Of a DNA stretch of 64,000 bases, positions 1 to 64,000 are shown one piece after another. Position 1 is the stretch's first letter. Each line of letters begins with the position of its first letter. The translations under genes and the position numbers were made by a program. A model generated the notes under the pieces. It had not been told where the DNA came from, ran no database searches, and saw nothing but the letters and a program-made list of their open reading frames with translations. The DNA comes from Thermoanaerobacterium xylanolyticum LX-11 (GTDB taxonomy: Bacteria; Bacillota; Thermoanaerobacteria; Thermoanaerobacterales; Thermoanaerobacteraceae), in NCBI RefSeq assembly GCF_000189775.2, contig NC_015555.1:2119001-2183000 (forward strand), in the 5' to 3' direction.

Positions 1-750
1 CAATACGTGTCCGTTTACATAGTCTGAAGCTTTGCTTGCCAAAAACACTAATGCTCCCATCACATCAAACGGATGTCCCCATCTCCCTGCAGGTATTCTC
101 GAAAGTATCTCGGCATTTCTGCTTGCATCAGCTCTTATTGGAGCAGTATTGTTGGTTTCAATATATCCTGGGGCTATTGCATTTACCTGTATGTTTTTGT
201 CTGCCAATTCATTTGCAAAAGCCCTTGTAATTCCTACAACCCCGTGCTTTGATGCCGTATATGCCGGCACAAATTTTCCGCCTTGAAACGAAAGCATCGA
301 AGCTATGTTTATGATTTTCCCGCCACCTTGTTTAACCATTACCTTCGCTACTTCATGGCTTAAATAATACACTGCATTCAAATTTATGTCGAGAACTGCT
401 TTCCAGTCTTCGTCTTTATAATCAAGTAGAGGAGACCTTTTTATTGTACCTGCATTGTTTACAAGTATGTCTATCTTACCATAAAACTCAAGACATTTGT
501 CTACAACTGCATTTATATTCTCTCTGATCGATAAATCTGTCTGAAAGAATTCTACCTTTCTCCCTTCTTTTTCGATAAGATCTCTCGTTTCATCAAAGCG
601 GTCATTATGGGTAACTATGAATAAGTCAGCACCGGCTTTCGCCAATGCCACCGCATACCCTTGTCCTAATCCTGTATTGCCACCCGTTACGATTGCTACT
701 TTTCCATCTAATCTGAAAAAGTCCATTGAAAAGTCATTAATGCTGTACAT
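1..750 (-). CDS. kduD: 2-keto-3-deoxy-D-gluconate dehydrogenase KduD (C-terminus cut by window edge)
   Basis: Short-chain dehydrogenase that in this pathway interconverts 2,5-diketo-3-deoxygluconate and KDG with NAD(H). Translating back from the ATG at 748-750 gives 250 codons without a stop; KduD is normally about 250-260 residues, so only the last few are missing. Visible motifs are the cofactor glycine motif TGGNTGLG (residues 22-29), NNAG (98-101), Ser151 and the catalytic YTASK (Tyr164, Lys168). A GAGG ribosome site sits upstream, and the gene starts 12 bases after the kduI stop, so the two are co-transcribed. The SDR family is certain; the KduD assignment rests on sequence character plus the kduI neighbour. 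Confidence 0.9.
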   Translation of the reverse strand, partial: MYSINDFSMDFFRLDGKVAIVTGGNTGLGQGYAVALAKAGADLFIVTHNDRFDETRDLIEKEGRKVEFFQTDLSIRENINAVVDKCLEFYGKIDILVNNAGTIKRSPLLDYKDEDWKAVLDINLNAVYYLSHEVAKVMVKQGGGKIINIASMLSFQGGKFVPAYTASKHGVVGITRAFANELADKNIQVNAIAPGYIETNNTAPIRADASRNAEILSRIPAGRWGHPFDVMGALVFLASKASDYVNGHVL

Positions 751-762
751 GATTTAACCTCC

Positions 763-1593
763 TCATCTTAGATCTTTTGTAGGTATAGTATCCATATCTG
801 TGAATGCCTGATTCTCGCCTACCATTCCCCATATAAATGTGTAATTCTTTGTACCTACGCCCGAGTGAATCGACCAGCTTGGTGATATGACCGCTTGCTC
901 ATTTTTAACGACAATATGCCTTGTCTCATTTGGTGTACCCATAAAGTGAAATACAACATTATCTTCGTCCATATTGAAATAAAGATAGACTTCCATCCTC
1001 CTGTCATGGGTATGGCACGGTATTGTATTCCATATACTACCAGGTTCTAATATGGTCATGCCCATCACTAATTGACAGCTTTGGCATACCGCAGGGTGGA
1101 TATACTGATTTATAGTCCTCTTATTGCACTCCTCATCAGTGCCTGCTTTTACTTTATTTGCATCGTTTAAACCTATTTTGACCGTAGGATAGCTTTTATG
1201 AGCTGTAGCGCTATTGATGTAGAACTTCGCAGGTTTTGAAATATCTACACTTTCGAAGCTTACTTCCTTTACCCCCATGCCGACGTACAATCCATCGCTA
1301 TTTTTTAGCTCATACTTTTCGCCATCTAAATTCACGATGCCCGTTCCGCCTATATTAATTATGCCCATCTCTCTCCTCTCCAAAAAATAATTTGTCCCTA
1401 ATTCTTTGCTTGTCTCAAGGCGAAGCACCTCATTTATCGGTACAACACCTGCCACGATTATCCTATCTACATGGCTGTAGATCATATTAATCTTACCTGT
1501 CTCGAATAGATTTTCGATTAAAAAATGTCTTCTCAATTCAGATGTATCATAGTGCTTAACGTCTTCATAATGACTCGCATACCTTATCTCCAT
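763..1593 (-). CDS. kduI: 5-keto-4-deoxyuronate isomerase KduI
   Basis: Cytoplasmic isomerase converting 4-deoxy-L-threo-5-hexosulose uronate, released from unsaturated oligogalacturonides, to 2,5-diketo-3-deoxygluconate. The frame is open further upstream, but the ATG at 1591-1593 is chosen because it follows an AGGAGG site and gives 276 residues, the usual family length. The cupin metal ligands are visible as the His-x-His of CHTHDRRMEVYLYF with its Glu, plus a later His in SWSIHSG. It is first in a kduI-kduD operon behind its own promoter and operator (1615-1671). This fits the GH105 and GH28 genes in the same locus. Confidence 0.95.
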   Translation of the reverse strand: MEIRYASHYEDVKHYDTSELRRHFLIENLFETGKINMIYSHVDRIIVAGVVPINEVLRLETSKELGTNYFLERREMGIINIGGTGIVNLDGEKYELKNSDGLYVGMGVKEVSFESVDISKPAKFYINSATAHKSYPTVKIGLNDANKVKAGTDEECNKRTINQYIHPAVCQSCQLVMGMTILEPGSIWNTIPCHTHDRRMEVYLYFNMDEDNVVFHFMGTPNETRHIVVKNEQAVISPSWSIHSGVGTKNYTFIWGMVGENQAFTDMDTIPTKDLR

Positions 1594-1614
1594 AAAAATC
1601 CCTCCTGATTTTTC

Positions 1615-1628
1615 TGTTACCGTTAACG
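1615..1628 (-). promoter_or_regulatory. Operator-like site upstream of kduI
   Basis: On the minus strand the site reads CGTTAACGGTAACA. It matches 11 of 14 positions of the site before uxaC (TGTTAACGTGAACA) and has the central CG step typical of LacI-family operators. It lies between the -10 box and the kduI ribosome site. Which LacI-type protein binds is unknown; two are encoded in this locus. Confidence 0.65.
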
Positions 1629-1642
1629 TAACGTCTAAATAA

Positions 1643-1671
1643 AGTATACTCTTTATCTTGGAAATAGTCAA
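1643..1671 (-). promoter_or_regulatory. Sigma-A promoter of kduI-kduD
   Basis: Read on the minus strand: TTGACT at 1666-1671, a 17-base spacer, then TATACT at 1643-1648. The -35 box begins just after the stop codon of the upstream lacI-type gene. The 14-base operator-like site at 1615-1628 lies about 15 bases downstream of the -10 box, where a bound repressor would block initiation or early elongation. Confidence 0.8.
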
Positions 1672-1679
1672 TGACACTA

Positions 1680-2669
1680 TCAACTTTCCCTTAAAGATTT
1701 TCTTATCACAAGCTGTGGTTTGAGAATTATTTTCTTCGAAATTATCGCGCCACCTGTTAATAGATTCAACATCGTTTCTGCGACTACTTTTCCCATTCGG
1801 CTTCCGTTTTGATCCACCGTAGTCAATGGGACAGGTAACATGGACGATTGCTGAATATTGTCATATCCTGCAATACCTATATCATAAGGTATATTAATGT
1901 TGTTTAAATAGCAGTACTTTATTACTCCTAATGCCACAGTATCATTTATGGCAAATATACTGTCAACACCTTTTTCAATTAGAACTTTTGCCAAGTTAAA
2001 TCCATCATCAAATGTGGCATCGCTTTCTAATACAATGTCACTTAGGTATTCTATGTTATTTTCTGCCAGCACATCTTTGTATGCTCTCAATCTTTCATTT
2101 GAAGCACTGGAGCTTGTTGGTCCAAGTATAACCCCAATCTTTTTGAATCCTTGTTTTACCATGTGTCGTATTATCTCTGATGCTCCATGATAGTTATCAT
2201 TGCCGACAAAGTTTGCATTAAGCCCATCCACATAATTATCTGCCATAACAAGCGGTATTTCCTTTAAAATTCCTTCATAATCCTCTTTCTTTGGCTTTAC
2301 AGGAAAAATAATTATGCCGTCAACTCTGCCTTCTGATAAAAAGTTAAGATACCTTTTTTCTTCTTCTTTTTTTCTGTCGCTATTGCAAAGCAAAAGCCCA
2401 TAGCCATGAAGACTTAGATATGAGCTGACACCTTTGCTTACTTGTGAATAATATTGATTTGTTATATCAGGTATAATGAGTCCTATCATGTTAGTTTTCT
2501 TTGTGACGAGGCTTCTGGCAGCAAAATTAGGCCTGTATCCTAATTCTTCACAAGCTTTCAATATTCTTTCTTTCGTCTCTTTTGATATTTGGCCGCTGTT
2601 ATTCAATGCTCTCGATACAGTCATGGCTGAGACTCCACAGTATTTTGCCACATCTCTTATGTTAACCAA
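1680..2669 (-). CDS. LacI-family transcriptional regulator
   Basis: Repressor of 329 residues. The N-terminal helix-turn-helix (residues about 3-25, VNIRDVAKYCGVSAMTVSRA) and hinge are followed by a periplasmic-binding-protein-like effector domain. The start is a TTG preceded by AAGGGTGG at good spacing. It sits directly upstream of kduI, whose promoter overlaps its 3' end, so it is a natural candidate to control kduI-kduD and perhaps the matching operators elsewhere in the locus. The effector is likely a pectin-degradation intermediate such as KDG; this is inferred from context only. Confidence 0.9.
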   Translation of the reverse strand: MVNIRDVAKYCGVSAMTVSRALNNSGQISKETKERILKACEELGYRPNFAARSLVTKKTNMIGLIIPDITNQYYSQVSKGVSSYLSLHGYGLLLCNSDRKKEEEKRYLNFLSEGRVDGIIIFPVKPKKEDYEGILKEIPLVMADNYVDGLNANFVGNDNYHGASEIIRHMVKQGFKKIGVILGPTSSSASNERLRAYKDVLAENNIEYLSDIVLESDATFDDGFNLAKVLIEKGVDSIFAINDTVALGVIKYCYLNNINIPYDIGIAGYDNIQQSSMLPVPLTTVDQNGSRMGKVVAETMLNLLTGGAIISKKIILKPQLVIRKSLRES

Positions 2670-2702
2670 ACTAATCCACCCTTTTTATAACAAAGTTGAA
2701 TT

Positions 2703-2927
2703 TTATACACCTTTGAACACGTCCTCAAAGTCATACACATTGCCGTTTTCTATATCTTTTAATCCTCTTTCTATAGATTCCATCAATTCTTTATCATTAA
2801 GTATTTCATCATCTTCTGCTTCATCTTTTAATTTTAAAAATTCAATAAAATCAATTACTTCTGCGATCTTATCTTCAGGTAACTCTTCAATAATGTCCAA
2901 TACCTTCTTCTTCAAAGTATTATCCAT
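2703..2927 (-). CDS. Small acidic antitoxin-like protein, orphan
   Basis: 74 residues from the ATG at 2925-2927 (GGTGGTG upstream). The N-terminal part (LKKKVLDIIEELPEDKIAEV, then DFIEFLK) resembles the helix-rich start of DUF2281/VapB-type antitoxins, followed by a very acidic tail. No toxin-sized partner lies on either side: uxuB ends at 3029 upstream and lacI starts at 2669 downstream. It could be a solitary antitoxin, a leftover of a lost pair, or an unrelated small regulator. Function unproven. Confidence 0.6.
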   Translation of the reverse strand: MDNTLKKKVLDIIEELPEDKIAEVIDFIEFLKLKDEAEDDEILNDKELMESIERGLKDIENGNVYDFEDVFKGV

Positions 2928-2984
2928 TTTCAACACCACCGTTATTATTATTTTTTCTTTTATTATAATTTATTTTTGCGCAAA

Positions 2985-3016
2985 TAAAAAGTGCAGAAGA
3001 AATCGTCCTCTGCACT
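2985..3016 (-). terminator. Rho-independent terminator after uxuB
   Basis: On the minus strand AGTGCAGA pairs with TCTGCACT, followed by TTTTTATTTG. It starts about 12 bases after the uxuB stop and closes the deoR-to-uxuB operon. Confidence 0.8.
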
Positions 3017-3028
3017 AACCATATTATT

Positions 3029-4645
3029 TTAGCATTCAAGGTATTTTTTAAGAGTATTTCTCACTGCGCCGGTATCAGATATAAGTTCCTTAAAGTAGCT
3101 TTCTATCATTTCGCCTATTCCTGCCTCGTACAAATCGAGTCCAAATATTTGTTTATTTGATAAAATAGGCCTTAGGTTGTTCTTAACTGATTCTACGTCC
3201 CCAAATTTTATATTTGACACATGGGATTTTAAATCATTTAGAAGCGGATCTGGGCTTAAGGCCATCTCATTGCCGTTATCGTCAATACCCATCAAATACC
3301 TACACCATCCTGCTATGACTAATGGTATATACTTTAAGCTTTTTACATCAAGATCGCTTCTTTGCATATATGATTTTATCGTCTCTCCAAACCTTATACC
3401 CATCTTTTGCGATGTATCTGTAGCAATTCTCTGTGGCGTATCAGGCATATACGGATTTGGCAGCCTTACTTCGATTACTTCTTTTATGAATTCTTCTGGA
3501 TTAAGCACTTTAGGATCTATGACAACAGGCATACCTTCCACATATCCCACTTTTTCAACAAGCTTTTTAAGACAACTGTCTTTCATCTCATCAGCAATCG
3601 TCTTGTAGTTCAAAAGGCATCCGTATATGGCCAATGCTGTGTGAAGCGGATTCAAGCAAGTGGTGACTTTCATCCTTTCGACTTTTTCAACAGTTTCTTT
3701 ATCTGTCAATATCACTCCAGCTTCTTCTAACTTCATGCGCCCATTTGGAAATTTATCTTCTATAACAAGGTATTGAGCTCTTTCCGCATTAACAAAGGGT
3801 GCAATTACGGTATTTTTCGAAGTTGTTATTATGTCCATATCCTCTAAGCCACTATCTTCAAGAGATTTCTTGACTATCTCATGCGGCCTTGGGACGATTT
3901 TATCAATCATACTAAGAGGAAAAGAAACTTTCGACGGATCGCTTAAGTATTTAAGGAATCCATCTTCTACATAGCTTTTCTTCGCCCATTCTTCCGCTAT
4001 AGTCATAACTGCACTTTTAAGTCTATCGCCATTTCCTGAGAAGTTATCAAGGCTTACAAGTGCCAGTGGATGTTCACCATCTTTGTACCTTGAATAAACC
4101 AGAGAAGTAAGCTTTGACACTACGTTTTTCGGCTTCTCAGGACCATCCTCAATATCTTCTGTGACTTCTTTTATAAAATTGCCTGAGAAATCTCTAAGAT
4201 TATAGCCTTTCTCTGTTATTGTCATGCTTACTATCTGCAGTGATGGATTTTTGAAAATACCCTTTAATTTAACCCATTGACCTTCGTTTGATGGATCTGC
4301 CATTACAATATCGGCAATGCTTCCTACGACTTCTTTTTCTAATGTACCATCGGCATTCATGATGACTCTCAGACCCAAATTGTCGTAAGGCTTATATATC
4401 TTCTCAGAGACTTCAAAATCGTAAGATTCGACTGCAATTATTCCTGTGTCTATAAGACCTTTATTCAAGAGGGTTTGCATAAGCATTGCTATGAACCCTC
4501 TGAATATGTTGCCTGCGCCAAAGTGAATCCATGTAGGCCTTTTAGATGTGACATCAATTACTTTTTCTACGTCAAACTCCGGAAGCTTTATGCCTGCATC
4601 TTCCCATTTTTTTATATCCTTTAGTTCAGTCCTTCTTAATTTCAT
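3029..4645 (-). CDS. uxuB: Fructuronate reductase / D-mannonate oxidoreductase UxuB-like
   Basis: 538-residue member of the long-chain mannitol dehydrogenase family, expected to reduce D-fructuronate to D-mannonate with NADH. The N-terminal dinucleotide-binding segment HFGAGNIFRGF (about residues 41-51) and the family catalytic Lys/Asn/His signature are present, the latter as KVTTCLNPLHT with one more residue between Lys and Asn than in the tagaturonate reductase at 15687-17141. Start chosen after GAGGGGGAT. It is last in the deoR-uxaE-dehydrogenase-gntK-gnd-uxuB operon. UxaE in the same operon would supply fructuronate from tagaturonate. The mannonate dehydratase needed next is not in the window. 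Confidence 0.82.
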   Translation of the reverse strand: MKLRRTELKDIKKWEDAGIKLPEFDVEKVIDVTSKRPTWIHFGAGNIFRGFIAMLMQTLLNKGLIDTGIIAVESYDFEVSEKIYKPYDNLGLRVIMNADGTLEKEVVGSIADIVMADPSNEGQWVKLKGIFKNPSLQIVSMTITEKGYNLRDFSGNFIKEVTEDIEDGPEKPKNVVSKLTSLVYSRYKDGEHPLALVSLDNFSGNGDRLKSAVMTIAEEWAKKSYVEDGFLKYLSDPSKVSFPLSMIDKIVPRPHEIVKKSLEDSGLEDMDIITTSKNTVIAPFVNAERAQYLVIEDKFPNGRMKLEEAGVILTDKETVEKVERMKVTTCLNPLHTALAIYGCLLNYKTIADEMKDSCLKKLVEKVGYVEGMPVVIDPKVLNPEEFIKEVIEVRLPNPYMPDTPQRIATDTSQKMGIRFGETIKSYMQRSDLDVKSLKYIPLVIAGWCRYLMGIDDNGNEMALSPDPLLNDLKSHVSNIKFGDVESVKNNLRPILSNKQIFGLDLYEAGIGEMIESYFKELISDTGAVRNTLKKYLEC

Positions 4646-4663
4646 AAATTAATCCCCCTCATT

Positions 4664-6064
4664 TTAATCCTGCTGCCACTCGGTGTGGAATATTCCATCC
4701 ATGTCAATCCTCTTGTAAGTGTGTGCACCAAAGAAATCCCTCTGCCCTTGTATCAAATTAGCAGGAAGGTTTTCTTCTGACATGCTGTAGAAATAATCAA
4801 GAGAAGCATTTACTGTAAGCATAGGGATGTAATTGTCTTTAGCAAGCTTTGTCACCTTCTTAACTGCATCTATTTTTTCTTCCAAGAATTTTACGGATTT
4901 CGGGCTAAGAAGCAAGTTGGCATTGTCTTCTGTTATTATCTCCATCAAAAAGTCCAGAAGCCTTGCCCTTATGATGCAACCACCTTTCCAGATTCTCAAA
5001 ACTTCTTTTAAATCTATGCCGTAGCCATAGACTTTTGATGCCTCTGATATAAGCCACATGCCTTGCGAAAATGATGAAAATACCGAGAACAGCAGTGCAT
5101 TTTTCAAATCTTCTACGACTTCATCTTTATTTAAGGCATTTTGAGGATAGTTTCTGCTTACCATTTTCGAAAGCTTTACCCTGTCATCTTTAAAGAAGGA
5201 AAGAGTTCTGCCGACAACAGCAAGATTTAAAGATGGCGTAGGAATACCTAAATCAAGAGACGTCTCTGCGGTCCACTTGCCTGTGCCCTTTTGCTCTGCT
5301 TCATCAAGTATGAGCTCTACCAAAGGTTTACCTGTCTTGTCGTCTTTGTGTTTCATTATCTTGTAAGATATTTCCATTAAGAATGAATTAAGCTCTCCGT
5401 TATTCCACTTCTCAAAAATCTCTCCGATTTCCTCACTGGTGAGTTTCAAGACTTTTCTCATTACGTCGTACACTTCTGATATTGACTGCATTATAGCGTA
5501 TTCTATTCCGTTGTGCACCATCTTTACGAAGTGCCCTGCAGAATCATTTCCAACATATGTGCAGCATTCTCCAGAATCAGTCTTTGCTGCTATCTTAAGA
5601 AGCAACTCCTTTACCATTTCGTAAGCCTCTTTTGTTCCGCCAGGCATAAGTGACGGTCCGTTTAATGCGCCAAATTCTCCGCCAGATACACCCATGCCTA
5701 AGTAATGTATCCCTTTGTCCTTAAGCTCTTTTATTCTTCTGTCAGTGTCTTTAAAGTACGAATTTCCTCCGTCTATTATGAGGTCGCCTTCATCAAGATA
5801 TGGCAAAAGCTCGTGAATAACGTCATCTACTGGCTTTCCCGCCTTCACCATGAGTATTATCTTCCTGGGTTTTTCCAAAGACTCAACGAATGACTTTATG
5901 TCATAGTACGGATAGATCTTTTCATCTTTCACTTTTTCTTTAATGAATTTCTCAGTCGTCTCATGTGATCTATTGTAACCAGAAAGGCTGTAGCCTTTTC
6001 TGGCTATATTTAAAGCCAAGTTTTGTCCCATTACTGCAAGGCCTATCAATCCAATATTGTTCAT
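4664..6064 (-). CDS. gnd: 6-phosphogluconate dehydrogenase, decarboxylating
   Basis: 466 residues, matching the usual 465-470 for Gnd. Oxidatively decarboxylates 6-phosphogluconate to ribulose 5-phosphate with NADP+. The N-terminal nucleotide motif GLAVMGQNLA, the NRS segment typical of NADP-specific forms, the substrate motif SGGEFGALNGPSLMPGG and the catalytic KMVHNGIEYA are all visible. The ATG at 6062-6064 is preceded by GGAGGT; a TTG five codons earlier overlaps that site and is rejected. It lies 18 bases after gntK, so the kinase and dehydrogenase form a gluconate-to-pentose-phosphate module inside the uronate operon. Confidence 0.93.
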   Translation of the reverse strand: MNNIGLIGLAVMGQNLALNIARKGYSLSGYNRSHETTEKFIKEKVKDEKIYPYYDIKSFVESLEKPRKIILMVKAGKPVDDVIHELLPYLDEGDLIIDGGNSYFKDTDRRIKELKDKGIHYLGMGVSGGEFGALNGPSLMPGGTKEAYEMVKELLLKIAAKTDSGECCTYVGNDSAGHFVKMVHNGIEYAIMQSISEVYDVMRKVLKLTSEEIGEIFEKWNNGELNSFLMEISYKIMKHKDDKTGKPLVELILDEAEQKGTGKWTAETSLDLGIPTPSLNLAVVGRTLSFFKDDRVKLSKMVSRNYPQNALNKDEVVEDLKNALLFSVFSSFSQGMWLISEASKVYGYGIDLKEVLRIWKGGCIIRARLLDFLMEIITEDNANLLLSPKSVKFLEEKIDAVKKVTKLAKDNYIPMLTVNASLDYFYSMSEENLPANLIQGQRDFFGAHTYKRIDMDGIFHTEWQQD

Positions 6065-6082
6065 TTCTCTTACCTCCAATTT

Positions 6083-7567
6083 TTATAGTTTGTTGTGAAC
6101 CTCAAACAAGTTTTTGAGATCCCTTGTCATAAGTTTAAAGAATTGAAATCCCTTTTCGTACTGCTGGACCTTTTCCTCTTGAGGCATGAAAACTTTCTTA
6201 ATCTTCACCATCTTATAAGTTGCCTCTAATACATCTTTGTAGACTCCTAATGCACAAAATCCTAACAAAGCCGAACCTAAAAGCTCAGGTTCTTCCACAT
6301 TTGACACCTTTATAGGCAGTCCCAATACAGACGAGAAAATTTCCATCCAAAGCTCAGAGTTTGTGCCACCACCTCCAGCTCTTATTTCTTTTATATTTAT
6401 ATTATTGTCTTTTACAGCCTCAAAAAGCATTCTCAATGAATATGCAACGCCTTCTAAACCCGCCTTTATCAAATGCCCTTTTGTGTGACTGTTTTTCAAT
6501 CCAAAATAGACGCCAGAAGCAATGTTGCCAATCTCTTTGTCCCTCTCTCCTGTGATATAAGGCAGGAAAAACAGATTGGAAGTGTCAGCATTTAATGCTT
6601 CCTTTGTTAATTCATCATAACTCATGTTAAAGATATTGTCCCTAAGCCATCTTAAAATTATGCCTGCATTGTTTATAGCTGCTCCTACAAACCACTTTCC
6701 TGATGAAAGGTAGTATGTCTGAAGCCTCATTAAATCCTCCTTGTCAAGGACTGCATCAGGATACGCAACTCTAAACATTCCTGTGGTGCCTATATTTATT
6801 GCACCAACTCCATCATCGAATGCTCCAATACCTATTCCTACGGCACCACCATCGTACACGCCAGGCAGCAGTTTTACATCACCATTCAACCCCAAAAGCT
6901 CTTTCGATTTGTCGGGAAGTTCAGCTAAAATCACATCTGAAGGCACAATCTCAGGAAGCCTATCCTCGTCTATACCTAAAGCACTAAGTGAGTAACTATC
7001 CCATTTAAGGGTATTTATATTCATTATTCCTGTGGCAGATGATATGCTGGGCTCTGTATACGGCTTATTTAAAAGCTTTGATATGATGTAGTCTTTTGAG
7101 CTTAAAAAGTATTTTGATTTTTCAAAAATATCTCTCCTCTTTCTCTTAAGCCAATATATCTTAAAAAGCGGCGCATGAAACGTAGGAGCAAATCCAGTCC
7201 TTTTGTACATCTCATTTACGTCAATATCGTTTAGCAATTCTTCGTAAGTTTCTTTCGACCTCGTATCAAGAAGCGTCATTATCCCCGTCAATGGTTTTAA
7301 ATCCTCATCGACAGGTACAAGACCAAACATGTATGTTGACGGTATAACAAGTGAAATCGCATCTTCGTAACCTTTTGACGCTTCTTTAGCCGCCTTCACA
7401 AATGTAGAAAACAAGACTTCAGGATCGTGTTCCGCTTTCCCGTCGTCCCCTTTAAAAAGCGGTATCTCGCACCTATAAAGGCTTAATACATTTCCTTCCT
7501 TGTCTACAACACCTGCTTTAAGGTTTGTTGTGCCTATATCTATACAAAGAGCTAATCCCCTATCCAT
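6083..7567 (-). CDS. gntK: Gluconokinase, FGGY family
   Basis: 494 residues. Phosphorylates gluconate with ATP to 6-phosphogluconate, the substrate of the next gene gnd. The FGGY kinase N-terminal phosphate loop is seen in CIDIGTTNLKAGV (residues 8-20), the central GVYDGGAVGIG segment contacts ligand, and the C-terminal ATPase part has AGGGGTNSELWMEI. Start ATG follows GGAGG. A xylulokinase-like substrate cannot be excluded from sequence alone, but adjacency to gnd supports gluconate. Confidence 0.85.
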   Translation of the reverse strand: MDRGLALCIDIGTTNLKAGVVDKEGNVLSLYRCEIPLFKGDDGKAEHDPEVLFSTFVKAAKEASKGYEDAISLVIPSTYMFGLVPVDEDLKPLTGIMTLLDTRSKETYEELLNDIDVNEMYKRTGFAPTFHAPLFKIYWLKRKRRDIFEKSKYFLSSKDYIISKLLNKPYTEPSISSATGIMNINTLKWDSYSLSALGIDEDRLPEIVPSDVILAELPDKSKELLGLNGDVKLLPGVYDGGAVGIGIGAFDDGVGAINIGTTGMFRVAYPDAVLDKEDLMRLQTYYLSSGKWFVGAAINNAGIILRWLRDNIFNMSYDELTKEALNADTSNLFFLPYITGERDKEIGNIASGVYFGLKNSHTKGHLIKAGLEGVAYSLRMLFEAVKDNNINIKEIRAGGGGTNSELWMEIFSSVLGLPIKVSNVEEPELLGSALLGFCALGVYKDVLEATYKMVKIKKVFMPQEEKVQQYEKGFQFFKLMTRDLKNLFEVHNKL

Positions 7568-7582
7568 ATTAATCCTCCACGA

Positions 7583-8563
7583 CTATAATTTTATCACTCC
7601 GTCAGGCTCTTCGCCATTCAATACTTTCTCTATGTCTGATACAACTTTGTCGCCCATGCCTTTTAAGCATTCTCTTGTGTATGCAGATATGTGAGGAGTT
7701 ATCACCACATTCTCATATTTCAAAAGTGGATGATTCTCGTCTATAGGCTCGTTTTCTACAACATCTAATCCCACACCTGCCACTTTTCCATCATCAAGAG
7801 CTTTCATCAAAGCCTCGTTGTCTATAAGCTCCCCTCTGGCTGTATCCACAATGTAGACACCATCTTTCATCATAGAAAACTGCTTAAATGATAGCATGTG
7901 ATAATTGCCCTTATTAAGTGATGCATTTAGAGATATCATATCTGCCTCTTTTAAAAGTTCTTCTAATGTTTCTACAGGCTCAGCACCTCTTTCACGTATC
8001 AAACCAGATGGTACGTACGGATCGTAAGCTATAACTTTTGCATTAAACCCATACCTGAGTATTTCACAAACTCTGCTTCCTATATTGCCAATGCCTATTA
8101 TGCCTATAACCTTATCCCTTAGCTCTGCACCCATGAAGCTGGCTCTTTCGCTCCACTTGCCATCTTTTACTTTAAGAGATGCTCCTCTTACCTTCCTGAC
8201 CACATCCAATAAAAGCGTCACAGCCGACTCAGCCACAGCTTCTCTTTCAACATACCCATCAACTTTTGTGACGTATGTGCCTTTTTCTTGAGCACTTTTT
8301 ATGTCGATATTATCGTATCCAATGCCATGCCTTGTTATAAGCAGCGTTTTATCCTTATACTCAAAAAACTCTTTATCGTAGTAAGGCTTGACGCTTGCAA
8401 CAATGATAGAATATCCCATAAGCTTCTCTGCCAGTTCTTTGCCGTGCATGTCGTAAGGAAATTGGAACCTGTCAACTTCCCCAAACTTTTTTAGCTTCTC
8501 TAAATGCTCAGGAAAATTTCTCCCGAAACTACTGGAATTTACAATAGCTATTTTCACACCCAT
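7583..8563 (-). CDS. D-isomer-specific 2-hydroxyacid dehydrogenase
   Basis: 326 residues with the NAD-binding motif GIGNIGSRV (about residues 155-163) and the catalytic triad of the family: Arg in TARGELI, Glu in VVENEPI and His in ITPHISAY. Start follows AGGAGG. Placement between uxaE and gntK suggests reduction of a keto-sugar acid, for example 2-ketogluconate to gluconate, which GntK could then phosphorylate. Glycerate or phosphoglycerate dehydrogenase activity is the alternative. The family is certain; the substrate is inferred from context. Confidence 0.85.
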   Translation of the reverse strand: MGVKIAIVNSSSFGRNFPEHLEKLKKFGEVDRFQFPYDMHGKELAEKLMGYSIIVASVKPYYDKEFFEYKDKTLLITRHGIGYDNIDIKSAQEKGTYVTKVDGYVEREAVAESAVTLLLDVVRKVRGASLKVKDGKWSERASFMGAELRDKVIGIIGIGNIGSRVCEILRYGFNAKVIAYDPYVPSGLIRERGAEPVETLEELLKEADMISLNASLNKGNYHMLSFKQFSMMKDGVYIVDTARGELIDNEALMKALDDGKVAGVGLDVVENEPIDENHPLLKYENVVITPHISAYTRECLKGMGDKVVSDIEKVLNGEEPDGVIKL

Positions 8564-8581
8564 TTTTTCTCCTCCTAAGAT

Positions 8582-10030
8582 TTATTTTTCATAGAATATT
8601 TCTTTCAAATGGTTTTCTATGTTATCAGAAACCATTTTATAATGTTCTTCTTCATAATCGTAAAGCATGTCTTTAATCTCTTTTCCTTTTAGGTCAAGCA
8701 AAACGCCAAAAGATATGTGGAAAAGCTGCTTTATCTCTGGTCTAATTATAAATTCTGAATTATCAAGCTCAGGTTCATCTTTAAAGTCATCCTTTTTAAT
8801 CAAAACCTTGTATGATTTTTTGCTTTCTTCCAGATTTGATAAAGCTATTTTGTAAAGTTCTCTATAGAACTCCTTGTCAGATTTGTAAATGAGATTTACA
8901 GCCTGTAGCCAACTTGTGCCAGACGTCTTTATGTGAAAATTCTTCTCAGTTGTCTGGCTGAAAATCTTGTAAATGCTAAATTTATCGCTGCCTGAATGTA
9001 AGCTAAGCTTATAACCGCCTATTAACTTCGTAAGATCGTAGTGCTTTTTAAGCTCTCTTTCAAATTCATTTACGTCTCCTACGTAGTCAATTGCCTTTTC
9101 AAATTCCCCAGGAAATTTAGGAGCTATGCTGAAAAAGTCAATGCCATTCCGATGGAGATACTCTGCTACAAAAAGGTGATCCTCCAAAGTCGTCACTTTT
9201 CCGCCTTCGTCGATAGAGATTTCAAGGTCAAAGTCGTTAAGTTTTTCTTTTAAGATGTCATTAACCTTCTCGACAAACTTCATTGCAGCCTCATATGCAA
9301 CTGCAGATTTTAAAAGCTCGTCTTCTGAGACTAAATGACCACCAAAACCCACATTTAGAGATTTGCCTGAAAAGTCTTCCACAATCTTTCTGCTTACATC
9401 TGACAATGTCTTTGCTTTTTCTTTGATTTCTAATGACGTTGCACCGCTTACATCAAAAAGCTGTTCACTTAAGTCCAGCGTGTACATGGTGTAACCGGCA
9501 TCTATGCCTTCTAAAAGGTACTTCTCATCCTTTATATGGTCTGCATCAGCTCCATAATGGCCTATATAGCCGGTCTCTAAAACTCCCAATACTACTTTTA
9601 AAAGCACATCTTTAAAATCCCTGTTTGTCTTTACAAGCTCTCTTGGGGATTGCTGCGCCAAAATAGGGAATACATTGAATTTTTTTAAAGCGTCAAGCTG
9701 TGCTGCTGTTGCCAGCCCAAGCCTGTCACCTGTGCCAAACGAAGCATTTTCCCTGCATATAGTAGGGCCTATATGAAATCTGCCGTTTAGCGTAACATAG
9801 TTATCGAAGGTAAAAGAATAAACATTAAATTGGAGGTTATCGCTTATTTTCTTATTCTCTGAAAAGTATGGTTCTTTAAGCTTCAACTCGTCATTAGACA
9901 GTATGCCGATCATTTTTTCCTTTTGCTTTTTCACCACAAATATATATGTGTTTTCACCAAGCTTCCTTAAAGAATCTGGATATATCTGAAACCCACTTTC
10001 TTTAAGCACAGATGATACATTTCCAACCAT
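8582..10030 (-). CDS. uxaE: Tagaturonate/fructuronate epimerase UxaE
   Basis: 482 residues with segments characteristic of the UxaE family described in Thermotoga: FGTGDRLGLAT (residues 98-108) and GHYGADADHIK (157-167), consistent with a metal-dependent TIM-barrel epimerase. It would interconvert D-tagaturonate (from UxaC acting on galacturonate) and D-fructuronate. Thermotoga has a comparable neighbourhood of uxaE with gnd, gluconokinase and oxidoreductase genes (recalled, not searched). Start ATG follows AAAGGAGAG, 32 bases after deoR. It links the galacturonate branch to UxuB. Confidence 0.82.
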   Translation of the reverse strand: MVGNVSSVLKESGFQIYPDSLRKLGENTYIFVVKKQKEKMIGILSNDELKLKEPYFSENKKISDNLQFNVYSFTFDNYVTLNGRFHIGPTICRENASFGTGDRLGLATAAQLDALKKFNVFPILAQQSPRELVKTNRDFKDVLLKVVLGVLETGYIGHYGADADHIKDEKYLLEGIDAGYTMYTLDLSEQLFDVSGATSLEIKEKAKTLSDVSRKIVEDFSGKSLNVGFGGHLVSEDELLKSAVAYEAAMKFVEKVNDILKEKLNDFDLEISIDEGGKVTTLEDHLFVAEYLHRNGIDFFSIAPKFPGEFEKAIDYVGDVNEFERELKKHYDLTKLIGGYKLSLHSGSDKFSIYKIFSQTTEKNFHIKTSGTSWLQAVNLIYKSDKEFYRELYKIALSNLEESKKSYKVLIKKDDFKDEPELDNSEFIIRPEIKQLFHISFGVLLDLKGKEIKDMLYDYEEEHYKMVSDNIENHLKEIFYEK

Positions 10031-10062
10031 TTCTCATCTCTCCTTTCAAATCGAAAAACATG

Positions 10063-10827
10063 CTAATTAGCCAAATCTATTACAACATGATTTTTCAAAT
10101 CATCTATCACATCCATGTTTTGCACTCCTGACGTTATAACCCTATCCACATCACCTATATTGCAAAATGACACCATAGCATCTTTGCCAAATTTACTGCT
10201 GTCGACGACGACAATCGATGTTCTTGAAGATCCAATCATAGACCTTTTGACTTCTGCCTCAAAGATATCAGACGTGGTAAATCCCTTTTCTAACGACACT
10301 CCCGCTGCTGCGAGAAAGGCAATGTCAGCATTGTACTTTTTTACGTACTCTACAGCATCTGGACCTATCAAAGAATAATTGACGTTTTTAAGATTTCCGC
10401 CTGTCACGTGTAAAGTTATATTTGTGTTTCTTGCAAGTTCGGCAGCTATGTTAAGTCCATTGGTTATAACCGTGATGTTCTTTAAGCCTTTGTAGTTAAT
10501 ATACCGTGCTAACTGATAAGTAGTAGACCCTGCATCAAGAAAAATGCTCATTCCCTCTTTAATCACATCTATTGCTTTATTGGCTATCTTCTCTTTTTCT
10601 TCGATGTTTTCTTCCATCCTGAATAAAAGTGGAGGAACAACGATGTTTTTCTTCAGCACGCCACCGCCGTAGTTTCTCTCTATAAGCCCTTCTCTTTCAA
10701 GCTCATCTAAGTCCCGTCTTATGGTCTCATCTGACACTTGAAACATCTCACAAAGCTCAGATACTTTCACGGATTTTTTCTTCATGAGTATTTCTTTTAT
10801 CTTATTTCTTCTCGTGGAAGCCAGCAT
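10063..10827 (-). CDS. DeoR-family sugar-operon regulator
   Basis: 254 residues. The N-terminal DeoR helix-turn-helix (KVSELCEMFQVSDETIRRDL, about residues 20-39) is followed by the sugar-phosphate sensor domain with DAGSTTYQLA, VITNGLNIA, VTGG and the C-terminal FGKDA region. First gene of the operon deoR-uxaE-dehydrogenase-gntK-gnd-uxuB, so it probably autoregulates this unit in response to a phosphorylated sugar acid such as 6-phosphogluconate or KDG-6-P (inference). Start follows GGATGG. Confidence 0.9.
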   Translation of the reverse strand: MLASTRRNKIKEILMKKKSVKVSELCEMFQVSDETIRRDLDELEREGLIERNYGGGVLKKNIVVPPLLFRMEENIEEKEKIANKAIDVIKEGMSIFLDAGSTTYQLARYINYKGLKNITVITNGLNIAAELARNTNITLHVTGGNLKNVNYSLIGPDAVEYVKKYNADIAFLAAAGVSLEKGFTTSDIFEAEVKRSMIGSSRTSIVVVDSSKFGKDAMVSFCNIGDVDRVITSGVQNMDVIDDLKNHVVIDLAN

Positions 10828-10990
10828 ATGACACCATCCTATACAAAATTATCATCTATATTAAAGGCATATACCAATTCATCATCAAATCAATGATAAT
10901 CATTTTTCTATCTATATATTAACACATATTCGACGTAAAACCAACAATTCCTCTCAAAAATCCAAATTTTTTTGTGTGGTTTTTGTGGAA
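10828..10990 (-). promoter_or_regulatory. Promoter region of the deoR-uxaE operon
   Basis: 163 bases without a gene, AT-rich. On the minus strand a TAATAT -10-like element follows TTGTTG at long spacing, so the promoter is not a close consensus match. Downstream lies the palindrome ATGATTATCAT (10893-10903) next to a further ATGATGAAT repeat. The core ATGATAATCATT is identical to the centre of the classical Fur box. It may be the DeoR operator or a metal-regulator site; undecided. Confidence 0.45.
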
Positions 10991-11833
10991 TTATTGGACT
11001 ATGATTTCATATTTACCCTTAAGATACGAAATCCCACTTTCTATAAATGTGCCTTTTGTGTTTTCCATCAAGATGTTTATATACGGTTTTGTGTCCTTTA
11101 AATACTTGAATACTGTTTCGTAATCCAGCAGTCCCTCACCTACAGGCACAAATTCAAACTTTCCTTCATTTATCGAAAAATCTTTAGCATGTACTGCTAC
11201 AATCCTATCTCCAAACAATTTAAAGGCCTATTCAAAAATAATCTTTTGGCTTTTGTAATTTTCCTCAGTCAAAAGGTTGGCCGGGTCAAATATGACTTGC
11301 AAATTGCTGGACTTTACATCATCTATAAGCCTCCTCATGACTTTGGGAGAGTAAATAGGATGGTTGACGCCAGGTTCTATGCCTACTATGACTCCAAATT
11401 TTTCGGCTTCCTCAACTAATTCAGATACGCTTTTCACCACTTCATTGTAAGCCTCTTCTGTGAAATTATCAGTCGTGTATCCCATCTTCTCATGCACATT
11501 GCCTGTCTCTGTAGCAACAATGCTGCAGCCAAAATCTCTTGCATACCTTAAATGTTCTTTAAAAAGCTCTAATAACAACCTCCTTTCGCTTAAATCTGGA
11601 TGAATGATGTTTACATAGCATCCTAACACTGCTATTTGAATGTTATGATTTCTGAAATGGCTGCCTATATAGTTAGCCAAACCCGGTGTCAAACTTCCAT
11701 TTTTGATGTGAAGCTCTGGAAATGATTTACTTAAAGCCAATTGGACTGAAGATAGTCCCAATTTCGAAACCTCTTCAGGCAATCTTTCCAAGGATAATCC
11801 TATTAGATCATGTGCCCTTATTCCTAAATTCAT
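10991..11833 (-). pseudogene. Sugar-phosphate isomerase/epimerase-like TIM-barrel protein, interrupted by an in-frame TAG
   Basis: A xylose-isomerase-like TIM-barrel gene of 280 codons starting at the ATG 11831-11833 (MNLGIRAHDLIG). Residues with metal-site character are visible: GIEPGVNHP, FDPANLL and VAVHAKDF. The frame is intact except for one TAG at 11228-11230 between IIFE and AFKLFGDR; the reading frame is the same on both sides, so this is a single nonsense codon, not a frameshift. One base change (GAG to TAG) would explain it. It may be a recent pseudogene, a sequencing error or a readthrough site. It follows the MATE gene closely and ends the upstream operon. Confidence 0.8.
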
Positions 11834-11844
11834 AAAATGCACCT

Positions 11845-13182
11845 CTACACAATTGCTTTTTGCCACTTGGTACCTCTTAGCCTTATAAGGTAAAGAGTGC
11901 CTCTTACTGCCCAATCTGTAAACATGCCTATCCATACTCCTACAAGTCCAAATTTCATCACTACTCCAAGTACATATCCTAAAACTATCCTAAAGGCCCA
12001 CATGCCTATTATAGATGTCATCAATGTGTACTTGGCATCTCCTGCGCCTTTTAAGCCTGCAGGCAGCACGAATGACAATGACCATAAAACCATACAAGCC
12101 AAATTAAGCCTCACGACTTTCACAGCGATATCTATGACATCCTGATTTGTGGTGTATATAGATACAAGAAATCTTGCAAAAGGAAACGACACTGCACCAA
12201 GTATACCCATACATATACTGGCAAGCCAAGTCATGTAGTAAAGGGACTTTTTTGCGGCTACAGGATCGCCACTGCCCATATCCTGTCCTACGACTATAGT
12301 AGAAGCTATGCTTAAAGCGTTGCCGGGAATATTGAATATCTGCTGTACAGAAAAACCTATGGAATTTGCTGCAATTGATGCAGTGCCAAAAAGCACAACA
12401 AATACTTGCGTTATCAATTTGCCGCCGCTAAACAAAAGCGATTCAAGGCCGGCAGGAAGTCCAATGTTAAAGATAGATCTAAGCATTTTTATGTCAGGTC
12501 TGAAGTGCCACAAATCGTAAAGCTTCACAACACTTGTACCTTTAATCAAGATATACAATGCTACTATAGCACCAATGAGTCTGGACAATCCTATGCCTAT
12601 TGCAGCACCTTCCACACCTAAACCTTTAAGATTAATGATTTTTATGCCGTATATGAATGCGTAACTTAATATGACGTTTAGGACATTTATAAACACGTTT
12701 ATATACATAGGCGTTTTCGTATCGCCAGCACCTCTTAATACCCCAAATGCTACCAACTGAGCTGTTATAAATGGATATGTTACAAGGCTTATGCTTAAAT
12801 ACAATATGGCATTGTCAAATACGATTTTTTCTGCTTTGCCAAAAAGCAAAAGCACTATAGGATGCCTTAAAATCCATATTAGAATCGTAATAAATATTGT
12901 AATAAGCTCACCGGAGTACATTATCTGTTTGCTGGCTTCATTTGCCGCCTTTTGATTTTTCTGCCCCACATACTGCGCTACAACGACAGTGCCACCAACT
13001 GCAAGAGCCGAAAAGAATCCTATTAAAATATTATTTATAGAATCGGCCATCCCTATGGATGAAATCGCCTCTTTCCCAAGTCTGCTGGCAAGTATGGTAT
13101 TTATTATTCCCATGGAGCTTATAAACGTCTGCTCCGTTATTATAGGTCCAATAAGTTTGAGTATGTCTTTCTTGATAACCAT
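11845..13182 (-). CDS. MATE-family multidrug/sodium efflux transporter
   Basis: 445 residues with about 12 hydrophobic segments in two homologous halves, each opening with a MATE-type motif (GFFSALAVGGTVVVAQYVGQ near residue 55; NSIGFSVQQIFNIPGNAL in the second half). Inner-membrane cation-coupled exporter; substrate unknown. It lies 24 bases after the AEC transporter gene and 11 bases before the broken TIM-barrel gene, so it appears to belong to the uxaB-uxaA unit. Why an exporter is co-transcribed with uronate genes is unclear; export of inhibitory sugar acids is one possibility. Confidence 0.88.
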   Translation of the reverse strand: MVIKKDILKLIGPIITEQTFISSMGIINTILASRLGKEAISSIGMADSINNILIGFFSALAVGGTVVVAQYVGQKNQKAANEASKQIMYSGELITIFITILIWILRHPIVLLLFGKAEKIVFDNAILYLSISLVTYPFITAQLVAFGVLRGAGDTKTPMYINVFINVLNVILSYAFIYGIKIINLKGLGVEGAAIGIGLSRLIGAIVALYILIKGTSVVKLYDLWHFRPDIKMLRSIFNIGLPAGLESLLFSGGKLITQVFVVLFGTASIAANSIGFSVQQIFNIPGNALSIASTIVVGQDMGSGDPVAAKKSLYYMTWLASICMGILGAVSFPFARFLVSIYTTNQDVIDIAVKVVRLNLACMVLWSLSFVLPAGLKGAGDAKYTLMTSIIGMWAFRIVLGYVLGVVMKFGLVGVWIGMFTDWAVRGTLYLIRLRGTKWQKAIV

Positions 13183-13206
13183 CTATTAACATCCTTTTAG
13201 CTAAAT

Positions 13207-14169
13207 TCAAACTGGAAAAATTACCCTTGATACATAAATGACCAAAGTCAAAGTAATGGTGCTAAGCAGTGTAGAAACCATGACTAACTGCGACGCATAG
13301 TCTTTGCAATTATCAAATTCTACGGCAATTAAAGCAGTGTTTACTGCGGAAGGTGTAGAAGATGATATCATCAATGCCTGTGCCACAACGCCAGAAAAAC
13401 CGAATATCTTTATTAAAAGAAATCCGATTATAGGGCCACCTAATAGCCTTGTGACTGCTGATAAATAGACTTCCTTGTTTTTAAAGCTTATATTTGTATA
13501 CGAAAGTTGAGCACCTAAAGATATAAGTGCAAAAGGCACAAAAGCGTTTTTGATGTACTCAGCAGCAGGCCATATTGGTATTTTTGTCAAATCAACAGGC
13601 AACAGTTTTAAAAGCAAAGCCGCTGGAATTGCGTAAATTGTTGGCATAGAAAATATCTTTTTCATGCTGTCTTTAAAGTCCATAGATGCACTGCTGGCCA
13701 GAAAAAATCCTATGCTGTTTGTAGATATGTTTTGTATCAAAAGCACCATTATCTGTGCGGTAATCGCCATATTGGCGTAAGGAGTCTTTCCATGTATCAA
13801 ATACGGACCCGTAGTAAACACAAGTGTTATAAGCGACAGCCCTATATTGCCAGAGTTGTAGAACATGATGGAATTCCTAAAGGCATTTTTATAGCCTTTG
13901 TCATAATTTCTTAACTTAGCTATAATGCTGCCGATTGCCACATTTGCCAGAAGCATAGTTATAGCAAATACCAACACTTTCATCATGTTTAGCGGAATCT
14001 TAGTCGTATAAATATTTACAAATATAAATCCTGGAACGAAGACGTAAAAATTTATTTTGCTAAAAGAATTTACGTCTAACTTAAACTTGCTGCCAAGGAC
14101 ATATCCTATAAATATTATCAAAAATATAGGAAGAATATCAGATGTCAAAATGTAGTAAAATATTCTCAC
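13207..14169 (-). CDS. AEC-family transporter (auxin efflux carrier-like permease)
   Basis: About 320 residues and roughly ten membrane segments, with polar glycine/asparagine-rich helices such as FYNSGNIGLSLITLVF and the late SSSTPSAVNTALIAVEF, typical of the AEC family, which carries organic acids. The frame can start at a GTG at 14178, but the GTG at 14167-14169 has AAAGGTGA at proper spacing and is preferred. Context next to uxaA/uxaB suggests a uronate or sugar-acid carrier; this is inference. Confidence 0.83.
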   Translation of the reverse strand: MRIFYYILTSDILPIFLIIFIGYVLGSKFKLDVNSFSKINFYVFVPGFIFVNIYTTKIPLNMMKVLVFAITMLLANVAIGSIIAKLRNYDKGYKNAFRNSIMFYNSGNIGLSLITLVFTTGPYLIHGKTPYANMAITAQIMVLLIQNISTNSIGFFLASSASMDFKDSMKKIFSMPTIYAIPAALLLKLLPVDLTKIPIWPAAEYIKNAFVPFALISLGAQLSYTNISFKNKEVYLSAVTRLLGGPIIGFLLIKIFGFSGVVAQALMISSSTPSAVNTALIAVEFDNCKDYASQLVMVSTLLSTITLTLVIYVSRVIFPV

Positions 14170-14192
14170 ATCATTCACCTTTGCTTTTAAAT

Positions 14193-15683
14193 TTACAATG
14201 TCACACCTGACTTGAAAATGGCGATTTCTTTGAAATTATTCTTCTCATTGTTGACTTTATCGCCGCTGGCTACTTTTAAAACACAGTTTACTAACCTATC
14301 TAATACTACATCTATCCCTTCATCTACTATGAGCGTTCCTGCGTTAAAATCGATCCAATTTTTCTTCTTCCTATAAAGCTCTGAATTTGTAGAAATCTTT
14401 ACAGTAGGCACAAATGTGCCAAAAGGCGTCCCTCTTCCTGTTGTAAAAAGTATCAAATGACATCCTGATGCAGCTAAAGCTGTAGAAGACACAAGATCGT
14501 TGCCTGGGCCGTACAAAAGATTAAGTCCTCTCTTTTTCACTGTATCTCCATAATTTAAGACATCTACCACGATTGATTTTCCACCTTTTTGAACACAGCC
14601 TAAGGACTTCTCCTCTAATGTAGTTATACCGCCAGCCTTGTTTCCAGGCGATGGATTTTCGTATATAGGTTGATGATGTTCTAAAAAGTACTGCTTATAG
14701 CCATTTATCATGTTGACAGTCCTGTTAAAGACATCTTCATCTTGACACCTTTCCATTAGAATCTGCTCTGCCCCAAACATCTCCGGCACTTCTGTCAATA
14801 CTGCACTACCTCCATGGGATACCATAAAATCTGTAAATGCGCCTAACAATGGATTCGCAGTTATACCTGAAAATCCATCAGAGCCGCCACATTTAAGCCC
14901 AACAACCAACTGACTTATGTCTATATCGACTCTTACATCGCCTTTCATCTTCTGATACAGCTCTTTTAAGAGCCTCACTCCTTCTTCGATCTCATCATCA
15001 ACTTGTTGGGCAATGAGAAACTTCACCCTTTCCTCATCGTATTGGCCCAAATTTTCCTTAAAAGAAGGTATGTTGTTGTTTTCACAGCCTAAACCCAAGA
15101 CTAAGACACCGCCGGCATTTGGATGCTTCACTATATCTGATAAAATTTTTCTGGTATTTATATGGTCATCTCCCAACTGGGAGCATCCATAGCTGTGTTT
15201 AAATATCTGAATATCATCGATTCCTTCAACTTTGACTTCTCTTTTAAATCTTTCTATTATCATCTCTCCTATGCCATTTACACAGCCTACCGTAGGTACG
15301 ATCCAAAGCTCATTTCTTATGCCAATATCGCCACTTTTCCTTTTGTACCCTTTAAATGTCATGGTTTCTTCATGCTCTTTAGCCACAACAGCTTCTTTTT
15401 TGTCATAAACGTAGTTCAAAATATCCCCTAAGTTAGTTTTAATATTGTGGGTATGAACCCATGCACCTTCAGGTATATCTGAAAGTGCATGCCCTATAGA
15501 GTAACCGTACTTTACAACATCATGTCCTTTTTTAATCTCCTTTAAAGCAAATTTATGACCTTTTGGCACATCATCAACGATAACTAATGCCTTATCGCCT
15601 AACGGAATAACATCGCCTTTTTTCAAATTTCTCAAAGCAACAGCCACATTGTCTGAAGAATTTATTTTTATGAAATCTTTCAT
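14193..15683 (-). CDS. uxaA: Altronate dehydratase UxaA
   Basis: 496 residues. Dehydrates D-altronate to 2-keto-3-deoxygluconate (KDG). An N-terminal SAF domain (about residues 1-90) precedes the main catalytic domain with KHSYGCSQLGDDH, the GLGCENN segment and LKCGGSDGFSGITANP. This is the usual fused architecture and length. It starts 3 bases after the uxaB stop, so translation is probably coupled. It follows UxaC and UxaB in the pathway. Confidence 0.95.
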   Translation of the reverse strand: MKDFIKINSSDNVAVALRNLKKGDVIPLGDKALVIVDDVPKGHKFALKEIKKGHDVVKYGYSIGHALSDIPEGAWVHTHNIKTNLGDILNYVYDKKEAVVAKEHEETMTFKGYKRKSGDIGIRNELWIVPTVGCVNGIGEMIIERFKREVKVEGIDDIQIFKHSYGCSQLGDDHINTRKILSDIVKHPNAGGVLVLGLGCENNNIPSFKENLGQYDEERVKFLIAQQVDDEIEEGVRLLKELYQKMKGDVRVDIDISQLVVGLKCGGSDGFSGITANPLLGAFTDFMVSHGGSAVLTEVPEMFGAEQILMERCQDEDVFNRTVNMINGYKQYFLEHHQPIYENPSPGNKAGGITTLEEKSLGCVQKGGKSIVVDVLNYGDTVKKRGLNLLYGPGNDLVSSTALAASGCHLILFTTGRGTPFGTFVPTVKISTNSELYRKKKNWIDFNAGTLIVDEGIDVVLDRLVNCVLKVASGDKVNNEKNNFKEIAIFKSGVTL

Positions 15684-15686
15684 AAT

Positions 15687-17141
15687 TTATTTCAGCACCT
15701 CTTTTAAAGACTCTTTTATGCCATTCTTCTCAATCGAATACAGATACTCAGTAACAGCATCATTTAGCCCAGTTACACCGTTTAGATCCATCTTCCACAC
15801 CTTATCGTACGCTAAAACATTTGTTACAATGTTTTTTATTCCATCATAACTGCCATCAAAGTCTTTCCACAGATCTTGATACATCTTTAGAATGTCAGGA
15901 TCGTCGCTTAATGGTATAACTTCACTGCCCCTTTGCCCTTTGTAAAACTCTATATATGCAGAAAGGGAAAATACCAGTTTTTTAGGCAGTTCTCCATATG
16001 CTTTTACGTACTGAAGAAGTGAAGGCAAGACCCTCGTCTCAAACTTTGACATGGAATTTAAAGCAATGCTCATAAGGTAGTGCTTAACGTAAGGATTTTT
16101 AAACCTATCAAACACTTCTTCAATGAATTTTTTAACTTCATCTTCCGGCAAATCCAATGTCTTCATGATCTCATCGTAAGCCACACCTTTAATGAATTTT
16201 CCTACAACATCATCCTCCATGGCTTCTCCAACAGTATCAATTCCATAAAGGTACGCCACAGGCACCATAGCAGTGTGAAGTCCATTTAATATCCTCACTT
16301 TTCTGTCGCGATATGGGGTCACATCATCAACAAATCTTACATTTAAGCCTATCTCCCCCGCAGGAAACTCTTTTTCAATCCATTTTGGTCCCTCTATAAC
16401 CCACAGGTGAAATATCTCTCCTACATCAATCAAGCTGTCTTCATAGCAAAGCTCTTTTTCAATCTCTAAAGCATCTTCTTTTGGGTATCCTGTCACAATC
16501 CTGTCTACAAGAGTCGTGCAGAAAACGTTCCTCTCCAAGACCCAGTCGGCAAATCCTTTTTCAAGATTCCAATAATCTACATACTTAAGAACCATCTCTT
16601 TTAGCTTTTCACCGTTTCTGTCAATAAGCTCACAAGGAAAAATTATAAGCCCTTTATCACTGCCGCCATTAAAATATTTATACCTTCTGTACATGAAAGC
16701 AGTGAGTTTTGCAGGAAAACTGTTGTGTGGGATAGCATCAAACGTATCATTTTCATCAAATGCAATGCCTGCCTCTGTAGTATTGGATATCACAAATCTT
16801 ATGGTTTCTGATTCAGCCACCTTTAAAAACGCCTCGTAGTCATCATAGGGATTAATACCTCTACTTATGCTGTTTACAACCTTATAAGACCTTTCAGCCT
16901 TTCCATCCTTTATTCCTTGAAGTATGAGGGTGTAAAGTCCATCCTGCTCATTTAATTTATCCACCAATCCACCTCTTAAAGGCTGCACAACGACGACGCT
17001 TCCATTAAAAACACCTTTTTCGTTCATCTCATCAATCATCCAGTCCGCAAACGCCCTTAGAAAATTCCCTTCTCCAAACTGTACGACTTTCTCTGGGTAT
17101 CTTTTATAATCCTTATATACCTTCGACGATAACCTCATCAT
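15687..17141 (-). CDS. uxaB: Tagaturonate reductase (altronate oxidoreductase) UxaB
   Basis: About 484 residues of the mannitol dehydrogenase family, the size of E. coli UxaB. Reduces D-tagaturonate to D-altronate with NADH. N-terminal nucleotide-binding [11 protein letters not shown] and the catalytic Lys-x4-Asn-x2-His in [10 protein letters not shown] are visible. Two adjacent ATGs (17139-17141 and 17136-17138) follow AAGGAGG; the first is taken. Upstream in-frame codons lack a ribosome site. An operator-like site lies 26 bases upstream, suggesting a promoter of its own in addition to read-through from GH28. Confidence 0.93.
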
Positions 17142-17166
17142 TTTCTTCCTCCTTAGTTCGATTTTT

Positions 17167-17180
17167 AGCACACGTGAACA
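17167..17180 (-). promoter_or_regulatory. Operator-like site upstream of uxaB
   Basis: On the minus strand TGTTCACGTGTGCT, sharing the ACGTG core and TGC half with the sites before GH105 and uxaC. It lies in the 60-base gap between GH28 and uxaB. An AT-rich stretch with TAAAAT just upstream could serve as the -10 box, but no clear -35 box is seen. Confidence 0.6.
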
Positions 17181-17201
17181 TTTTACTTTAAAAAAAATAT
17201 T

Positions 17202-18767
17202 TTATTGAATTTCATTGTCAATATTTAACTTCGTAAAAGGCTCTGTCAAAGCACCTTCCACTACTACATTTTTCAACCTAAGATTTTTAATGTTGTTAAG
17301 GTAAAATCCATTTCTGCACATTTCTTCTACAAAGCTAAGCATCTCAGGATAATCAGGCTTAGCATTTAAGTCAAAGCTTACATAGATATTCTCCATATCA
17401 ACTCTCTCAATTTTTCTCTCAGGAAGCCCATACATGTATCCTGCCGCAACCTGAGTATCAATGCATGTTATGTCTTTTAGATAAATATTGCCGACATACG
17501 GCGTCCTGTCATCTACAGGAAGCTTTTCCTTGCTCCACACGTATTCAGTCTTGCCATCAGCATCGCAAAAATAAAAGCTATTTATTGTAAAAGGCGTCAA
17601 AACTCCTTCCATTCTAATATTGGAAGCGTGTATCTCATCGATGACTCCAGTCTTACCTCTGCCTCTTCTGGTCTTTATGCGTATGCCACGGTCAGTCTTT
17701 CTAAATATACAATTCTCTACATGGACATTTTTTACACCGCCTGACATCTCGCTTCCTATTACGACAGCACCGTGACCGTATTCCATAAGACAGTTTCTTA
17801 TGATAAGATTTTCCGATGGCATAGGAAGCTTTTGGCTTACAGACAACTTTCCTGATTTTATGGCAATGCAGTCATCACCAACGGAAAATCTGGTGCCTAC
17901 AATGAGAACATCTTTACATGACTCAGGATCGAGACCATCAGTATTTGGTGCATCTTTCGGATTTTCGATGTTCAAATTCACAAATTTAAGGTTTTGTGAC
18001 ATCAAAGGATGTATCGTCCACGACGGCGAATTCTTTATTGTGATGCCTTCTATCAATACGTTTTTGCACTTATTTAAATAAACTGTTCTCGGTCTCCATG
18101 CGATTCTTTTAACTTTCGCGTCCTGCCACCATGTATCAAAACTGGAATTGCCGTCTATAATACCATCGCCTATGATATTCACATTTTCCACAGAAATGCC
18201 AGTTATGAGGCTTGCAAACATATTATTTGTTTCGCCTTCCCAAGATCCCAAATAGCCATTTTTAAATTCTTGGCTATCTATCTCTCCAGGAAGGATAGGG
18301 TACATCTCCCTCCCTTTTGCTCCTAATAACACAGCACCTTTACCTAATTCTATAGTTATATTGCTTTTTAAAAAAATCGGGTATGTCAAGTAAACACCTT
18401 CAGGAAAATACACCCTTCCTCCATCAGGACACGCCATTATGGCTGCTTGTATAGAAAAAGTATCAAGACGCTTTCCGTCACCAACAGCACCAAAGTCCTT
18501 TACATTAATATACGCTGTCTCTGGTTTTGTCTGTTGGAATACAGTTAATCTTTCTCCTGTTTCTTCATTCTTTAGTGTAATTTCATACTGTCCGCTCGGC
18601 TGTAAATTTTTTACCGTCCACACACTCCTATCGACATCGCCCATATAATCTGAATTAACGTACAACTGATACTTTTTCTCTAAATAATAAGGCTTTGAAC
18701 TTTTCAATTCAAACGTAATTGTGGTAGATGTAGTTGATATTACTTTTAATTCTTCCAATCGAATCAC
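17202..18767 (-). CDS. Intracellular exo-polygalacturonase-like glycoside hydrolase, GH28
   Basis: 521 residues, no signal peptide, so it acts on imported oligogalacturonides in the cytoplasm. An N-terminal fibronectin-III-like region (about residues 1-80) precedes a right-handed beta-helix. GH28 signatures are all present: NTDG (275-278), the catalytic Asp pair in GDDC (298-299), GHG (331-333) and RIK (363-365). The start is a GTG with only a weak purine-rich leader, 15 bases after the permease gene, so translation may depend on coupling. The architecture resembles PelB-type exo-acting enzymes that release galacturonate from oligomer ends. Confidence 0.9.
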   Translation of the reverse strand: MIRLEELKVISTTSTTITFELKSSKPYYLEKKYQLYVNSDYMGDVDRSVWTVKNLQPSGQYEITLKNEETGERLTVFQQTKPETAYINVKDFGAVGDGKRLDTFSIQAAIMACPDGGRVYFPEGVYLTYPIFLKSNITIELGKGAVLLGAKGREMYPILPGEIDSQEFKNGYLGSWEGETNNMFASLITGISVENVNIIGDGIIDGNSSFDTWWQDAKVKRIAWRPRTVYLNKCKNVLIEGITIKNSPSWTIHPLMSQNLKFVNLNIENPKDAPNTDGLDPESCKDVLIVGTRFSVGDDCIAIKSGKLSVSQKLPMPSENLIIRNCLMEYGHGAVVIGSEMSGGVKNVHVENCIFRKTDRGIRIKTRRGRGKTGVIDEIHASNIRMEGVLTPFTINSFYFCDADGKTEYVWSKEKLPVDDRTPYVGNIYLKDITCIDTQVAAGYMYGLPERKIERVDMENIYVSFDLNAKPDYPEMLSFVEEMCRNGFYLNNIKNLRLKNVVVEGALTEPFTKLNIDNEIQ

Positions 18768-18782
18768 TCTTTCTTTAAAGAA

Positions 18783-19691
18783 TCATCCTTTTAATCCGCT
18801 TGTAGATATACCTTCAACAAAGTACTTTTGAGCCGAGAAAAATACTACGATTGAAGGTATAAGAGCTATAACCGACATTGCGATTATCTTGTTCCATTCA
18901 AAGTTGCCAGACGTAGCATCCATAGCCATCTTCAAAGCTATTGAAACAGGATACTTGCTGACAGTTGAAATGTAGATAAGAGGACCCATAAAGTCATTCA
19001 TAGACCACATAAATTGAAATATCGTTACAGACACAATTGCTGGCGTAATCACAGGCAGCAATATCCTCGTCAGTATCGTAAATGAATTACATCCGTCTAT
19101 CTTTGCAGCTTCATCAAGCTCCTTTGGTATGCCCCTCATAAACTGTATAATCATGAACACGAAAAACGCTTCTGCTGCAAATATATCATTTGCATACAGA
19201 GGAATAAATGTATCCAGCAGATGCAGTTGCTTCCAAAACAAATAAAGCGGTATCCTTAAAACGATCTGTGGCAAAAACATCGTCGAAATCAGTATTGCGA
19301 ATAAAGGCTTTTTAAATGGAAAATCAAACCTCGAAAAACCATATGCTGTCAATACAGATGAAATTACTGTAAACACCACTTTAGGAATGACGTACTTAAA
19401 AGTATTCAAGTAATACGTTGCAAATGTGTACTGAGTACCTGTTATCCAACCTTTTACATACGGTGTAAAGTCGATCCTTTTTGGTATGAAGCTTATTGAT
19501 GAAAATATCTCGCTGTTTGTCTTAAATGACGCTCCTACAAGCCAGACAATTGGATACAGCATTATAATAGCGCCAATTGTCAGTATTGCATATCTCACAG
19601 CTAAGTTGACTTTTCTTCTAAACTCTCTTTTCCTATACCCTTTATCCATCTTAAGGTTTATATTATTGAATGCTGTCTCGTTGTTCATCAT
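18783..19691 (-). CDS. Carbohydrate ABC transporter permease, MalG type (CUT1)
   Basis: 302 residues with six predicted membrane segments after a basic N-terminal tail, and the EAA loop DEAAKIDGCNSFTILTRILLP that docks the ATPase. Its start overlaps the stop of the partner permease by four bases (ATGA), a sign of translational coupling. With the neighbouring binding protein it should import oligogalacturonides or related pectin fragments, since GH28 follows directly. No ATP-binding gene is nearby; a shared MsmX-type ATPase elsewhere is expected. Confidence 0.92.
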   Translation of the reverse strand: MMNNETAFNNINLKMDKGYRKREFRRKVNLAVRYAILTIGAIIMLYPIVWLVGASFKTNSEIFSSISFIPKRIDFTPYVKGWITGTQYTFATYYLNTFKYVIPKVVFTVISSVLTAYGFSRFDFPFKKPLFAILISTMFLPQIVLRIPLYLFWKQLHLLDTFIPLYANDIFAAEAFFVFMIIQFMRGIPKELDEAAKIDGCNSFTILTRILLPVITPAIVSVTIFQFMWSMNDFMGPLIYISTVSKYPVSIALKMAMDATSGNFEWNKIIAMSVIALIPSIVVFFSAQKYFVEGISTSGLKG

Positions 19692-20569
19692 GACTCGCCT
19701 CCTCCTTCATCTGAATAAAACACCCAGTACTTTGACGATGAGAATACAAACATTGTAAATATCATTATTATTATGAAGAGGAACCATGATATAGCGCTGC
19801 CATATCCCATATTGAAGAACTTAAATGAATTGTCGTAAATCATCATTGGCAAAAGATACGTCTTATAGAGAGGACCACCTTGCGTTATCATGTAAGGTCC
19901 ATTGAATTCTTGGAAAGCTTGTATAAGCTGCATTACCAAGTTGAAAAATATTATAGGTGTCAAAAGCGGGATGGTGACTTTAAAGAATGTCTTGATCTTA
20001 CCTGCACCATCAACTGCTGCTGCCTCATAAAGCTCTTGTGGTATATCCTTCAAACCTGCCAAGAAAATAACCATGGTAGAACCAAACTCCCATACTCTTA
20101 AAGCACTTATGGTAAATATCGCTCCTAAACCTGTCGAAAACCAACCTACCGGCTTTATACCAAATACCCCCAAAACCTGATTTACAAGCCCTGTATTTGC
20201 AAATACAAACTTCCACAAAACAGCTATAGCAATATTTCCTCCGAGAATCGATGGGACATAATACGCTGTACGGTAAAAATTTATTCCTTTTAGCTTGTAA
20301 TTCAAGATAAAAGCTATAAAAAGCGAGAATATAAGCTTTAATGGCACTGTAATTACAACATACTCCAACGTTGCAGTAAATGACGTCCAGAATGTGCTAT
20401 CATGAAACATATTGACGTAATTTTGAATACCAATAAATTGCGGTGCATTAATAATATTGTAATTTGTGAAACTTAATATTAAAGATGTCACAAACGGATA
20501 TATGGTAAATATCACAAGACCGATAAGCCACGGCAGTATATATAAAAGCCCTATGCGCCTGTTTTCCAT
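19688..20569 (-). CDS. Carbohydrate ABC transporter permease, MalF type (CUT1)
   Basis: 293 residues from the ATG at 20567-20569, which has AGGAGG upstream; the longer open frame is rejected. Six membrane segments and the EAA loop YEAAAVDGAGKIKTFFKVTIP mark the ABC permease. It lies between the lipoprotein gene and the second permease, forming a standard CUT1 trio. The substrate is inferred to be oligogalacturonide from the flanking GH105 and GH28 genes. Confidence 0.92.
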   Translation of the reverse strand: MENRRIGLLYILPWLIGLVIFTIYPFVTSLILSFTNYNIINAPQFIGIQNYVNMFHDSTFWTSFTATLEYVVITVPLKLIFSLFIAFILNYKLKGINFYRTAYYVPSILGGNIAIAVLWKFVFANTGLVNQVLGVFGIKPVGWFSTGLGAIFTISALRVWEFGSTMVIFLAGLKDIPQELYEAAAVDGAGKIKTFFKVTIPLLTPIIFFNLVMQLIQAFQEFNGPYMITQGGPLYKTYLLPMMIYDNSFKFFNMGYGSAISWFLFIIIMIFTMFVFSSSKYWVFYSDEGGGES

Positions 20570-20614
20570 CAAAACCCTCCTATCAATACAAAGTGGATGC
20601 AATTAATTAAATGC

Positions 20615-20646
20615 GTGGAACTACAGTTTTCTCTCTGTAGTTCCAC
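20615..20646 (-). other. Intercistronic hairpin between binding-protein and permease genes
   Basis: Perfect 12-base inverted repeat GTGGAACTACAG (20615-20626) / CTGTAGTTCCAC (20635-20646) with an 8-base loop and no T-run behind it. It sits about 18 bases after the binding-protein stop. Such stems commonly protect the upstream message and raise binding-protein output relative to the permeases. Confidence 0.8.
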
Positions 20647-20663
20647 AAATTGACCACAGTGTT

Positions 20664-22007
20664 TTATTTTGTTATTTGACTTAGCACATTCTGAAGATTT
20701 GTATACATCTCTTTTGCGGCTTGATCAACCGTTTCTTGGTTGTATGAAATCTTGTCTATAGTCTGATCATATACTTGTTGAAGCTTTGGATCCTCCAAAT
20801 ACGGGCTTAATGGCAAACCTGGATTTGACTCCAATATCTGCAAACCTTCATACTCTAATCCTGATATTTTTCCGTCCTTTTTAAGTGTATCTACAGCGGA
20901 TTTACTTACAGGTATTCCTCTGCTGGTACCCATTGCTTCTACGCCTTGTGGATCATTCAAGATGAAATTCAAGAATGTAGCTGCTTCTTTTGGATATTTG
21001 CAGTCTTTATTGATGGCAAAAAGCATTGATGGCTTTAATATAGCCGCTGATGTCTTAGCATCAGAATTCATAGGAAGTCCTGCTGTCACAAGTTCCATGT
21101 TGTTTTGCTTTATTGGAGTTGCTTCTTTTGATATTGCACTTGTCCATTCAAACAAGCCTGCAAATTTGCCATTTAAGAAGCTTGGAAGCTGTGCTATTGG
21201 TGCAAGCCCATTGCCGCCTTCTGCAGCTATTGACTGAATTGGAGTAGTAACTTTTTTGTCTAATAAAGTCTTGTAGAACGATAATGCTGTCTTTATATCG
21301 TCTTGAGTGAAATTAAGCTTGCCATCTGTTGTGAGGAATGGTTTTCCTGTCTCCTGCTCTGCGTAAGTCATAGATAAAAGCCAAGAATCATAAGAACCTG
21401 TTACGATTGGGTAACTGCCTTTCGGGAACTTTGAAGCATCATTAATAAGGTCATCCCATGTTTTAGGTATCGTTGCACCGTATTTGTCGTACATCGTCTT
21501 ATTTACGTACAGCACTCTTCCAGTCATAGCTACTGGTATGCCATTCAGTTTACCGTTAACAGTTCCTGTAGCCAAAATATCTTTAGAATAATTGTCTAAT
21601 CCCAGTTCGCTTGACAGCTTGTTCAAATCGTAAAAACCATTACCGTCTTTAGAGAATAGTGGCAACCAGTTCCAGTTTATCTGCATTATGTCTGCAGCAG
21701 TGCCACCTGCCATTTGTGTTGTCTGTTTGTCAAGGTATCCATCCCAACCAGCATATTCTGCTTGTATCTTTATATTTGGGTATTTCTGCTCAAAGAGCTT
21801 TATAGCATTTAATGTTGCCTGATGCCTTGTGTCATCGCCCCACCATGAAAATCTCAGCGTTACTTGTTTTGCTGGCTGACTTTCGGATGTCTTTGTACTG
21901 CTATTTGTATTTTTCTGGCTCGTTGAATTGTTTGATGAGCCACATCCTGTAAGTAATGTGGAAATACCTAGAGCTGCCGCAAGTGCTAATGCTACTAGTT
22001 TTTTCAT
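20664..22007 (-). CDS. ABC transporter sugar-binding lipoprotein
   Basis: 447 residues. A lipoprotein signal with lipobox LLTGC (Cys about residue 22) is followed by a Ser/Asn/Thr-rich linker, then an extracytoplasmic solute-binding domain of the family-1 type (RFSWWGDDTRHQATLNAI near its start). It captures the sugar outside the membrane and delivers it to the two downstream permeases. Start ATG follows AAGGAGG. The likely ligand is an oligogalacturonide, from context. Confidence 0.93.
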   Translation of the reverse strand: MKKLVALALAAALGISTLLTGCGSSNNSTSQKNTNSSTKTSESQPAKQVTLRFSWWGDDTRHQATLNAIKLFEQKYPNIKIQAEYAGWDGYLDKQTTQMAGGTAADIMQINWNWLPLFSKDGNGFYDLNKLSSELGLDNYSKDILATGTVNGKLNGIPVAMTGRVLYVNKTMYDKYGATIPKTWDDLINDASKFPKGSYPIVTGSYDSWLLSMTYAEQETGKPFLTTDGKLNFTQDDIKTALSFYKTLLDKKVTTPIQSIAAEGGNGLAPIAQLPSFLNGKFAGLFEWTSAISKEATPIKQNNMELVTAGLPMNSDAKTSAAILKPSMLFAINKDCKYPKEAATFLNFILNDPQGVEAMGTSRGIPVSKSAVDTLKKDGKISGLEYEGLQILESNPGLPLSPYLEDPKLQQVYDQTIDKISYNQETVDQAAKEMYTNLQNVLSQITK

Positions 22008-22096
22008 AGATGATCCTCCTTAAAAATTTTTTTATTTTTGCATGTACAAAGATGTTGAATTTGACCTCCCTTTATCACCCCTTTCAAATGCATAAT

Positions 22097-23245
22097 TTAT
22101 TGTATTTTAATTATTTCACTGTATGCCATCATTAATGCTCCTACGCCTTTAGGATCGTCATAAACAACCTTTTCTGATATATAGTAGTCGTAACTTCCAT
22201 CTCTGTATGGAGTATTGCCTAATCCCGCAACAGAACATATACCTCCAAGCATCAATTTCCCTTCATCTTCTACAAGGTATTTATTGACTGTACCTTCAAA
22301 TGCCTTTACCCCATGCTCTTTATATTTTTGTGGCAAAAGATTTAATCTTACACCTTTAAGTATGCTGTATGAAATCATCAGCGTGGCAGATGTCTCCTGA
22401 TAATTTCCTCTCTCATTTTTCTTATCTAAAACTTGGTACCACATGCCTTTTTCTTCATCTTGGTAAATTAAAAGTCCATCTATTGCTTCATTAAATATCT
22501 TAATAAGGGCATCTTTTTCAGGCTTCATTCTCTCGTCCATCTCTTCCAGCACATCAACAAGGGCCATGACAAACCAGCCTTCAGCTCTTCCCCAAAAATT
22601 CGGGGATACACCAGTTTTTTTATCTGCCCAGGCTTCTTTTCTGCTTTCGTCGTACCCATGGTAGTAAAGCTTTTTTTGGGTGTCATACATATGCTTTCTC
22701 ACATTAACAAACTGATTCACAATATCAGATAAGTCATTAATGTTGCCAAAATTTTTGATGTATTTAATGTAGAAAGGCATCACCATATACAATCCATCGA
22801 GCCATACTTGATATGGATATATATCTTTGTGCCAGAAATTTCCTTCGTTTGTCCTTGGTTGTGTCTTAACTTGAGTAAAAATCGTCTCTATGGCTTTCTT
22901 GTACTTATCATCACCTGTCATTTTATAAACATCAAATAGCACTTTGCCCGAATTTATATCGTCTAAATGATGATTTTCCATGTTGTAGCCTTTTATCTCT
23001 CCGTCTTTTTCTATAAATTCATCGAGGTATTTCAATACAAATGCTTTATACTTTTCATCATCTGTTGCACTGTACAGATCAAGTGCGCCTTTTAGTACAC
23101 ATCCATCTTCGTAATTCCATGATGGCTTGTAGCTTTTGTAATCTTTAATGTAGCCATCTATAAATTTCTCAACTTTGTTCAAAGCTTTCAATCCTCCAAA
23201 TGATTTTTCAATTTCCAGCGACAATTTTCGATTAAAGCTTTTCAT
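22097..23245 (-). CDS. Unsaturated rhamnogalacturonyl/glucuronyl hydrolase, GH105
   Basis: 382 residues, no signal peptide. An alpha6/alpha6 barrel of the YteR/YesR type with the aromatic-rich segment YPYQVWLDGLYMVMPF holding the likely catalytic Asp, plus WGRAEGWFVMALVDVLE and a late DGSYDYYISE. It removes the terminal 4,5-unsaturated uronic acid from lyase products; the released sugar spontaneously opens to the KduI substrate. The start has no clear Shine-Dalgarno sequence, and an operator-like site lies just 12 bases upstream, so the transcript leader is short. Confidence 0.9.
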   Translation of the reverse strand: MKSFNRKLSLEIEKSFGGLKALNKVEKFIDGYIKDYKSYKPSWNYEDGCVLKGALDLYSATDDEKYKAFVLKYLDEFIEKDGEIKGYNMENHHLDDINSGKVLFDVYKMTGDDKYKKAIETIFTQVKTQPRTNEGNFWHKDIYPYQVWLDGLYMVMPFYIKYIKNFGNINDLSDIVNQFVNVRKHMYDTQKKLYYHGYDESRKEAWADKKTGVSPNFWGRAEGWFVMALVDVLEEMDERMKPEKDALIKIFNEAIDGLLIYQDEEKGMWYQVLDKKNERGNYQETSATLMISYSILKGVRLNLLPQKYKEHGVKAFEGTVNKYLVEDEGKLMLGGICSVAGLGNTPYRDGSYDYYISEKVVYDDPKGVGALMMAYSEIIKIQ

Positions 23246-23256
23246 TTAAACTGTTT

Positions 23257-23270
23257 TGCACACGTTAACT
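23257..23270 (-). promoter_or_regulatory. Operator-like site upstream of GH105
   Basis: On the minus strand AGTTAACGTGTGCA, in the 40-base gap between the lacI-type gene and GH105. It shares GTTAACGTG with the uxaC site and the GTGC half with the uxaB site. No convincing -35/-10 pair was found; any promoter would lie in the 3' end of the regulator gene. Confidence 0.62.
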
Positions 23271-23285
23271 GGATTTATGCAAAAA

Positions 23286-24287
23286 TTATTTTATTGCCAT
23301 TACAGAATCTCTTATCTTTAACTTTGTAGGTACGTATATCTTTTCTCCGCTGTTTTCGTCATTTTCAATCATGTTCATCAATATTTCTGCACCTTTTTGG
23401 CTGACATCTTTTATAGGCTTTCTCACTGTTGTAAGAGCAGGTATTATATACCTGCAAAATTCACTGTCATCAAAGCCCACTACTGAAATGTCATCAGGAA
23501 CTTTAAGACCTTTTTCATATATAGCCTTTATAGCACCTACCGCCATGTCATCATTTGAACAAAATACGGCTGTAGGTTTTTTCTTTAGCTTCAAAAGCTT
23601 GTTCATGGCACTGTAGCCACTTTCTATGTCGTACTCCCCGCTTACGATGTAATCATTGTTTATCAAAATCTTGCTTTCAATAAGTGCCTTCAAAAATCCG
23701 TCTTTTCTATCCACAGTCGATTTGAAGCCTTCTTTACCTTCAATTATGGCTATATCCCTATGTCCATTTTCAATCAGGTACTTCACTGCATTGTAAGCTC
23801 CCGTCTTTTCTTCACTTAGTATATTTACGACAGATTTTTCATTGACTTCCCTATTTAAAACAACCAGAGGTATACCTTTTCTCATGACGTAGTACATAAA
23901 TTCATTATCGCTTTCGCTTTGGCTTGTAAGTACGATTCCGTCAAAACGGTTTTTCTCGATAGACGAGTAGTCCTTGTACTCGTCTATCCCTCTTATGATG
24001 AGATTGTAATTTTTTTTGATTGCACTGTTTACACCCCTTACAGTCTCATAGAAGAAACTGGGAGATGTTCCTTTGAAGATTGTAGAAAAGAACAAACCGA
24101 TATTATATGATTTATTGAGAACAAGACTTTTAGCGTTGTAATTAGGCACGTAATTAAGCTTTTTTGCGATTTCTTTTATCTTCTCTTTCGTCTCCTCTTT
24201 TATCTGCGGACTGTCGTTTAAAGCTCTGGAAACTGTAGTATGTGATACATTTGCAAGTTTTGCTATATCCTTTATTGTAACGCTCAT
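23286..24287 (-). CDS. LacI-family transcriptional regulator of the pectin locus
   Basis: 333 residues from the ATG at 24285-24287, preceded by GGAAGGTG; an ATG six codons earlier overlaps that site and is rejected. The N-terminal HTH (VTIKDIAKLANVSHTTVSRA) is followed by the LacI effector domain (SNDDMAVGAIKAI, ISVVGFDDSEF). It sits between uxaC and GH105, whose promoter regions both carry GTTAACGTG sites, so it is the best candidate to bind them. Distinct from, but the same family as, the regulator at 1680-2669. Confidence 0.93.
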   Translation of the reverse strand: MSVTIKDIAKLANVSHTTVSRALNDSPQIKEETKEKIKEIAKKLNYVPNYNAKSLVLNKSYNIGLFFSTIFKGTSPSFFYETVRGVNSAIKKNYNLIIRGIDEYKDYSSIEKNRFDGIVLTSQSESDNEFMYYVMRKGIPLVVLNREVNEKSVVNILSEEKTGAYNAVKYLIENGHRDIAIIEGKEGFKSTVDRKDGFLKALIESKILINNDYIVSGEYDIESGYSAMNKLLKLKKKPTAVFCSNDDMAVGAIKAIYEKGLKVPDDISVVGFDDSEFCRYIIPALTTVRKPIKDVSQKGAEILMNMIENDENSGEKIYVPTKLKIRDSVMAIK

Positions 24288-24318
24288 CTCAAACACCTTC
24301 CACATTCATTATAGAAGA

Positions 24319-25719
24319 CTATACTCCAAAATAATTGACTGCATTATTGTAGGATATGTCCTGAACTATCTTTCCTAATAAGTCTATATCGTAAGGCACC
24401 TCGCCTCTATCTACCCATTCGCCAATCAAATTGCACAGTATCCTTCTGAAGTATTCGTGCCTTGGATATGACAAGAAACTTCTTGAATCAGTTACCATTC
24501 CAACAAATTTGCTTAAAAGCCCTACATTTGCCAGTGTCCTCATCTGCTCTCTCATTCCGTCGATGTTGTCATTAAACCACCATGCAGAGCCAAATTGCAT
24601 TTTCCCCGGAATCCCTTCACCTTGGAAACACCCCATAATTGTAGCTAAAACATAGTTATCTTTGGGGTTTAGCGTGTACAATATAGTCTTCGGCAATGAG
24701 CCAGTTAAATCTAATGAGTCTAAAAGCTTCGCTACTTTTTGTGCTATATCTACATCATTTATTGCATCATATCCAGTATCAGGCCCCAGCTTTCTAAACA
24801 TCCTGGTATTTGTGTTTCTTAAAGCTGCAATGTGAAGCTGCATAGCCCATCCGAATTCTTTATATTTTCTTGCTAAAAACTGAAGAACACTTGTCTTGTA
24901 TTGGTCAATTTCAAATTTGGAAAGTTCTTCGCCTTCTAAGGCTTTCTTAAATATTTCATTCACTTTGCTTTTTGTGCTTTCTTCATAAGCCACAAAGTCA
25001 AGTGCATGATCTGATAACCTGCAGCCTAAGCTGTCAAAGTACTCTATTCTTGAATTTAAGGCATCTAAGTAATCTTCGTAATCTTCAATAGTCTTCCCAC
25101 TTACTTCTCCAAGCTTTTTGACCCAATCTCTAAAATCGTCTCTTTCAATATTTATACCTTTGTCAGGTCTAAATGCAGGCAAAACCTTTACACCAAAGCT
25201 TTCATCATCCATCAAAAGCTTGTGATACTCAAGGCTATCTGTCGGATCGTCTGTTGTGCACAGTATCTTTACGTTTGACTTCTTAATGATGTTTCTGACA
25301 CTGAATTCGCTACTCTCCAATACTGAATTGACTTTTTCCCATATCATTGGAGCTGTTTTCTCATTTAGAAGCTCATTAACACCAAAGTACCTTTGAAGCT
25401 CCAAATGTGTCCAATGAAAAACAGGATTGCCGATAGCCATAGGCATAGTCTTTGCAAACTCTAAAAATTTGCTGTAATCATCAGCATCACCTGTAATGTA
25501 CTTTTCATCGACACCATTGCTTCTCATAAGTCTCCATTTATAGTGATCTCCATATAGCCAAACTTCCGTGATGTTTTTAAATTTCTTGTCTTCGTAAATA
25601 TCTTTAGGGTTCAAATGACAGTGAAAATCAAATATAGGCATCTTTGATGCATAGTCGTGAAATAGTTTAACAGCAACTTCGTTGTTTAACAGAAAATCGT
25701 CATCCATAAAATTCTTCAT
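24319..25719 (-). CDS. uxaC: Uronate isomerase (glucuronate/galacturonate isomerase) UxaC
   Basis: 466 residues, the usual family length. Isomerises D-galacturonate to D-tagaturonate and D-glucuronate to D-fructuronate. The amidohydrolase-like metal motif FDFHCHLNP (about residues 31-39), CTTDDPTDS and the late GMVTDSRSFLSYPRHEYFRR are characteristic. It is the first gene after a near-consensus promoter with an operator immediately downstream, and heads the long minus-strand pectin cluster. Confidence 0.96.
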   Translation of the reverse strand: MKNFMDDDFLLNNEVAVKLFHDYASKMPIFDFHCHLNPKDIYEDKKFKNITEVWLYGDHYKWRLMRSNGVDEKYITGDADDYSKFLEFAKTMPMAIGNPVFHWTHLELQRYFGVNELLNEKTAPMIWEKVNSVLESSEFSVRNIIKKSNVKILCTTDDPTDSLEYHKLLMDDESFGVKVLPAFRPDKGINIERDDFRDWVKKLGEVSGKTIEDYEDYLDALNSRIEYFDSLGCRLSDHALDFVAYEESTKSKVNEIFKKALEGEELSKFEIDQYKTSVLQFLARKYKEFGWAMQLHIAALRNTNTRMFRKLGPDTGYDAINDVDIAQKVAKLLDSLDLTGSLPKTILYTLNPKDNYVLATIMGCFQGEGIPGKMQFGSAWWFNDNIDGMREQMRTLANVGLLSKFVGMVTDSRSFLSYPRHEYFRRILCNLIGEWVDRGEVPYDIDLLGKIVQDISYNNAVNYFGV

Positions 25720-25743
25720 AAAATCAGCTCTCCCACGAAATTT

Positions 25744-25799
25744 TGTTCACGTTAACATTTATTTAATTTAATTATATTACTGCCAACGGAGATTGTCAA
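25744..25799 (-). promoter_or_regulatory. Promoter and operator of uxaC
   Basis: On the minus strand TTGACA (25794-25799), a 17-base spacer and TATAAT (25771-25776) form a consensus sigma-A promoter. Thirteen bases downstream is the 14-base near-palindrome TGTTAACGTGAACA (25744-25757), the best of four related sites. Its position suits repression by a LacI-type protein. Confidence 0.85.
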
Positions 25800-25825
25800 G
25801 TTAATGTTAAAAATTTTTTGCTTTA

Positions 25826-25852
25826 AATTACCCTGCTTTTAACAGGGTAATT
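25826..25852 (-). terminator. Terminator-like hairpin after the LysM gene
   Basis: A 10-base stem AATTACCCTG / CAGGGTAATT with a 7-base loop begins directly after the LysM stop codon on the minus strand. The following T-run is short (TTTAAAGC), so efficiency is uncertain. It separates this gene from the uxaC promoter. Confidence 0.65.
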
Positions 25853-26203
25853 TTATCCTGGCAAAGGCAAACATATCACCTGTCCTACCACAAGGTTATT
25901 TGGATCTATATACGGGTTTAATTCAATAATCTTATCGACAGTAGTTCCTACGGTTTTTGCAACTTTATAAAGCGTATCACCAGGTGCTACTTCCCAATAT
26001 ATACCTGTTGGACATTCTGTCGTTTTGCCATAAGGTATTATTGGCGGCAAACATATTACTTGTCCTACCATCAATCTATTTGGATCTATTCCAGGGTTCA
26101 CTCTTATAATGTCGTCTACAGGCCTATTGATTTTCTGAGATATGAGCCACAACGTATCCCCTGGCTCTACAGTGTAATACCTTCCCGATGGACAATATGG
26201 CAT
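25853..26203 (-). CDS. Two-LysM-domain protein
   Basis: 116 residues from the ATG at 26201-26203 (AAAGG upstream). Two LysM repeats (about residues 10-55 and 67-112) each show the pattern YTVEPGDTLW ... INPxIDPN ... VGQVICLP. Each repeat carries matched cysteines (CPSG/CPTG and ICLP). There is no signal peptide, so it may act on spore coat or cortex in the mother cell as in SafA-like proteins, or be released by lysis; the spore role is inference. LysM binds peptidoglycan or chitin-type glycans. Confidence 0.85.
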   Translation of the reverse strand: MPYCPSGRYYTVEPGDTLWLISQKINRPVDDIIRVNPGIDPNRLMVGQVICLPPIIPYGKTTECPTGIYWEVAPGDTLYKVAKTVGTTVDKIIELNPYIDPNNLVVGQVICLPLPG

Positions 26204-26285
26204 TGTAACACAACCTTTCATTTAATTTTTTACCATTATATTCACAAAAAAGCCCGTTGACATATTTTTTCAGAATACGCTGTGG

Positions 26286-26291
26286 TATAAT
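26286..26291 (+). promoter_or_regulatory. Extended -10 promoter of the PPC-domain gene
   Basis: TATAAT at 26286-26291 preceded by TGG, an extended -10 element, about 60 bases before the start codon. A TTGACA lies upstream but with a spacer too long to be the matching -35 box. Confidence 0.55.
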
Positions 26292-26350
26292 ATGTATAAG
26301 AATTGATACAATAAAAACGCTCACATAAATACAATCGAGGAGGTTTTTGT

Positions 26351-26779
26351 ATGGGTCATATTAATATAGATGTGAAAAGAAGGTTTATGGGCAGGTTTAA
26401 GTACGATAACGATCTTTTGCAGGAGATAACGACTTTCATAACAAATGAGAATATAAGATCTGGCGAGATAAGGATTATAGGTGCAGTAAAAAAGGCCCGG
26501 TTCGGCTACTTTAACCAATCTACAAAGGAATACAAATTTATCGAGAAAAATGAGCACATGGAAATACTGAGTGCCATAGGAAATATATCCTTAAAAGATG
26601 GCAAGCCGTTTCCACACGTACATATAATTCTTGCTGACGAAAACGGAAATGCCTTTGGCGGTCATCTCATGGAAGGCACAAAAATATTTGCTGCTGAATT
26701 TGTCATCGTAGACTATGGCGAAAACAACTTAGAAAGAGTCGATGATGACTACACCGGATTATCTCTTTGGAATCTATGA
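26351..26779 (+). CDS. PPC/DUF296-domain protein
   Basis: 142 residues covering one PPC (DUF296) domain, the small beta-rich fold shared by bacterial orphan proteins and plant AT-hook regulators. The conserved GSIRIIGAV-like strand (SGEIRIIGAVKKA) and PHVHIILADENGNAFGGHL with its His residues are visible. AGGAGG precedes the ATG. It is monocistronic, divergent from the LysM gene and ends at a bidirectional terminator. Function in bacteria is poorly defined; DNA binding is suspected but not shown by anything here. Confidence 0.85.
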   Translation: MGHINIDVKRRFMGRFKYDNDLLQEITTFITNENIRSGEIRIIGAVKKARFGYFNQSTKEYKFIEKNEHMEILSAIGNISLKDGKPFPHVHIILADENGNAFGGHLMEGTKIFAAEFVIVDYGENNLERVDDDYTGLSLWNL

Positions 26780-26781
26780 AA

Positions 26782-26818
26782 AAAAGCTTAAAAGGTTTTT
26801 AACGCCTTTTAAGCTTTT
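26782..26818. terminator. Bidirectional terminator
   Basis: A 14-base stem AAAAGCTTAAAAGG (26782-26795) / CCTTTTAAGCTTTT (26805-26818) lies between the convergent PPC and FAD-oxidoreductase genes. The TAA of the minus-strand gene (26817-26819) overlaps the base of the stem. Confidence 0.85.
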
Positions 26819-27872
26819 ACTTTATAAACTTTAGCATCGTGTGTCCGTATTTTATCACGTCTATATTTGTGTTATACACTATATGCCTAATAAGCGGCAT
26901 GCCTAATATCTTAACCATCCTGTCATAATCGCTGTTACTGAATTTATCCAGTTTATCTCTGTAATCTGAAAGCATTTGTACCTTATCAGTTATAGTTTTG
27001 ACCATTTTTTCATAGTCTTCGCCTGTTGCAATTGATCTTGCAGCGTAAATGCCGCTTTCTAAAGCGTGAAATGCTCCAAGCCCTAAAAGTGGATCTAAAA
27101 ATCCAGCGGCATTTCCAACGAAATATACATTGTCGATTTTGTGCTCTTTAGCAATACCTGCGTTAAGTTCCAATTCATAGGTTTCCACCATCTCATAACT
27201 AAATTTCTCGGTTTTTAGAAAAAGCTGCCATAAACTGTCTATCTCGCCGTGCTGTGCATAGGTTGTTATAAGTCCTAAAGATGCTTTGGTTTTATCAAAG
27301 GGCATGATGTATCCGTACCCAGATCTTGCGTAATCAATGTTAAACCACATCTCTGCCGTATGTGGTTCAAAATTTCCTAAGATTGTGGCACCTTTTATCC
27401 ACGTCGTAACAGTAGTCCTCCACTCTGTAAGATTCTCCAGTATCCCGGAATTTCCAGTAGCTACAACTACAAAGTCAAATTCTCTTGATAGCTCTTTGTA
27501 ATCAGGGTCTGCATTAAAGTTTATCTTTGACTTTACTCCCATCGCCAACTGATTGTCAAGTGAATCCGCATCTTTGCTTCTTAAGACGAAATATCCATGA
27601 TTTCCTTTTACTGCTGAAGTGTACATTGGAGAATGCATGATGATTTTTGTCATCTTCTCAACAGGCGTCAATGATATGCCATAAGTACGCCTAAAGTAAT
27701 AGACAGGATCTTTAATCGGCCTATCTTCCATGTTTAAAAATGAACCGATGTTAGGCTGAATCGTCCCTATAGCATTTTTTCTCTCAAAAATCACACACGT
27801 TATTCCAAGCCTTTCAAGCTCATGAGCACATGCAAGTCCTGATATTCCCGCTCCTATTATGGCAACCTTCAT
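26817..27872 (-). CDS. FAD-dependent oxidoreductase, paralogue A
   Basis: 351 residues. The N-terminal Rossmann motif GAGISGLACAHELERLG and adjacent FERK acidic residue bind FAD; VVATGNSG is a second dinucleotide-contact segment and YFVGNAAGFLDPLLGLGAFHALESG is the C-terminal FAD motif of the geranylgeranyl-reductase/monooxygenase-like group. It is a full-length paralogue of the next gene upstream, 35 bases away. Possible roles include reduction of lipids or a quinone-like substrate; the substrate is unknown. The gene carries AAAGGA before its ATG. Confidence 0.8.
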   Translation of the reverse strand: MKVAIIGAGISGLACAHELERLGITCVIFERKNAIGTIQPNIGSFLNMEDRPIKDPVYYFRRTYGISLTPVEKMTKIIMHSPMYTSAVKGNHGYFVLRSKDADSLDNQLAMGVKSKINFNADPDYKELSREFDFVVVATGNSGILENLTEWRTTVTTWIKGATILGNFEPHTAEMWFNIDYARSGYGYIMPFDKTKASLGLITTYAQHGEIDSLWQLFLKTEKFSYEMVETYELELNAGIAKEHKIDNVYFVGNAAGFLDPLLGLGAFHALESGIYAARSIATGEDYEKMVKTITDKVQMLSDYRDKLDKFSNSDYDRMVKILGMPLIRHIVYNTNIDVIKYGHTMLKFIK

Positions 27873-27907
27873 AGCATAAAATTCCTTTCATGTAGTTTTT
27901 ATCAACA

Positions 27908-28984
27908 TCAAAACTTAAATAATTCATTGACGGCGTATCGTATTATGAATGAAGAATACTTTACTATGTTAAAATTTGTATCGTAAATAAGCTGCTTTAT
28001 GAGTGGCGTTGTCAAAAACTTTATAAGCCTGTCTATCTTATCGTTATCTACAGTGTCAATGGCTTTCCTGAACTCTAAAAGCTTCAAATTTGCATTTGAA
28101 AGATACGCCATTTCATTTTCAAAGTTACAGCCTGTTGCAATGCTTTTTGCTGCCAATGCGCCACCTAAAATTGATGCAAATTGACCAAAACCCAAGAATG
28201 GCTCAATGGCGCCTCCTGCGTTTCCCACAAAGTACATGTTTTCATATGTATGTGGAAATGCATTGCCTGATATGTGTTCATAGTCGTACACGCTTACCAC
28301 ATCATAACTAATCTTCTCTATTTTTAAAAACATCTCCCAGTATTTGTCTATTTCTTCCTTTGTGATGTAAGGAACTATGAGTGCTAAAACTGCTCTTTTA
28401 TCATCAAAAGGTGCAAGGTATACATAACCGCTTTTGCAGTAGACTGTGTTCATCCACATTATAAGTGCATTTGGATCGAATTTACCGATTACCTCAGCTA
28501 TTTTAAGCCTTGTATCAACCAGTGTCTGCCAACATCCTAATTCATTTGGTATCTGATGATTTCCAGTCGCTACAATGACATAATCATAAACTTCCTTTAG
28601 ATTCTTGTAGTCTGCATGGACATTAAAGTTGACGTTCGTCTTTAAATTCTTGTATAGCTGGCTTTCTACAGACAATTCTCCTTGCCCTTTCAGCATAAAG
28701 TATCCCAGCCTTCTGCCTTTAATAGTGCGAGTGACAGTTGGCCCGTGCATTACAATCTTGTCTATGTTGTTAAGCGGTGCAATAGCTACATCAAAGTTAT
28801 TCTTTAAGTATTCCAAAGGATCGTTTATTGGCCTATTTATGACATTTAAAAGTCCTGCTACATGGTTAAAAGCATCGCCGACTTTCGATTTTCTCTCAAA
28901 TATATCAGGCTTTATCCCATAAGATTCAAGCCTTATGGCTGCAGTTAAGCCTGCCGAGCCTGCACCTATAATAGCTACTTTCAT
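27908..28984 (-). CDS. FAD-dependent oxidoreductase, paralogue B
   Basis: 358 residues with GAGSAGLTAAIRLESYG at the N-terminus, VIVATGNHQ mid-protein and YFVGNAGGAIEPFLGFGQFASILGG near the C-terminus. It aligns along its whole length with the neighbouring 351-residue protein (MKVAIIGAG start, shared RPI-DP, MHGPT/MHSPM and FVGNA segments), indicating tandem duplication followed by divergence. Its ATG overlaps the stop of the upstream small gene by four bases, so the three genes form one operon. Function unknown. Confidence 0.8.
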   Translation of the reverse strand: MKVAIIGAGSAGLTAAIRLESYGIKPDIFERKSKVGDAFNHVAGLLNVINRPINDPLEYLKNNFDVAIAPLNNIDKIVMHGPTVTRTIKGRRLGYFMLKGQGELSVESQLYKNLKTNVNFNVHADYKNLKEVYDYVIVATGNHQIPNELGCWQTLVDTRLKIAEVIGKFDPNALIMWMNTVYCKSGYVYLAPFDDKRAVLALIVPYITKEEIDKYWEMFLKIEKISYDVVSVYDYEHISGNAFPHTYENMYFVGNAGGAIEPFLGFGQFASILGGALAAKSIATGCNFENEMAYLSNANLKLLEFRKAIDTVDNDKIDRLIKFLTTPLIKQLIYDTNFNIVKYSSFIIRYAVNELFKF

Positions 28985-29442
28985 TTATTTTCCCTCGGCG
29001 TCGTATATACTATGCTGTTGGGCTCAGTCGGCTTTGACTTTAACGATTCTATGTTCTGCTGTATGATAGTGATAAATCGCATCTCATCATCCCTCATCTG
29101 GGTGAATATCTGCCTTACGTATGGATTAGTTATGCTTATGAGATTCTCGTTGTAAAACATTTGCTGATTTATTAGATCCTTCTCTATATCTTGCAAAGCG
29201 TCCATCATATCATAAGACATATTTTTCTTCACAAGGGAATCTATCCGCATCGTCTTTTCAGCAGCGACTATCTTGTCCACATGGTTTAAAGCAGTAATCT
29301 CTATCTGCTTTAATACTCCTTTAACTTGACTATCTGGTATGTTTTTGCCGTAATCTTTTGCCTTTTTGTGTATCACATTTTCGTAATTTTTAGCCTTTTT
29401 AAAGGTACTCGATATTATCTCCTGTGGGCTCATATTCTGCAT
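28981..29442 (-). CDS. Helical protein of unknown function, spore-coat/ferritin-like
   Basis: 153 residues, almost entirely helical, with a YNENLISITNPYVRQIFTQMRDDEMRF-type stretch that recalls the four-helix CotF/ferritin-like coat proteins (weak resemblance by eye). Met-rich helices could hold a diiron-like site, but clear paired Glu/His motifs are not evident. It leads the operon with the two FAD oxidoreductases and overlaps the first by ATGA. It might be a structural or electron-transfer partner of those enzymes. Confidence 0.6.
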   Translation of the reverse strand: MQNMSPQEIISSTFKKAKNYENVIHKKAKDYGKNIPDSQVKGVLKQIEITALNHVDKIVAAEKTMRIDSLVKKNMSYDMMDALQDIEKDLINQQMFYNENLISITNPYVRQIFTQMRDDEMRFITIIQQNIESLKSKPTEPNSIVYTTPRENK

Positions 29443-29490
29443 TTTGCATCACCGTTATTAGATTTTCCATATTGCATCCCTTATATACAT

Positions 29491-29529
29491 AAAAAGAGGC
29501 CTCACCACATATATGTGAAGCCTCAAAAA
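29491..29529 (-). terminator. Terminator of ldh
   Basis: GAGGC/GCCTC-based stem with a central ACATATATGT, flanked by A5 and T5 runs; on the minus strand it follows the ldh stop by about 9 bases. The symmetrical runs would allow use in both directions. Confidence 0.8.
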
Positions 29530-29537
29530 GTATTTAA

Positions 29538-30473
29538 TCATATATCCAATTGCTTTATGGCATCTGCCATGACATTTGCCGAATGCCTAAACTTCTCCAC
29601 TTCTTCGTCAGATAAAGGCAAGTCCAAAATCCTTGCGACACCATTCCTGCCTACGATAGACGGCAAGCTTAATGAAACATCTTTCACGCCGTACTGTCCA
29701 TTTAATGGAGATGATACTGTGAGGATGGAATTTTCATCTCTTAAAATGCACTCAACAATCCTTCTCACTGCAACTGCGACAGCATAGTATGTAGCACCTT
29801 TTTTGTCTATTATCTTGTAAGCAGCGTTTACGACCTCATCTTCTACTTCTTTCCTAAAATTCGTATTGCAAACGCGACCACATATGCTGCAGTATTCATT
29901 AAATGATATTCCAGATATGTTTGTTATGCTCCATGCCGCAAACTCGCTATCTCCATGCTCACCGATTATCCTTCCGTGGACATTTCTTGGATCTATATTG
30001 CAGTGCTTACTTAATAGATACCTAAACCTCGAGCTATCAAGAACAGTGCCAGAACCGAAAACTCTACCCCATGGAAGTCCAGAAATCTTGTATGTAACGT
30101 ACGTAAGTATATCTACAGGATTTGTCACAATCAAATATATAGCCTTGTCATTGTGCTTTAAAAGCTCAGGTATCATAGACTTAAATATAGCAGTATTTTT
30201 CTTCACCAGGTCAAGCCGCGTCTCTCCCGGTTTTTGAGCAGCACCTGCTGTCACAACTATTACATCTGCCCCTTCCACATCTTTGTAGTCGCCAGCATAC
30301 ACATTTACTGGTTGTATTAGCGGTATGCCGTGGCTTATGTCCAGTGCATCACCTATAGCCTTGTCCTTATTCAAATCTACCAATACGATATCTGTTACAG
30401 TCCCACTTAATGCCAACGTAAATGCCGATGTTGCACCGACGAAACCAGATCCTATTATCGCTACCTTACTCAT
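29538..30473 (-). CDS. ldh: L-lactate dehydrogenase
   Basis: 311 residues from the ATG at 30471-30473 (AGGAGG upstream); the longer open frame lacks a ribosome site. Fermentative enzyme reducing pyruvate to L-lactate with NADH. Visible are the NAD motif GSGFVGATSAF, VTAGAAQKPGETR with the catalytic-loop Arg, TNPVDILTY, DSSRFR and the active-site IGEHGDSE containing the catalytic His. It is monocistronic with its own promoter and terminator. Clostridial enzymes of this type are usually activated by fructose 1,6-bisphosphate (family knowledge). Confidence 0.96.
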   Translation of the reverse strand: MSKVAIIGSGFVGATSAFTLALSGTVTDIVLVDLNKDKAIGDALDISHGIPLIQPVNVYAGDYKDVEGADVIVVTAGAAQKPGETRLDLVKKNTAIFKSMIPELLKHNDKAIYLIVTNPVDILTYVTYKISGLPWGRVFGSGTVLDSSRFRYLLSKHCNIDPRNVHGRIIGEHGDSEFAAWSITNISGISFNEYCSICGRVCNTNFRKEVEDEVVNAAYKIIDKKGATYYAVAVAVRRIVECILRDENSILTVSSPLNGQYGVKDVSLSLPSIVGRNGVARILDLPLSDEEVEKFRHSANVMADAIKQLDI

Positions 30474-30513
30474 GAAATCGCCTCCTAAATAATATGTATT
30501 TTCTCTTAATAAT

Positions 30514-30543
30514 ATTATAACATAGTTTTGGTGAAATTGTCTA
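30514..30543 (-). promoter_or_regulatory. Promoter of ldh
   Basis: On the minus strand TAGACA (30538-30543), 18 bases, then TATAAT (30514-30519) preceded by TGT, so it is also an extended -10 element. It lies about 40 bases upstream of the ldh start. Confidence 0.75.
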
Positions 30544-30656
30544 AATTTTAATCTTATTTTGTCCTTATTGCTTTGAAATATTATTGGTTTAAAAATAAAC
30601 ACAAGTGGAATATTAGAAGTAAGTATATGAATGCTTTGTGAAAGGATTGAGTTTAA

Positions 30657-31184
30657 ATGAGCGATATAGATGAGATAAAAAAATTGATGGAAAGACTTAC
30701 AGAAAGCGAAAAAGACAAAGAGGAAGCCAGCAAAAAGATGCAGGAAGTATTAAGCAAATCCATTAGAGAGGTAAAAGAAATACTGCTGACATTAAAAAAA
30801 TACATAGCTAATGAAAATGTAACATTAAGAAGCTACAGCGGCAAAACATTCACCACCGGGGAAGGAATCATAATCTACGATAGAGGCATAGACGAAAAAA
30901 TAATCTTAAAATCAGACGGAAGCTTTTACCTTTATAAAGTAGAAAATGACCAGTTGGTGACAGAAAAAATAGAGGATTTAGACATTCACGACTATATGAG
31001 CTACGACACTCTCTTTGATAGCGTGAAAAAATCTTTGATAAAATGCATACAGAAAAACGAAGAAGACATATTGGCATACAAAAGCACTATGCTTAAAATC
31101 GACAAGTACAACAAAGATTTAGAGGAGATATTGGCTTTAAAAAATACGACTGAAGAAAATAAGTCAAACGAACAAAAGCAATAA
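30657..31184 (+). CDS. Coiled-coil protein of unknown function
   Basis: 175 residues, very rich in Lys/Glu, with a predicted coiled coil at each end (about residues 1-45 and 125-170) around a small beta-rich centre (SYSGKTFTTGEGIIIYD). No signal peptide or membrane segment. AAAGGA precedes the ATG. It is divergent from ldh and upstream of the DUF881 gene on the same strand, separated by 150 bases. I do not recognise the family. Confidence 0.6.
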   Translation: MSDIDEIKKLMERLTESEKDKEEASKKMQEVLSKSIREVKEILLTLKKYIANENVTLRSYSGKTFTTGEGIIIYDRGIDEKIILKSDGSFYLYKVENDQLVTEKIEDLDIHDYMSYDTLFDSVKKSLIKCIQKNEEDILAYKSTMLKIDKYNKDLEEILALKNTTEENKSNEQKQ

Positions 31185-31334
31185 TTTTCATAAAAATAAA
31201 TTTTTGTTACCGATGTGTTACACAATATTAATATTTTTTTAATAAATTTTATCTTTATACGTGATATTATTATATATAGAATGAAAATGAAGTTTTCATA
31301 AATTGATGTATCAGCCCATGGGGAGGATGAAAAA

Positions 31335-32069
31335 ATGAAGGGTAAGGTTTTTCAGGTTGTTTCTTTTGTCATGGTGTTTTTAATGATGGGCTTTATGATA
31401 TCAATGGAATTTAAGACAATACAAGGCAGTGTAAAGACTGCAGCAGATACATCTCGCGGAAGCAGCGTAAATGTTGATGAGCTAAGCAGCGAACTGCAAA
31501 ACATGACTGACGAGAGAAATGCCTTAAAGCAGCAAGTGGCAGATCTTAATCAAAAGCTTGATGAATTAAACAGCTCATCTTCAAAATACGAAGCGACTCT
31601 AAATGCTCTGTCACAAGATGTAGAAAAGTATAAAGAGCTTGCAGGTTTTACTGCCATGACAGGTCCAGGAGTCATAGTCACTTTAAACGACAGCGACCTT
31701 CAGCCAAAAGATGGAGAAGATCCAAATATGTTTTTGGTACACGATGAAGACCTGATAAAAGTAGTAAACGAGCTAAAAGCAGGTGGTGCTGAAGCCATAT
31801 CTATAAATGACCAAAGGCTTATAGCTACATCTGAAATAAGGTGTGTAGGACCTACCATCAACATAAATTCTACAAGATATGCCCCTCCATACGTCATAAA
31901 AGCAATTGGAAATCCTGACACATTAGAAGCTTCACTAAACCTTAAAGGTGGCATTGTAGACACTCTTAAATACTATGGGATAAAAGTGGACATACAGACA
32001 TCTAAAAACATCGTAGTCCCTGCCTACACAGATCCCATAAGCTTAAAATACGCTAAAGCGACAAATTAA
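31335..32069 (+). CDS. DUF881-family membrane-anchored protein
   Basis: 244 residues. An N-terminal membrane anchor (about residues 6-25) is followed by a coiled coil (about 48-100) and a C-terminal DUF881 domain with GPGVIVTLNDS, LIKVVNELKAGGAEAISINDQRL and NSTRYAPPYVIKAIGNP. Proteins of this family are found in sporulating and actinobacterial lineages, often near division or septum genes. GGGGAGG lies upstream of the ATG. Topology suggests the DUF881 domain faces outward. Exact role unknown. Confidence 0.85.
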   Translation: MKGKVFQVVSFVMVFLMMGFMISMEFKTIQGSVKTAADTSRGSSVNVDELSSELQNMTDERNALKQQVADLNQKLDELNSSSSKYEATLNALSQDVEKYKELAGFTAMTGPGVIVTLNDSDLQPKDGEDPNMFLVHDEDLIKVVNELKAGGAEAISINDQRLIATSEIRCVGPTININSTRYAPPYVIKAIGNPDTLEASLNLKGGIVDTLKYYGIKVDIQTSKNIVVPAYTDPISLKYAKATN

Positions 32070-32099
32070 CTTTGCCTCTTACCTTAATACATTTTATTA

Positions 32100-32129
32100 A
32101 GATAGGTTCAGTCATGACTGAACCTATCT
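32100..32129. terminator. Bidirectional terminator, perfect 30-base palindrome
   Basis: A perfect inverted repeat with arms AGATAGGTTCAGTCA and its complement, without a separate loop, followed by TTTATCTTG on the plus strand. It serves the converging DUF881 gene and acyltransferase gene. The last seven codons and the stop of the acyltransferase lie inside the palindrome. Confidence 0.85.
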
Positions 32130-33220
32130 TTTATCTTGTTTATTATTTTATTTTCAGCGATGATATAGTAAAGGTAAAACCTGCCTGCAACAGAAGGGTA
32201 TGAAGCAACAAGCCTCATGTTCCTCTTTTTATCCTTAGTCCAATCTTCTTTGTACTTTTCGTCTCCTCTTAAAAAGTCGTAGACTTCATCTCCGACTTCT
32301 ATTGAGCGCTTTATCGATAAACCTAATGTTACAGCACCAACGCTTAATCTGCTGTAATCCAAATCATATCCACTTATGTAGTAATACCTTTTTCCACCTA
32401 CATGGTAACTTAATAAGCTCGCTACGATTTTATCGCCGTCTTTTAATTCAAACAAGCTTAAAATGCCCCTATTGAAAAAGTCAAATGCCAAAGCCTTATG
32501 AAAATCCCTAATCCTTTTAGAATAAAATGCACCCGGCATATGTCTTTTTCTCCACCTTGCCTGATGCAGCTCTATTAGTCTATCCATTGAATCGTCTATA
32601 TCATTTTCGTCAGCGACGCTCATAAAACTTCCATCGCACTTTGTGAAAAATCTCTTGATCTCATACTTTATATTTCTTCTAAATTTGCCGTCAAGAGTGC
32701 TTAAGTATTCATCCCACGTTGCCGGCAACTTTATATATGGGCATACATCTTGAATATCGTAATCGTAGTAAAGCCAGCTATCCATTATATACGGATATAT
32801 GCCGCTGCTTTCTGGAAGGTGCTCCAAGTCTAATACCGTAAATCTATCTATCGTAGACTCCAGATACTTTATAAGTGAACGATAAAAAATATCTTCATAT
32901 CCGTATTTCACTATAAAGTCAAGGTAATCGCTGTTATTAGAGCCTATGAATTTTATCCTCTTTATAGGAAGTCCCATCTCACCAAATGTAATCATAAAAG
33001 GAGCTATCCCAATAGGGCCTTGATCGCCAACCACCAAAAGAATCCACAGTTTTTTGCCGCCGCCAAAATACTTCCACCAATTCACGACCCATTCAAAAGT
33101 GTTGAAAGGGTACACCTTAGAATTCTCCTCCAGTTGATGCCATATATCCTTGATGCTTAAAAGAGTCTTTACGTCCCTCACTATCTTTATCTCTATGTCA
33201 AGTATCTTTCTTTCATCCAT
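32108..33220 (-). CDS. CelD/BcsL-type GNAT acyltransferase
   Basis: 370 residues from the ATG at 33218-33220 (GGAGG upstream). The C-terminal half has the GNAT-fold signature of the CelD/BcsL-like group (FRRNIKYEIKRFF, LIELHQARWRKR, then ISGYDLDYSRLSVGAVTLGLSI and FLRGDEKYKEDW). These proteins acylate amino sugars or polysaccharides, usually in cell-surface glycan assembly. It overlaps the upstream dedA gene by 28 bases, so the two are translationally coupled. The substrate is unknown. Confidence 0.83.
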   Translation of the reverse strand: MDERKILDIEIKIVRDVKTLLSIKDIWHQLEENSKVYPFNTFEWVVNWWKYFGGGKKLWILLVVGDQGPIGIAPFMITFGEMGLPIKRIKFIGSNNSDYLDFIVKYGYEDIFYRSLIKYLESTIDRFTVLDLEHLPESSGIYPYIMDSWLYYDYDIQDVCPYIKLPATWDEYLSTLDGKFRRNIKYEIKRFFTKCDGSFMSVADENDIDDSMDRLIELHQARWRKRHMPGAFYSKRIRDFHKALAFDFFNRGILSLFELKDGDKIVASLLSYHVGGKRYYYISGYDLDYSRLSVGAVTLGLSIKRSIEVGDEVYDFLRGDEKYKEDWTKDKKRNMRLVASYPSVAGRFYLYYIIAENKIINKIKDRFSHD

Positions 33221-33813
33221 AAAAATATCCTCCAAACGACGTACATAAATAGGATAAAGCCTACAAGCATTAACAAATAACTCCACCATGGGTACGTCCT
33301 GCCGATTAAATCTATCTTCAAAATCTGCATCGACACTAAATACGAAACAGACGTCCAAAAAAGTGACCATAAAAGATCGCCAATGGCAGAAAACACAAAA
33401 AACGACTTGAAATCCATCCTTGTTATGCCTGAAGCCCAGATAGCAGGCGTCCTTGGCAGCCCTATGAGGCGCCCTAAAAGGTTAGTAACACCACCATACT
33501 TCGAAAACCACCGATCCATACCTTCTAAGTCTTTAACAGTTATCTTTAAAAAATGGCCATACTTTTCTACAAAAGTCCTGCCTGATTTGGCACCTATTAT
33601 GTACGCTAATACATTACCTGACACATTCCCTAATGCTGCAATCAAAACTACAGCCAAAAAGCTCATCTGTCCTCTTGATATAAGGTAACCCGCCGCAAGA
33701 AAAAGTATCTCCACAGGTCCCGGCATACCAGTACCTTCAACCAGCAATGACAGAAACAATGCCAAATAACCGTAATCTATTATTAAGCTGTATAAGATAT
33801 TAGTGTTCTCCAT
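33193..33813 (-). CDS. DedA-family membrane protein
   Basis: 206 residues from the ATG at 33811-33813, preceded by GGAAGG; the longer frame is rejected. The DedA/VTT signature is seen as EGTGMPGPVEILFLAAGYL and GALGNVSGNVLAYIIGAKSGR, then FSKYGGVTNLLGRLIGLPRT with the conserved basic residue. Four to six membrane segments. Members flip polyprenyl or phospholipid carriers, which fits the coupled acyltransferase gene in envelope-glycan metabolism (inference). Confidence 0.9.
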   Translation of the reverse strand: MENTNILYSLIIDYGYLALFLSLLVEGTGMPGPVEILFLAAGYLISRGQMSFLAVVLIAALGNVSGNVLAYIIGAKSGRTFVEKYGHFLKITVKDLEGMDRWFSKYGGVTNLLGRLIGLPRTPAIWASGITRMDFKSFFVFSAIGDLLWSLFWTSVSYLVSMQILKIDLIGRTYPWWSYLLMLVGFILFMYVVWRIFLWMKERYLT

Positions 33814-33887
33814 AATTACCTTCCAATCAAAAATTTCTATATAATAGTATACATCTTTATCGCAAAATTTAAAAGCAAATGACACAA

Positions 33888-33909
33888 TAAAAAAGAGCCT
33901 TTAGGCTCT
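33888..33909 (-). terminator. Terminator after the galT-maltokinase-GlgM operon
   Basis: On the minus strand AGAGCC-TAAA-GGCTCT is followed by TTTTTTATT, starting about 12 bases after the glycosyltransferase stop. The dedA start is just downstream. Confidence 0.85.
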
Positions 33910-33921
33910 CAAAAAATCAAT

Positions 33922-35088
33922 TTATTTTTTGTAATTTTCTATGACATTTTTGTAAAGGTCATAAGTCTTTCTTGCGATTGATTCCCAGCTAAACATGTCT
34001 TCTACTCTCCTTCTGCCGTTTGCGCCAAATAAAGCAGCCAAATTTCTATCGTTAAGCAGAATATTGATTTTTTCCGCTAATTCATGTGAATTGCCAGGCT
34101 CCACTAAGAATCCCGTTTCTCCGTCTACCACTACTTCTTTTATTCCGCCTGTAGCGCTGGCAACAACCGGCGTGTTGCAAGCCATTGCCTCAAGATTTAT
34201 AATGCCAAAAGGCTCGTATATGGATGGACATACAAAAACATCAGCATTGCTGTAAAGCTCTATGACTTCTTCCTTTGAAACCATCTTGTCAATCCAGATG
34301 ATGTTTTCATAAAGCTTGACTTTTTCCTCCATTTCCCCCTTTATTTCCCGTGTATCAGGTGATGAAGCGCACAACACGACTTTTACATCCTGTGGCAAAT
34401 ATTTTACAGCATCTATAAGATGAATTATTCCCTTTTGCCTTGATATCCTTCCTACAAATAAAATGTACCTTCCCTCTATTCCGTATTTTTCTCTTGCCAT
34501 GTTTGAATCTGTCTTCTTGTACTGGTTTAAGTCTATTCCATTGTATATAACCTCAATCTTATCTTCCGGCACATTGTAACACTTCATGATATCTTTTTTA
34601 GAATCGTTAGACACAGCTATTATCTTGTCTGCCGCCTCAACACCTGTCCTCTCCATCCACGTGCTTAAGTGATACCCTCTCCCAAGCTGCTCTTCCTTCC
34701 AAGGCCTTAGAGGTTCTAAGCTATGAATAGTGACAATAAGCGGTATATCGTAAAGCATCTTCGCCAGAAAGCCTGCCATAAACGTGTACCATGTGTGACA
34801 GTGGACAATATCTGACGAAATCGCATCACTGACCATGGCAATATCTGTTGTCAAAGGCCCCAACACTTTTTTAAATTTATCGTCAGAAGCTTTTTTTAAC
34901 ATCTCCCATTCTCTGTAACCTTTTACTTCCATATTTTCAATATGATCATCCTGATCTCCAAAGCATCTGACATCAACATTCATAAGCTTTGACAATTCCC
35001 TCGTCAAATAATCCACATGTACACCTGCACCACCGTAAATATTAGGTGGAAATTCATTTGTAAATAAAGTGACTTTCAAATTATCCAT
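33922..35088 (-). CDS. GT4 glycogen synthase-like / alpha-maltose-1-phosphate synthase (GlgM-like)
   Basis: 388 residues. N-terminal NEFPPNIYGGAGVHVDYL binds the sugar nucleotide; the central HCHTWYTFMAG and C-terminal VGRISRQKG and PSIYEPFGIINLEAMAC (with the E-x7-E motif) define GT4. The overall pattern is that of the short actinobacterial-type 'glycogen synthase' later shown to make maltose-1-phosphate from ADP-glucose and glucose-1-phosphate. The ATG follows GGAGGT and overlaps the end of the maltokinase-like gene by 8 bases. That partnership supports GlgM activity; ordinary glycogen synthase is the alternative. Confidence 0.8.
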   Translation of the reverse strand: MDNLKVTLFTNEFPPNIYGGAGVHVDYLTRELSKLMNVDVRCFGDQDDHIENMEVKGYREWEMLKKASDDKFKKVLGPLTTDIAMVSDAISSDIVHCHTWYTFMAGFLAKMLYDIPLIVTIHSLEPLRPWKEEQLGRGYHLSTWMERTGVEAADKIIAVSNDSKKDIMKCYNVPEDKIEVIYNGIDLNQYKKTDSNMAREKYGIEGRYILFVGRISRQKGIIHLIDAVKYLPQDVKVVLCASSPDTREIKGEMEEKVKLYENIIWIDKMVSKEEVIELYSNADVFVCPSIYEPFGIINLEAMACNTPVVASATGGIKEVVVDGETGFLVEPGNSHELAEKINILLNDRNLAALFGANGRRRVEDMFSWESIARKTYDLYKNVIENYKK

Positions 35089-36667
35089 TGTATACCTCCA
35101 AACTTGAAATATTTTTTAATTCATCTATGCACTCAATAATGCCCTTTAAAGGTATCTTAAACCAAGATGGCCTGTTGTTGACCTCATAAATTGCTTCAAA
35201 CACAGCTTTATCCAGCTTAAACAAGGCTAAAATGGCAGTAATGTATTTTTCATCAGGTATTAAATCTGCATCGTGTTCATCGATTAGATTTACATAGCTT
35301 TCAACAAATACGTTTGTTATAACGGTTGCCCATGCGGACAAAAGATTTTCTACTTTTTCTAAATCAATACCATCTTCACCATTTTCCTTGTGAGCAAAAA
35401 ACTGTGAGTAAGCGGCATAATCAAATGACCTTATCATGCCAGCCACATCTTTTAAAGGTGACATGTGCCTACTCCTCTCAGAAATAGGTTTTGTAGGCTC
35501 TCCCTCAAAGTCTATAAGTATATAACCGTCTTCTTTCTTTAAAAGCTGCTCTAAGTGCAAATCACCATGGCATCTTAGATATTTGCCAAAGTATGGCGAT
35601 AAAGATTTAATATTTTCGATGCTTTCCATCAATAAATTCTTATCATCCATTATTTCTTTTATAAGGCTTTCGACATCTCCACTGTAATCCTGATTTTTCA
35701 TATAATCCAAAAGCAAATTAAAATTAGATATTATCTGATTTATAATCTCATCTATGTTAGACTCATCGGGCTCTAAGACGCCAAAATTGCCTTCATTAAT
35801 AAGTGACAGCTTAATGTGCATATTGGCAATAAGTTCTGCTATCTTTTTTACTTCGCCTATATAATCACCGCAATTTTTGTATACAAAGCTTACAAAGTCG
35901 CTACCGTCGTATTTTTTTAGAAGCTCTTTTAAGTATTTCTGTGTGTACTGCCACATGTCTTCTACATTTTCGATGTACTGTGAAAACATTGAAAGAGTGT
36001 ATATAGTTCCTTTACCATCGTCGTACAAAAAATACCCTCTAATATCCTGAACATCATGAAAACCGTACTTTCTAAGCATGTAAGTCATTTCAAGATCGGG
36101 ATTCATGCCATTAGCCATTCTCCTAAAAGTCTTAACTATCTCGTTTTTACTAAGCAATGTAAGGCTATTGCTGGACTTGTTGTTTAATCTTTTTGAGCTG
36201 TATATGTCATGGTTTAAAATCATATAAGGCTTAAGTCGGCTACCTGATTTAAACTCAATTTTCCTTCCACTTCTTAATATATCATCTAAGCATCTGATGT
36301 ACTCCACATCGTCAACCGCATCATATACTCCGTACACGCAATCACCACCATCATATATGGCAAGACAGCTATCATCAAAAGAATTCTTTCTTACAATAAT
36401 AGGAAAATAATACCGAGATTTTTTTTCTTCACCGCTTATGGTTTCAAAAATAAAATCTATAAGTGCTGCAATAATAATAAACGATCTATCAATACCTAAT
36501 ATAGCATAGTCAAAAAGCATCTTGTCTTTTATATAAGAGGCCTTTTCCTGAAACCATCTGAATTCTTGAACCTTGTCATCTTTGATGGTTTTTACAATAT
36601 AATCCATCTTCGACAAGAAACCATCAAAATCTCCTTCTCCAATGTGCACATAAACCATTCCTTTCAA
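35081..36667 (-). CDS. Maltokinase-like protein (Pep2/Mak1 family)
   Basis: 528 residues with an aminoglycoside-phosphotransferase-type kinase C-terminal half. CHGDLHLEQLL holds the catalytic Asp; YILIDFEGEPTKPISER holds the metal-binding Asp; MSPLKDVAGMIRSFDYAA is diagnostic for maltokinases that make maltose-1-phosphate from maltose and ATP. The start is uncertain: a TTG at 36665-36667 has AAGG nine bases upstream, while the ATG three codons later has no spacing from AAAGGA. It lies directly after galT and overlaps the GlgM-like gene, so all three are co-translated. Confidence 0.82.
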   Translation of the reverse strand: MKGMVYVHIGEGDFDGFLSKMDYIVKTIKDDKVQEFRWFQEKASYIKDKMLFDYAILGIDRSFIIIAALIDFIFETISGEEKKSRYYFPIIVRKNSFDDSCLAIYDGGDCVYGVYDAVDDVEYIRCLDDILRSGRKIEFKSGSRLKPYMILNHDIYSSKRLNNKSSNSLTLLSKNEIVKTFRRMANGMNPDLEMTYMLRKYGFHDVQDIRGYFLYDDGKGTIYTLSMFSQYIENVEDMWQYTQKYLKELLKKYDGSDFVSFVYKNCGDYIGEVKKIAELIANMHIKLSLINEGNFGVLEPDESNIDEIINQIISNFNLLLDYMKNQDYSGDVESLIKEIMDDKNLLMESIENIKSLSPYFGKYLRCHGDLHLEQLLKKEDGYILIDFEGEPTKPISERSRHMSPLKDVAGMIRSFDYAAYSQFFAHKENGEDGIDLEKVENLLSAWATVITNVFVESYVNLIDEHDADLIPDEKYITAILALFKLDKAVFEAIYEVNNRPSWFKIPLKGIIECIDELKNISSLEVYNG

Positions 36668-37639
36668 TTAATCTAACCTTAAGATTGAAGCTGCTTCTTC
36701 TGGCGGTGTAGGATTTATATACGCTCCTGTTGCAAGCTCAAATCCCGCAAATGTGGTAAGCCTTGGCAATATCTCTACATGCCAATGAAAATCCCGTCTA
36801 TCATGATGTGGCACTGTATGAATGACTATATTGTACGGCGGATTATCAAAAAGATCCTCATACTTCTTTATCAGCGATTTAAGAATGTACGAAAGACTTC
36901 TTACGTCATCGCTATCCATTTCATTAAAAGCTTTAGCGTGTTTTTTAGGCAGTATCCACGATTCATACGCAAATTGCGATGCATAAGGACATATAACCAC
37001 AAACTTATCATTCTCAGCAACGATTCTTGCATTTTCTTTCATTTCCTCATCAATGATGTGGCAGTAAGGACATCTTCCGGTTTCTGCTTCATGCCTTTCA
37101 ACACCTTTTAGCTCTCTCTCCAAAACCTCAGGTATAAATGTTACAGCCATAATCTGCCAATGCCCATGTTCTAAGGAAGCACCACCGTTTGCACCAAAGT
37201 TTTTAAACATCTGAACGTACTTAATCTTCTCATCTTTCACAATATCCTCGTATCTTAAGATGAGTGCCTTCATGATGTTCTCAATACCTTCTACTTCCAT
37301 CTGCCCCAAGGTCATATCATGATGCTGGCTTTCAACAATAATCTCTGCCACACCGTACCCATCATCCACCTTGTACAATTCGCCTTCATGCTTAGCCACA
37401 TCCATATCTTTTTTAAATGCTGCAAACTTGTTGCTAAATCCTCTTAATGTCCACATGCCATCTTCACCTCGAAACTCCACAAGCGTAGGTGGTGTCATGT
37501 TTTCATTTCCAGGGCAAAATGGACATACTCCATTATTCTTTATGACATCTGCTTTCTTAAAATCATGTGGCCTTTTACCTCTTTCAGTGGAAATAACTGC
37601 CATCTTGCCTGTAACGACATCATATCTAATCTCCGACAT
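36668..37639 (-). CDS. galT: Galactose-1-phosphate uridylyltransferase
   Basis: 323 residues from the ATG at 37637-37639. Transfers UMP between UDP-glucose and galactose-1-phosphate (or a related nucleotidyl transfer) in the Leloir pathway. Zinc-type CPFCPGNE (about residues 30-37), the EHGHWQIMA segment with the nucleotidylated His, CPYCHIIDEE and the C-terminal FHWHVEILPR are all typical. It leads a three-gene operon with maltokinase-like and GlgM-like genes behind a strong promoter and a possible operator. Confidence 0.9.
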   Translation of the reverse strand: MSEIRYDVVTGKMAVISTERGKRPHDFKKADVIKNNGVCPFCPGNENMTPPTLVEFRGEDGMWTLRGFSNKFAAFKKDMDVAKHEGELYKVDDGYGVAEIIVESQHHDMTLGQMEVEGIENIMKALILRYEDIVKDEKIKYVQMFKNFGANGGASLEHGHWQIMAVTFIPEVLERELKGVERHEAETGRCPYCHIIDEEMKENARIVAENDKFVVICPYASQFAYESWILPKKHAKAFNEMDSDDVRSLSYILKSLIKKYEDLFDNPPYNIVIHTVPHHDRRDFHWHVEILPRLTTFAGFELATGAYINPTPPEEAASILRLD

Positions 37640-37720
37640 ATCATCACCCTTATCAAAAAATAAAAAGCACAATTAAATCAACTAAGTAAGAAAAATCAGC
37701 TATCTATTAATTATAGGTAT

Positions 37721-37776
37721 GTGCAACCGAGTGCACTTCTTAAGTATATAATATACTTTTTTATATAAAATGTCAA
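37721..37776 (-). promoter_or_regulatory. Promoter and possible operator of the galT operon
   Basis: On the minus strand TTGACA (37771-37776), 17 bases, TATTAT (37748-37753). About 11 bases downstream an inverted repeat, GTGCA-N6-TGCAC (37721-37736), is placed where a repressor would block transcription. The repressor is not encoded in this window as far as I can tell. Confidence 0.78.
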
Positions 37777-37826
37777 TCTAATTTTTATAATCTATCGCAA
37801 TATATATGGTTTTAATGCAGCCAAAC

Positions 37827-38021
37827 AAAAAAGCACTCAAACTGATGAGTGCCTAACGAATACATATCAAACGTTGTCTTTAATGATAATGTTTGGAATG
37901 TTAATTATAGCAATCCTCGATTTTACGAGGAAGAAATAACCGCCCTGCTAGCCCCAGAGCGGTTTAAAATTTTTGTAAACCGATATTAGGGCAACCGCAT
38001 TTTGCGGACGGCTGCCTCTTT
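37827..38021 (-). ncRNA. Standalone structured non-coding RNA, family not assigned
   Basis: About 195 bases between divergent genes with every mark of an independent RNA on the minus strand: an extended -10 promoter just upstream, a run of paired segments, and a strong terminator at the end. Stems include GGCA...TGCC around CCGCA/TGCGG at the 5' end, CGGTTTA/TAAACCG (37960-37982), CCTCG/CGAGG (37915-37930) and the GCACTCA/TGAGTGC terminator with T6 (37827-37852). AACCGC (37938-37943) can also pair with GCGGTT (37959-37964), competing with the CGGTTTA stem, so a pseudoknot or switch is possible. There is no open frame with a ribosome site. Confidence 0.7.
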
Positions 38022-38027
38022 ACTTAT

Positions 38028-38036
38028 ATTATAGCA
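38028..38036 (-). promoter_or_regulatory. Extended -10 promoter of the non-coding RNA
   Basis: TGC followed by TATAAT on the minus strand (38028-38036), predicting a transcript start near 38021. The -35 region is T-rich (TTGTTT-like) and imperfect, which an extended -10 can tolerate. Confidence 0.65.
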
Positions 38037-38175
38037 TAATTCTTAAAAAAATAAACAAAAATTTAGCTGTCTTAAATCTACTATTAAACTAATATTCCAT
38101 GAATATAATCTCTCATTCCAAATTATAATTTAGTGTAGTCTTACGCTTATTCAGAAATAAAAGGAGCTGTTTATA
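38037..38175 (+). promoter_or_regulatory. Upstream region of the cation exchanger gene
   Basis: An AT-rich stretch of 139 bases. A TATAAT near 38132-38137 on the plus strand could be the -10 box for the exchanger gene, with no good -35 match. I see no further structure here. Confidence 0.35.
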
Positions 38176-39168
38176 TTGGCTTTGCTTACAATCATGCTTT
38201 TAATGAGCCTGACATTTATATTGGTTTCGTGTGCTTATTTTACAAATGCCGTAGAATGGTTAGGCAAAAAGTTCAACTTAAATCAAGGAGTAATCGGAAG
38301 CATCTTTGCCGCTGTAGGAACAGCAATGCCAGAGACGATTATACCTGTAATTGCAATCATATTTCACAATGGCCAAGCATCAGAAGAAATAGGTATTGGT
38401 GCGATAGTCGGTGCTCCTTTCATGCTGTCGACACTTGGCTTCTTTGTCACAGGTGCATCTGCAATAATATACGCTTTATTTCACAAGAGATCTTTAAAAA
38501 TAACCCCTTCGCTGACTGGATTTCAAAGGGATATGTCGTATTTCATAACCATGTACTCTTTAGCCGTCATCACTTCCATAGTGAATAACTACATAGATAT
38601 TAAAAACATTGTATCAATTGCTATACTTGTTTCATACTTCGTTTACGTCATTCGCACATTCTCATCTAATGATGAAAGCATAAATGATGTAAAAAATTTG
38701 TACTTCTCAGCCCATTTTCATTCAAAGCCTGCTGTAAATCTCATCCTTTTGCAGCTTATACTTTCCCTTTTGGGAATATCCTATGGCGCCCACATCTTTA
38801 TAAAGTACACAGAACAAGTATCTGCGATGGCAGGGATTCCTCCCGCTATACTGTCATTAATCATAACGCCTATAGCAACTGAGCTCCCAGAAAAGCTTAA
38901 CTCTGTCTTATGGATAGGGCAAAAAAAAGATACCCTTGCCCTTTTAAACATAACAGGTGCAATGGTATTTCAATCATCTGTGCCTGTAGCCATAGGCATG
39001 ATGTTTACAGAATGGCATTTGACTGGACTTACTATGCTTACAACCATGTTATCGCTTATATCATCATACATATGCCTTTTATATGCATCCAACAAAAAAA
39101 GTTTAAGCCCATTTGTTTTGATGTCAGGCATCATTTTCTATGCAATCTTTTTAATGGCATTGCTTTGA
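38176..39168 (+). CDS. Sodium/calcium exchanger-family membrane protein
   Basis: 330 residues and about ten membrane segments in two inverted halves. The paired alpha-repeats of the CaCA family are visible: GSIFAAVGTAMPETIIPVIAI (near residue 40) and LSLIITPIATELPEKLNSVLW (near residue 235), each with the ion-binding Glu. The start is a TTG preceded by AAGGAG at 9 bases. It is predicted to exchange Ca2+ or another divalent cation for Na+ or H+. Its stop codon directly abuts the stop of the next gene on the other strand. Confidence 0.87.
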   Translation: MALLTIMLLMSLTFILVSCAYFTNAVEWLGKKFNLNQGVIGSIFAAVGTAMPETIIPVIAIIFHNGQASEEIGIGAIVGAPFMLSTLGFFVTGASAIIYALFHKRSLKITPSLTGFQRDMSYFITMYSLAVITSIVNNYIDIKNIVSIAILVSYFVYVIRTFSSNDESINDVKNLYFSAHFHSKPAVNLILLQLILSLLGISYGAHIFIKYTEQVSAMAGIPPAILSLIITPIATELPEKLNSVLWIGQKKDTLALLNITGAMVFQSSVPVAIGMMFTEWHLTGLTMLTTMLSLISSYICLLYASNKKSLSPFVLMSGIIFYAIFLMALL

Positions 39169-39672
39169 CTATTCTTTTATGTATGATGCAACAATTTCGC
39201 CAAAGTAAAACGTATGGTAATCTGGATACCATCTTTTATCAATACCAGCATCCAGATTTTCTTTTATCATATCCTGTTTGTAGACGACTTTACATTCGTA
39301 GTGCAATGAGCACTCCCCTATTATAGGTGTCTCAATCTTTTGGGCTGGAATAGGTGTAAGATTGCACTCCTTAAACTTGTCAAAATCCCTGCCTGATTTT
39401 GTTCCGCAAAATGCAATAGCTTTATTTAAATCCTCATTTAAAGGTATGCTGACCGTAAATTCGCCTGATTTTTCGATTTGATTGTATGTAAAGCGGGACT
39501 TTCTAACTGCAACTAAGAATATAGGTTTTCCCCAAAAATAAGTTATTCCTCCCCATCCGATTATCATGGTATTTAACTTATTCTCTTTAGTAGTCAAAAA
39601 TATGCCTCTTGATGTAAGCTTTTGGTTCACCTCTTTTAAGTACATGTCGTAAGGCACTTCTTTAATAGTCAT
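39169..39672 (-). CDS. Flavin reductase-like FMN-binding protein
   Basis: 167 residues with the split-barrel flavin-reductase pattern: TTKENKLNTMIIGWGGITYFWGKPIFLVAVRKSRFTYNQIEKSGEFTVS, shown here in part, contains the FMN phosphate-contact region, and FCGTKSGRDFDKF follows. Such proteins bind FMN and act in electron transfer or as oxidoreductase partners. GGAGG precedes the ATG. Monocistronic; convergent with the cation exchanger with zero bases between stop codons and no separate terminator visible. Confidence 0.85.
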   Translation of the reverse strand: MTIKEVPYDMYLKEVNQKLTSRGIFLTTKENKLNTMIIGWGGITYFWGKPIFLVAVRKSRFTYNQIEKSGEFTVSIPLNEDLNKAIAFCGTKSGRDFDKFKECNLTPIPAQKIETPIIGECSLHYECKVVYKQDMIKENLDAGIDKRWYPDYHTFYFGEIVASYIKE

Positions 39673-39742
39673 ATTTCATCCCTCCATAGTATTTTTACAT
39701 TATACATTTTATAGCTTAATCTTTAAAAAACCAAATCATATG

Positions 39743-39767
39743 AAAAAACCCCGAGAAAACTCGAGGT
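39743..39767 (-). terminator. Terminator after the SPFH gene
   Basis: On the minus strand ACCTCGAG-TTTT-CTCGGGGT followed by TTTTTT, about 9 bases after the SPFH stop codon. Confidence 0.88.
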
Positions 39768-39775
39768 ATAGAAAT

Positions 39776-40708
39776 CTATTGATTCTTAATGAGATCTGCA
39801 ACTGCCGTTATACTTCCTAATGTTCCAACCAATTTATCAGGAATAATAAGCTTATTGGCAGGATTCTTTGCCATCTCCTGCAGTGCTTCAATTTGCTTCA
39901 ATGCTATGACAGTCTCATTTGTGCCTGATTCTAATATGGCCTTATTTACCAATTCAATGGCTTTTGCCTGCGCTTCAGCAATTGCCTCAATGGCTTTTGC
40001 CTTGCCTTCCGCCTCTAATATCTGCGACTGCCTTAAGCCTTCAGCCTTTCTTATATTTGCTTCCTTCTCAGCCTCTGCCTGCAAAATTTTTGCCTGCTTT
40101 TGACCTTCAGCGACAGCTATGGCACTTTGTTTCTCACCTTCTGCCTGAAGTATTGTAGCACGCTTATCTCTTTCAGCCTTCATCTGCTTCTCCATCGCTT
40201 GCCTTATTTCATCTGGAGGAGTAATATCCTTTATCTCTACAGACAGTATCTTTATACCGTATGCGTCTGTAAGCTGATCAATCACTTTAAGAAGCACTGC
40301 ATTTATCTTGTCCCTGCCTGACAAAACTTCGTCAAGCGTCATATCGCCAATGATGTTTCTCATGTTTGTAATAGTAGAATAAACTATACCTGATCTATAG
40401 TTTTCTATGTTGTATATGGCGTCTTTTGCACTCATGACCTTATAAAATATGACATTGTCAACGGATATTTTCACATTATCTTTTGTAATGACGTTTTGCG
40501 GCTCAATGTCCAATATCTGCTGCTTTGTAGATACTTTCGCCCGCACATAGTCCACAAATGGTATCACAAAATGCCATCCTGGCTCCAACACTTTGTAAAA
40601 CTGTCCCAATCTCTCAATGACGTAAACATAACCTGTTTGAACGACTTTTATGGATGCTACAGCAGCGATAAATATGAGAAGAAGCAATATTATAAGCAAA
40701 ATAAACAC
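39776..40708 (-). CDS. SPFH/band-7 (stomatin-like) membrane-scaffold protein
   Basis: 310 residues. One N-terminal membrane segment (about residues 2-20), then the SPFH domain (VIERLGQFYKVLEPGWHFVIPF, VSTKQQILDIEPQNVITKDNV) and a long Ala/Glu/Lys coiled coil (about 180-260). GTG start with GGAGG upstream. It lies two bases after an NfeD-type gene; the stomatin-NfeD pair is a standard operon that organises membrane microdomains and protein quality control. No protease domain is fused to NfeD here. Confidence 0.93.
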   Translation of the reverse strand: MFILLIILLLLIFIAAVASIKVVQTGYVYVIERLGQFYKVLEPGWHFVIPFVDYVRAKVSTKQQILDIEPQNVITKDNVKISVDNVIFYKVMSAKDAIYNIENYRSGIVYSTITNMRNIIGDMTLDEVLSGRDKINAVLLKVIDQLTDAYGIKILSVEIKDITPPDEIRQAMEKQMKAERDKRATILQAEGEKQSAIAVAEGQKQAKILQAEAEKEANIRKAEGLRQSQILEAEGKAKAIEAIAEAQAKAIELVNKAILESGTNETVIALKQIEALQEMAKNPANKLIIPDKLVGTLGSITAVADLIKNQ

Positions 40709-40710
40709 TT

Positions 40711-41124
40711 TTATTCCTCCAATCTCTTTACAATTAATTTATTTCCAGATATACCTGTTATAACCGCGTTGTCACCGCTTTTTAGGGGCACATCAGACTG
40801 AACAGTCCAATATATGCCTTCAAAAAACACCTGACCAGTCTTGCCGATATCGTCTTTTATCTCTATTGTCATACCTATATACTGGTTTTCATATGGATAA
40901 GTCTTTGGTATGTTTTTGAATTTCTTTCTCAAGTATTTAAATGAAAAAATAAGCGAAACAATTCCTACTGCGAGAAATGCAAAAATCTGAATCGGCGTAT
41001 TAGCTCCTAATAGATCTGCACATATTGCAAAAAAAGCTCCGATGGAAAAATTGAAAAATATGAAGTTGCTTGTTATTAAGTCAATTACAACTCCTACTAT
41101 CATTACTGCCAACCATAATGTCAA
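40711..41124 (-). CDS. NfeD-family membrane protein (short form)
   Basis: 137 residues with about three membrane segments (residues about 2-20, 24-40 and 43-65) and a C-terminal OB-fold beta barrel (IGMTIEIKDDIGKTGQVFFEGIYWTVQSDVPL). This is the short NfeD1b type without the ClpP-like protease domain. The start is a TTG behind GGAAGG. It partners with the downstream SPFH gene. Confidence 0.88.
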   Translation of the reverse strand: MTLWLAVMIVGVVIDLITSNFIFFNFSIGAFFAICADLLGANTPIQIFAFLAVGIVSLIFSFKYLRKKFKNIPKTYPYENQYIGMTIEIKDDIGKTGQVFFEGIYWTVQSDVPLKSGDNAVITGISGNKLIVKRLEE

Positions 41125-41409
41125 TAATCCTTCCGTATTTATCCCCCTTTCTTGTTAAAAATTTGATATTTTATCTTAGTATATCACAGTATGTGTCCAA
41201 CATAAAGTAGTCAGACAAGCTATTTTATAAATTTTCTATAAATTTTTTAGGTAATATATTAGAGCCGATCGCAAAGTATCGGCTCTTTTATCAGAATGAA
41301 AATATTACAGAATATTGGTACCACAGAAATGAATATCTATGTCGATTTTTGTAAATTTTTCGCACAAACATTTATTATTATAATTTTACGCTAGCAAATT
41401 TGCTCATTC
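41125..41409. other. Intergenic region with one terminator-like hairpin
   Basis: 285 bases without a gene. It holds a 9-base stem AGAGCCGAT (41261-41269) / ATCGGCTCT (41278-41286) followed by TTTTATC on the plus strand. No plus-strand gene precedes it, so it may be a leftover of rearrangement next to the decayed methylase. The rest is AT-rich, with nothing recognisable. Confidence 0.6.
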
Positions 41410-42097
41410 TCATTTATAATACTCAAAATATTTTTCGACAATATCATCACATATTTTATTATTTAGTTCACCAAATGTTAATTTGATACTTGAGATTTCC
41501 CTCAGCACTTTATATGGAAAAATCGGTAAAGTATTTAAATCCGTAACGTTTATTTGCGTTGTGCCATTTATTATTTTAAAATATCTATTATGAAAAGTTG
41601 AATTAAGCAAAATATAGATACCTTTCATAATTTCTATATTATCATCATCAAACATCAAGTAATTAACATGATTTTCTATACCAATATAATCATACTTTAA
41701 TTGATCTTTTAGTAAAATATTTAAATTTAACCTTTTTCCTTCTTCTTTACTATATAGAAAATCTTTTTATAAGAATATAATTACTTATTGGTAGAAGAAT
41801 ATTTTTATTATGTTTAAAACTTATATATTGTTTAAACTTTGATCCTGGTAAAGGCCAATTAATTTTGTAAGATCCAAAATTTTCACACCAAATTAAAGGA
41901 ACACAATCTCCACATTCTTTAATATTCAAACCTTTTTTCACTCGAAAGTCAACTACTGGTCCTGTTTTAAAAATCAATTTTAAATCTTTTGTGGTTTTTT
42001 CCATGTTATTAAAAATTTTTAATAACTCTATATCACCAGCATTAACAGGTAAACTAAGCTTTTTTAAATCTCCTCGTATAATATGATTTGTAATCAA
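41410..42097 (-). pseudogene. Remnant of an Eco57I-type adenine-specific DNA methyltransferase/restriction enzyme
   Basis: Two adjoining fragments in different frames read like the C-terminal target-recognition part of such enzymes. The first (41750-42097) contains GPVVDFRVKKG, VPLIWCENFG and INWPLPGSKF and ends at a premature stop after LIKRFSI. The second (41410-41658, homologous sequence reaching back to about 41750) continues with SKEEGKRLNLN and YLMFDDDN. One extra base near 41748-41752 explains the shift. The catalytic methylase half is missing; the adjacent IS110 element occupies its place, so transposition or deletion probably removed it. Confidence 0.7.
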
Positions 42098-42209
42098 CTA
42101 AAAAGATCGATCTTTAAAAAGATTACAAAATTTAATTTAACCTTGATAATTGAATATTGTTTTTTAATTTTGTTATTATTAGCTCTCTCAAGTGCCACTT
42201 GATACTTAT

Positions 42210-42331
42210 GCATACATCGCATAACTACTATCTATGTTTAGAATGATGGATTGTCAAGCCCGAACGCAGTGAGTTTATTTTAGGCTTGACTATACATCGG
42301 CCAAACATATAATCTTCTATACGATGTATGC
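42210..42331 (+). ncRNA. Candidate IS110 bridge RNA region in the left end
   Basis: A 10-base stem GCATACATCG (42210-42219) / CGATGTATGC (42322-42331) encloses a nested 8-base stem GTCAAGCC (42253-42260) / GGCTTGAC (42283-42290) with large internal loops. Further hairpins follow before the transposase: GGTTTCAG/CTGAAAACC (about 42415-42438), ACCCTA/TAGGGT (42447-42461) and CCGTATG/CATACGG (42536-42559). IS110-group elements transcribe a bridge RNA from this position with loops that pair to target and donor DNA (family knowledge). The exact RNA ends cannot be fixed by eye. Confidence 0.45.
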
Positions 42332-42672
42332 TGGATCGCTGTATTTTGCATTTGTAGTACACGAATTCCCTCTTTCTTCTTCAGGTTGTCTCTGTTAAAC
42401 TATTTTTAGAATTTGGTTTCAGGGTCGCTCTGAAAACCTCCTGAAGACCCTACTTTAGGGTACTTCTCGTCTAAGACTGCACCCCTGGGATTACTCGTTT
42501 AGTTCTGACTCGCTTGCTGTCCATATCATACTCTTCCGTATGTTTCAGCATCCATACGGTGTATCCTATGAGTATTGATATAGTTCTGATATCGCGAGGC
42601 TGTTTCTCGGTAATCTGTCAGGGATTAACCTGGTACTGGTTCTCAATTTTTTTAATGAAAGGAGGAATTTAC

Positions 42673-43906
42673 GTGCCCAGTACTTTATTCGTCGGTATAG
42701 ACGTAAGCAGTCAATCTAATTCTGTTTTCTTTATTGATCAAGATGGCAATAACCTCATTAAGAAACCTTTTTCGGTTTCTAATGATATCCCAGGTGCTTT
42801 GTATCATCTCTGAGGTGATTTCTCATGCTAACGCTATTAATGCTTCCTGTGTCAAAATTGGTATGGAAGCCACTTCTCATTATGCATGGCACCTCCATCT
42901 TCACCTGGCTTCTTCTCCTGACCTGGCACCTTTTAACCCTAAATTCTTTGTTATGAATCCAGGTGTCGTCAAGGGTTTTAAAAAGGCTTATACCTATTTG
43001 CCTAAAACTGACGATTTTGATGCCAGAATCATTGCTGATTGTGTCAGATTCGGTAGGGTAAACCCTACTCCTATGCCTGACTTTAGGTATGCTGCGCTAC
43101 AGCGCCTTACTCGTTTTAGATACCATCTGGTACAAACTATATCCAGTGAAAAGAGCAGAGCTTTGAACCTCCTTTATCTCAAGTTCTCTTCATACAAGGA
43201 AGACTGTCCTTTTAGCGACGTCTTTGGCTCAGCATCTACTTCTGTTTTTGATTCTTTTACTCCTGATGAGATCGCTGTTATGCCTGTGGAGGAACTTGTA
43301 GATTTTGTCTTGAGTCATGGCAACAATAGATTGAAAAATCCCGAAGAAATTGCTAAGACACTTAAGTCTGCTGCTAATAGGGCATATCGTCTTAATCCTT
43401 ACATGTGCGATACTGTTAGCATGACTTTGACCATGACTCTTGAAAATATAAGATTTCTTGAGTCACAACTTAAAAAACTTGACAAAGAAATCTCTAAACA
43501 GCTTAATGGCTTTCACCAAACTCTGACTACTATTCCAGGTTTCGGTAATGTATTAGCCGCAGGCCTTGTGGCTGAGATTGGCGATGTTAAGCGGTTTAAA
43601 AATGAATGCGCTGTAGCTAAATTTGCAGGCCTCGTGTGGAATAAATATCAATCTGGCAACTTTAGTGCTGAAGATACCTCTTTAGCTAAGTGCGGTAACC
43701 AGTATTTAAGGTACTATCTTGTAGAAGCAGCTAATTGCGTAAGGATACACGCAAAAGAATATGCTGATTTCTACTGCAAGAAGTACAATGAGGTTACAAA
43801 ACACCAGCATAAAAGAGCCCTCGTCTTAACGGCACGTAAGCTTGTAAGACTGGTCTTTGCTATGCTGAGTAAAGGCCAAATCTACCAACCAGGAGGTAAT
43901 GGATAG
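42673..43906 (+). pseudogene. IS110-family transposase, frameshifted
   Basis: The start is the GTG at 42673-42675 behind GGAGG (VPSTLFVGIDVSSQSN). The first frame ends at a TGA at 42811-42813, while homologous sequence continues one frame over as SEVISHANAINAS. A single extra base near 42800 accounts for it. The rest is intact: the Glu in GMEATSHYAW and DDFDARIIADCVRFGR complete the DEDD/RuvC-like centre, and the C-terminal TIPGFGNVLAAGLVAEIGD plus KFAGLVW and KCGNQYLRYYLVEAA form the second transposase domain. Without suppression, this copy cannot make full-length protein. Confidence 0.85.
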
Positions 43907-44344
43907 ATTTAATAAGTATTTTTAACTGAATATACTCTAAGTTCCTTCCATTATTATCCAATTTATGGTAGGTTTATTAAGTGTTGCCTTTTTTAGAGCT
44001 TTTGAGACCTTTATTTTTCAAGGTTCCAAAAAATACTACTTGACATTACACCGCTTGTCTTTTCAGTATTTTATCGCAAAGGCTTTGTTATTTTCTGTAT
44101 CTAATTTTTAATTTATGCCATAGTATGACGTTGGAAATTAGTTTCCGAAATCACTCATCTTTTAAAAAGTTAAGAATATCAAGCTATTTAAAATATGAAA
44201 TTCGCTCAGGATACAAATTAAGGGATGTTCAATCAGTCAAGATGAAAGTTTGAAGAAAACTCTATGAGTTATGAGTTTATCATCCAATGTTTTCATGAAT
44301 TGGATAAAGAAATTCTACAAACGGCTTATCCCTCTTTTCAGTTT
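43907..44344. other. IS right flank, first direct repeat and unassigned sequence
   Basis: 438 bases without an intact gene. 43907-44057 is the non-coding right end of the IS110 element, 44058-44158 is the first 101-base direct repeat, and 44159-44344 is AT-rich with a short plus-strand open stretch (ATGAGTTATGAG onward) that I cannot relate to a family. Confidence 0.6.
44058..44158. repeat. 101-base direct repeat, copy 1
   Basis: Matches 47757-47857 at 99 of 101 positions (GT versus AC inside TATGACGT/TATGACAC). Starts TCTTTTCAGTATTTTATCGC and ends with GAAATCACTCAT. It contains a small stem GGAAA-TTAG-TTTCC. Copy 2 lies about 100 bases after a DDE transposase, so copy 1 is probably the surviving right end of another copy of that IS, cut off on its left side by the IS110 element. 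Confidence 0.9.
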
Positions 44345-45859
44345 TTATTCTTCTTTTTCCACATATTCAAACCAGTCAAAATATACCGGACATGAGGCCA
44401 TTTTACCATTTCCCGTTGAATACATGGCAATATATGTCCCTGTATAGCTATCTGCAACTTCTTCAGATATATAGCGGGTCATTGCTTTAGCAACAACTTT
44501 ATAATTTACGCCATCAATACTATAACCTATATGATAATCTGTTCTGGTAGCATTAATATTTAAAATTACATCTCCTTTTTCGATTGGCTCACAATATTCA
44601 ATAATCTTTACATCACCAATTCTCTTTCTTACAATTATCTTTCTTATCCCATTTAAAACTATAATTCCAATTTCATAATGATGTTCTTCATTTGCAAAAA
44701 TAGTAAGCCCTGCTTCATCTCCTTCTACATTTGATAGAAAAACCATTAATGCTTTTACAGAACAATTGAAATGTTCTTGCCTTCTGCCTATAAATGATTT
44801 AAATTCAACATCATCAAGTGTATATCTATCTCCTCGTATTGCTAAAAATCCTGGTCTTTCTTTAAGAGACCAATATTCATCCGAAGGATTCCTTCTAAAA
44901 TTCCAACAAAGATGCAATTTATCACTATTAAAATCATCTTTTGAATTTTCTGGCTCAACTATATAAACAGGTAAACTTGTCTCAACTTCCATATTAATTT
45001 CTATTGGTTTGCCATCATTTACTATAGGCCATCCATCATCTTTCCAAGTTACGGGGGCTAAAAACGTTTCCCTACCAAGATGGTGATATTGATAATTTAC
45101 AGGTCTTGTGGCAAGGAAAACCATCCACCATGAGCCATCATGAGCTTGTACCAAATCTCCATGCCCTGTTGATTGAACAGGATGTCCTACTAAGTGGCGA
45201 TGTGTAAGTATAGGATTATAATGACATCCCTCATATGGACCATCTATTTTGTCACTCCGCGCTATTGTCACCATGTGTCCTTTCCATGTTCCACCTTCAG
45301 CAGTAATCAAATAATATTTCCCATTTATTTTATAAATGTGCGGCGCTTCACATTGCTTATCTTCCCATCCTTGCCATATATATTTAGGCTCTCCTTTCAA
45401 ATATCCTGTCTCAATATCCATTTCCCACATAGTTATCCCCTTGTACCCGTTATGCCTCAAAATATATACTTTTCCATCATCGTCAAAAAAGATATCAGGA
45501 TCATGACCATCACCTTCAATCCATATGGGATCAGACCATTCCCCATATATATCATCTGTATAAACGTAAAAATGCCCTCCATGACTTACATTCGTAGTAA
45601 TCATATAAAACCTTCCATTATAATATCTTAGAGTAGGAGCCCATATTCCCATTGAATTTTTAGCATATTCAAGTTCCAATTGGCTGCGTCTCGTAAGGCA
45701 ATAACCTATTTGTCTCCAATGAACCAAATCCTTACTATGAAATATAGGAACTCCAGGAAAATACTCAAAGGAACTTGTAACAAGATAATAATCTTCTCCT
45801 ACTCTACAAATACTAGGGTCAGGATGAAAACCTGGAATAATTGGATTTTTAAATTTCAT
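44345..45859 (-). CDS. GH43 beta-xylosidase / arabinofuranosidase-type glycoside hydrolase
   Basis: 504 residues, no signal peptide. The five-bladed propeller has the catalytic triad in expected places: Asp14 in HPDPS, Asp122 in HDPDIFF and Glu171 in CEAPH. A C-terminal beta-sandwich (about residues 310-500, ending FDWFEYVE) is typical of the xylosidase-like GH43 subfamilies. It removes xylose or arabinose from short xylan or arabinan oligomers in the cytoplasm. No transporter or regulator is adjacent, and it lies alone between IS remnants and direct repeats, which suggests acquired cargo or a fragment of a rearranged locus. Confidence 0.88.
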   Translation of the reverse strand: MKFKNPIIPGFHPDPSICRVGEDYYLVTSSFEYFPGVPIFHSKDLVHWRQIGYCLTRRSQLELEYAKNSMGIWAPTLRYYNGRFYMITTNVSHGGHFYVYTDDIYGEWSDPIWIEGDGHDPDIFFDDDGKVYILRHNGYKGITMWEMDIETGYLKGEPKYIWQGWEDKQCEAPHIYKINGKYYLITAEGGTWKGHMVTIARSDKIDGPYEGCHYNPILTHRHLVGHPVQSTGHGDLVQAHDGSWWMVFLATRPVNYQYHHLGRETFLAPVTWKDDGWPIVNDGKPIEINMEVETSLPVYIVEPENSKDDFNSDKLHLCWNFRRNPSDEYWSLKERPGFLAIRGDRYTLDDVEFKSFIGRRQEHFNCSVKALMVFLSNVEGDEAGLTIFANEEHHYEIGIIVLNGIRKIIVRKRIGDVKIIEYCEPIEKGDVILNINATRTDYHIGYSIDGVNYKVVAKAMTRYISEEVADSYTGTYIAMYSTGNGKMASCPVYFDWFEYVEKEE

Positions 45860-46140
45860 ATCACACCTCTCCTAAAATAAAGAATATTCTCGGCAACTTC
45901 TGTTGCCTGATATATCTGAATTTCAGGAGACATCTTTTAAATTTATCCCCCAAAATTTCATTCTGAAATCCTTTTTCGATTTCCAATTCATTTACATCTT
46001 TATTTACATTGTAAGATTTTTTCTTTATATTTCCCTTTATTTAACATATATGGTTGCATTCTATCTTGACTTTTTTAAATCGCCCCAATAATCGAAATGG
46101 ATGGTGTTTTTACCATACTACTTGTTATTGAGGTGATTTT
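45860..46140. other. Intergenic region between GH43 and the transposase
   Basis: 281 AT-rich bases. It carries the divergent GH43 and transposase leaders and probably the left end of the transposase-bearing IS, but I could not find a clear inverted copy of the right-end sequence (GAAATCACTCAT side). The transposase ribosome site GAGGTG lies at its right limit. Confidence 0.5.
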
Positions 46141-47652
46141 ATGTTGGGCGCATGGCGTTCGCATTCTGATTATCAGTCTTTCCTTGTCGAAAATATTCAA
46201 CCCATTTATGCTTCAGATAAAAATCGTGTCATTCAATTTTCTGAAGCTTTATCTAAACTCTATAATTTAGATCTTGATGTTCTTAAACCTGTACTGGAAC
46301 CTTATTACTCTAATACTGGTTCTCCAGCCAAAAATCAGCCTGAAGTTTTTCGGTCTTTTGTACTTATGTCTCTTCTTAAATGTCACAGTATTACTAAATG
46401 GGTTTACATGCTTCATCATGATGACCTTTTGTGTTACATGATTGGCGTGTCTCCTGATAATATTCCTGGTGTTGGTACTCATTATGACTTGATTAACAGG
46501 TTATGGCTTGAAGATCCTGATATTGAAAAAGACCGACAGGATTCTCTCCATCCTTTTAAACGCAAACCACGTAAAAAACTTGCTAAAAATCAGAAGCTTC
46601 CACCACGCCACCCTGGTATTATACAGAAATTTGTTGATTTGGCTTTACAGGGTAAAATTTTTGAGTCAAGACCTGAGAAGCTTCTTCAACAAATTTTTGC
46701 CGATGTTGCTGTTAGGCCTTCCGCCAATGATGGCATCCTCGGTGATATTGAAAAACTTACTATTTCCGGTGACGGTACTTGTATTAAAACCGGCGGAAGT
46801 CCTTTCGGTATTAGAACTTGTGATTGTGCTAATAAGGGTATATTTAATTGTGACTGCCATCGCAAGTTCTCTGACCCCGATGCTCGCTATGGTTGGGATA
46901 GTTATCATGAGACATGGTTTTATGGTTATTCTGGTTATTTTTTAGTGACATACAACGAAGAGCTTAAATCTGATATTCCGATTTATCTTCGCTTGGTTGA
47001 GGCTCCTCGTTATGATGGTGTTACTGCTATTATTGCTTTGTCTGAAGCAAGGGCTTTGTATCCTGATTTCGTTTTTGATAAATTTATTGGTGATTGTGCT
47101 CATGATAATTACCCTACTTATCATCTTCTTAATAAGTGGAATATTAAACCTGTAATTCCGCTTAATAAGAAGAATAAAAACAACAGCAAGTACCAAGGTA
47201 CTATTAAAATCAATGAAAATGGTATTCCTGTCTGTATGGCAGGATTATCTATGGTTTACAATGGTTTTATGAAAGACCGTAACAGAATTAAATGGCGCTG
47301 TCCTTTTGCGACTGGTAAAGTTGATTCATGTAATTGTAAAGATAAGTGCTCCTCTTCTGATTATGGTAGAACCGTTTATACGAAGCCTTCATCTGATCCT
47401 CGCTTGTTTACCGTCATTCCACGTGGTTCTGATGAATGGAAAGGCGAGATGAAAAAGCGAACTTCTTCTGAGCGTGTTAACAAAAGGCTTCTTAATGACT
47501 ATGAGTTGGAGCTATCTAAAACCAGAGGCAAAAAGCGTTGGTCTTTCTGGATTATGATACACTCTATTAATATCCATCTTGATGCTAGATTGAAAAAATC
47601 TAAGTTTGATTTTATTTCTATGCTTGATGGATTATTAGGTAGAGTAGCATAA
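46141..47652 (+). CDS. DDE-type IS transposase
   Basis: 503 residues with an N-terminal DNA-binding helical region and a DDE-type catalytic core: ISGDGTCIKTG (first Asp, near residue 218), FIGDCAHDNYPTYHLL (second Asp, near residue 320) and a C-terminal helix TSSERVNKRLLNDYELE carrying the likely Glu. A CDCANKGIFNCDCHRKFSD cysteine cluster in the core is unusual and may bind metal. It resembles IS1182/IS4-like transposases of clostridia; the exact family is not settled. Intact frame; GAGGTG before the ATG. The right end of the IS probably lies at about 47857. Confidence 0.85.
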   Translation: MLGAWRSHSDYQSFLVENIQPIYASDKNRVIQFSEALSKLYNLDLDVLKPVLEPYYSNTGSPAKNQPEVFRSFVLMSLLKCHSITKWVYMLHHDDLLCYMIGVSPDNIPGVGTHYDLINRLWLEDPDIEKDRQDSLHPFKRKPRKKLAKNQKLPPRHPGIIQKFVDLALQGKIFESRPEKLLQQIFADVAVRPSANDGILGDIEKLTISGDGTCIKTGGSPFGIRTCDCANKGIFNCDCHRKFSDPDARYGWDSYHETWFYGYSGYFLVTYNEELKSDIPIYLRLVEAPRYDGVTAIIALSEARALYPDFVFDKFIGDCAHDNYPTYHLLNKWNIKPVIPLNKKNKNNSKYQGTIKINENGIPVCMAGLSMVYNGFMKDRNRIKWRCPFATGKVDSCNCKDKCSSSDYGRTVYTKPSSDPRLFTVIPRGSDEWKGEMKKRTSSERVNKRLLNDYELELSKTRGKKRWSFWIMIHSINIHLDARLKKSKFDFISMLDGLLGRVA

Positions 47653-47905
47653 ATATTGAGATTCCATATACTGTTAATTTTTAAACCTATTTTATTAGGC
47701 TTTATTTCTTATACTCTTTTTTTAAATTGATTTTCATTATTTTACATTTTCTTTCCTCTTTTCAGTATTTTATCGCAAAGGCTTTGTTATTTTCTGTATC
47801 TAATTTTTAATTTATGCCATAGTATGACACTGGAAATTAGTTTCCGAAATCACTCATAAATCCAAAATCATATAATAAATTGTTATCATTTTATAATTTG
47901 CAATC
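47653..47905. other. Right end of the DDE-transposase IS with direct repeat copy 2
   Basis: About 250 bases without a gene. 47757-47857 is the second copy of the 101-base repeat. The remainder is AT-rich flank reaching the 3' end of the GH99-like gene remnant at 47906. Confidence 0.6.
47757..47857. repeat. 101-base direct repeat, copy 2
   Basis: Same orientation as 44058-44158 and 3,699 bases away, with two mismatches. Recombination between the two copies would delete the GH43 gene together with the transposase gene. Confidence 0.9.
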
Positions 47906-48085
47906 TCATACTAATTCTTGATATCTATAAAAAAACCTGCCATTTGGAGCTGTATCACCATATACATAAAATTCAGTACCGTCATTACCAAGTTTTATAT
48001 TGTCAGACCATTTAAAATCGAATCTAATCGGTCCTTTCTCAATTTCCATGCCTAAAGACTTCCTTGGAATTGCAAGTTCCATTTC
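47906..48085 (-). pseudogene. Detached C-terminal tail of the GH99-like fusion gene
   Basis: Sixty codons in the same frame as the gene upstream, after its TGA at 48086-48088. They read EMELAIPRKSLGMEIEKG, FDFKWSDNI and YVYGDTAPNGRFFYRYQ, the usual end of a CBM9-like carbohydrate-binding domain. The match in frame and domain logic shows that the original protein ran through to 47906. Confidence 0.82.
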
Positions 48086-50029
48086 TCATCCTAATATCCA
48101 ATAATGGATTTCATCCTCTGCAATTTCCCAATCCCAACCTCCTTTGCTGACCTCAAGAACAGTCGTTTCTGGTCCCATAACTCTTCTATTTACAATAAAA
48201 TTAACACCTTCCCAGTTAGGCTTTTGAGGGTCAGTTTTCAAAAGTAGCATCATCCAGTCGGAATCTGTCCATGGAGTAATATCTTTTACTGTTTTGACAT
48301 AAAAATATATATAGTTATCGTCTCTGGATACCTTCATCAGCTCAAAATCATTTCTGCCGGTATCATCTATATAAGGACCTGCCGATCCAAACCCTGGGTA
48401 GTTCCTTGATAATGCATCGCCAATATCGTCTCTGTACTCAGGCTGCACATCAATCCATTCATCAAAATTCCCATCAATAACGATCGTTTTGGGCAAGCCG
48501 GCTGTAGGTATTGGTCTTGCGCCTTTGAACTTTCTTGCATAATTTACAAACTGACAGTAATAATTGTCCACATACCCGCCTTTCATTGGTTCAATATCTC
48601 TGCTAAATTCATGATCGAATTGATCCACAAAAACATTTGGGGCAGAATAATGAAGAAATCCAGGCATTCTTCCTGCAATCCATTCATTCCAGCCCGTTAC
48701 AAATATAATCTTCGGGTCTAATTCCAATGCCCTTTTCCACTGTTCAGCAAAATTATAACCATATTCCGGTGTGAACCTCTCAGGGTATCTACCATTATGA
48801 AAACTCCTCCCGTGAGCTACAAATCTGCCATTTTTATCACGTTCACTCATGCATCCTAATGTCCATCCGCCCCTACCATCAGGGACCGCATTCTGGGCAA
48901 CACTCACGGATACCTCTTCTATTTTTTCAGGTTCCCTGGAACTATAAAAACCATGTTGCGGATAAACTTCAAGCCACGACCATTGATCGGGGGCTAGCGG
49001 TCCGTAAAAATAATCCGGCATAGGTCTGCGAAAAGTAAAGAAATCCAGTATTTCCTTTCTATCTTCGCCAATTTTCTCTTTATCATACAAAATCAATGGT
49101 TTACCGTCCCATATAAACCATAGATCCTTATAAAGTCCTTTAGAATAAACATCTTTATAAATTTCATAAACTCCATATGGTCCTGCCCAGAAATTAAACA
49201 GAAATGCCACACATGGCGTACGTTTACCTTCATTTCTTATTGCAGTGAAGATATCCATAATCTTTATGAATGTATCCTTGAAATAAGCCTGTGGAGGATT
49301 GCCAGGCTGGAAATTACTTACATCAAAAATAATAACATCTACTCCTGCATCGCTGAGCATTTGAGAATGTTTGCGAATTACATATTCATCCTGGTTGAGA
49401 TAGTATCCAAATAATGGTTCACCCCAGTGATGAGGATGCCAATATGGGCCCCATGGTGGACTTTCATCGCTATCAATTGCGCATGGATTTTTTTCCATGA
49501 TCTTTGTTACATCATACGGGCCACATAATCCTTCGCTTCCATAATTTATAAAATAAAACATGGCAATATACTTATCTTTTCGAATCCCGCCTACGTCATT
49601 GAAGGTTGATATATTCCTACCGAGCCTGTCTGTACTCACCCATGTGTCACTGAAGGTATCACGGAATCTTTCGCTGATGCAATCCCTGTTTTTATCGCCA
49701 ATAAGACTGGATTCAAGCATGAAAGTATATTCGGTTTTCTCTCTTAATCCCACTAATCTTGCCACTTGTTCGCCATTTATAAAAAAAATTACAGTGGACA
49801 TATTTATTATTCGCATCCAAGCAGCTATTTCAGCTTCAATATCGCAATTAACTTCTCCAAATACAACTTTATCTCTATATTCCTGAGTTAATTTCCGCAT
49901 GATGGTCGTAACTTCAAAACACGACTTGTTCCATGGGCTTTTAAAATGTATAAACAATGGTTTATCAGAGTTCGCTATCAAATTTCTGAAATTTTTAATC
50001 GTCAATTCAAAAAGATTATTATTGTCCAT
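48086..50029 (-). CDS. Thioredoxin-fold / GH99-like glycoside hydrolase / CBM9-like fusion, cut short by an in-frame TGA
   Basis: 647 residues, no signal peptide. Residues about 1-105 form a thioredoxin-like fold (KPLFIHFKSPWNKSCFEV), but the redox CxxC is reduced to Asn34-x-x-Cys37 and the usual cis-Pro is lost, so it is probably a binding module. Residues about 150-490 resemble TIM-barrel endo-mannanase-like GH71/99 proteins (GWNEWIAGRMPG near the end). Residues about 525-647 begin a CBM9-like domain (IVIDGNFDEWID) that stops early at TGA 48086-48088. It is last in the rhamnoside transporter operon. The TGA may reflect decay, error or readthrough. Confidence 0.72.
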   Translation of the reverse strand: MDNNNLFELTIKNFRNLIANSDKPLFIHFKSPWNKSCFEVTTIMRKLTQEYRDKVVFGEVNCDIEAEIAAWMRIINMSTVIFFINGEQVARLVGLREKTEYTFMLESSLIGDKNRDCISERFRDTFSDTWVSTDRLGRNISTFNDVGGIRKDKYIAMFYFINYGSEGLCGPYDVTKIMEKNPCAIDSDESPPWGPYWHPHHWGEPLFGYYLNQDEYVIRKHSQMLSDAGVDVIIFDVSNFQPGNPPQAYFKDTFIKIMDIFTAIRNEGKRTPCVAFLFNFWAGPYGVYEIYKDVYSKGLYKDLWFIWDGKPLILYDKEKIGEDRKEILDFFTFRRPMPDYFYGPLAPDQWSWLEVYPQHGFYSSREPEKIEEVSVSVAQNAVPDGRGGWTLGCMSERDKNGRFVAHGRSFHNGRYPERFTPEYGYNFAEQWKRALELDPKIIFVTGWNEWIAGRMPGFLHYSAPNVFVDQFDHEFSRDIEPMKGGYVDNYYCQFVNYARKFKGARPIPTAGLPKTIVIDGNFDEWIDVQPEYRDDIGDALSRNYPGFGSAGPYIDDTGRNDFELMKVSRDDNYIYFYVKTVKDITPWTDSDWMMLLLKTDPQKPNWEGVNFIVNRRVMGPETTVLEVSKGGWDWEIAEDEIHYWILG

Positions 50030-50135
50030 ATGAACTCCTCCAAAATAAAATTGATAAATATCGCTAACCTTAATAATCTGTTTATTTAATTTTTAAGCTA
50101 TATTCTTTAAAAATGTATATTATTTAAAATAAGTT

Positions 50136-50999
50136 TTATCCTTTAATTCCTGTAAAAGTTATATTTTCAATAAAATATTTTTGACCAAATAAGAATATCA
50201 AAAAAGGTATCAAAGTCATCATTGTACATGCAGCCATTACATAATTCAATCCCTGAATTGTCCCTAACGCACCTTGTCCCATATTAGTAACACCAAGGGC
50301 GAGTGTCCATTTATCCTGCGTATCAGTATAAATCAATGGACCCATAAGGTCATTCCATGAACTAAAAAAGTAATTCATAATTAATACTATTATCATTGGT
50401 TTAGTATAAGGTATAATTATTTTTAGAAATATTGTCCAATAGCTGGCTCCGTCAATTTTTGCACTTTCTATAATTTCATCAGGAAAAGTTTTCATAAATT
50501 GCCTTAAGAAGAATATAGAAACAGCTCCCCCGCCAAACCATGCTGGTACCCACAAAGGATACAATGAATTAGTCCAACCAATTTTGTGAAAAATTGCGTA
50601 TAGCGGAATCATCATAACAGCATATGGTAACATCATTGTTGCAAGGACTCCAAAAAAAATTATGTCTCTTCCAGGAAATTTAATTTTCGAAAATCCAAAT
50701 GCACACATCAAAGCACTGAATGTACCACCTATAGTAACACCAAACACAACAATTAATGTGTTTTTTAAATAAACCAATATATATGGTATCCCTTTATAAT
50801 AACCGGGATATGAAAGTGCCACTACATAATTTATCCATTGTGGTTTTTCAGGTAAAAACCTGGGGGGAAGCATTCTAACTTCCTGTGTTGTCATAAGACT
50901 TTTCAGTATCATATTTAATACTGGATAAATAAATATAAAAGAGAGAACAGCAAGAACTGAAAATATAACAATCTTTTTTATTTTAGTCCTCTTTTTCAT
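50136..50999 (-). CDS. Carbohydrate ABC transporter permease, MalG type (CUT1)
   Basis: 287 residues with six membrane segments and the ATPase-docking loop IESAKIDGASYWTIFLKIIIP. It lies 3 bases after the partner permease. With the binding protein at 51961-53262 it forms a second CUT1 importer, set between a GH106-like rhamnosidase and a GH99-like protein, so rhamnose-containing oligosaccharides are the likely cargo (inference). As in the first transporter, no ATPase gene is nearby. Confidence 0.92.
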   Translation of the reverse strand: MKKRTKIKKIVIFSVLAVLSFIFIYPVLNMILKSLMTTQEVRMLPPRFLPEKPQWINYVVALSYPGYYKGIPYILVYLKNTLIVVFGVTIGGTFSALMCAFGFSKIKFPGRDIIFFGVLATMMLPYAVMMIPLYAIFHKIGWTNSLYPLWVPAWFGGGAVSIFFLRQFMKTFPDEIIESAKIDGASYWTIFLKIIIPYTKPMIIVLIMNYFFSSWNDLMGPLIYTDTQDKWTLALGVTNMGQGALGTIQGLNYVMAACTMMTLIPFLIFLFGQKYFIENITFTGIKG

Positions 51000-51002
51000 A
51001 GA

Positions 51003-51893
51003 TTATACCTCCTCATCACCATAAAATACCCACCTGCTAGTCCTGAAAACAATTAGAGTCAATATAAATATTATCGTGAACAAAACCCATGCTTGTGCTG
51101 AAGCATATCCCATTTTGAAATTCCTGAATCCATCCCTGAAGATGTTTAAAACAAGAAAATTTGTAGCATCCAAAGGTCCACCATCATCTGTCATAATAAA
51201 CACTTGAGTGAAAGTTTGTAAATTAGCTATAATACTCATAACTAAATTGTAAAATATTACCGGAGAAACCATAGGAATAGTTATATGCAGGAGTTTTTTT
51301 AAAGATGAAGCACCATCCAAATCTGCAGATTCATAATAACTTTTAGGAACATTATTAAAACCCGCAAGCCATATAAGCATTGGACCTCCTATACCCCATA
51401 GAGAAAAAATAATTATAGAAAATAATGCTGTTTTGGGCGAAGATATAAAAGGAAATGGTTTCAATCCAAATGAAGTAATAACTTTATTAAGTATGCCATA
51501 ATCAACATTGTAAAGATCTTTCCATACAAATGAAGCGGCTACAACAGGAATAATAACAGGTGAATACAAAATTGAACGAAAAATTTTTATTCCAATTATT
51601 TTTTGATAAAGAAGCAATGCTAGAAAAAAAGATAAAATTAAACCCATAGCCGTTGAAACTACGGCATATAAAATAGTTATTTTCAGAGAATGGATCACCC
51701 TACTGTCAGTAAATAAATCTGTGTAATTTTTTAGGCCTATAAACTCAGGAGTAGACAAACTATCGTAATTCGTAAAACTTATATACAGCGAAAATAACAT
51801 CGGAATAACATTAAAAAAGAGAATTCCCAATATGACTGGCAAAATAAAGCCATAACCTATAATACTTTCTTTCATTTTTGTTTTCTTTGACAT
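51003..51893 (-). CDS. Carbohydrate ABC transporter permease, MalF type (CUT1)
   Basis: 296 residues, six membrane segments, EAA loop YESADLDGASSLKKLLHITIP. The ribosome site AAAGGAG lies farther than usual from the ATG (about 15 bases), with the small palindrome GTAAAGTTTAC in between, so translation may be moderate or modulated. It follows a terminator-like hairpin after the binding-protein gene. Confidence 0.9.
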   Translation of the reverse strand: MSKKTKMKESIIGYGFILPVILGILFFNVIPMLFSLYISFTNYDSLSTPEFIGLKNYTDLFTDSRVIHSLKITILYAVVSTAMGLILSFFLALLLYQKIIGIKIFRSILYSPVIIPVVAASFVWKDLYNVDYGILNKVITSFGLKPFPFISSPKTALFSIIIFSLWGIGGPMLIWLAGFNNVPKSYYESADLDGASSLKKLLHITIPMVSPVIFYNLVMSIIANLQTFTQVFIMTDDGGPLDATNFLVLNIFRDGFRNFKMGYASAQAWVLFTIIFILTLIVFRTSRWVFYGDEEV

Positions 51894-51916
51894 AGTAAAC
51901 TTTACACTCTCCTTTC

Positions 51917-51954
51917 AAAAACCTGGGAGGCTCTAATACCTCTCCCAGGTTTTT
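51917..51954 (-). other. Terminator-like hairpin between binding-protein and permease genes
   Basis: A 13-base stem AAAAACCTGGGAG (51917-51929) / CTCCCAGGTTTTT (51942-51954) with a 12-base loop lies 6 bases after the binding-protein stop. On the minus strand the 3' arm ends in TTTTT, so it could act as a partial terminator or mRNA stabiliser that lowers permease output. Confidence 0.82.
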
Positions 51955-51960
51955 GCAAAA

Positions 51961-53262
51961 TCATTTACCAAATACCTTGTTCATCTCTTGCTGGCATTGT
52001 TTAGCCGCGGCTTCTGGAGATGAAACTCCCATCAATACCGATTCTATAGCGTTTTGCCAAGCTTTTTCAATCTCAGAACCTTTTGAAGGATCCTCTAACG
52101 TACATGTAAGCGGAGGAATATCATATTCAGGATGATATACAAATGCTTCTTGATTAAAATTCTTACTAGGAAGACTTCTCCATATATCACTATTAATTAA
52201 ACTTTTTCTTACAGGTACAGAATCTCCCGTTTCCATAAAAACTTTTTGTCCTTCACGAGAGACTATATAAAACACTAGCTCTGCGGCTAAGTCTGGATAC
52301 TTAGTATTTGCACTCACAGCATACCCGCTAGCACCTGACCCAACAACCGGTTTGTCAGGCATTATAGGAAATGTAACAACACCATATTTATCATGACCTA
52401 TTTGCTGTTCAAATGTTGTAATTAAAGGCCTAACCCAAAATACCATAGCGACTTTTTTTGAAAGAAAATCAGGTTCACCATTTACATAATCATTAGTAAA
52501 TATTCCCTCATCTACAAGGCTTTTAAAAGTTTTAAGCGCATTTATTGTTCCAGGAGTATCAAAGTCCGCAGAATTACCACCAGGATATGGTTTAGTAATA
52601 GTTCCTCCTAAACCCATTATCATAGGAATTGCTGCTGCCTGCCAGTTCAACTGAGCTTGGCATCCATATTGGACAATCTTATTTCCTTGCTTTTTAACAA
52701 GCTTTTTCGCAGTATCTAAAAACTCTTGCCATGTCCATCCATTTTTAGGAAAAGGAACACCTGCTTCAGTAAATAATTCTTTATTGTAAAATGTCACTAC
52801 ATGATTGTAATCTCTCGGTATCATATACTGTTTGCCTTTATATTGTCCTGTCTCAAGCATTGCAGGGAAGAAATCATCTTTAGAAACTCCAAATTTTTTG
52901 AAATAGCTATCAAGATCAAGTATAATATGCTTTGACGCAAACATCCCCACATCAACATCAGGAATCCAACATACATCAGCAAGCGTACCAGCAGATGCCT
53001 GTAAAATAATTTTTTGTTCATAATTTCCAGAATAAGGTTCATATTGTATAGTAACGTTTGGGTGTTTTGCCTCAAATCCTTTTGCAAATGCTTCAACTTC
53101 TTTTTTCATTCCAGGGTCATCCAGAGTTGCAAAGCGAAGTGTAATACGCTGATCATTAGATTTAACCGAATTTTTAGTTGAGTTGCTGCATCCAGTCAGC
53201 GTGAAAGAAAGCAACAAAGTAACAATAAGAACCATCAAATTAATTCTCAAAAGTTTTGACAT
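51961..53262 (-). CDS. ABC transporter sugar-binding lipoprotein
   Basis: 433 residues. Lipoprotein signal with lipobox LTGC (Cys about residue 25), then a family-1 solute-binding domain (RFATLDDPGMKKEVEAFAKGFEAKHPNV near its start, in part; NKELFTEAGVPFP; FVSREGQK-like IVSREGQKVF). It delivers sugar to the two following permeases. The ATG follows AAAGGAG. Its transcript probably starts near 53496, leaving a leader of about 235 bases. Substrate inferred to be rhamnosides from the upstream GH106-like gene. Confidence 0.93.
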   Translation of the reverse strand: MSKLLRINLMVLIVTLLLSFTLTGCSNSTKNSVKSNDQRITLRFATLDDPGMKKEVEAFAKGFEAKHPNVTIQYEPYSGNYEQKIILQASAGTLADVCWIPDVDVGMFASKHIILDLDSYFKKFGVSKDDFFPAMLETGQYKGKQYMIPRDYNHVVTFYNKELFTEAGVPFPKNGWTWQEFLDTAKKLVKKQGNKIVQYGCQAQLNWQAAAIPMIMGLGGTITKPYPGGNSADFDTPGTINALKTFKSLVDEGIFTNDYVNGEPDFLSKKVAMVFWVRPLITTFEQQIGHDKYGVVTFPIMPDKPVVGSGASGYAVSANTKYPDLAAELVFYIVSREGQKVFMETGDSVPVRKSLINSDIWRSLPSKNFNQEAFVYHPEYDIPPLTCTLEDPSKGSEIEKAWQNAIESVLMGVSSPEAAAKQCQQEMNKVFGK

Positions 53263-53515
53263 AAACTCATCTCCTTTATTATTTTAAAATTCATTTTTTG
53301 CTAAAATTATTTTTGTCATGGTATATTTCTTATAAAAAATTTATTCTTATTTGCTTCAAACACCTCCTCTCCTTGAATGTATGTCCATGAAAACTTAGAG
53401 AACTCTAATTTTGCCTATTCCCAGATATCATATTTCTACTTCTCATTAAAGTTTTACCTATAACTGAATAGAAATTTTCTAATCCACGTTATCATTTCTT
53501 TTATTATACTGTAGA
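53263..53515 (-). promoter_or_regulatory. Promoter, operator-like site and long leader of the second sugar transporter
   Basis: On the minus strand TTGCTC (53525-53530, inside the end of the GH106 gene), 16 bases, TATAAT (53503-53508), then TGATAACGTGGATT (53481-53494), which resembles the GTTAACGTG operator of the pectin locus in sequence and in position after the -10 box. The leader of about 235 bases holds a TTAGAG/CTCTAA stem and an orphan AGGAGG near 53367 not followed by a useful frame. Confidence 0.6.
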
Positions 53516-56500
53516 TTATATACAGAGCAATGACGCACTTCCAATTCCCAGTGGAAGCAATGCATACTTTTCAGTAAATCTATTAAAATCTACAAAAGTG
53601 TTAGGTCCAACAAATTCGTCATCAAAAATTCTAGCTATTCTATTAGGTCCCATTAAATTAAATAATGTAGTTGCAGCTACTATCTTTATTTCATTTTTCC
53701 CTTCTTTTAGTACATTAGTAACATCGAATACGTAAGGTTCCCAGTACTTAACATCAACATACTTATCATTTACATATAACTCAATACATGCAGCTTTTAC
53801 ATCGTTTATAATCAGATAGGCCTTCGCATTTTCTTTTTTGTATTCGATTTGAGAAACAAATTCTACTTTTCCTGCATAAAATGGATAACCAGATTCAGTC
53901 AAATCCTTGTAATTTGGTTTTTTAAATTTACCATCAATTGTAAAGTGTTTTTTGTTAAAGTCCATAACTATAAAGTTCCCAACTATATATACTGCTTCTA
54001 CTTCTGTAGGAAAATGATTCTTAAAATCTTTGACACTTATATGTGTACCTGGACCTGTGATATTATTTACCTTTTTACCCTCAATGGTTAGTTTGTTAAC
54101 TCCTTCGCAAATCTTTCCAGTCAAAGGTACTTTTGTGAAGTTAATGTCCTTCCAACTTTTATTAGGATCAAAAGCTCCAAGTTCTCCTCTCTGCTTTAAT
54201 GGCCTTATTTCTATATCATTTATGGTAATTCTATCTAAATTTTCTGCTACTTCTATAACTGCAAATATTTCTCCTTCCGGTATATTTATAACTTCAAAAG
54301 TATACTCTGCTTTGAAAGGTGTTCCATCATCCACTTTGTAAAAGTGCTGATTCCATGCATATGCTACAGGCTCATTTTCTAATACTTTTTTACCATCTAA
54401 ATAAAGTGTAACATCATTTAGTGGCAATACATTTTGCTCTAAAAAATTTACCTCCCAATTATCAACTGTAATTACTAAATCTTTTAAAGTAACGTCATCA
54501 TCTGTAAAGGCTAGCCCACTATCTAAATAGTTTGGAACTTTTTGAACATTGACATTTTCATCGGTATAATAAAGCAACATACTCCCCGCAGGGTAGAATT
54601 TAACAGAGATTTCTCTTCTTCCGTCCTTAACTATTGAAGGTATTGCGAAAATTTCACCACTCATAAGGTCTAAAATATATGGCTCTTCCTCATAAGGCAA
54701 AGATATAATTGCATTAATTTCTCTTTGTTCATCTGTATTTACAAGAAATATACTTCTACCTTCTTTTGCGATTCGACTATGACAATAGATCTTATCTGCA
54801 TTTTCTCCCGTCATTTTATCCGTTATCTTAATTCTGTAATCATAATACTTATCTACTATATCTAAAGCATCTTTCACAGAATTAACATATAAAACACCAT
54901 CAGGTAAATTCATATCTCCCAAAATACCATCAACACGTGAAGGCACAGGTTTTATAAATATTAACCTATCTGCTCCTGCTTGTTCTGCAAATTCTCTTAA
55001 AAGTTTTACAGTATTAGTTCTAAGTGTAAGAGAAGGTGGTACTATAACCGTAGAATATTTGTGTTGACCGATAATAAGTTTACCATCTTGCACTTTTGCA
55101 TGGCTCTCCATTATTATTTCATCGCCATAATGATAATCTAATTTCCATTCTCTCAGCATTGTTGATAACACTTCAAAATGTCTATTATAGATACTGTTTT
55201 CTACAGGAAATCCATTTTGTTTATGCAAAGGTGAATATTCGCTCCAAACACTTGCAATTGGATGTAAAACTAATATATCTACTTCTCTTTTCCCTTGCGA
55301 TACTGCATAGCTTATTCTACCTATATAATCTGCAAATTTACGTTCATCATCCCACCATGGTTGCTGATAATAAAGGTTTGCAGGATAATCTCTCTTCCTT
55401 TCACCCCTCATAGAATAAAGTGACAAGTGAGAGTTGACAAAACTTATGCCTAAAGCAGCTTCCCAATCAGCTATCCACTTACGATGATAAAAACTCACCT
55501 GTTGCCCAATTGTTCCAAATACTTCACAAAGTACTCTTTCTTTATTGAGCTGATCAGCCACAGATGATACCTGATTTACTGTTACTAGTTGATTTATATT
55601 CCTTCCTAATTTATCAATGCCTGGCCAATGCATAAATTCATAATGAGGCATTGCTGCTCCTATCCATTGTGTTTGAGAGACTAAGTCATCTTCTCCCATA
55701 AAGTGCCCTGTCATTTTAAGATTGTTTTTTTCACACCAATCATAATACTGCTTTGTCCAACTTTCTAAAAATAGCCTTGTAGCAGCATCATAAAAATCAA
55801 ATCTTATCTTCTTATAATCTCCAATATCAAAGAAAAGTTCTTTGACATGTTCCTCTATATTATAGCCTTTTAATTTTTTGAAAAAATCTGGTAAATATAT
55901 AGACCATGGAATAGCAGGAACATTGTAATAAATTTCCATCAAATAACATGGCTCATCAGTAAAGATACCGGGAATTTCTTTACCAAAATATTTCCCCACA
56001 GTTTCTTTGTATTTTTCATGAGTCACTTTTATAAATGTTTTTACAGCTTCAGGATTCATAAGATCTACATAACTGCTACCATTAAACCATAAATTTCCTA
56101 AAGGAGAAATCCTTTTGCATATAATGTATCTTTGTCCTTCCCAATCTATTTCAGACATAATTATATCGTTTTTAGTGATTTCATTAGATTTTATTAAAAC
56201 AAGAGCACTGCTTCGAAATTTTTCATTAGTATTAGGAACAATACCACCAGCAAAACCAGAAGGCCATTTATCTTCATCATATAGCCATGCATATGTGCCC
56301 GTCTCTCTTGCCGTTTCTGCACAAGCTTTTATCATATCCATCCATTCTTCTGACAAATAACCAGTAACTAACCCTACTCGTGAGTGCATAAAATAACTAC
56401 CCCATCCTTTTTCAGCCATATCTTTTATCTGTCTTTTGAGTTCATCTTTATCCAATTTATCATTCCAACTAAAAAATGGTGCGTTTCTATAAAGTGCTTC

Positions 56501-56527
56501 TGGATTTTTAAATTCTTCAAGTTTCAT
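53516..56527 (-). CDS. GH106-like alpha-L-rhamnosidase
   Basis: 1003 residues, no signal peptide. The N-terminal FKNPEALYRNAPFFSWN and KGWGSYFMHSR segments, GIFTDEPCY with acidic residues in the TIM barrel, TGHFMGEDDL and the C-terminal galactose-binding-like sandwich domains (YINDIEI-, DVTNVLKEGKNEI-type) are typical of GH106 and its relatives. It should release L-rhamnose from imported rhamnosides or rhamnogalacturonan fragments, feeding RhaA/RhaB just upstream. AGGAGG precedes the ATG. Family placement by eye; a related uncharacterised family remains possible. Confidence 0.8.
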   Translation of the reverse strand: MKLEEFKNPEALYRNAPFFSWNDKLDKDELKRQIKDMAEKGWGSYFMHSRVGLVTGYLSEEWMDMIKACAETARETGTYAWLYDEDKWPSGFAGGIVPNTNEKFRSSALVLIKSNEITKNDIIMSEIDWEGQRYIICKRISPLGNLWFNGSSYVDLMNPEAVKTFIKVTHEKYKETVGKYFGKEIPGIFTDEPCYLMEIYYNVPAIPWSIYLPDFFKKLKGYNIEEHVKELFFDIGDYKKIRFDFYDAATRLFLESWTKQYYDWCEKNNLKMTGHFMGEDDLVSQTQWIGAAMPHYEFMHWPGIDKLGRNINQLVTVNQVSSVADQLNKERVLCEVFGTIGQQVSFYHRKWIADWEAALGISFVNSHLSLYSMRGERKRDYPANLYYQQPWWDDERKFADYIGRISYAVSQGKREVDILVLHPIASVWSEYSPLHKQNGFPVENSIYNRHFEVLSTMLREWKLDYHYGDEIIMESHAKVQDGKLIIGQHKYSTVIVPPSLTLRTNTVKLLREFAEQAGADRLIFIKPVPSRVDGILGDMNLPDGVLYVNSVKDALDIVDKYYDYRIKITDKMTGENADKIYCHSRIAKEGRSIFLVNTDEQREINAIISLPYEEEPYILDLMSGEIFAIPSIVKDGRREISVKFYPAGSMLLYYTDENVNVQKVPNYLDSGLAFTDDDVTLKDLVITVDNWEVNFLEQNVLPLNDVTLYLDGKKVLENEPVAYAWNQHFYKVDDGTPFKAEYTFEVINIPEGEIFAVIEVAENLDRITINDIEIRPLKQRGELGAFDPNKSWKDINFTKVPLTGKICEGVNKLTIEGKKVNNITGPGTHISVKDFKNHFPTEVEAVYIVGNFIVMDFNKKHFTIDGKFKKPNYKDLTESGYPFYAGKVEFVSQIEYKKENAKAYLIINDVKAACIELYVNDKYVDVKYWEPYVFDVTNVLKEGKNEIKIVAATTLFNLMGPNRIARIFDDEFVGPNTFVDFNRFTEKYALLPLGIGSASLLCI

Positions 56528-56766
56528 ATTATAAACCTCCTCATTTAATTATTTTTGTAAACAATAAATTTGTCTCACATCTTAAAACTTAATAAAACAC
56601 ATTGATAATTGGAAATTACCTCTTAGTATAATATTTCCATAACCACCCATATTATTAATATATTATATGAAATTCTATTTACTTACATTGTATTTTCTAT
56701 TTTTCATGATTTTTTCTTTTATTACATCTTTCATTCCTTTCACGGTTAAAGTTAAGCTTCCGAAAA
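56528..56766 (-). promoter_or_regulatory. Upstream region of the GH106-like gene
   Basis: 239 AT-rich bases. Just after the rhaB stop is CTTTAACCGTGAAAG (on the minus strand), an odd palindrome with a central C and a CG step, a plausible LacI-type operator. A TATAAT farther down has no good -35 match. GGAAAT and ATTTCC arms about 15 bases apart form a weak stem. No gene is present. Confidence 0.45.
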
Positions 56767-58179
56767 TTATTTCCTGAGTTCACTATAATTCTTTATTATC
56801 TTTCTTCCCTCTTTTAAATCTTTGATGTATCCTAAGGCCATAAGTTGAACTATCACATTGCCATAGATTGAAGCTTCTACAGGTCCTGTTATGACTTTTC
56901 TACCGGTAACATCCGCAGTTAACTCACAAAGGAACTTATCCTGTATTCCTCCGCCAACCATATGGATAGTATCTATTTTTCGCCCTATAATGTCTTCTAA
57001 ATTGTTTAAGCAATTTTTGTATTGTTCAACTATACCATTGTAAGCAGCTCTCGCTATATCACCAATATCCTGAGGCAAACCCTGCCCTGTTTCTACACAA
57101 TATTGCTTTATTGCTTCAGCCATATCATCGGGAGCTATAAACAATTTGTCATCGGGATTAATTATAAACTCCTCATGCTCAGCTTTAGATGCCATCTGGC
57201 TGATCCCTGGAAATCCTATTTTTATACCATTTGAATTCCAGCTTTGTTTTAATTGTTGAATAATCCACAAGCCATTTATATTTTTAAGTAGCCTAATAAA
57301 GCCTTCTACTCCACCTTCATTTGTAAAGTTGTACTTTTTTGTATTTTCATTTATTATAGGACTTTCACTTTCAACACCTAATAGTGACCACGTACCACAA
57401 ATCAAATAGGCACTTGAACCGTTTTCAATTGGTGTACCCGCAACTGCAGATGCCGTATCATGGCTTCCAACTGAAATCACAGGAATATCAGATAGTCCTG
57501 TTTCTTCTTGAATTTCTTTTGATAGATAGCCAATTATCTTCCCCGGCATCAATATTTTTTGAAAAATGCTTTCCGGTATATTTAACTTTTTTATAAGATC
57601 GATCGCCCAATCCCTTTTTTCAGCATCCAGCATCTGTGATGTTGATGCAACGGTGTATTCATTGTATTTATCATTAGTCAGATAAAAGTTCAACAAATCT
57701 GGAATAAATAACAATGTCTTCGCATTATCCAATAATTCTGGGCGTCTCATTAAATCACAATACAATTGAAATATTGTATTAAATTCCATAAACTGTATGC
57801 CAGTAATATTATAAATCTCTTCTAATGGCAATACCTTTTCAACTTTTTTCATTATCCCATTTGTTCTCTGATCTCTGTAATGAATTGGGTTTGAAATTAA
57901 TTCATCGTTTTTATCAAGCAAGCCATAATCGACACCCCAAGTATCTATACCAATGCCGGATATTTTGATTTTCCTCTTTGACGCTATTTTTAATCCGTTT
58001 TTTAATTCGTGAAAAAGCCTCAAAAAATCCCAATAAAGTGATTGTCCCAGCTTGACTGGCTCATTTGGAAATCTATAAACTTCTTCGACATCGATTTTTT
58101 CACCGTCAAATTTCGATAACATAAGACGTCCACTAGAAGCACCAAAATCGAAAGCTAAATTATACACAATATCTTTCAT
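56767..58179 (-). CDS. rhaB: L-rhamnulokinase
   Basis: 470 residues, FGGY kinase family. N-terminal AFDFGASSGRLML (phosphate loop, residues about 9-21), GIGIDTWGVDYGLLD and C-terminal MVGGGIQDKFLCELTAD are typical of RhaB. It phosphorylates L-rhamnulose to rhamnulose-1-phosphate with ATP. It follows rhaA by 28 bases, completing the rhaM-rhaA-rhaB order. The aldolase RhaD needed next is not in the window. Confidence 0.95.
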   Translation of the reverse strand: MKDIVYNLAFDFGASSGRLMLSKFDGEKIDVEEVYRFPNEPVKLGQSLYWDFLRLFHELKNGLKIASKRKIKISGIGIDTWGVDYGLLDKNDELISNPIHYRDQRTNGIMKKVEKVLPLEEIYNITGIQFMEFNTIFQLYCDLMRRPELLDNAKTLLFIPDLLNFYLTNDKYNEYTVASTSQMLDAEKRDWAIDLIKKLNIPESIFQKILMPGKIIGYLSKEIQEETGLSDIPVISVGSHDTASAVAGTPIENGSSAYLICGTWSLLGVESESPIINENTKKYNFTNEGGVEGFIRLLKNINGLWIIQQLKQSWNSNGIKIGFPGISQMASKAEHEEFIINPDDKLFIAPDDMAEAIKQYCVETGQGLPQDIGDIARAAYNGIVEQYKNCLNNLEDIIGRKIDTIHMVGGGIQDKFLCELTADVTGRKVITGPVEASIYGNVIVQLMALGYIKDLKEGRKIIKNYSELRK

Positions 58180-58207
58180 TGAAATACCATCCTTTAGCCT
58201 TAAATTT

Positions 58208-59485
58208 CTAAGTCCGATTTTTTATAATTTCTTTTTCATATTCTTTAACAGCATCAATCCATGATGTACCAATAGGCACATTTTCGTCCATACAGTATTT
58301 GTTCCAAACGGAGTAAAATGGCAATGTTTTAAATTCCTCCATCAAAGCAAGCCTTGCACCAAAATTGCCTTTGTTCTCTTCTTCTAAAAGTAGATGAACA
58401 GGCTCTAATAGTGATATTAATATAGCTTTTAGCGTCGCTCTCGCGCCTATTACCCACGCCATTATCCTGTTTATGCTTGCGTCAAAGAAATCTAATGCAA
58501 TATATACTTTATCATAAGCATTACATCTTCTTATTTCTTTTGCTAATGAGAGCAAATCTTCATTTAAAATGACTACATGATCGCTATCCCAGCGAACGCC
58601 ACGGCTTACGTGAACCAGTAAATTATCATCAAATGTAAGTATTGATGATATCTTATCAGCTATACTCTCAGTAGGATGAAAATGCCCCATGTCAAGGCAC
58701 AACATTACATCATTTCTTGATGCATAATTCATATAAAACTCATGTGAACCAACCACATAACTTTCTGACCCGATACCAAATAGTTTGCTTTCAACTGAAT
58801 CGATGATGTTTGTTTTGTCGTATTTTACTGAAAATATTTCATCTAAAGATTCTTTAAGTATCTTTCTATGTTCAATTCGATTAGCAGGCAAATCTTTAGA
58901 ACCATCTGGAATCCAAATATTGTTGACACATTGGATTTTTAATTCTTTTCCTATCTCATTTGCGATTTCACGGCATCTTTTGCCATGTTCAATCCAAAAC
59001 TTCCTTATGTTTTCATCTTTGCTTGAAAGCGTATAGCCATCATTTGCTTTAGGATGCGAAAAAAACGTAGGATTAAAGTCAAGGCCAAGGCCATTTTCTT
59101 TTGCCCAGTCAACCCATTTCCTGAAATGCTCCACGTTTATTTCATCTCTGTCTACAAATTCACCATTTGTTTCTGCGTAAATGGCATGTAAATTCACTTT
59201 GTGTTTGCCTGGTATACGGCTTAAGGCTTTTTCAATGTCTTGCCTTAATTCTTCACCATTTCTTGCTCTGCCAGGCCAGTTTCCTGTAGCAAGGATTCCT
59301 CCACCACTTAATCCATTGGCACTTTTTTCAAATCCGGTTACATCATCACCCTGCCAGCAGTGAAGTGAAATACGAATCTTTTTCATTTTGTCTAATACTT
59401 CATCAGTATCTATGTCAAACTTTGCATAAATCTCTTTTGCATTATAATAATCATTTAAAATTTTATCTTTTTCTGCTTCATACAT
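58208..59485 (-). CDS. rhaA: L-rhamnose isomerase
   Basis: 425 residues from the ATG at 59483-59485; AAAGGA lies upstream with good spacing for this codon, not for the ATG three codons earlier. Converts L-rhamnose to L-rhamnulose. Early SLHCWQGDDVTGFE with GGILATGNWPG, the metal-site LDFNPTFFSHPKA, MLCLDMGHFHPTE and HVSRGVRWDSDHV are hallmark RhaA segments. Part of rhaM-rhaA-rhaB. Confidence 0.96.
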   Translation of the reverse strand: MYEAEKDKILNDYYNAKEIYAKFDIDTDEVLDKMKKIRISLHCWQGDDVTGFEKSANGLSGGGILATGNWPGRARNGEELRQDIEKALSRIPGKHKVNLHAIYAETNGEFVDRDEINVEHFRKWVDWAKENGLGLDFNPTFFSHPKANDGYTLSSKDENIRKFWIEHGKRCREIANEIGKELKIQCVNNIWIPDGSKDLPANRIEHRKILKESLDEIFSVKYDKTNIIDSVESKLFGIGSESYVVGSHEFYMNYASRNDVMLCLDMGHFHPTESIADKISSILTFDDNLLVHVSRGVRWDSDHVVILNEDLLSLAKEIRRCNAYDKVYIALDFFDASINRIMAWVIGARATLKAILISLLEPVHLLLEEENKGNFGARLALMEEFKTLPFYSVWNKYCMDENVPIGTSWIDAVKEYEKEIIKNRT

Positions 59486-59532
59486 AATAAACATCCTTTC
59501 AGGAAATGATAAGTATATTTTAAAATGTAAAA

Positions 59533-59859
59533 CTATTCTAAATAAAATATCTCACGCAAAGGTTTTATAGGCTCCTCTCTATTAAAATCAAATGAGCCCT
59601 CCACCATTTTTGATGTTATTGCATTCCACTTATTGCAAAATTCACTTTTAGCAATATAATCAAATGCAGCATTGACATCATCGCATTCAAAGCAGTAAAA
59701 AAATTGGTTCCCATTTTGAAAAATCGAATAATTCTTTATTCCGGCTTTGCGATGTTCTTCTAAAACTTCAGGCCACGGATTAAGATGCATTTTTACATAT
59801 TCATCAACATATTCTTTTTTTACAGTCCATGTCCAAGCAAATTTATGACTATTTTTCAT
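59533..59859 (-). CDS. rhaM: L-rhamnose mutarotase
   Basis: 108 residues, the standard RhaM (DUF718) size. Interconverts alpha and beta anomers of L-rhamnose, feeding RhaA. FAWTWTVKKEYVDEYVKMHLNPWPEVLEEHRKAGIKNYSIF, given in part, holds the catalytic His after the YxxxH pattern. GAGGTG precedes the ATG. First gene of the rha catabolic trio, 39 bases from the rhaA open frame. Confidence 0.94.
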   Translation of the reverse strand: MKNSHKFAWTWTVKKEYVDEYVKMHLNPWPEVLEEHRKAGIKNYSIFQNGNQFFYCFECDDVNAAFDYIAKSEFCNKWNAITSKMVEGSFDFNREEPIKPLREIFYLE

Positions 59860-60068
59860 TCAAAAGACACCTCTTAAATCTATTCATTATTTATTTCAAG
59901 CTTGACATTAGTTTCAATTATACAAGTACATTTCTTTATATTATTATATATATTCGACGTTTTTTGTTAAATTCCTTCTTGTTTTTAATATTTTTTATTA
60001 ATTTTTTTGTTATTTTTTTGTTTTGTAATTGTATATGTTGTGTTTTCTTTTATTGCACGCTTTTGTAC
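59860..60068 (-). promoter_or_regulatory. Intergenic region between pduT-type gene and rhaM
   Basis: 209 very AT-rich bases with long T tracts. On the minus strand a TATAAT (about 59918) lies roughly 60 bases before rhaM, followed by TTGAAACTAATGTCAAG, a loose inverted repeat that could be an operator. No -35 consensus. The rha genes may be read both from here and from the microcompartment operon upstream; no strong terminator is visible. Confidence 0.4.
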
Positions 60069-60617
60069 CTAGATTATCTTGCCCCAAATAGATTTATCTG
60101 GGTTAGGTATTATAGATTTGTTTAAAAGCATACCCGATTTCTCCAGGGCGTTGCATCCTGCATTTATAGATGCTTCAACAGCAGCAAGTTCTCCTGTAAG
60201 CAGCAAATACGACTTGCCGCACATACCTCTGGCTATTCTTATTTCTACAAGATTTACTTTCGCAGCTTTTGCAGCGGTGTCTGCTGCAAGTATTATTGAT
60301 GCTGCAGAAAATGTCTCTATGATGCCAAGTGCTTCTACGTCATTTATTTCAGATGTACCATTCATAGCTTTATATATTGTTTCATGTGGATTCCCCAATA
60401 TAAAACTATCAATGACATTTTCTGAATATTGATTTATGCCCTTTTCTATCGCCGAATTAACTGCACTTAATTTCCCAGCTAATAGAACAATGTATTTCCC
60501 CGGACATACTGTATAGGCTTCAATTATTTCTACATCAGCGGTTTTAGCCATGTCATCAGCAGCAGTTATACCTGTAGCAACTGATTTGTATTCAACTAAT
60601 CCTATTGCTTTGTCCAT
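60069..60617 (-). CDS. pduT: Tandem BMC-domain shell protein, PduT type
   Basis: 182 residues from the ATG at 60615-60617 (AGAGGTG upstream). Two BMC domains in tandem (residues about 3-88 and 95-180). Cys38 in VCPGK matches the cysteine of PduT that holds a 4Fe-4S cluster in the trimer pore, so it probably passes electrons across the microcompartment shell. Its start overlaps pduS by 26 bases; PduS and PduT interact in the Salmonella system. The C-terminal IIPNPDKSIWG also matches PduT style. Confidence 0.9.
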   Translation of the reverse strand: MDKAIGLVEYKSVATGITAADDMAKTADVEIIEAYTVCPGKYIVLLAGKLSAVNSAIEKGINQYSENVIDSFILGNPHETIYKAMNGTSEINDVEALGIIETFSAASIILAADTAAKAAKVNLVEIRIARGMCGKSYLLLTGELAAVEASINAGCNALEKSGMLLNKSIIPNPDKSIWGKII

Positions 60618-61959
60618 TAAAATCACCTCTTGGCTTGATAACAATTCTGTCATCAGTTACATCTATTATAATGCCGTCGACACTTGCATGCAATTTAGCA
60701 CCTAACTTATTATCAGGGACATCGCCTATCAGATCTCCTTCTTTCACAATATCTCCTACCTTTACTACAGGTATCGCTTTGGCACCAACATGCTGACTTA
60801 GTTGCATGACGACATGATGTGAAGGAACGATAGTATCAAAATTCATCGGAGCATCTACATCGTATTTTTTAAGTGAAAGTCTTGAAATAAGCCTTTCCAT
60901 CGGCACCAATCTCTCATCTCTCATTACATTTGCTCTTTCTGGTCTTTTGTTGTGTGGATTTTTTACACCATTTTGCCTTAATTTTGTCTTTATCTGGCTT
61001 ATTATTTTTCTTGGTGACAAACTTTGATGACATGAATACATCTCGCACAATCCACATTCAGAACATAGCATTGTCATCGTATATGCAGCAACATCATCAA
61101 CAATACTATTTGCAACTGCATTCATAACTTTATGAGGTTTGATGGAATGACCTAATAAATTTCTAGGGCATAGATCTGTGCACATTTGGCATTGAGAACA
61201 AACAGACATTGCACGTTTTAGCTCTATGCTTATGTTTGTCTTTCTTTTTGTTATCACAGGGTGGTCTTTTGGGAGAACAATAATAGCTTTTGTTGTTTTT
61301 GTTATTGGGGCTTTTCTATCAACTATTTTCCCAGTCATGGGACCACCCATTATTACTTCATAATCTTCTTCTAAGCATCCTCCAGCCTTTTCAATAAGCT
61401 CAGCCACAGATGTGCCTACTTTTACTTTAAATGTACTAGGGCATTTGACATTTCCAGTTACAGTTACATACTTTTCTGTGACTGGGTGTTTTAAATAAAT
61501 AGCATTATAAACATTAAGCACAGTTTCCACATTCATTACAATGGTTCCAACAGAAATAGGTATAGAACCTTCTGGCACAATTCTACCAGTCGTTTCATAT
61601 ATTAATACGACTTCATCACCAGCAGGATAAACGTCTGGCAACACCTTTAACTCTAAGTTTTTATAATTACCAATTAAATTCTTAACTGAATCAATTGCAG
61701 CCTTGTATGCTGATTTTATTGCTACAATGCCACTTCTAGCTCCTAAAGTATCAACTACAAATGATAAAGTCATCAATATTTCATCAGTATATATTGCAAG
61801 CAACTGCCTATCGACTCTTAAAAGCGGTTCACATTCAGCGCCATTTAATATGATTGTGTCTATACCTGTAGTAAGTTTTGCGTGTGTAGGAAATCCAGCT
61901 CCGCCTGCACCGACTATTCCATTTTCAAACACGATATTTTTAAGTTCGTCAATATTCAT
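60592..61959 (-). CDS. pduS: PduS/RnfC-like cobalamin/NAD(H) electron-transfer protein of the microcompartment
   Basis: 455 residues. The RnfC-like N-terminus GAGGAGFPTHAKL binds nucleotide/FMN; GDEVVLIYETTGR follows. Two 4Fe-4S motifs lie at Cys254-257-260-264 and Cys299-302-305-310. A C-terminal barrel-sandwich part (VGDIVKEGDLIGDV) resembles RnfC. In propanediol compartments PduS reduces cobalamin or recycles NADH; here it could equally serve other internal electron needs. The ATG follows GGGGTGAG. Overlaps pduT at the 3' end. Confidence 0.92.
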   Translation of the reverse strand: MNIDELKNIVFENGIVGAGGAGFPTHAKLTTGIDTIILNGAECEPLLRVDRQLLAIYTDEILMTLSFVVDTLGARSGIVAIKSAYKAAIDSVKNLIGNYKNLELKVLPDVYPAGDEVVLIYETTGRIVPEGSIPISVGTIVMNVETVLNVYNAIYLKHPVTEKYVTVTGNVKCPSTFKVKVGTSVAELIEKAGGCLEEDYEVIMGGPMTGKIVDRKAPITKTTKAIIVLPKDHPVITKRKTNISIELKRAMSVCSQCQMCTDLCPRNLLGHSIKPHKVMNAVANSIVDDVAAYTMTMLCSECGLCEMYSCHQSLSPRKIISQIKTKLRQNGVKNPHNKRPERANVMRDERLVPMERLISRLSLKKYDVDAPMNFDTIVPSHHVVMQLSQHVGAKAIPVVKVGDIVKEGDLIGDVPDNKLGAKLHASVDGIIIDVTDDRIVIKPRGDFNGQSNRIS

Positions 61960-61977
61960 TTTCTCACCCCAAATAAA

Positions 61978-62256
61978 CTAATCCTCAATTATCACATCTT
62001 TTATGCTATCAACAATTCCTACAATTGCTGCATCTACAGGCGAATCTGCCATACCACAACCAATTCTTGCTGAACTTCCAAAGGTAACTAATACTATTTC
62101 TCCTACACCTGCACCTACATTATCTATTGCAACAATCCTATTTTTATTGTCATAATTCATTTCACTTACTGGTTCTACTATTAGAAATTTATTGCCTATT
62201 AAATTTTGATTTTTGCGGGTAGAAATAACAGTACCAACAACTTTAGCTATTATCAA
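61978..62256 (-). CDS. BMC-P pentameric vertex protein (EutN/PduN/CcmL family)
   Basis: 92 residues, capping the vertices of the microcompartment shell. IIAKVVGTVISTRKNQ at the start and IGCGMADSPVDAAIVGIVD at the end are family signatures. A TTG at 62254-62256 is chosen as start: it follows AGGAG by 9 bases and gives the canonical Met-Ile-Ile-Ala-Lys start, whereas the TTG three codons earlier directly abuts the ribosome site. That ribosome site lies in the last codons of pduL, so the two are coupled. Confidence 0.92.
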   Translation of the reverse strand: MIIAKVVGTVISTRKNQNLIGNKFLIVEPVSEMNYDNKNRIVAIDNVGAGVGEIVLVTFGSSARIGCGMADSPVDAAIVGIVDSIKDVIIED

Positions 62257-62261
62257 TTTTT

Positions 62262-62915
62262 TCAACTCCTATTATCTCTAACTATTTCAACAAAATCGCC
62301 GCTTTTTAGTCCCATGCAATTAGCTTCATCTGTATCAATATGCATCTCAAGTGTATACTTTTCGTCAACTCTAACCTGTACATTTTCTAAAACTCCGCCT
62401 CGCTGACCACTTACTTTAACTGATATTATTTCGTTATCCAAAACTTTGAATTTTTTAGAATCTTCAGGTGACATGTGAACATGTCTCTTGGCTATTATGC
62501 ATCCTTCTTTTAATGATATGGAACCTTTCGGCCCTACAATTGTGATTGGTGATGAGCCTTTTATATCACCTGATTCCCGTATAGGAGGGTTTAATCCTAA
62601 ACTTATTGCATCAGTCTTCGATATTTCTACCTGCGTTTTATCTCTTAAAGGACCCAAAACTCTCACTTTCTCAATAGCATTTAATTTAAAGCCGATTATT
62701 GTTACACACTCTTCTGCTGCAAACTGTCCACCCATCAATTCCTTTTTCTTTTTTAAAACATAATCTTTCCCAAACAATATCTCCAAATGTTCTTTAGTCA
62801 AATGTACATGGCGCGCTGATACACCTACTGGTATCTTCAACGAATTCCTTTCACTAAGCGTATCCGCTATCGTCTTTGATATGATTTCTATCAATTTATC
62901 GTTCACTTTTATCAC
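62262..62915 (-). CDS. pduL: Phosphate propanoyltransferase PduL
   Basis: 217 residues, converting propionyl-CoA (or acetyl-CoA) and phosphate to the acyl phosphate inside the shell. Metal-binding His pairs are seen at 36-38 (SARHVHL) and 145-147 (KRHVHMS), with EMHIDTDEAN near 190-199. The first about 20 residues (VNDKLIEIISKTIADTL) form an amphipathic helix of the encapsulation-peptide type. The start is a GTG one base after the preceding stop, with no obvious ribosome site, so translation is probably coupled to the shell gene upstream. Confidence 0.93.
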   Translation of the reverse strand: MIKVNDKLIEIISKTIADTLSERNSLKIPVGVSARHVHLTKEHLEILFGKDYVLKKKKELMGGQFAAEECVTIIGFKLNAIEKVRVLGPLRDKTQVEISKTDAISLGLNPPIRESGDIKGSSPITIVGPKGSISLKEGCIIAKRHVHMSPEDSKKFKVLDNEIISVKVSGQRGGVLENVQVRVDEKYTLEMHIDTDEANCMGLKSGDFVEIVRDNRS

Positions 62916-62916
62916 A

Positions 62917-63195
62917 CTACTTTATTGTAGGCAATATTTTTTCTACATCTGCATGAGGTCTCGGTATTACGTGAACAGCTACTAACTCGCCTAATTTTTT
63001 AGCAGCATTTGCGCCGGTCTCTGTCGCTGCCTTTACTGCGCCAACATCTCCTCTTACCATAACAGTTACAAGCCCTGAACCTATTTTTTCAGTGCCTATC
63101 AATGTGACATTAGCAGCTTTTACCATTGAATCTGCCGCTTCGATTGCAGCAACCAATCCTCTCGTTTCTACCATTCCCAATGCTTGTTGTTCCAT
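62917..63195 (-). CDS. BMC-H shell protein (PduA/PduJ-like) with a possible longer form
   Basis: 92 residues from the ATG at 63193-63195, preceded by AGGAGG at 8 bases. Hexameric shell facet protein: [36 protein letters not shown] and [15 protein letters not shown] are the standard BMC segments. The same frame is open to an ATG at 63295-63297, giving a 126-residue form with a 34-residue, highly charged N-terminal extension and a weak GGTGG site. Nearly identical to the shell protein at 63631-63909. Confidence 0.92.
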
Positions 63196-63286
63196 AATCA
63201 TTTCCTCCTTAATTTCATTTGATACTTTTACTAAATTATTTTTTTGTTTTTCGCCTTTAACATCTTTGACATTTGTGTCCTTTTCT

Positions 63287-63604
63287 TCAGAACTCATTTA
63301 TTTCACCACCATCTATTTTAAATAGCTTTCCTGCACTAATATTTACCATCTTTATAGTTTCTGGATGTGGATTTGGTATTACCGCGTATGTTACTGTCCG
63401 TGTAATTTTATCAGCTTCATTCTTTCCATTTAAAATTGCCTCTTCAACTGCTGAAACATCTCCCTTAATAATGATCGTCACAAGTCTGCCTCCAAGTTTT
63501 TTCTCCCATGTTACAAACTCTACATTCGCTGTTTTTAACATGGCATCCAGTGTTTCTACCGCTGTAACAAATCCATTTACTTCAATAAGTCCAATTGCAT
63601 GCAT
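63287..63604 (-). CDS. BMC-H shell protein with C-terminal extension
   Basis: 105 residues. BMC domain with [38 protein letters not shown] and [15 protein letters not shown], diverged from the PduA/J-like neighbours. Residues after about 90 ([18 protein letters not shown]) extend past the usual BMC-H end. AGGAG precedes the ATG. Its end overlaps the long form of the next shell gene by 11 bases. It may be a minor shell component that modifies pore properties; the pore sequence differs from its neighbours. Confidence 0.9.
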
Positions 63605-63630
63605 TTATTGCACTCCTAAATGTGCCAAAA

Positions 63631-63909
63631 TTATTTAATGGTCGGCAATATCTTTTCAACATCAGTGTGAGGCCTTGGTATTACATGAACAGCTACTAAC
63701 TCTCCTAATTTTGAAGCAGCATTTGCGCCAACCTCTGTCGCTGCTTTTACTGCACCGACATCTCCTCTTACCATGACAGTCACTAGCCCTGATCCTATTT
63801 TCTCAGTTCCTATCAAAGTAACATCTGCAGCCTTAACCATTGCATCTGCCGCTTCTATTGCTGCTACCAATCCTCTCGTTTCTACCATTCCCAATGCTTC
63901 TTGTACCAT
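63631..63909 (-). CDS. BMC-H shell protein (PduA/PduJ-like)
   Basis: 92 residues from the ATG at 63907-63909 with GAGGAGG upstream; a TTG two codons earlier is rejected. One BMC domain: [38 protein letters not shown] and [18 protein letters not shown]. It is nearly the same as the protein at 62917-63195, showing a recent duplication with a different shell gene between the copies. A major facet component is expected. Confidence 0.94.
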
Positions 63910-63931
63910 AATCAAAATCCTCCTCGATTTT

Positions 63932-64000
63932 TTATTTTAGACAATTTAGCTTTAATAGCTTTTCGGTGTCTTCTTCTGGTTTTGCTATTATATCTGTGGA
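63932..64000 (-). CDS. Partial CDS, C-terminal tail only (gene continues past the window)
   Basis: An open frame entering from the right edge reads [20 protein letters not shown] and ends LK at the TAA 63932-63934, 22 bases before the first shell gene start. The [13 protein letters not shown] stretch recalls the end of BMC domains, so another shell protein is possible, but 22 residues are too few to decide. Confidence 0.5.

Follow-up and report, generated by a model that had tools for sequence, protein, structure and literature searches.

A gene of Thermoanaerobacterium xylanolyticum LX-11 is best explained as encoding a horizontally acquired cytoplasmic glycan hydrolase that carries a redox-dead thioredoxin module and has been hit by a recent nonsense mutation, a reading to which, taken as a whole, we assign a probability of roughly 0.55. 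The window analyzed, a stretch of 64,000 nucleotides, comprises positions 2119001-2183000 of the 2.53-Mb single-contig genome. On its minus strand, an open reading frame extends from an ATG at 50029, preceded by a good ribosome binding site (GGAGG), to a TGA at 48088-48086, yielding 647 amino acids; from N to C terminus, the fusion protein consists of a thioredoxin domain, a GH99-like barrel, and a CBM9-like beta-sandwich. The same three-domain fusion is present at 51-53% identity in two gut Oscillospiraceae MAGs, one from roe deer rectum (L024) and the other Faecalibacterium sp. UBA1762 (L025). The gene contains the following features, all on the minus strand.

49706..50014, minus: thioredoxin-fold domain, residues 6-108 (Pfam PF00085, fold match, alignment)
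49919..49933, minus: remnant of the active site, W-N-K-S-C at residues 33-37 where W-C-G-P-C would be usual (alignment)
49796..49798, minus: Ser78 at the cis-Pro position, which is Pro in L024 and L025 (alignment)
48518..49660, minus: GH99/GH71-like (beta/alpha)8 core, residues 124-504 (Foldseek/VIA)
48671..48688, minus: N-E-W-I-A-G, residues 448-453, in which E449 is the first GH99 Glu, kept, and A452 replaces the second
48089..48517, minus: CBM9-like beta-sandwich ahead of the TGA, residues 505-647 (AF2 model)
48080..48092, minus: AGGA (48092-48089), TGA, GAA, ATG (48082-48080), which may serve as ribosome binding site and restart codon of a 58-aa ORF
48086..48088, minus: in-frame TGA (homologue column N15 K3 D1 T1)
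47909..48085, minus: 59 sense codons past the TGA, encoding the final strands of the CBM9-like domain and found in all full-length homologues
47906..47908, minus: TAA closing the family's normal reading frame

Distribution of the fusion

That this domain combination is unusual, as a first sequence-only reading had held, is borne out by its rarity. A pattern scan of one genome per species, covering 84,980 species, returned 25 loci, among which L024 and L025 carry the thioredoxin fusion; no further case was found in some 1,600 genomes, mostly Bacillota, plasmid records gave nothing but weak matches to the thioredoxin part, and no thioredoxin-GH99 fusion was found in the open-access papers searched. 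The three fusions and a fourth sequence, L026, which is 5′-truncated at a contig edge so that its N terminus is not in the data, form one clade with support of 100/100. In L025, the genes on either side of the fusion gene resemble, from sequence reading only, those for a sporulation sigma factor/SpoIIGA and MraW, surroundings that are unusual for a glycosidase. The same genome carries a second family member (L071, G102:C32:41600-44100) in two frames of 419 and 210 aa, split between the barrel and the C-terminal domain.

Other relatives bear different N-terminal modules, including laminin-G domains in L043 and Big_2 in L037. In L028 (ORF 5239-7893) and L027 (ORF 5281-7884), the GH core follows a calcineurin-like phosphoesterase/metallophosphoesterase, assigned by a Pfam match for L028 and by alignment for L027. 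In L032 (ORF 4027-7716), it follows a GH127 beta-L-arabinofuranosidase, which supports a role in plant-glycan processing. Several Bacteroidota members start, by sequence reading, with an apparent signal peptide, and the thioredoxin module occupies the place of the signal peptide in such secreted relatives. When read by eye, the N termini of the window, L024 and L025 proteins contain no signal-peptide-like stretch, which suggests that the fusion enzyme is cytoplasmic; the earlier description of the enzyme as cytoplasmic thus agrees with the visible N terminus, the location itself being what we infer from it.

A thioredoxin fold lacking the redox residues

Structural comparisons were made with an AF2 model of the read-through protein in which the TGA is read as Trp (mean pLDDT 80.7, pTM 0.80), which is weaker in the thioredoxin part because only three alignment rows cover that region. 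Residues 7-100 match Pfam Thioredoxin PF00085 above the cut-off (E=1.9e-13, 50.7 bits, cut-off 23.5), as do the corresponding domains of L024 and L025, and comparison of the domain with solved thioredoxins gave matches down to E=7e-16. Consistent with the fold proposed earlier for the N-terminal region, residues 3-110 of the model superimpose on E. coli thioredoxin with a Z of 12.4 and an rmsd of 2.6 A over 105 residues (VIA).

The redox residues were judged by alignment with seven canonical thioredoxins of related genomes. The position of the W-C-x-P-C motif is occupied by WNKSC, WNADS and WNSDS in the window, L024 and L025, respectively, such that the first Cys, whose loss had been recognized from the window sequence, is Asn in all three fusions and the second is C, S and S. 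In the same order, the buried Asp is replaced by H, L and L, and the position of Lys57 is occupied by E, E and I. With WNKSC, His and Ser78, the window copy displays none of the three marks of a redox-active thioredoxin (WCxPC, buried Asp, cis-Pro). All three fusion thioredoxins are therefore predicted from these substitutions to have lost the usual thiol chemistry. As judged from the alignment, loss of cis-Pro is confined to the window lineage, since L024 and L025 keep the Pro; the earlier claim of its loss holds for the window copy but not as a trait of the fusion family.

A role for the thioredoxin domain as a binding module is plausible but putative. The domain diverges fast (30% identity, versus 63% for the core), a pattern also compatible with a weakly constrained tag. 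In either case, the fusion would represent the conversion of a redox protein to a non-redox appendage. SSP411/YyaL proteins likewise join a thioredoxin-like domain to a glycosidase-like (alpha/alpha)6 barrel; as usually described, they differ from the window protein in barrel type and thioredoxin subfamily. A thioredoxin-like domain ahead of a glycosidase is already known from GH126 proteins, whose N-terminal thioredoxin-like fold has no CxxC in some members, as in C. butyricum (PMC7479077), and which thereby provide a precedent for such a conversion. However, GH126 proteins differ from the window protein in having an (alpha/alpha)6 catalytic barrel, and their thioredoxin-like part was modeled on DipZ (Rv2874) rather than on classical TrxA (PMC7479077).

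A barrel akin to GH99 and GH71

Residues 124-504 adopt a GH99-type (beta/alpha)8 fold in the model, matching human MANEA with a Z of 18.8 (rmsd 4.1 over 274 residues), a bacterial (Bacteroides) GH99 enzyme with a Z of about 18.2, and GH71 with a Z of about 15. A literature search on PDB entry 5ngw, a GH99-like barrel from the fold search, gave nothing relevant. The sequence scores lie below the thresholds for family membership: Pfam GH99 (PF16317) scores 18.6 bits where 33 is required, the Pfam WbsX cut-off is likewise not reached, and the barrel has no match among NCBIfam models. The two catalytic glutamates of GH99 lie in an EW[H/G]E motif that is conserved across life (PMC11025385), and the window protein reads TGWNEWIAGR, in which E449 is present and the second Glu, at +3, is replaced by Ala. 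This second Glu is absent from all 41 homologues in which the motif could be read (of 44 tree rows), its place being taken by A, M, V, S or T. A WbsX-type neighbor in L030 carries NEWSEG, indicating that loss of the second Glu is specific to the family of the window barrel. Thus, the window protein shares with the GH99 endo-alpha-1,2-mannosidases/mannanases (MANEA, BtGH99, BxGH99) the (beta/alpha)8 fold and the first catalytic Glu of the NEW motif, and differs from them in its C-terminal domain and gene context. The GH71 alpha-1,3-glucanases resemble it in placing a beta-sandwich after the barrel, but use a DxxE dyad (PMC12394665) where the window barrel has ExxA, at 13-15% identity. On the model, then, the barrel is akin to the GH99/GH71 group at the level of fold and a member of neither family; the earlier label of GH99-like is upheld for the fold (Z about 18), but does not extend to the defining ExxE pair or to Pfam membership.

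The barrel family is widespread, with members in Bacteroidota, Bacillota, Planctomycetota and Chlamydiota MAGs and 14 matching places in Paenibacillus mendelii alone. Its breadth, its occurrence beside polysaccharide-degradation genes, its position under the Pfam and NCBIfam cut-offs and its single glutamate together make it a candidate new glycoside hydrolase family, which by its sequences would have a different catalytic apparatus. This uncatalogued hydrolase family is of more interest than the stop codon. The missing second Glu counts against the predicted hydrolytic activity, and, as the replacement affects every homologue read, the barrel could instead be a non-catalytic pseudo-enzyme, with the whole protein binding glycan or acting as a scaffold. 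We regard this as unlikely given that many acidic and aromatic residues are invariant (including D231, D236, E449, D469, D478 and E480), that the family has many paralogues and polysaccharide-locus neighbors, and that the GH core is fused to the GH127 enzyme in L032. Across 21 sequences, D231, D236, D469, D478, E480 and D488 are invariant, and the barrel core contains 14 near-invariant acidic residues.

The C-terminal domain, residues 505-707 of the read-through protein, is modeled as a beta-sandwich (pLDDT 83) that resembles CBM74 (Z 11.4), the gamma subunit of ethylbenzene dehydrogenase (Z 10.0) and CBM9 (Z 9.5, 7nwn), in agreement with its initial description as CBM9-like. The likeness to CBM9 and CBM74 is one of fold, identity being about 15%; no Pfam family, and hence no CBM sequence model, matches the domain at E<=10, and a sequence search against the PDB gave no matches.

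The in-frame TGA

In the model, the TGA interrupts the CBM9-like domain between two of its strands. As first noticed from the letters, the frame continues beyond it for 59 sense codons to the TAA at 47908-47906, and all full-length homologues run past this position to the same end. Past the TGA, the window copy retains every one of the 15 conserved columns, and its ratio of conservation after to before this position (1.14) equals that of L024-L026 (1.12-1.15), indicating that selection maintained the frame until recently or continues to do so. This measure bounds the age of the stop weakly. In the homologues, the column holds N in 15 cases, K in three, and D and T in one each, and never W or C. 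Because TGA is at least two changes from every N, K, D or T codon, the codon it replaced did not encode the consensus residue of the family. The comparison with homologues points most simply to a recent nonsense mutation.

An error of sequencing or assembly in an otherwise intact gene carries some weight as an alternative, though we consider it improbable overall. The rest of the 2.1 kb contains no disruption and conservation past the TGA is as high as in intact relatives, both of which such an error would explain; against it, the genome is a single contig, rated 100% complete and of good overall quality, and, with the TGA two or three changes from the homologue codons, a single-base error would require the true residue there to deviate from the consensus. 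The species is represented by one genome, on which mutation and sequencing error are not separable. Quite unlikely, in our estimation, is a real TGA at which termination is followed by a restart at the ATG three bases on, with a second chain of 58 aa completing the CBM9-like domain. Such an arrangement would fit the AGGA 6 nt upstream of the ATG at 48082, as well as the conserved 58-aa ORF that runs on from there without interruption, but a comparable upstream match precedes 15% of internal ATGs in the window genes (53/347, versus 19/31 gene starts), Met is common here in homologues so that an ATG is expected anyway, and no aligned homologue is split at the TGA position. Still more doubtful is the fuller proposal that the stop is functional, with 647-aa and 58-aa chains produced by reinitiation jointly completing the CBM9-like domain in a protein with a half-replaced dyad and a structural, redox-dead thioredoxin.

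Readthrough of the UGA by selenocysteine, tryptophan or a suppressor would account for the 59 open codons, and the sequence-only reading had named it beside a recent nonsense mutation. The recency part of that reading is supported by the conservation, with sequencing error to be added to the choices, whereas readthrough finds no support and we give it next to no credence: the homologue column is N, K, D or T and never W or C, an RF2 gene is present, no tRNA-Sec scores over the cut-off, and the region after the UGA, in which a selenoprotein element would lie, folds no better than shuffled sequences (z 0.37). Selenocysteine and tryptophan insertion were rejected on these grounds. Two other candidates were also discarded, namely an old pseudogene, given the 15 conserved columns kept past the stop, and truncation by the neighboring IS element, whose end at ~47855 lies 50 bases beyond the TAA.

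Gene neighborhood and proposed function

The recent nonsense mutation favored above affects a gene that lies among genes for sugar uptake and metabolism, with the transporter, GH106-like, kinase and isomerase genes upstream of it and an IS element downstream.

50136..53262, minus: ABC sugar transporter, with permeases at 50136-50999 and 51003-51893 and a solute-binding protein at 51961-53262 (Pfam)
53516..56527, minus: GH106-like (alpha-L-rhamnosidase-like) protein (PF17132 24.1 bits, under the cut-off of 29)
56767..59494, minus: FGGY sugar kinase (PF00370/PF02782), by position a candidate rhamnulokinase, and L-rhamnose isomerase RhaA (PF06134, E=1.4e-189)
45881..47855, plus: IS element of 1.97 kb, with a transposase at 46141-47652 and four other copies 99% identical

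The IS element, which has 14 matches in the genome, most of them 97-100% identical, and whose transposase gives no Pfam match at E<=0.001, separates the fusion gene from a GH43 gene at 44345-45859 and has thus probably interrupted an operon. A search of 19 further genomes from this family gave no match at E<=1e-60 for either the permease at 50136-50999 or the GH106-like gene, and related genomes contain no match to the GH core. Between 44345 and 56527, the GH43, permease, solute-binding protein and GH106-like genes have GC3 values of 0.21-0.25, versus 0.31-0.42 for genes in the left part of the window. The missing matches and the low GC3 of the neighbors together point to a horizontally acquired cassette, the base composition suggesting a foreign origin; the fusion gene itself, at 0.33, is nearer to the genome than its neighbors are, which counts against such an origin. 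Among the relatives, neighboring genes include GH78-type rhamnosidases (L034, L041), SusD genes (L031, L034) and an RGL11-like gene (L024). The recurring rhamnosidases and the nearby rhamnose genes suggest that the substrate is probably a rhamnose-containing plant glycan.

Under the preferred reading of an acquired hydrolase with a disrupted reading frame, the fusion gene would have entered the genome with a sugar-uptake cassette comprising the ABC importer, the GH106-like and GH43 enzymes and rhamnose catabolism. Oligosaccharides, most likely derived from plant glycans that contain rhamnose, pectin side chains for instance, would be imported and then cut by the GH99-like barrel with the aid of the C-terminal CBM9-like domain, the redox-dead thioredoxin probably serving as a folding/solubility or docking module. 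By cutting off the terminal strands of the CBM9-like domain, the TGA would probably leave a product that is unstable or impaired. An IS110-family transposase gene is also present in the window, at 42734-43906.
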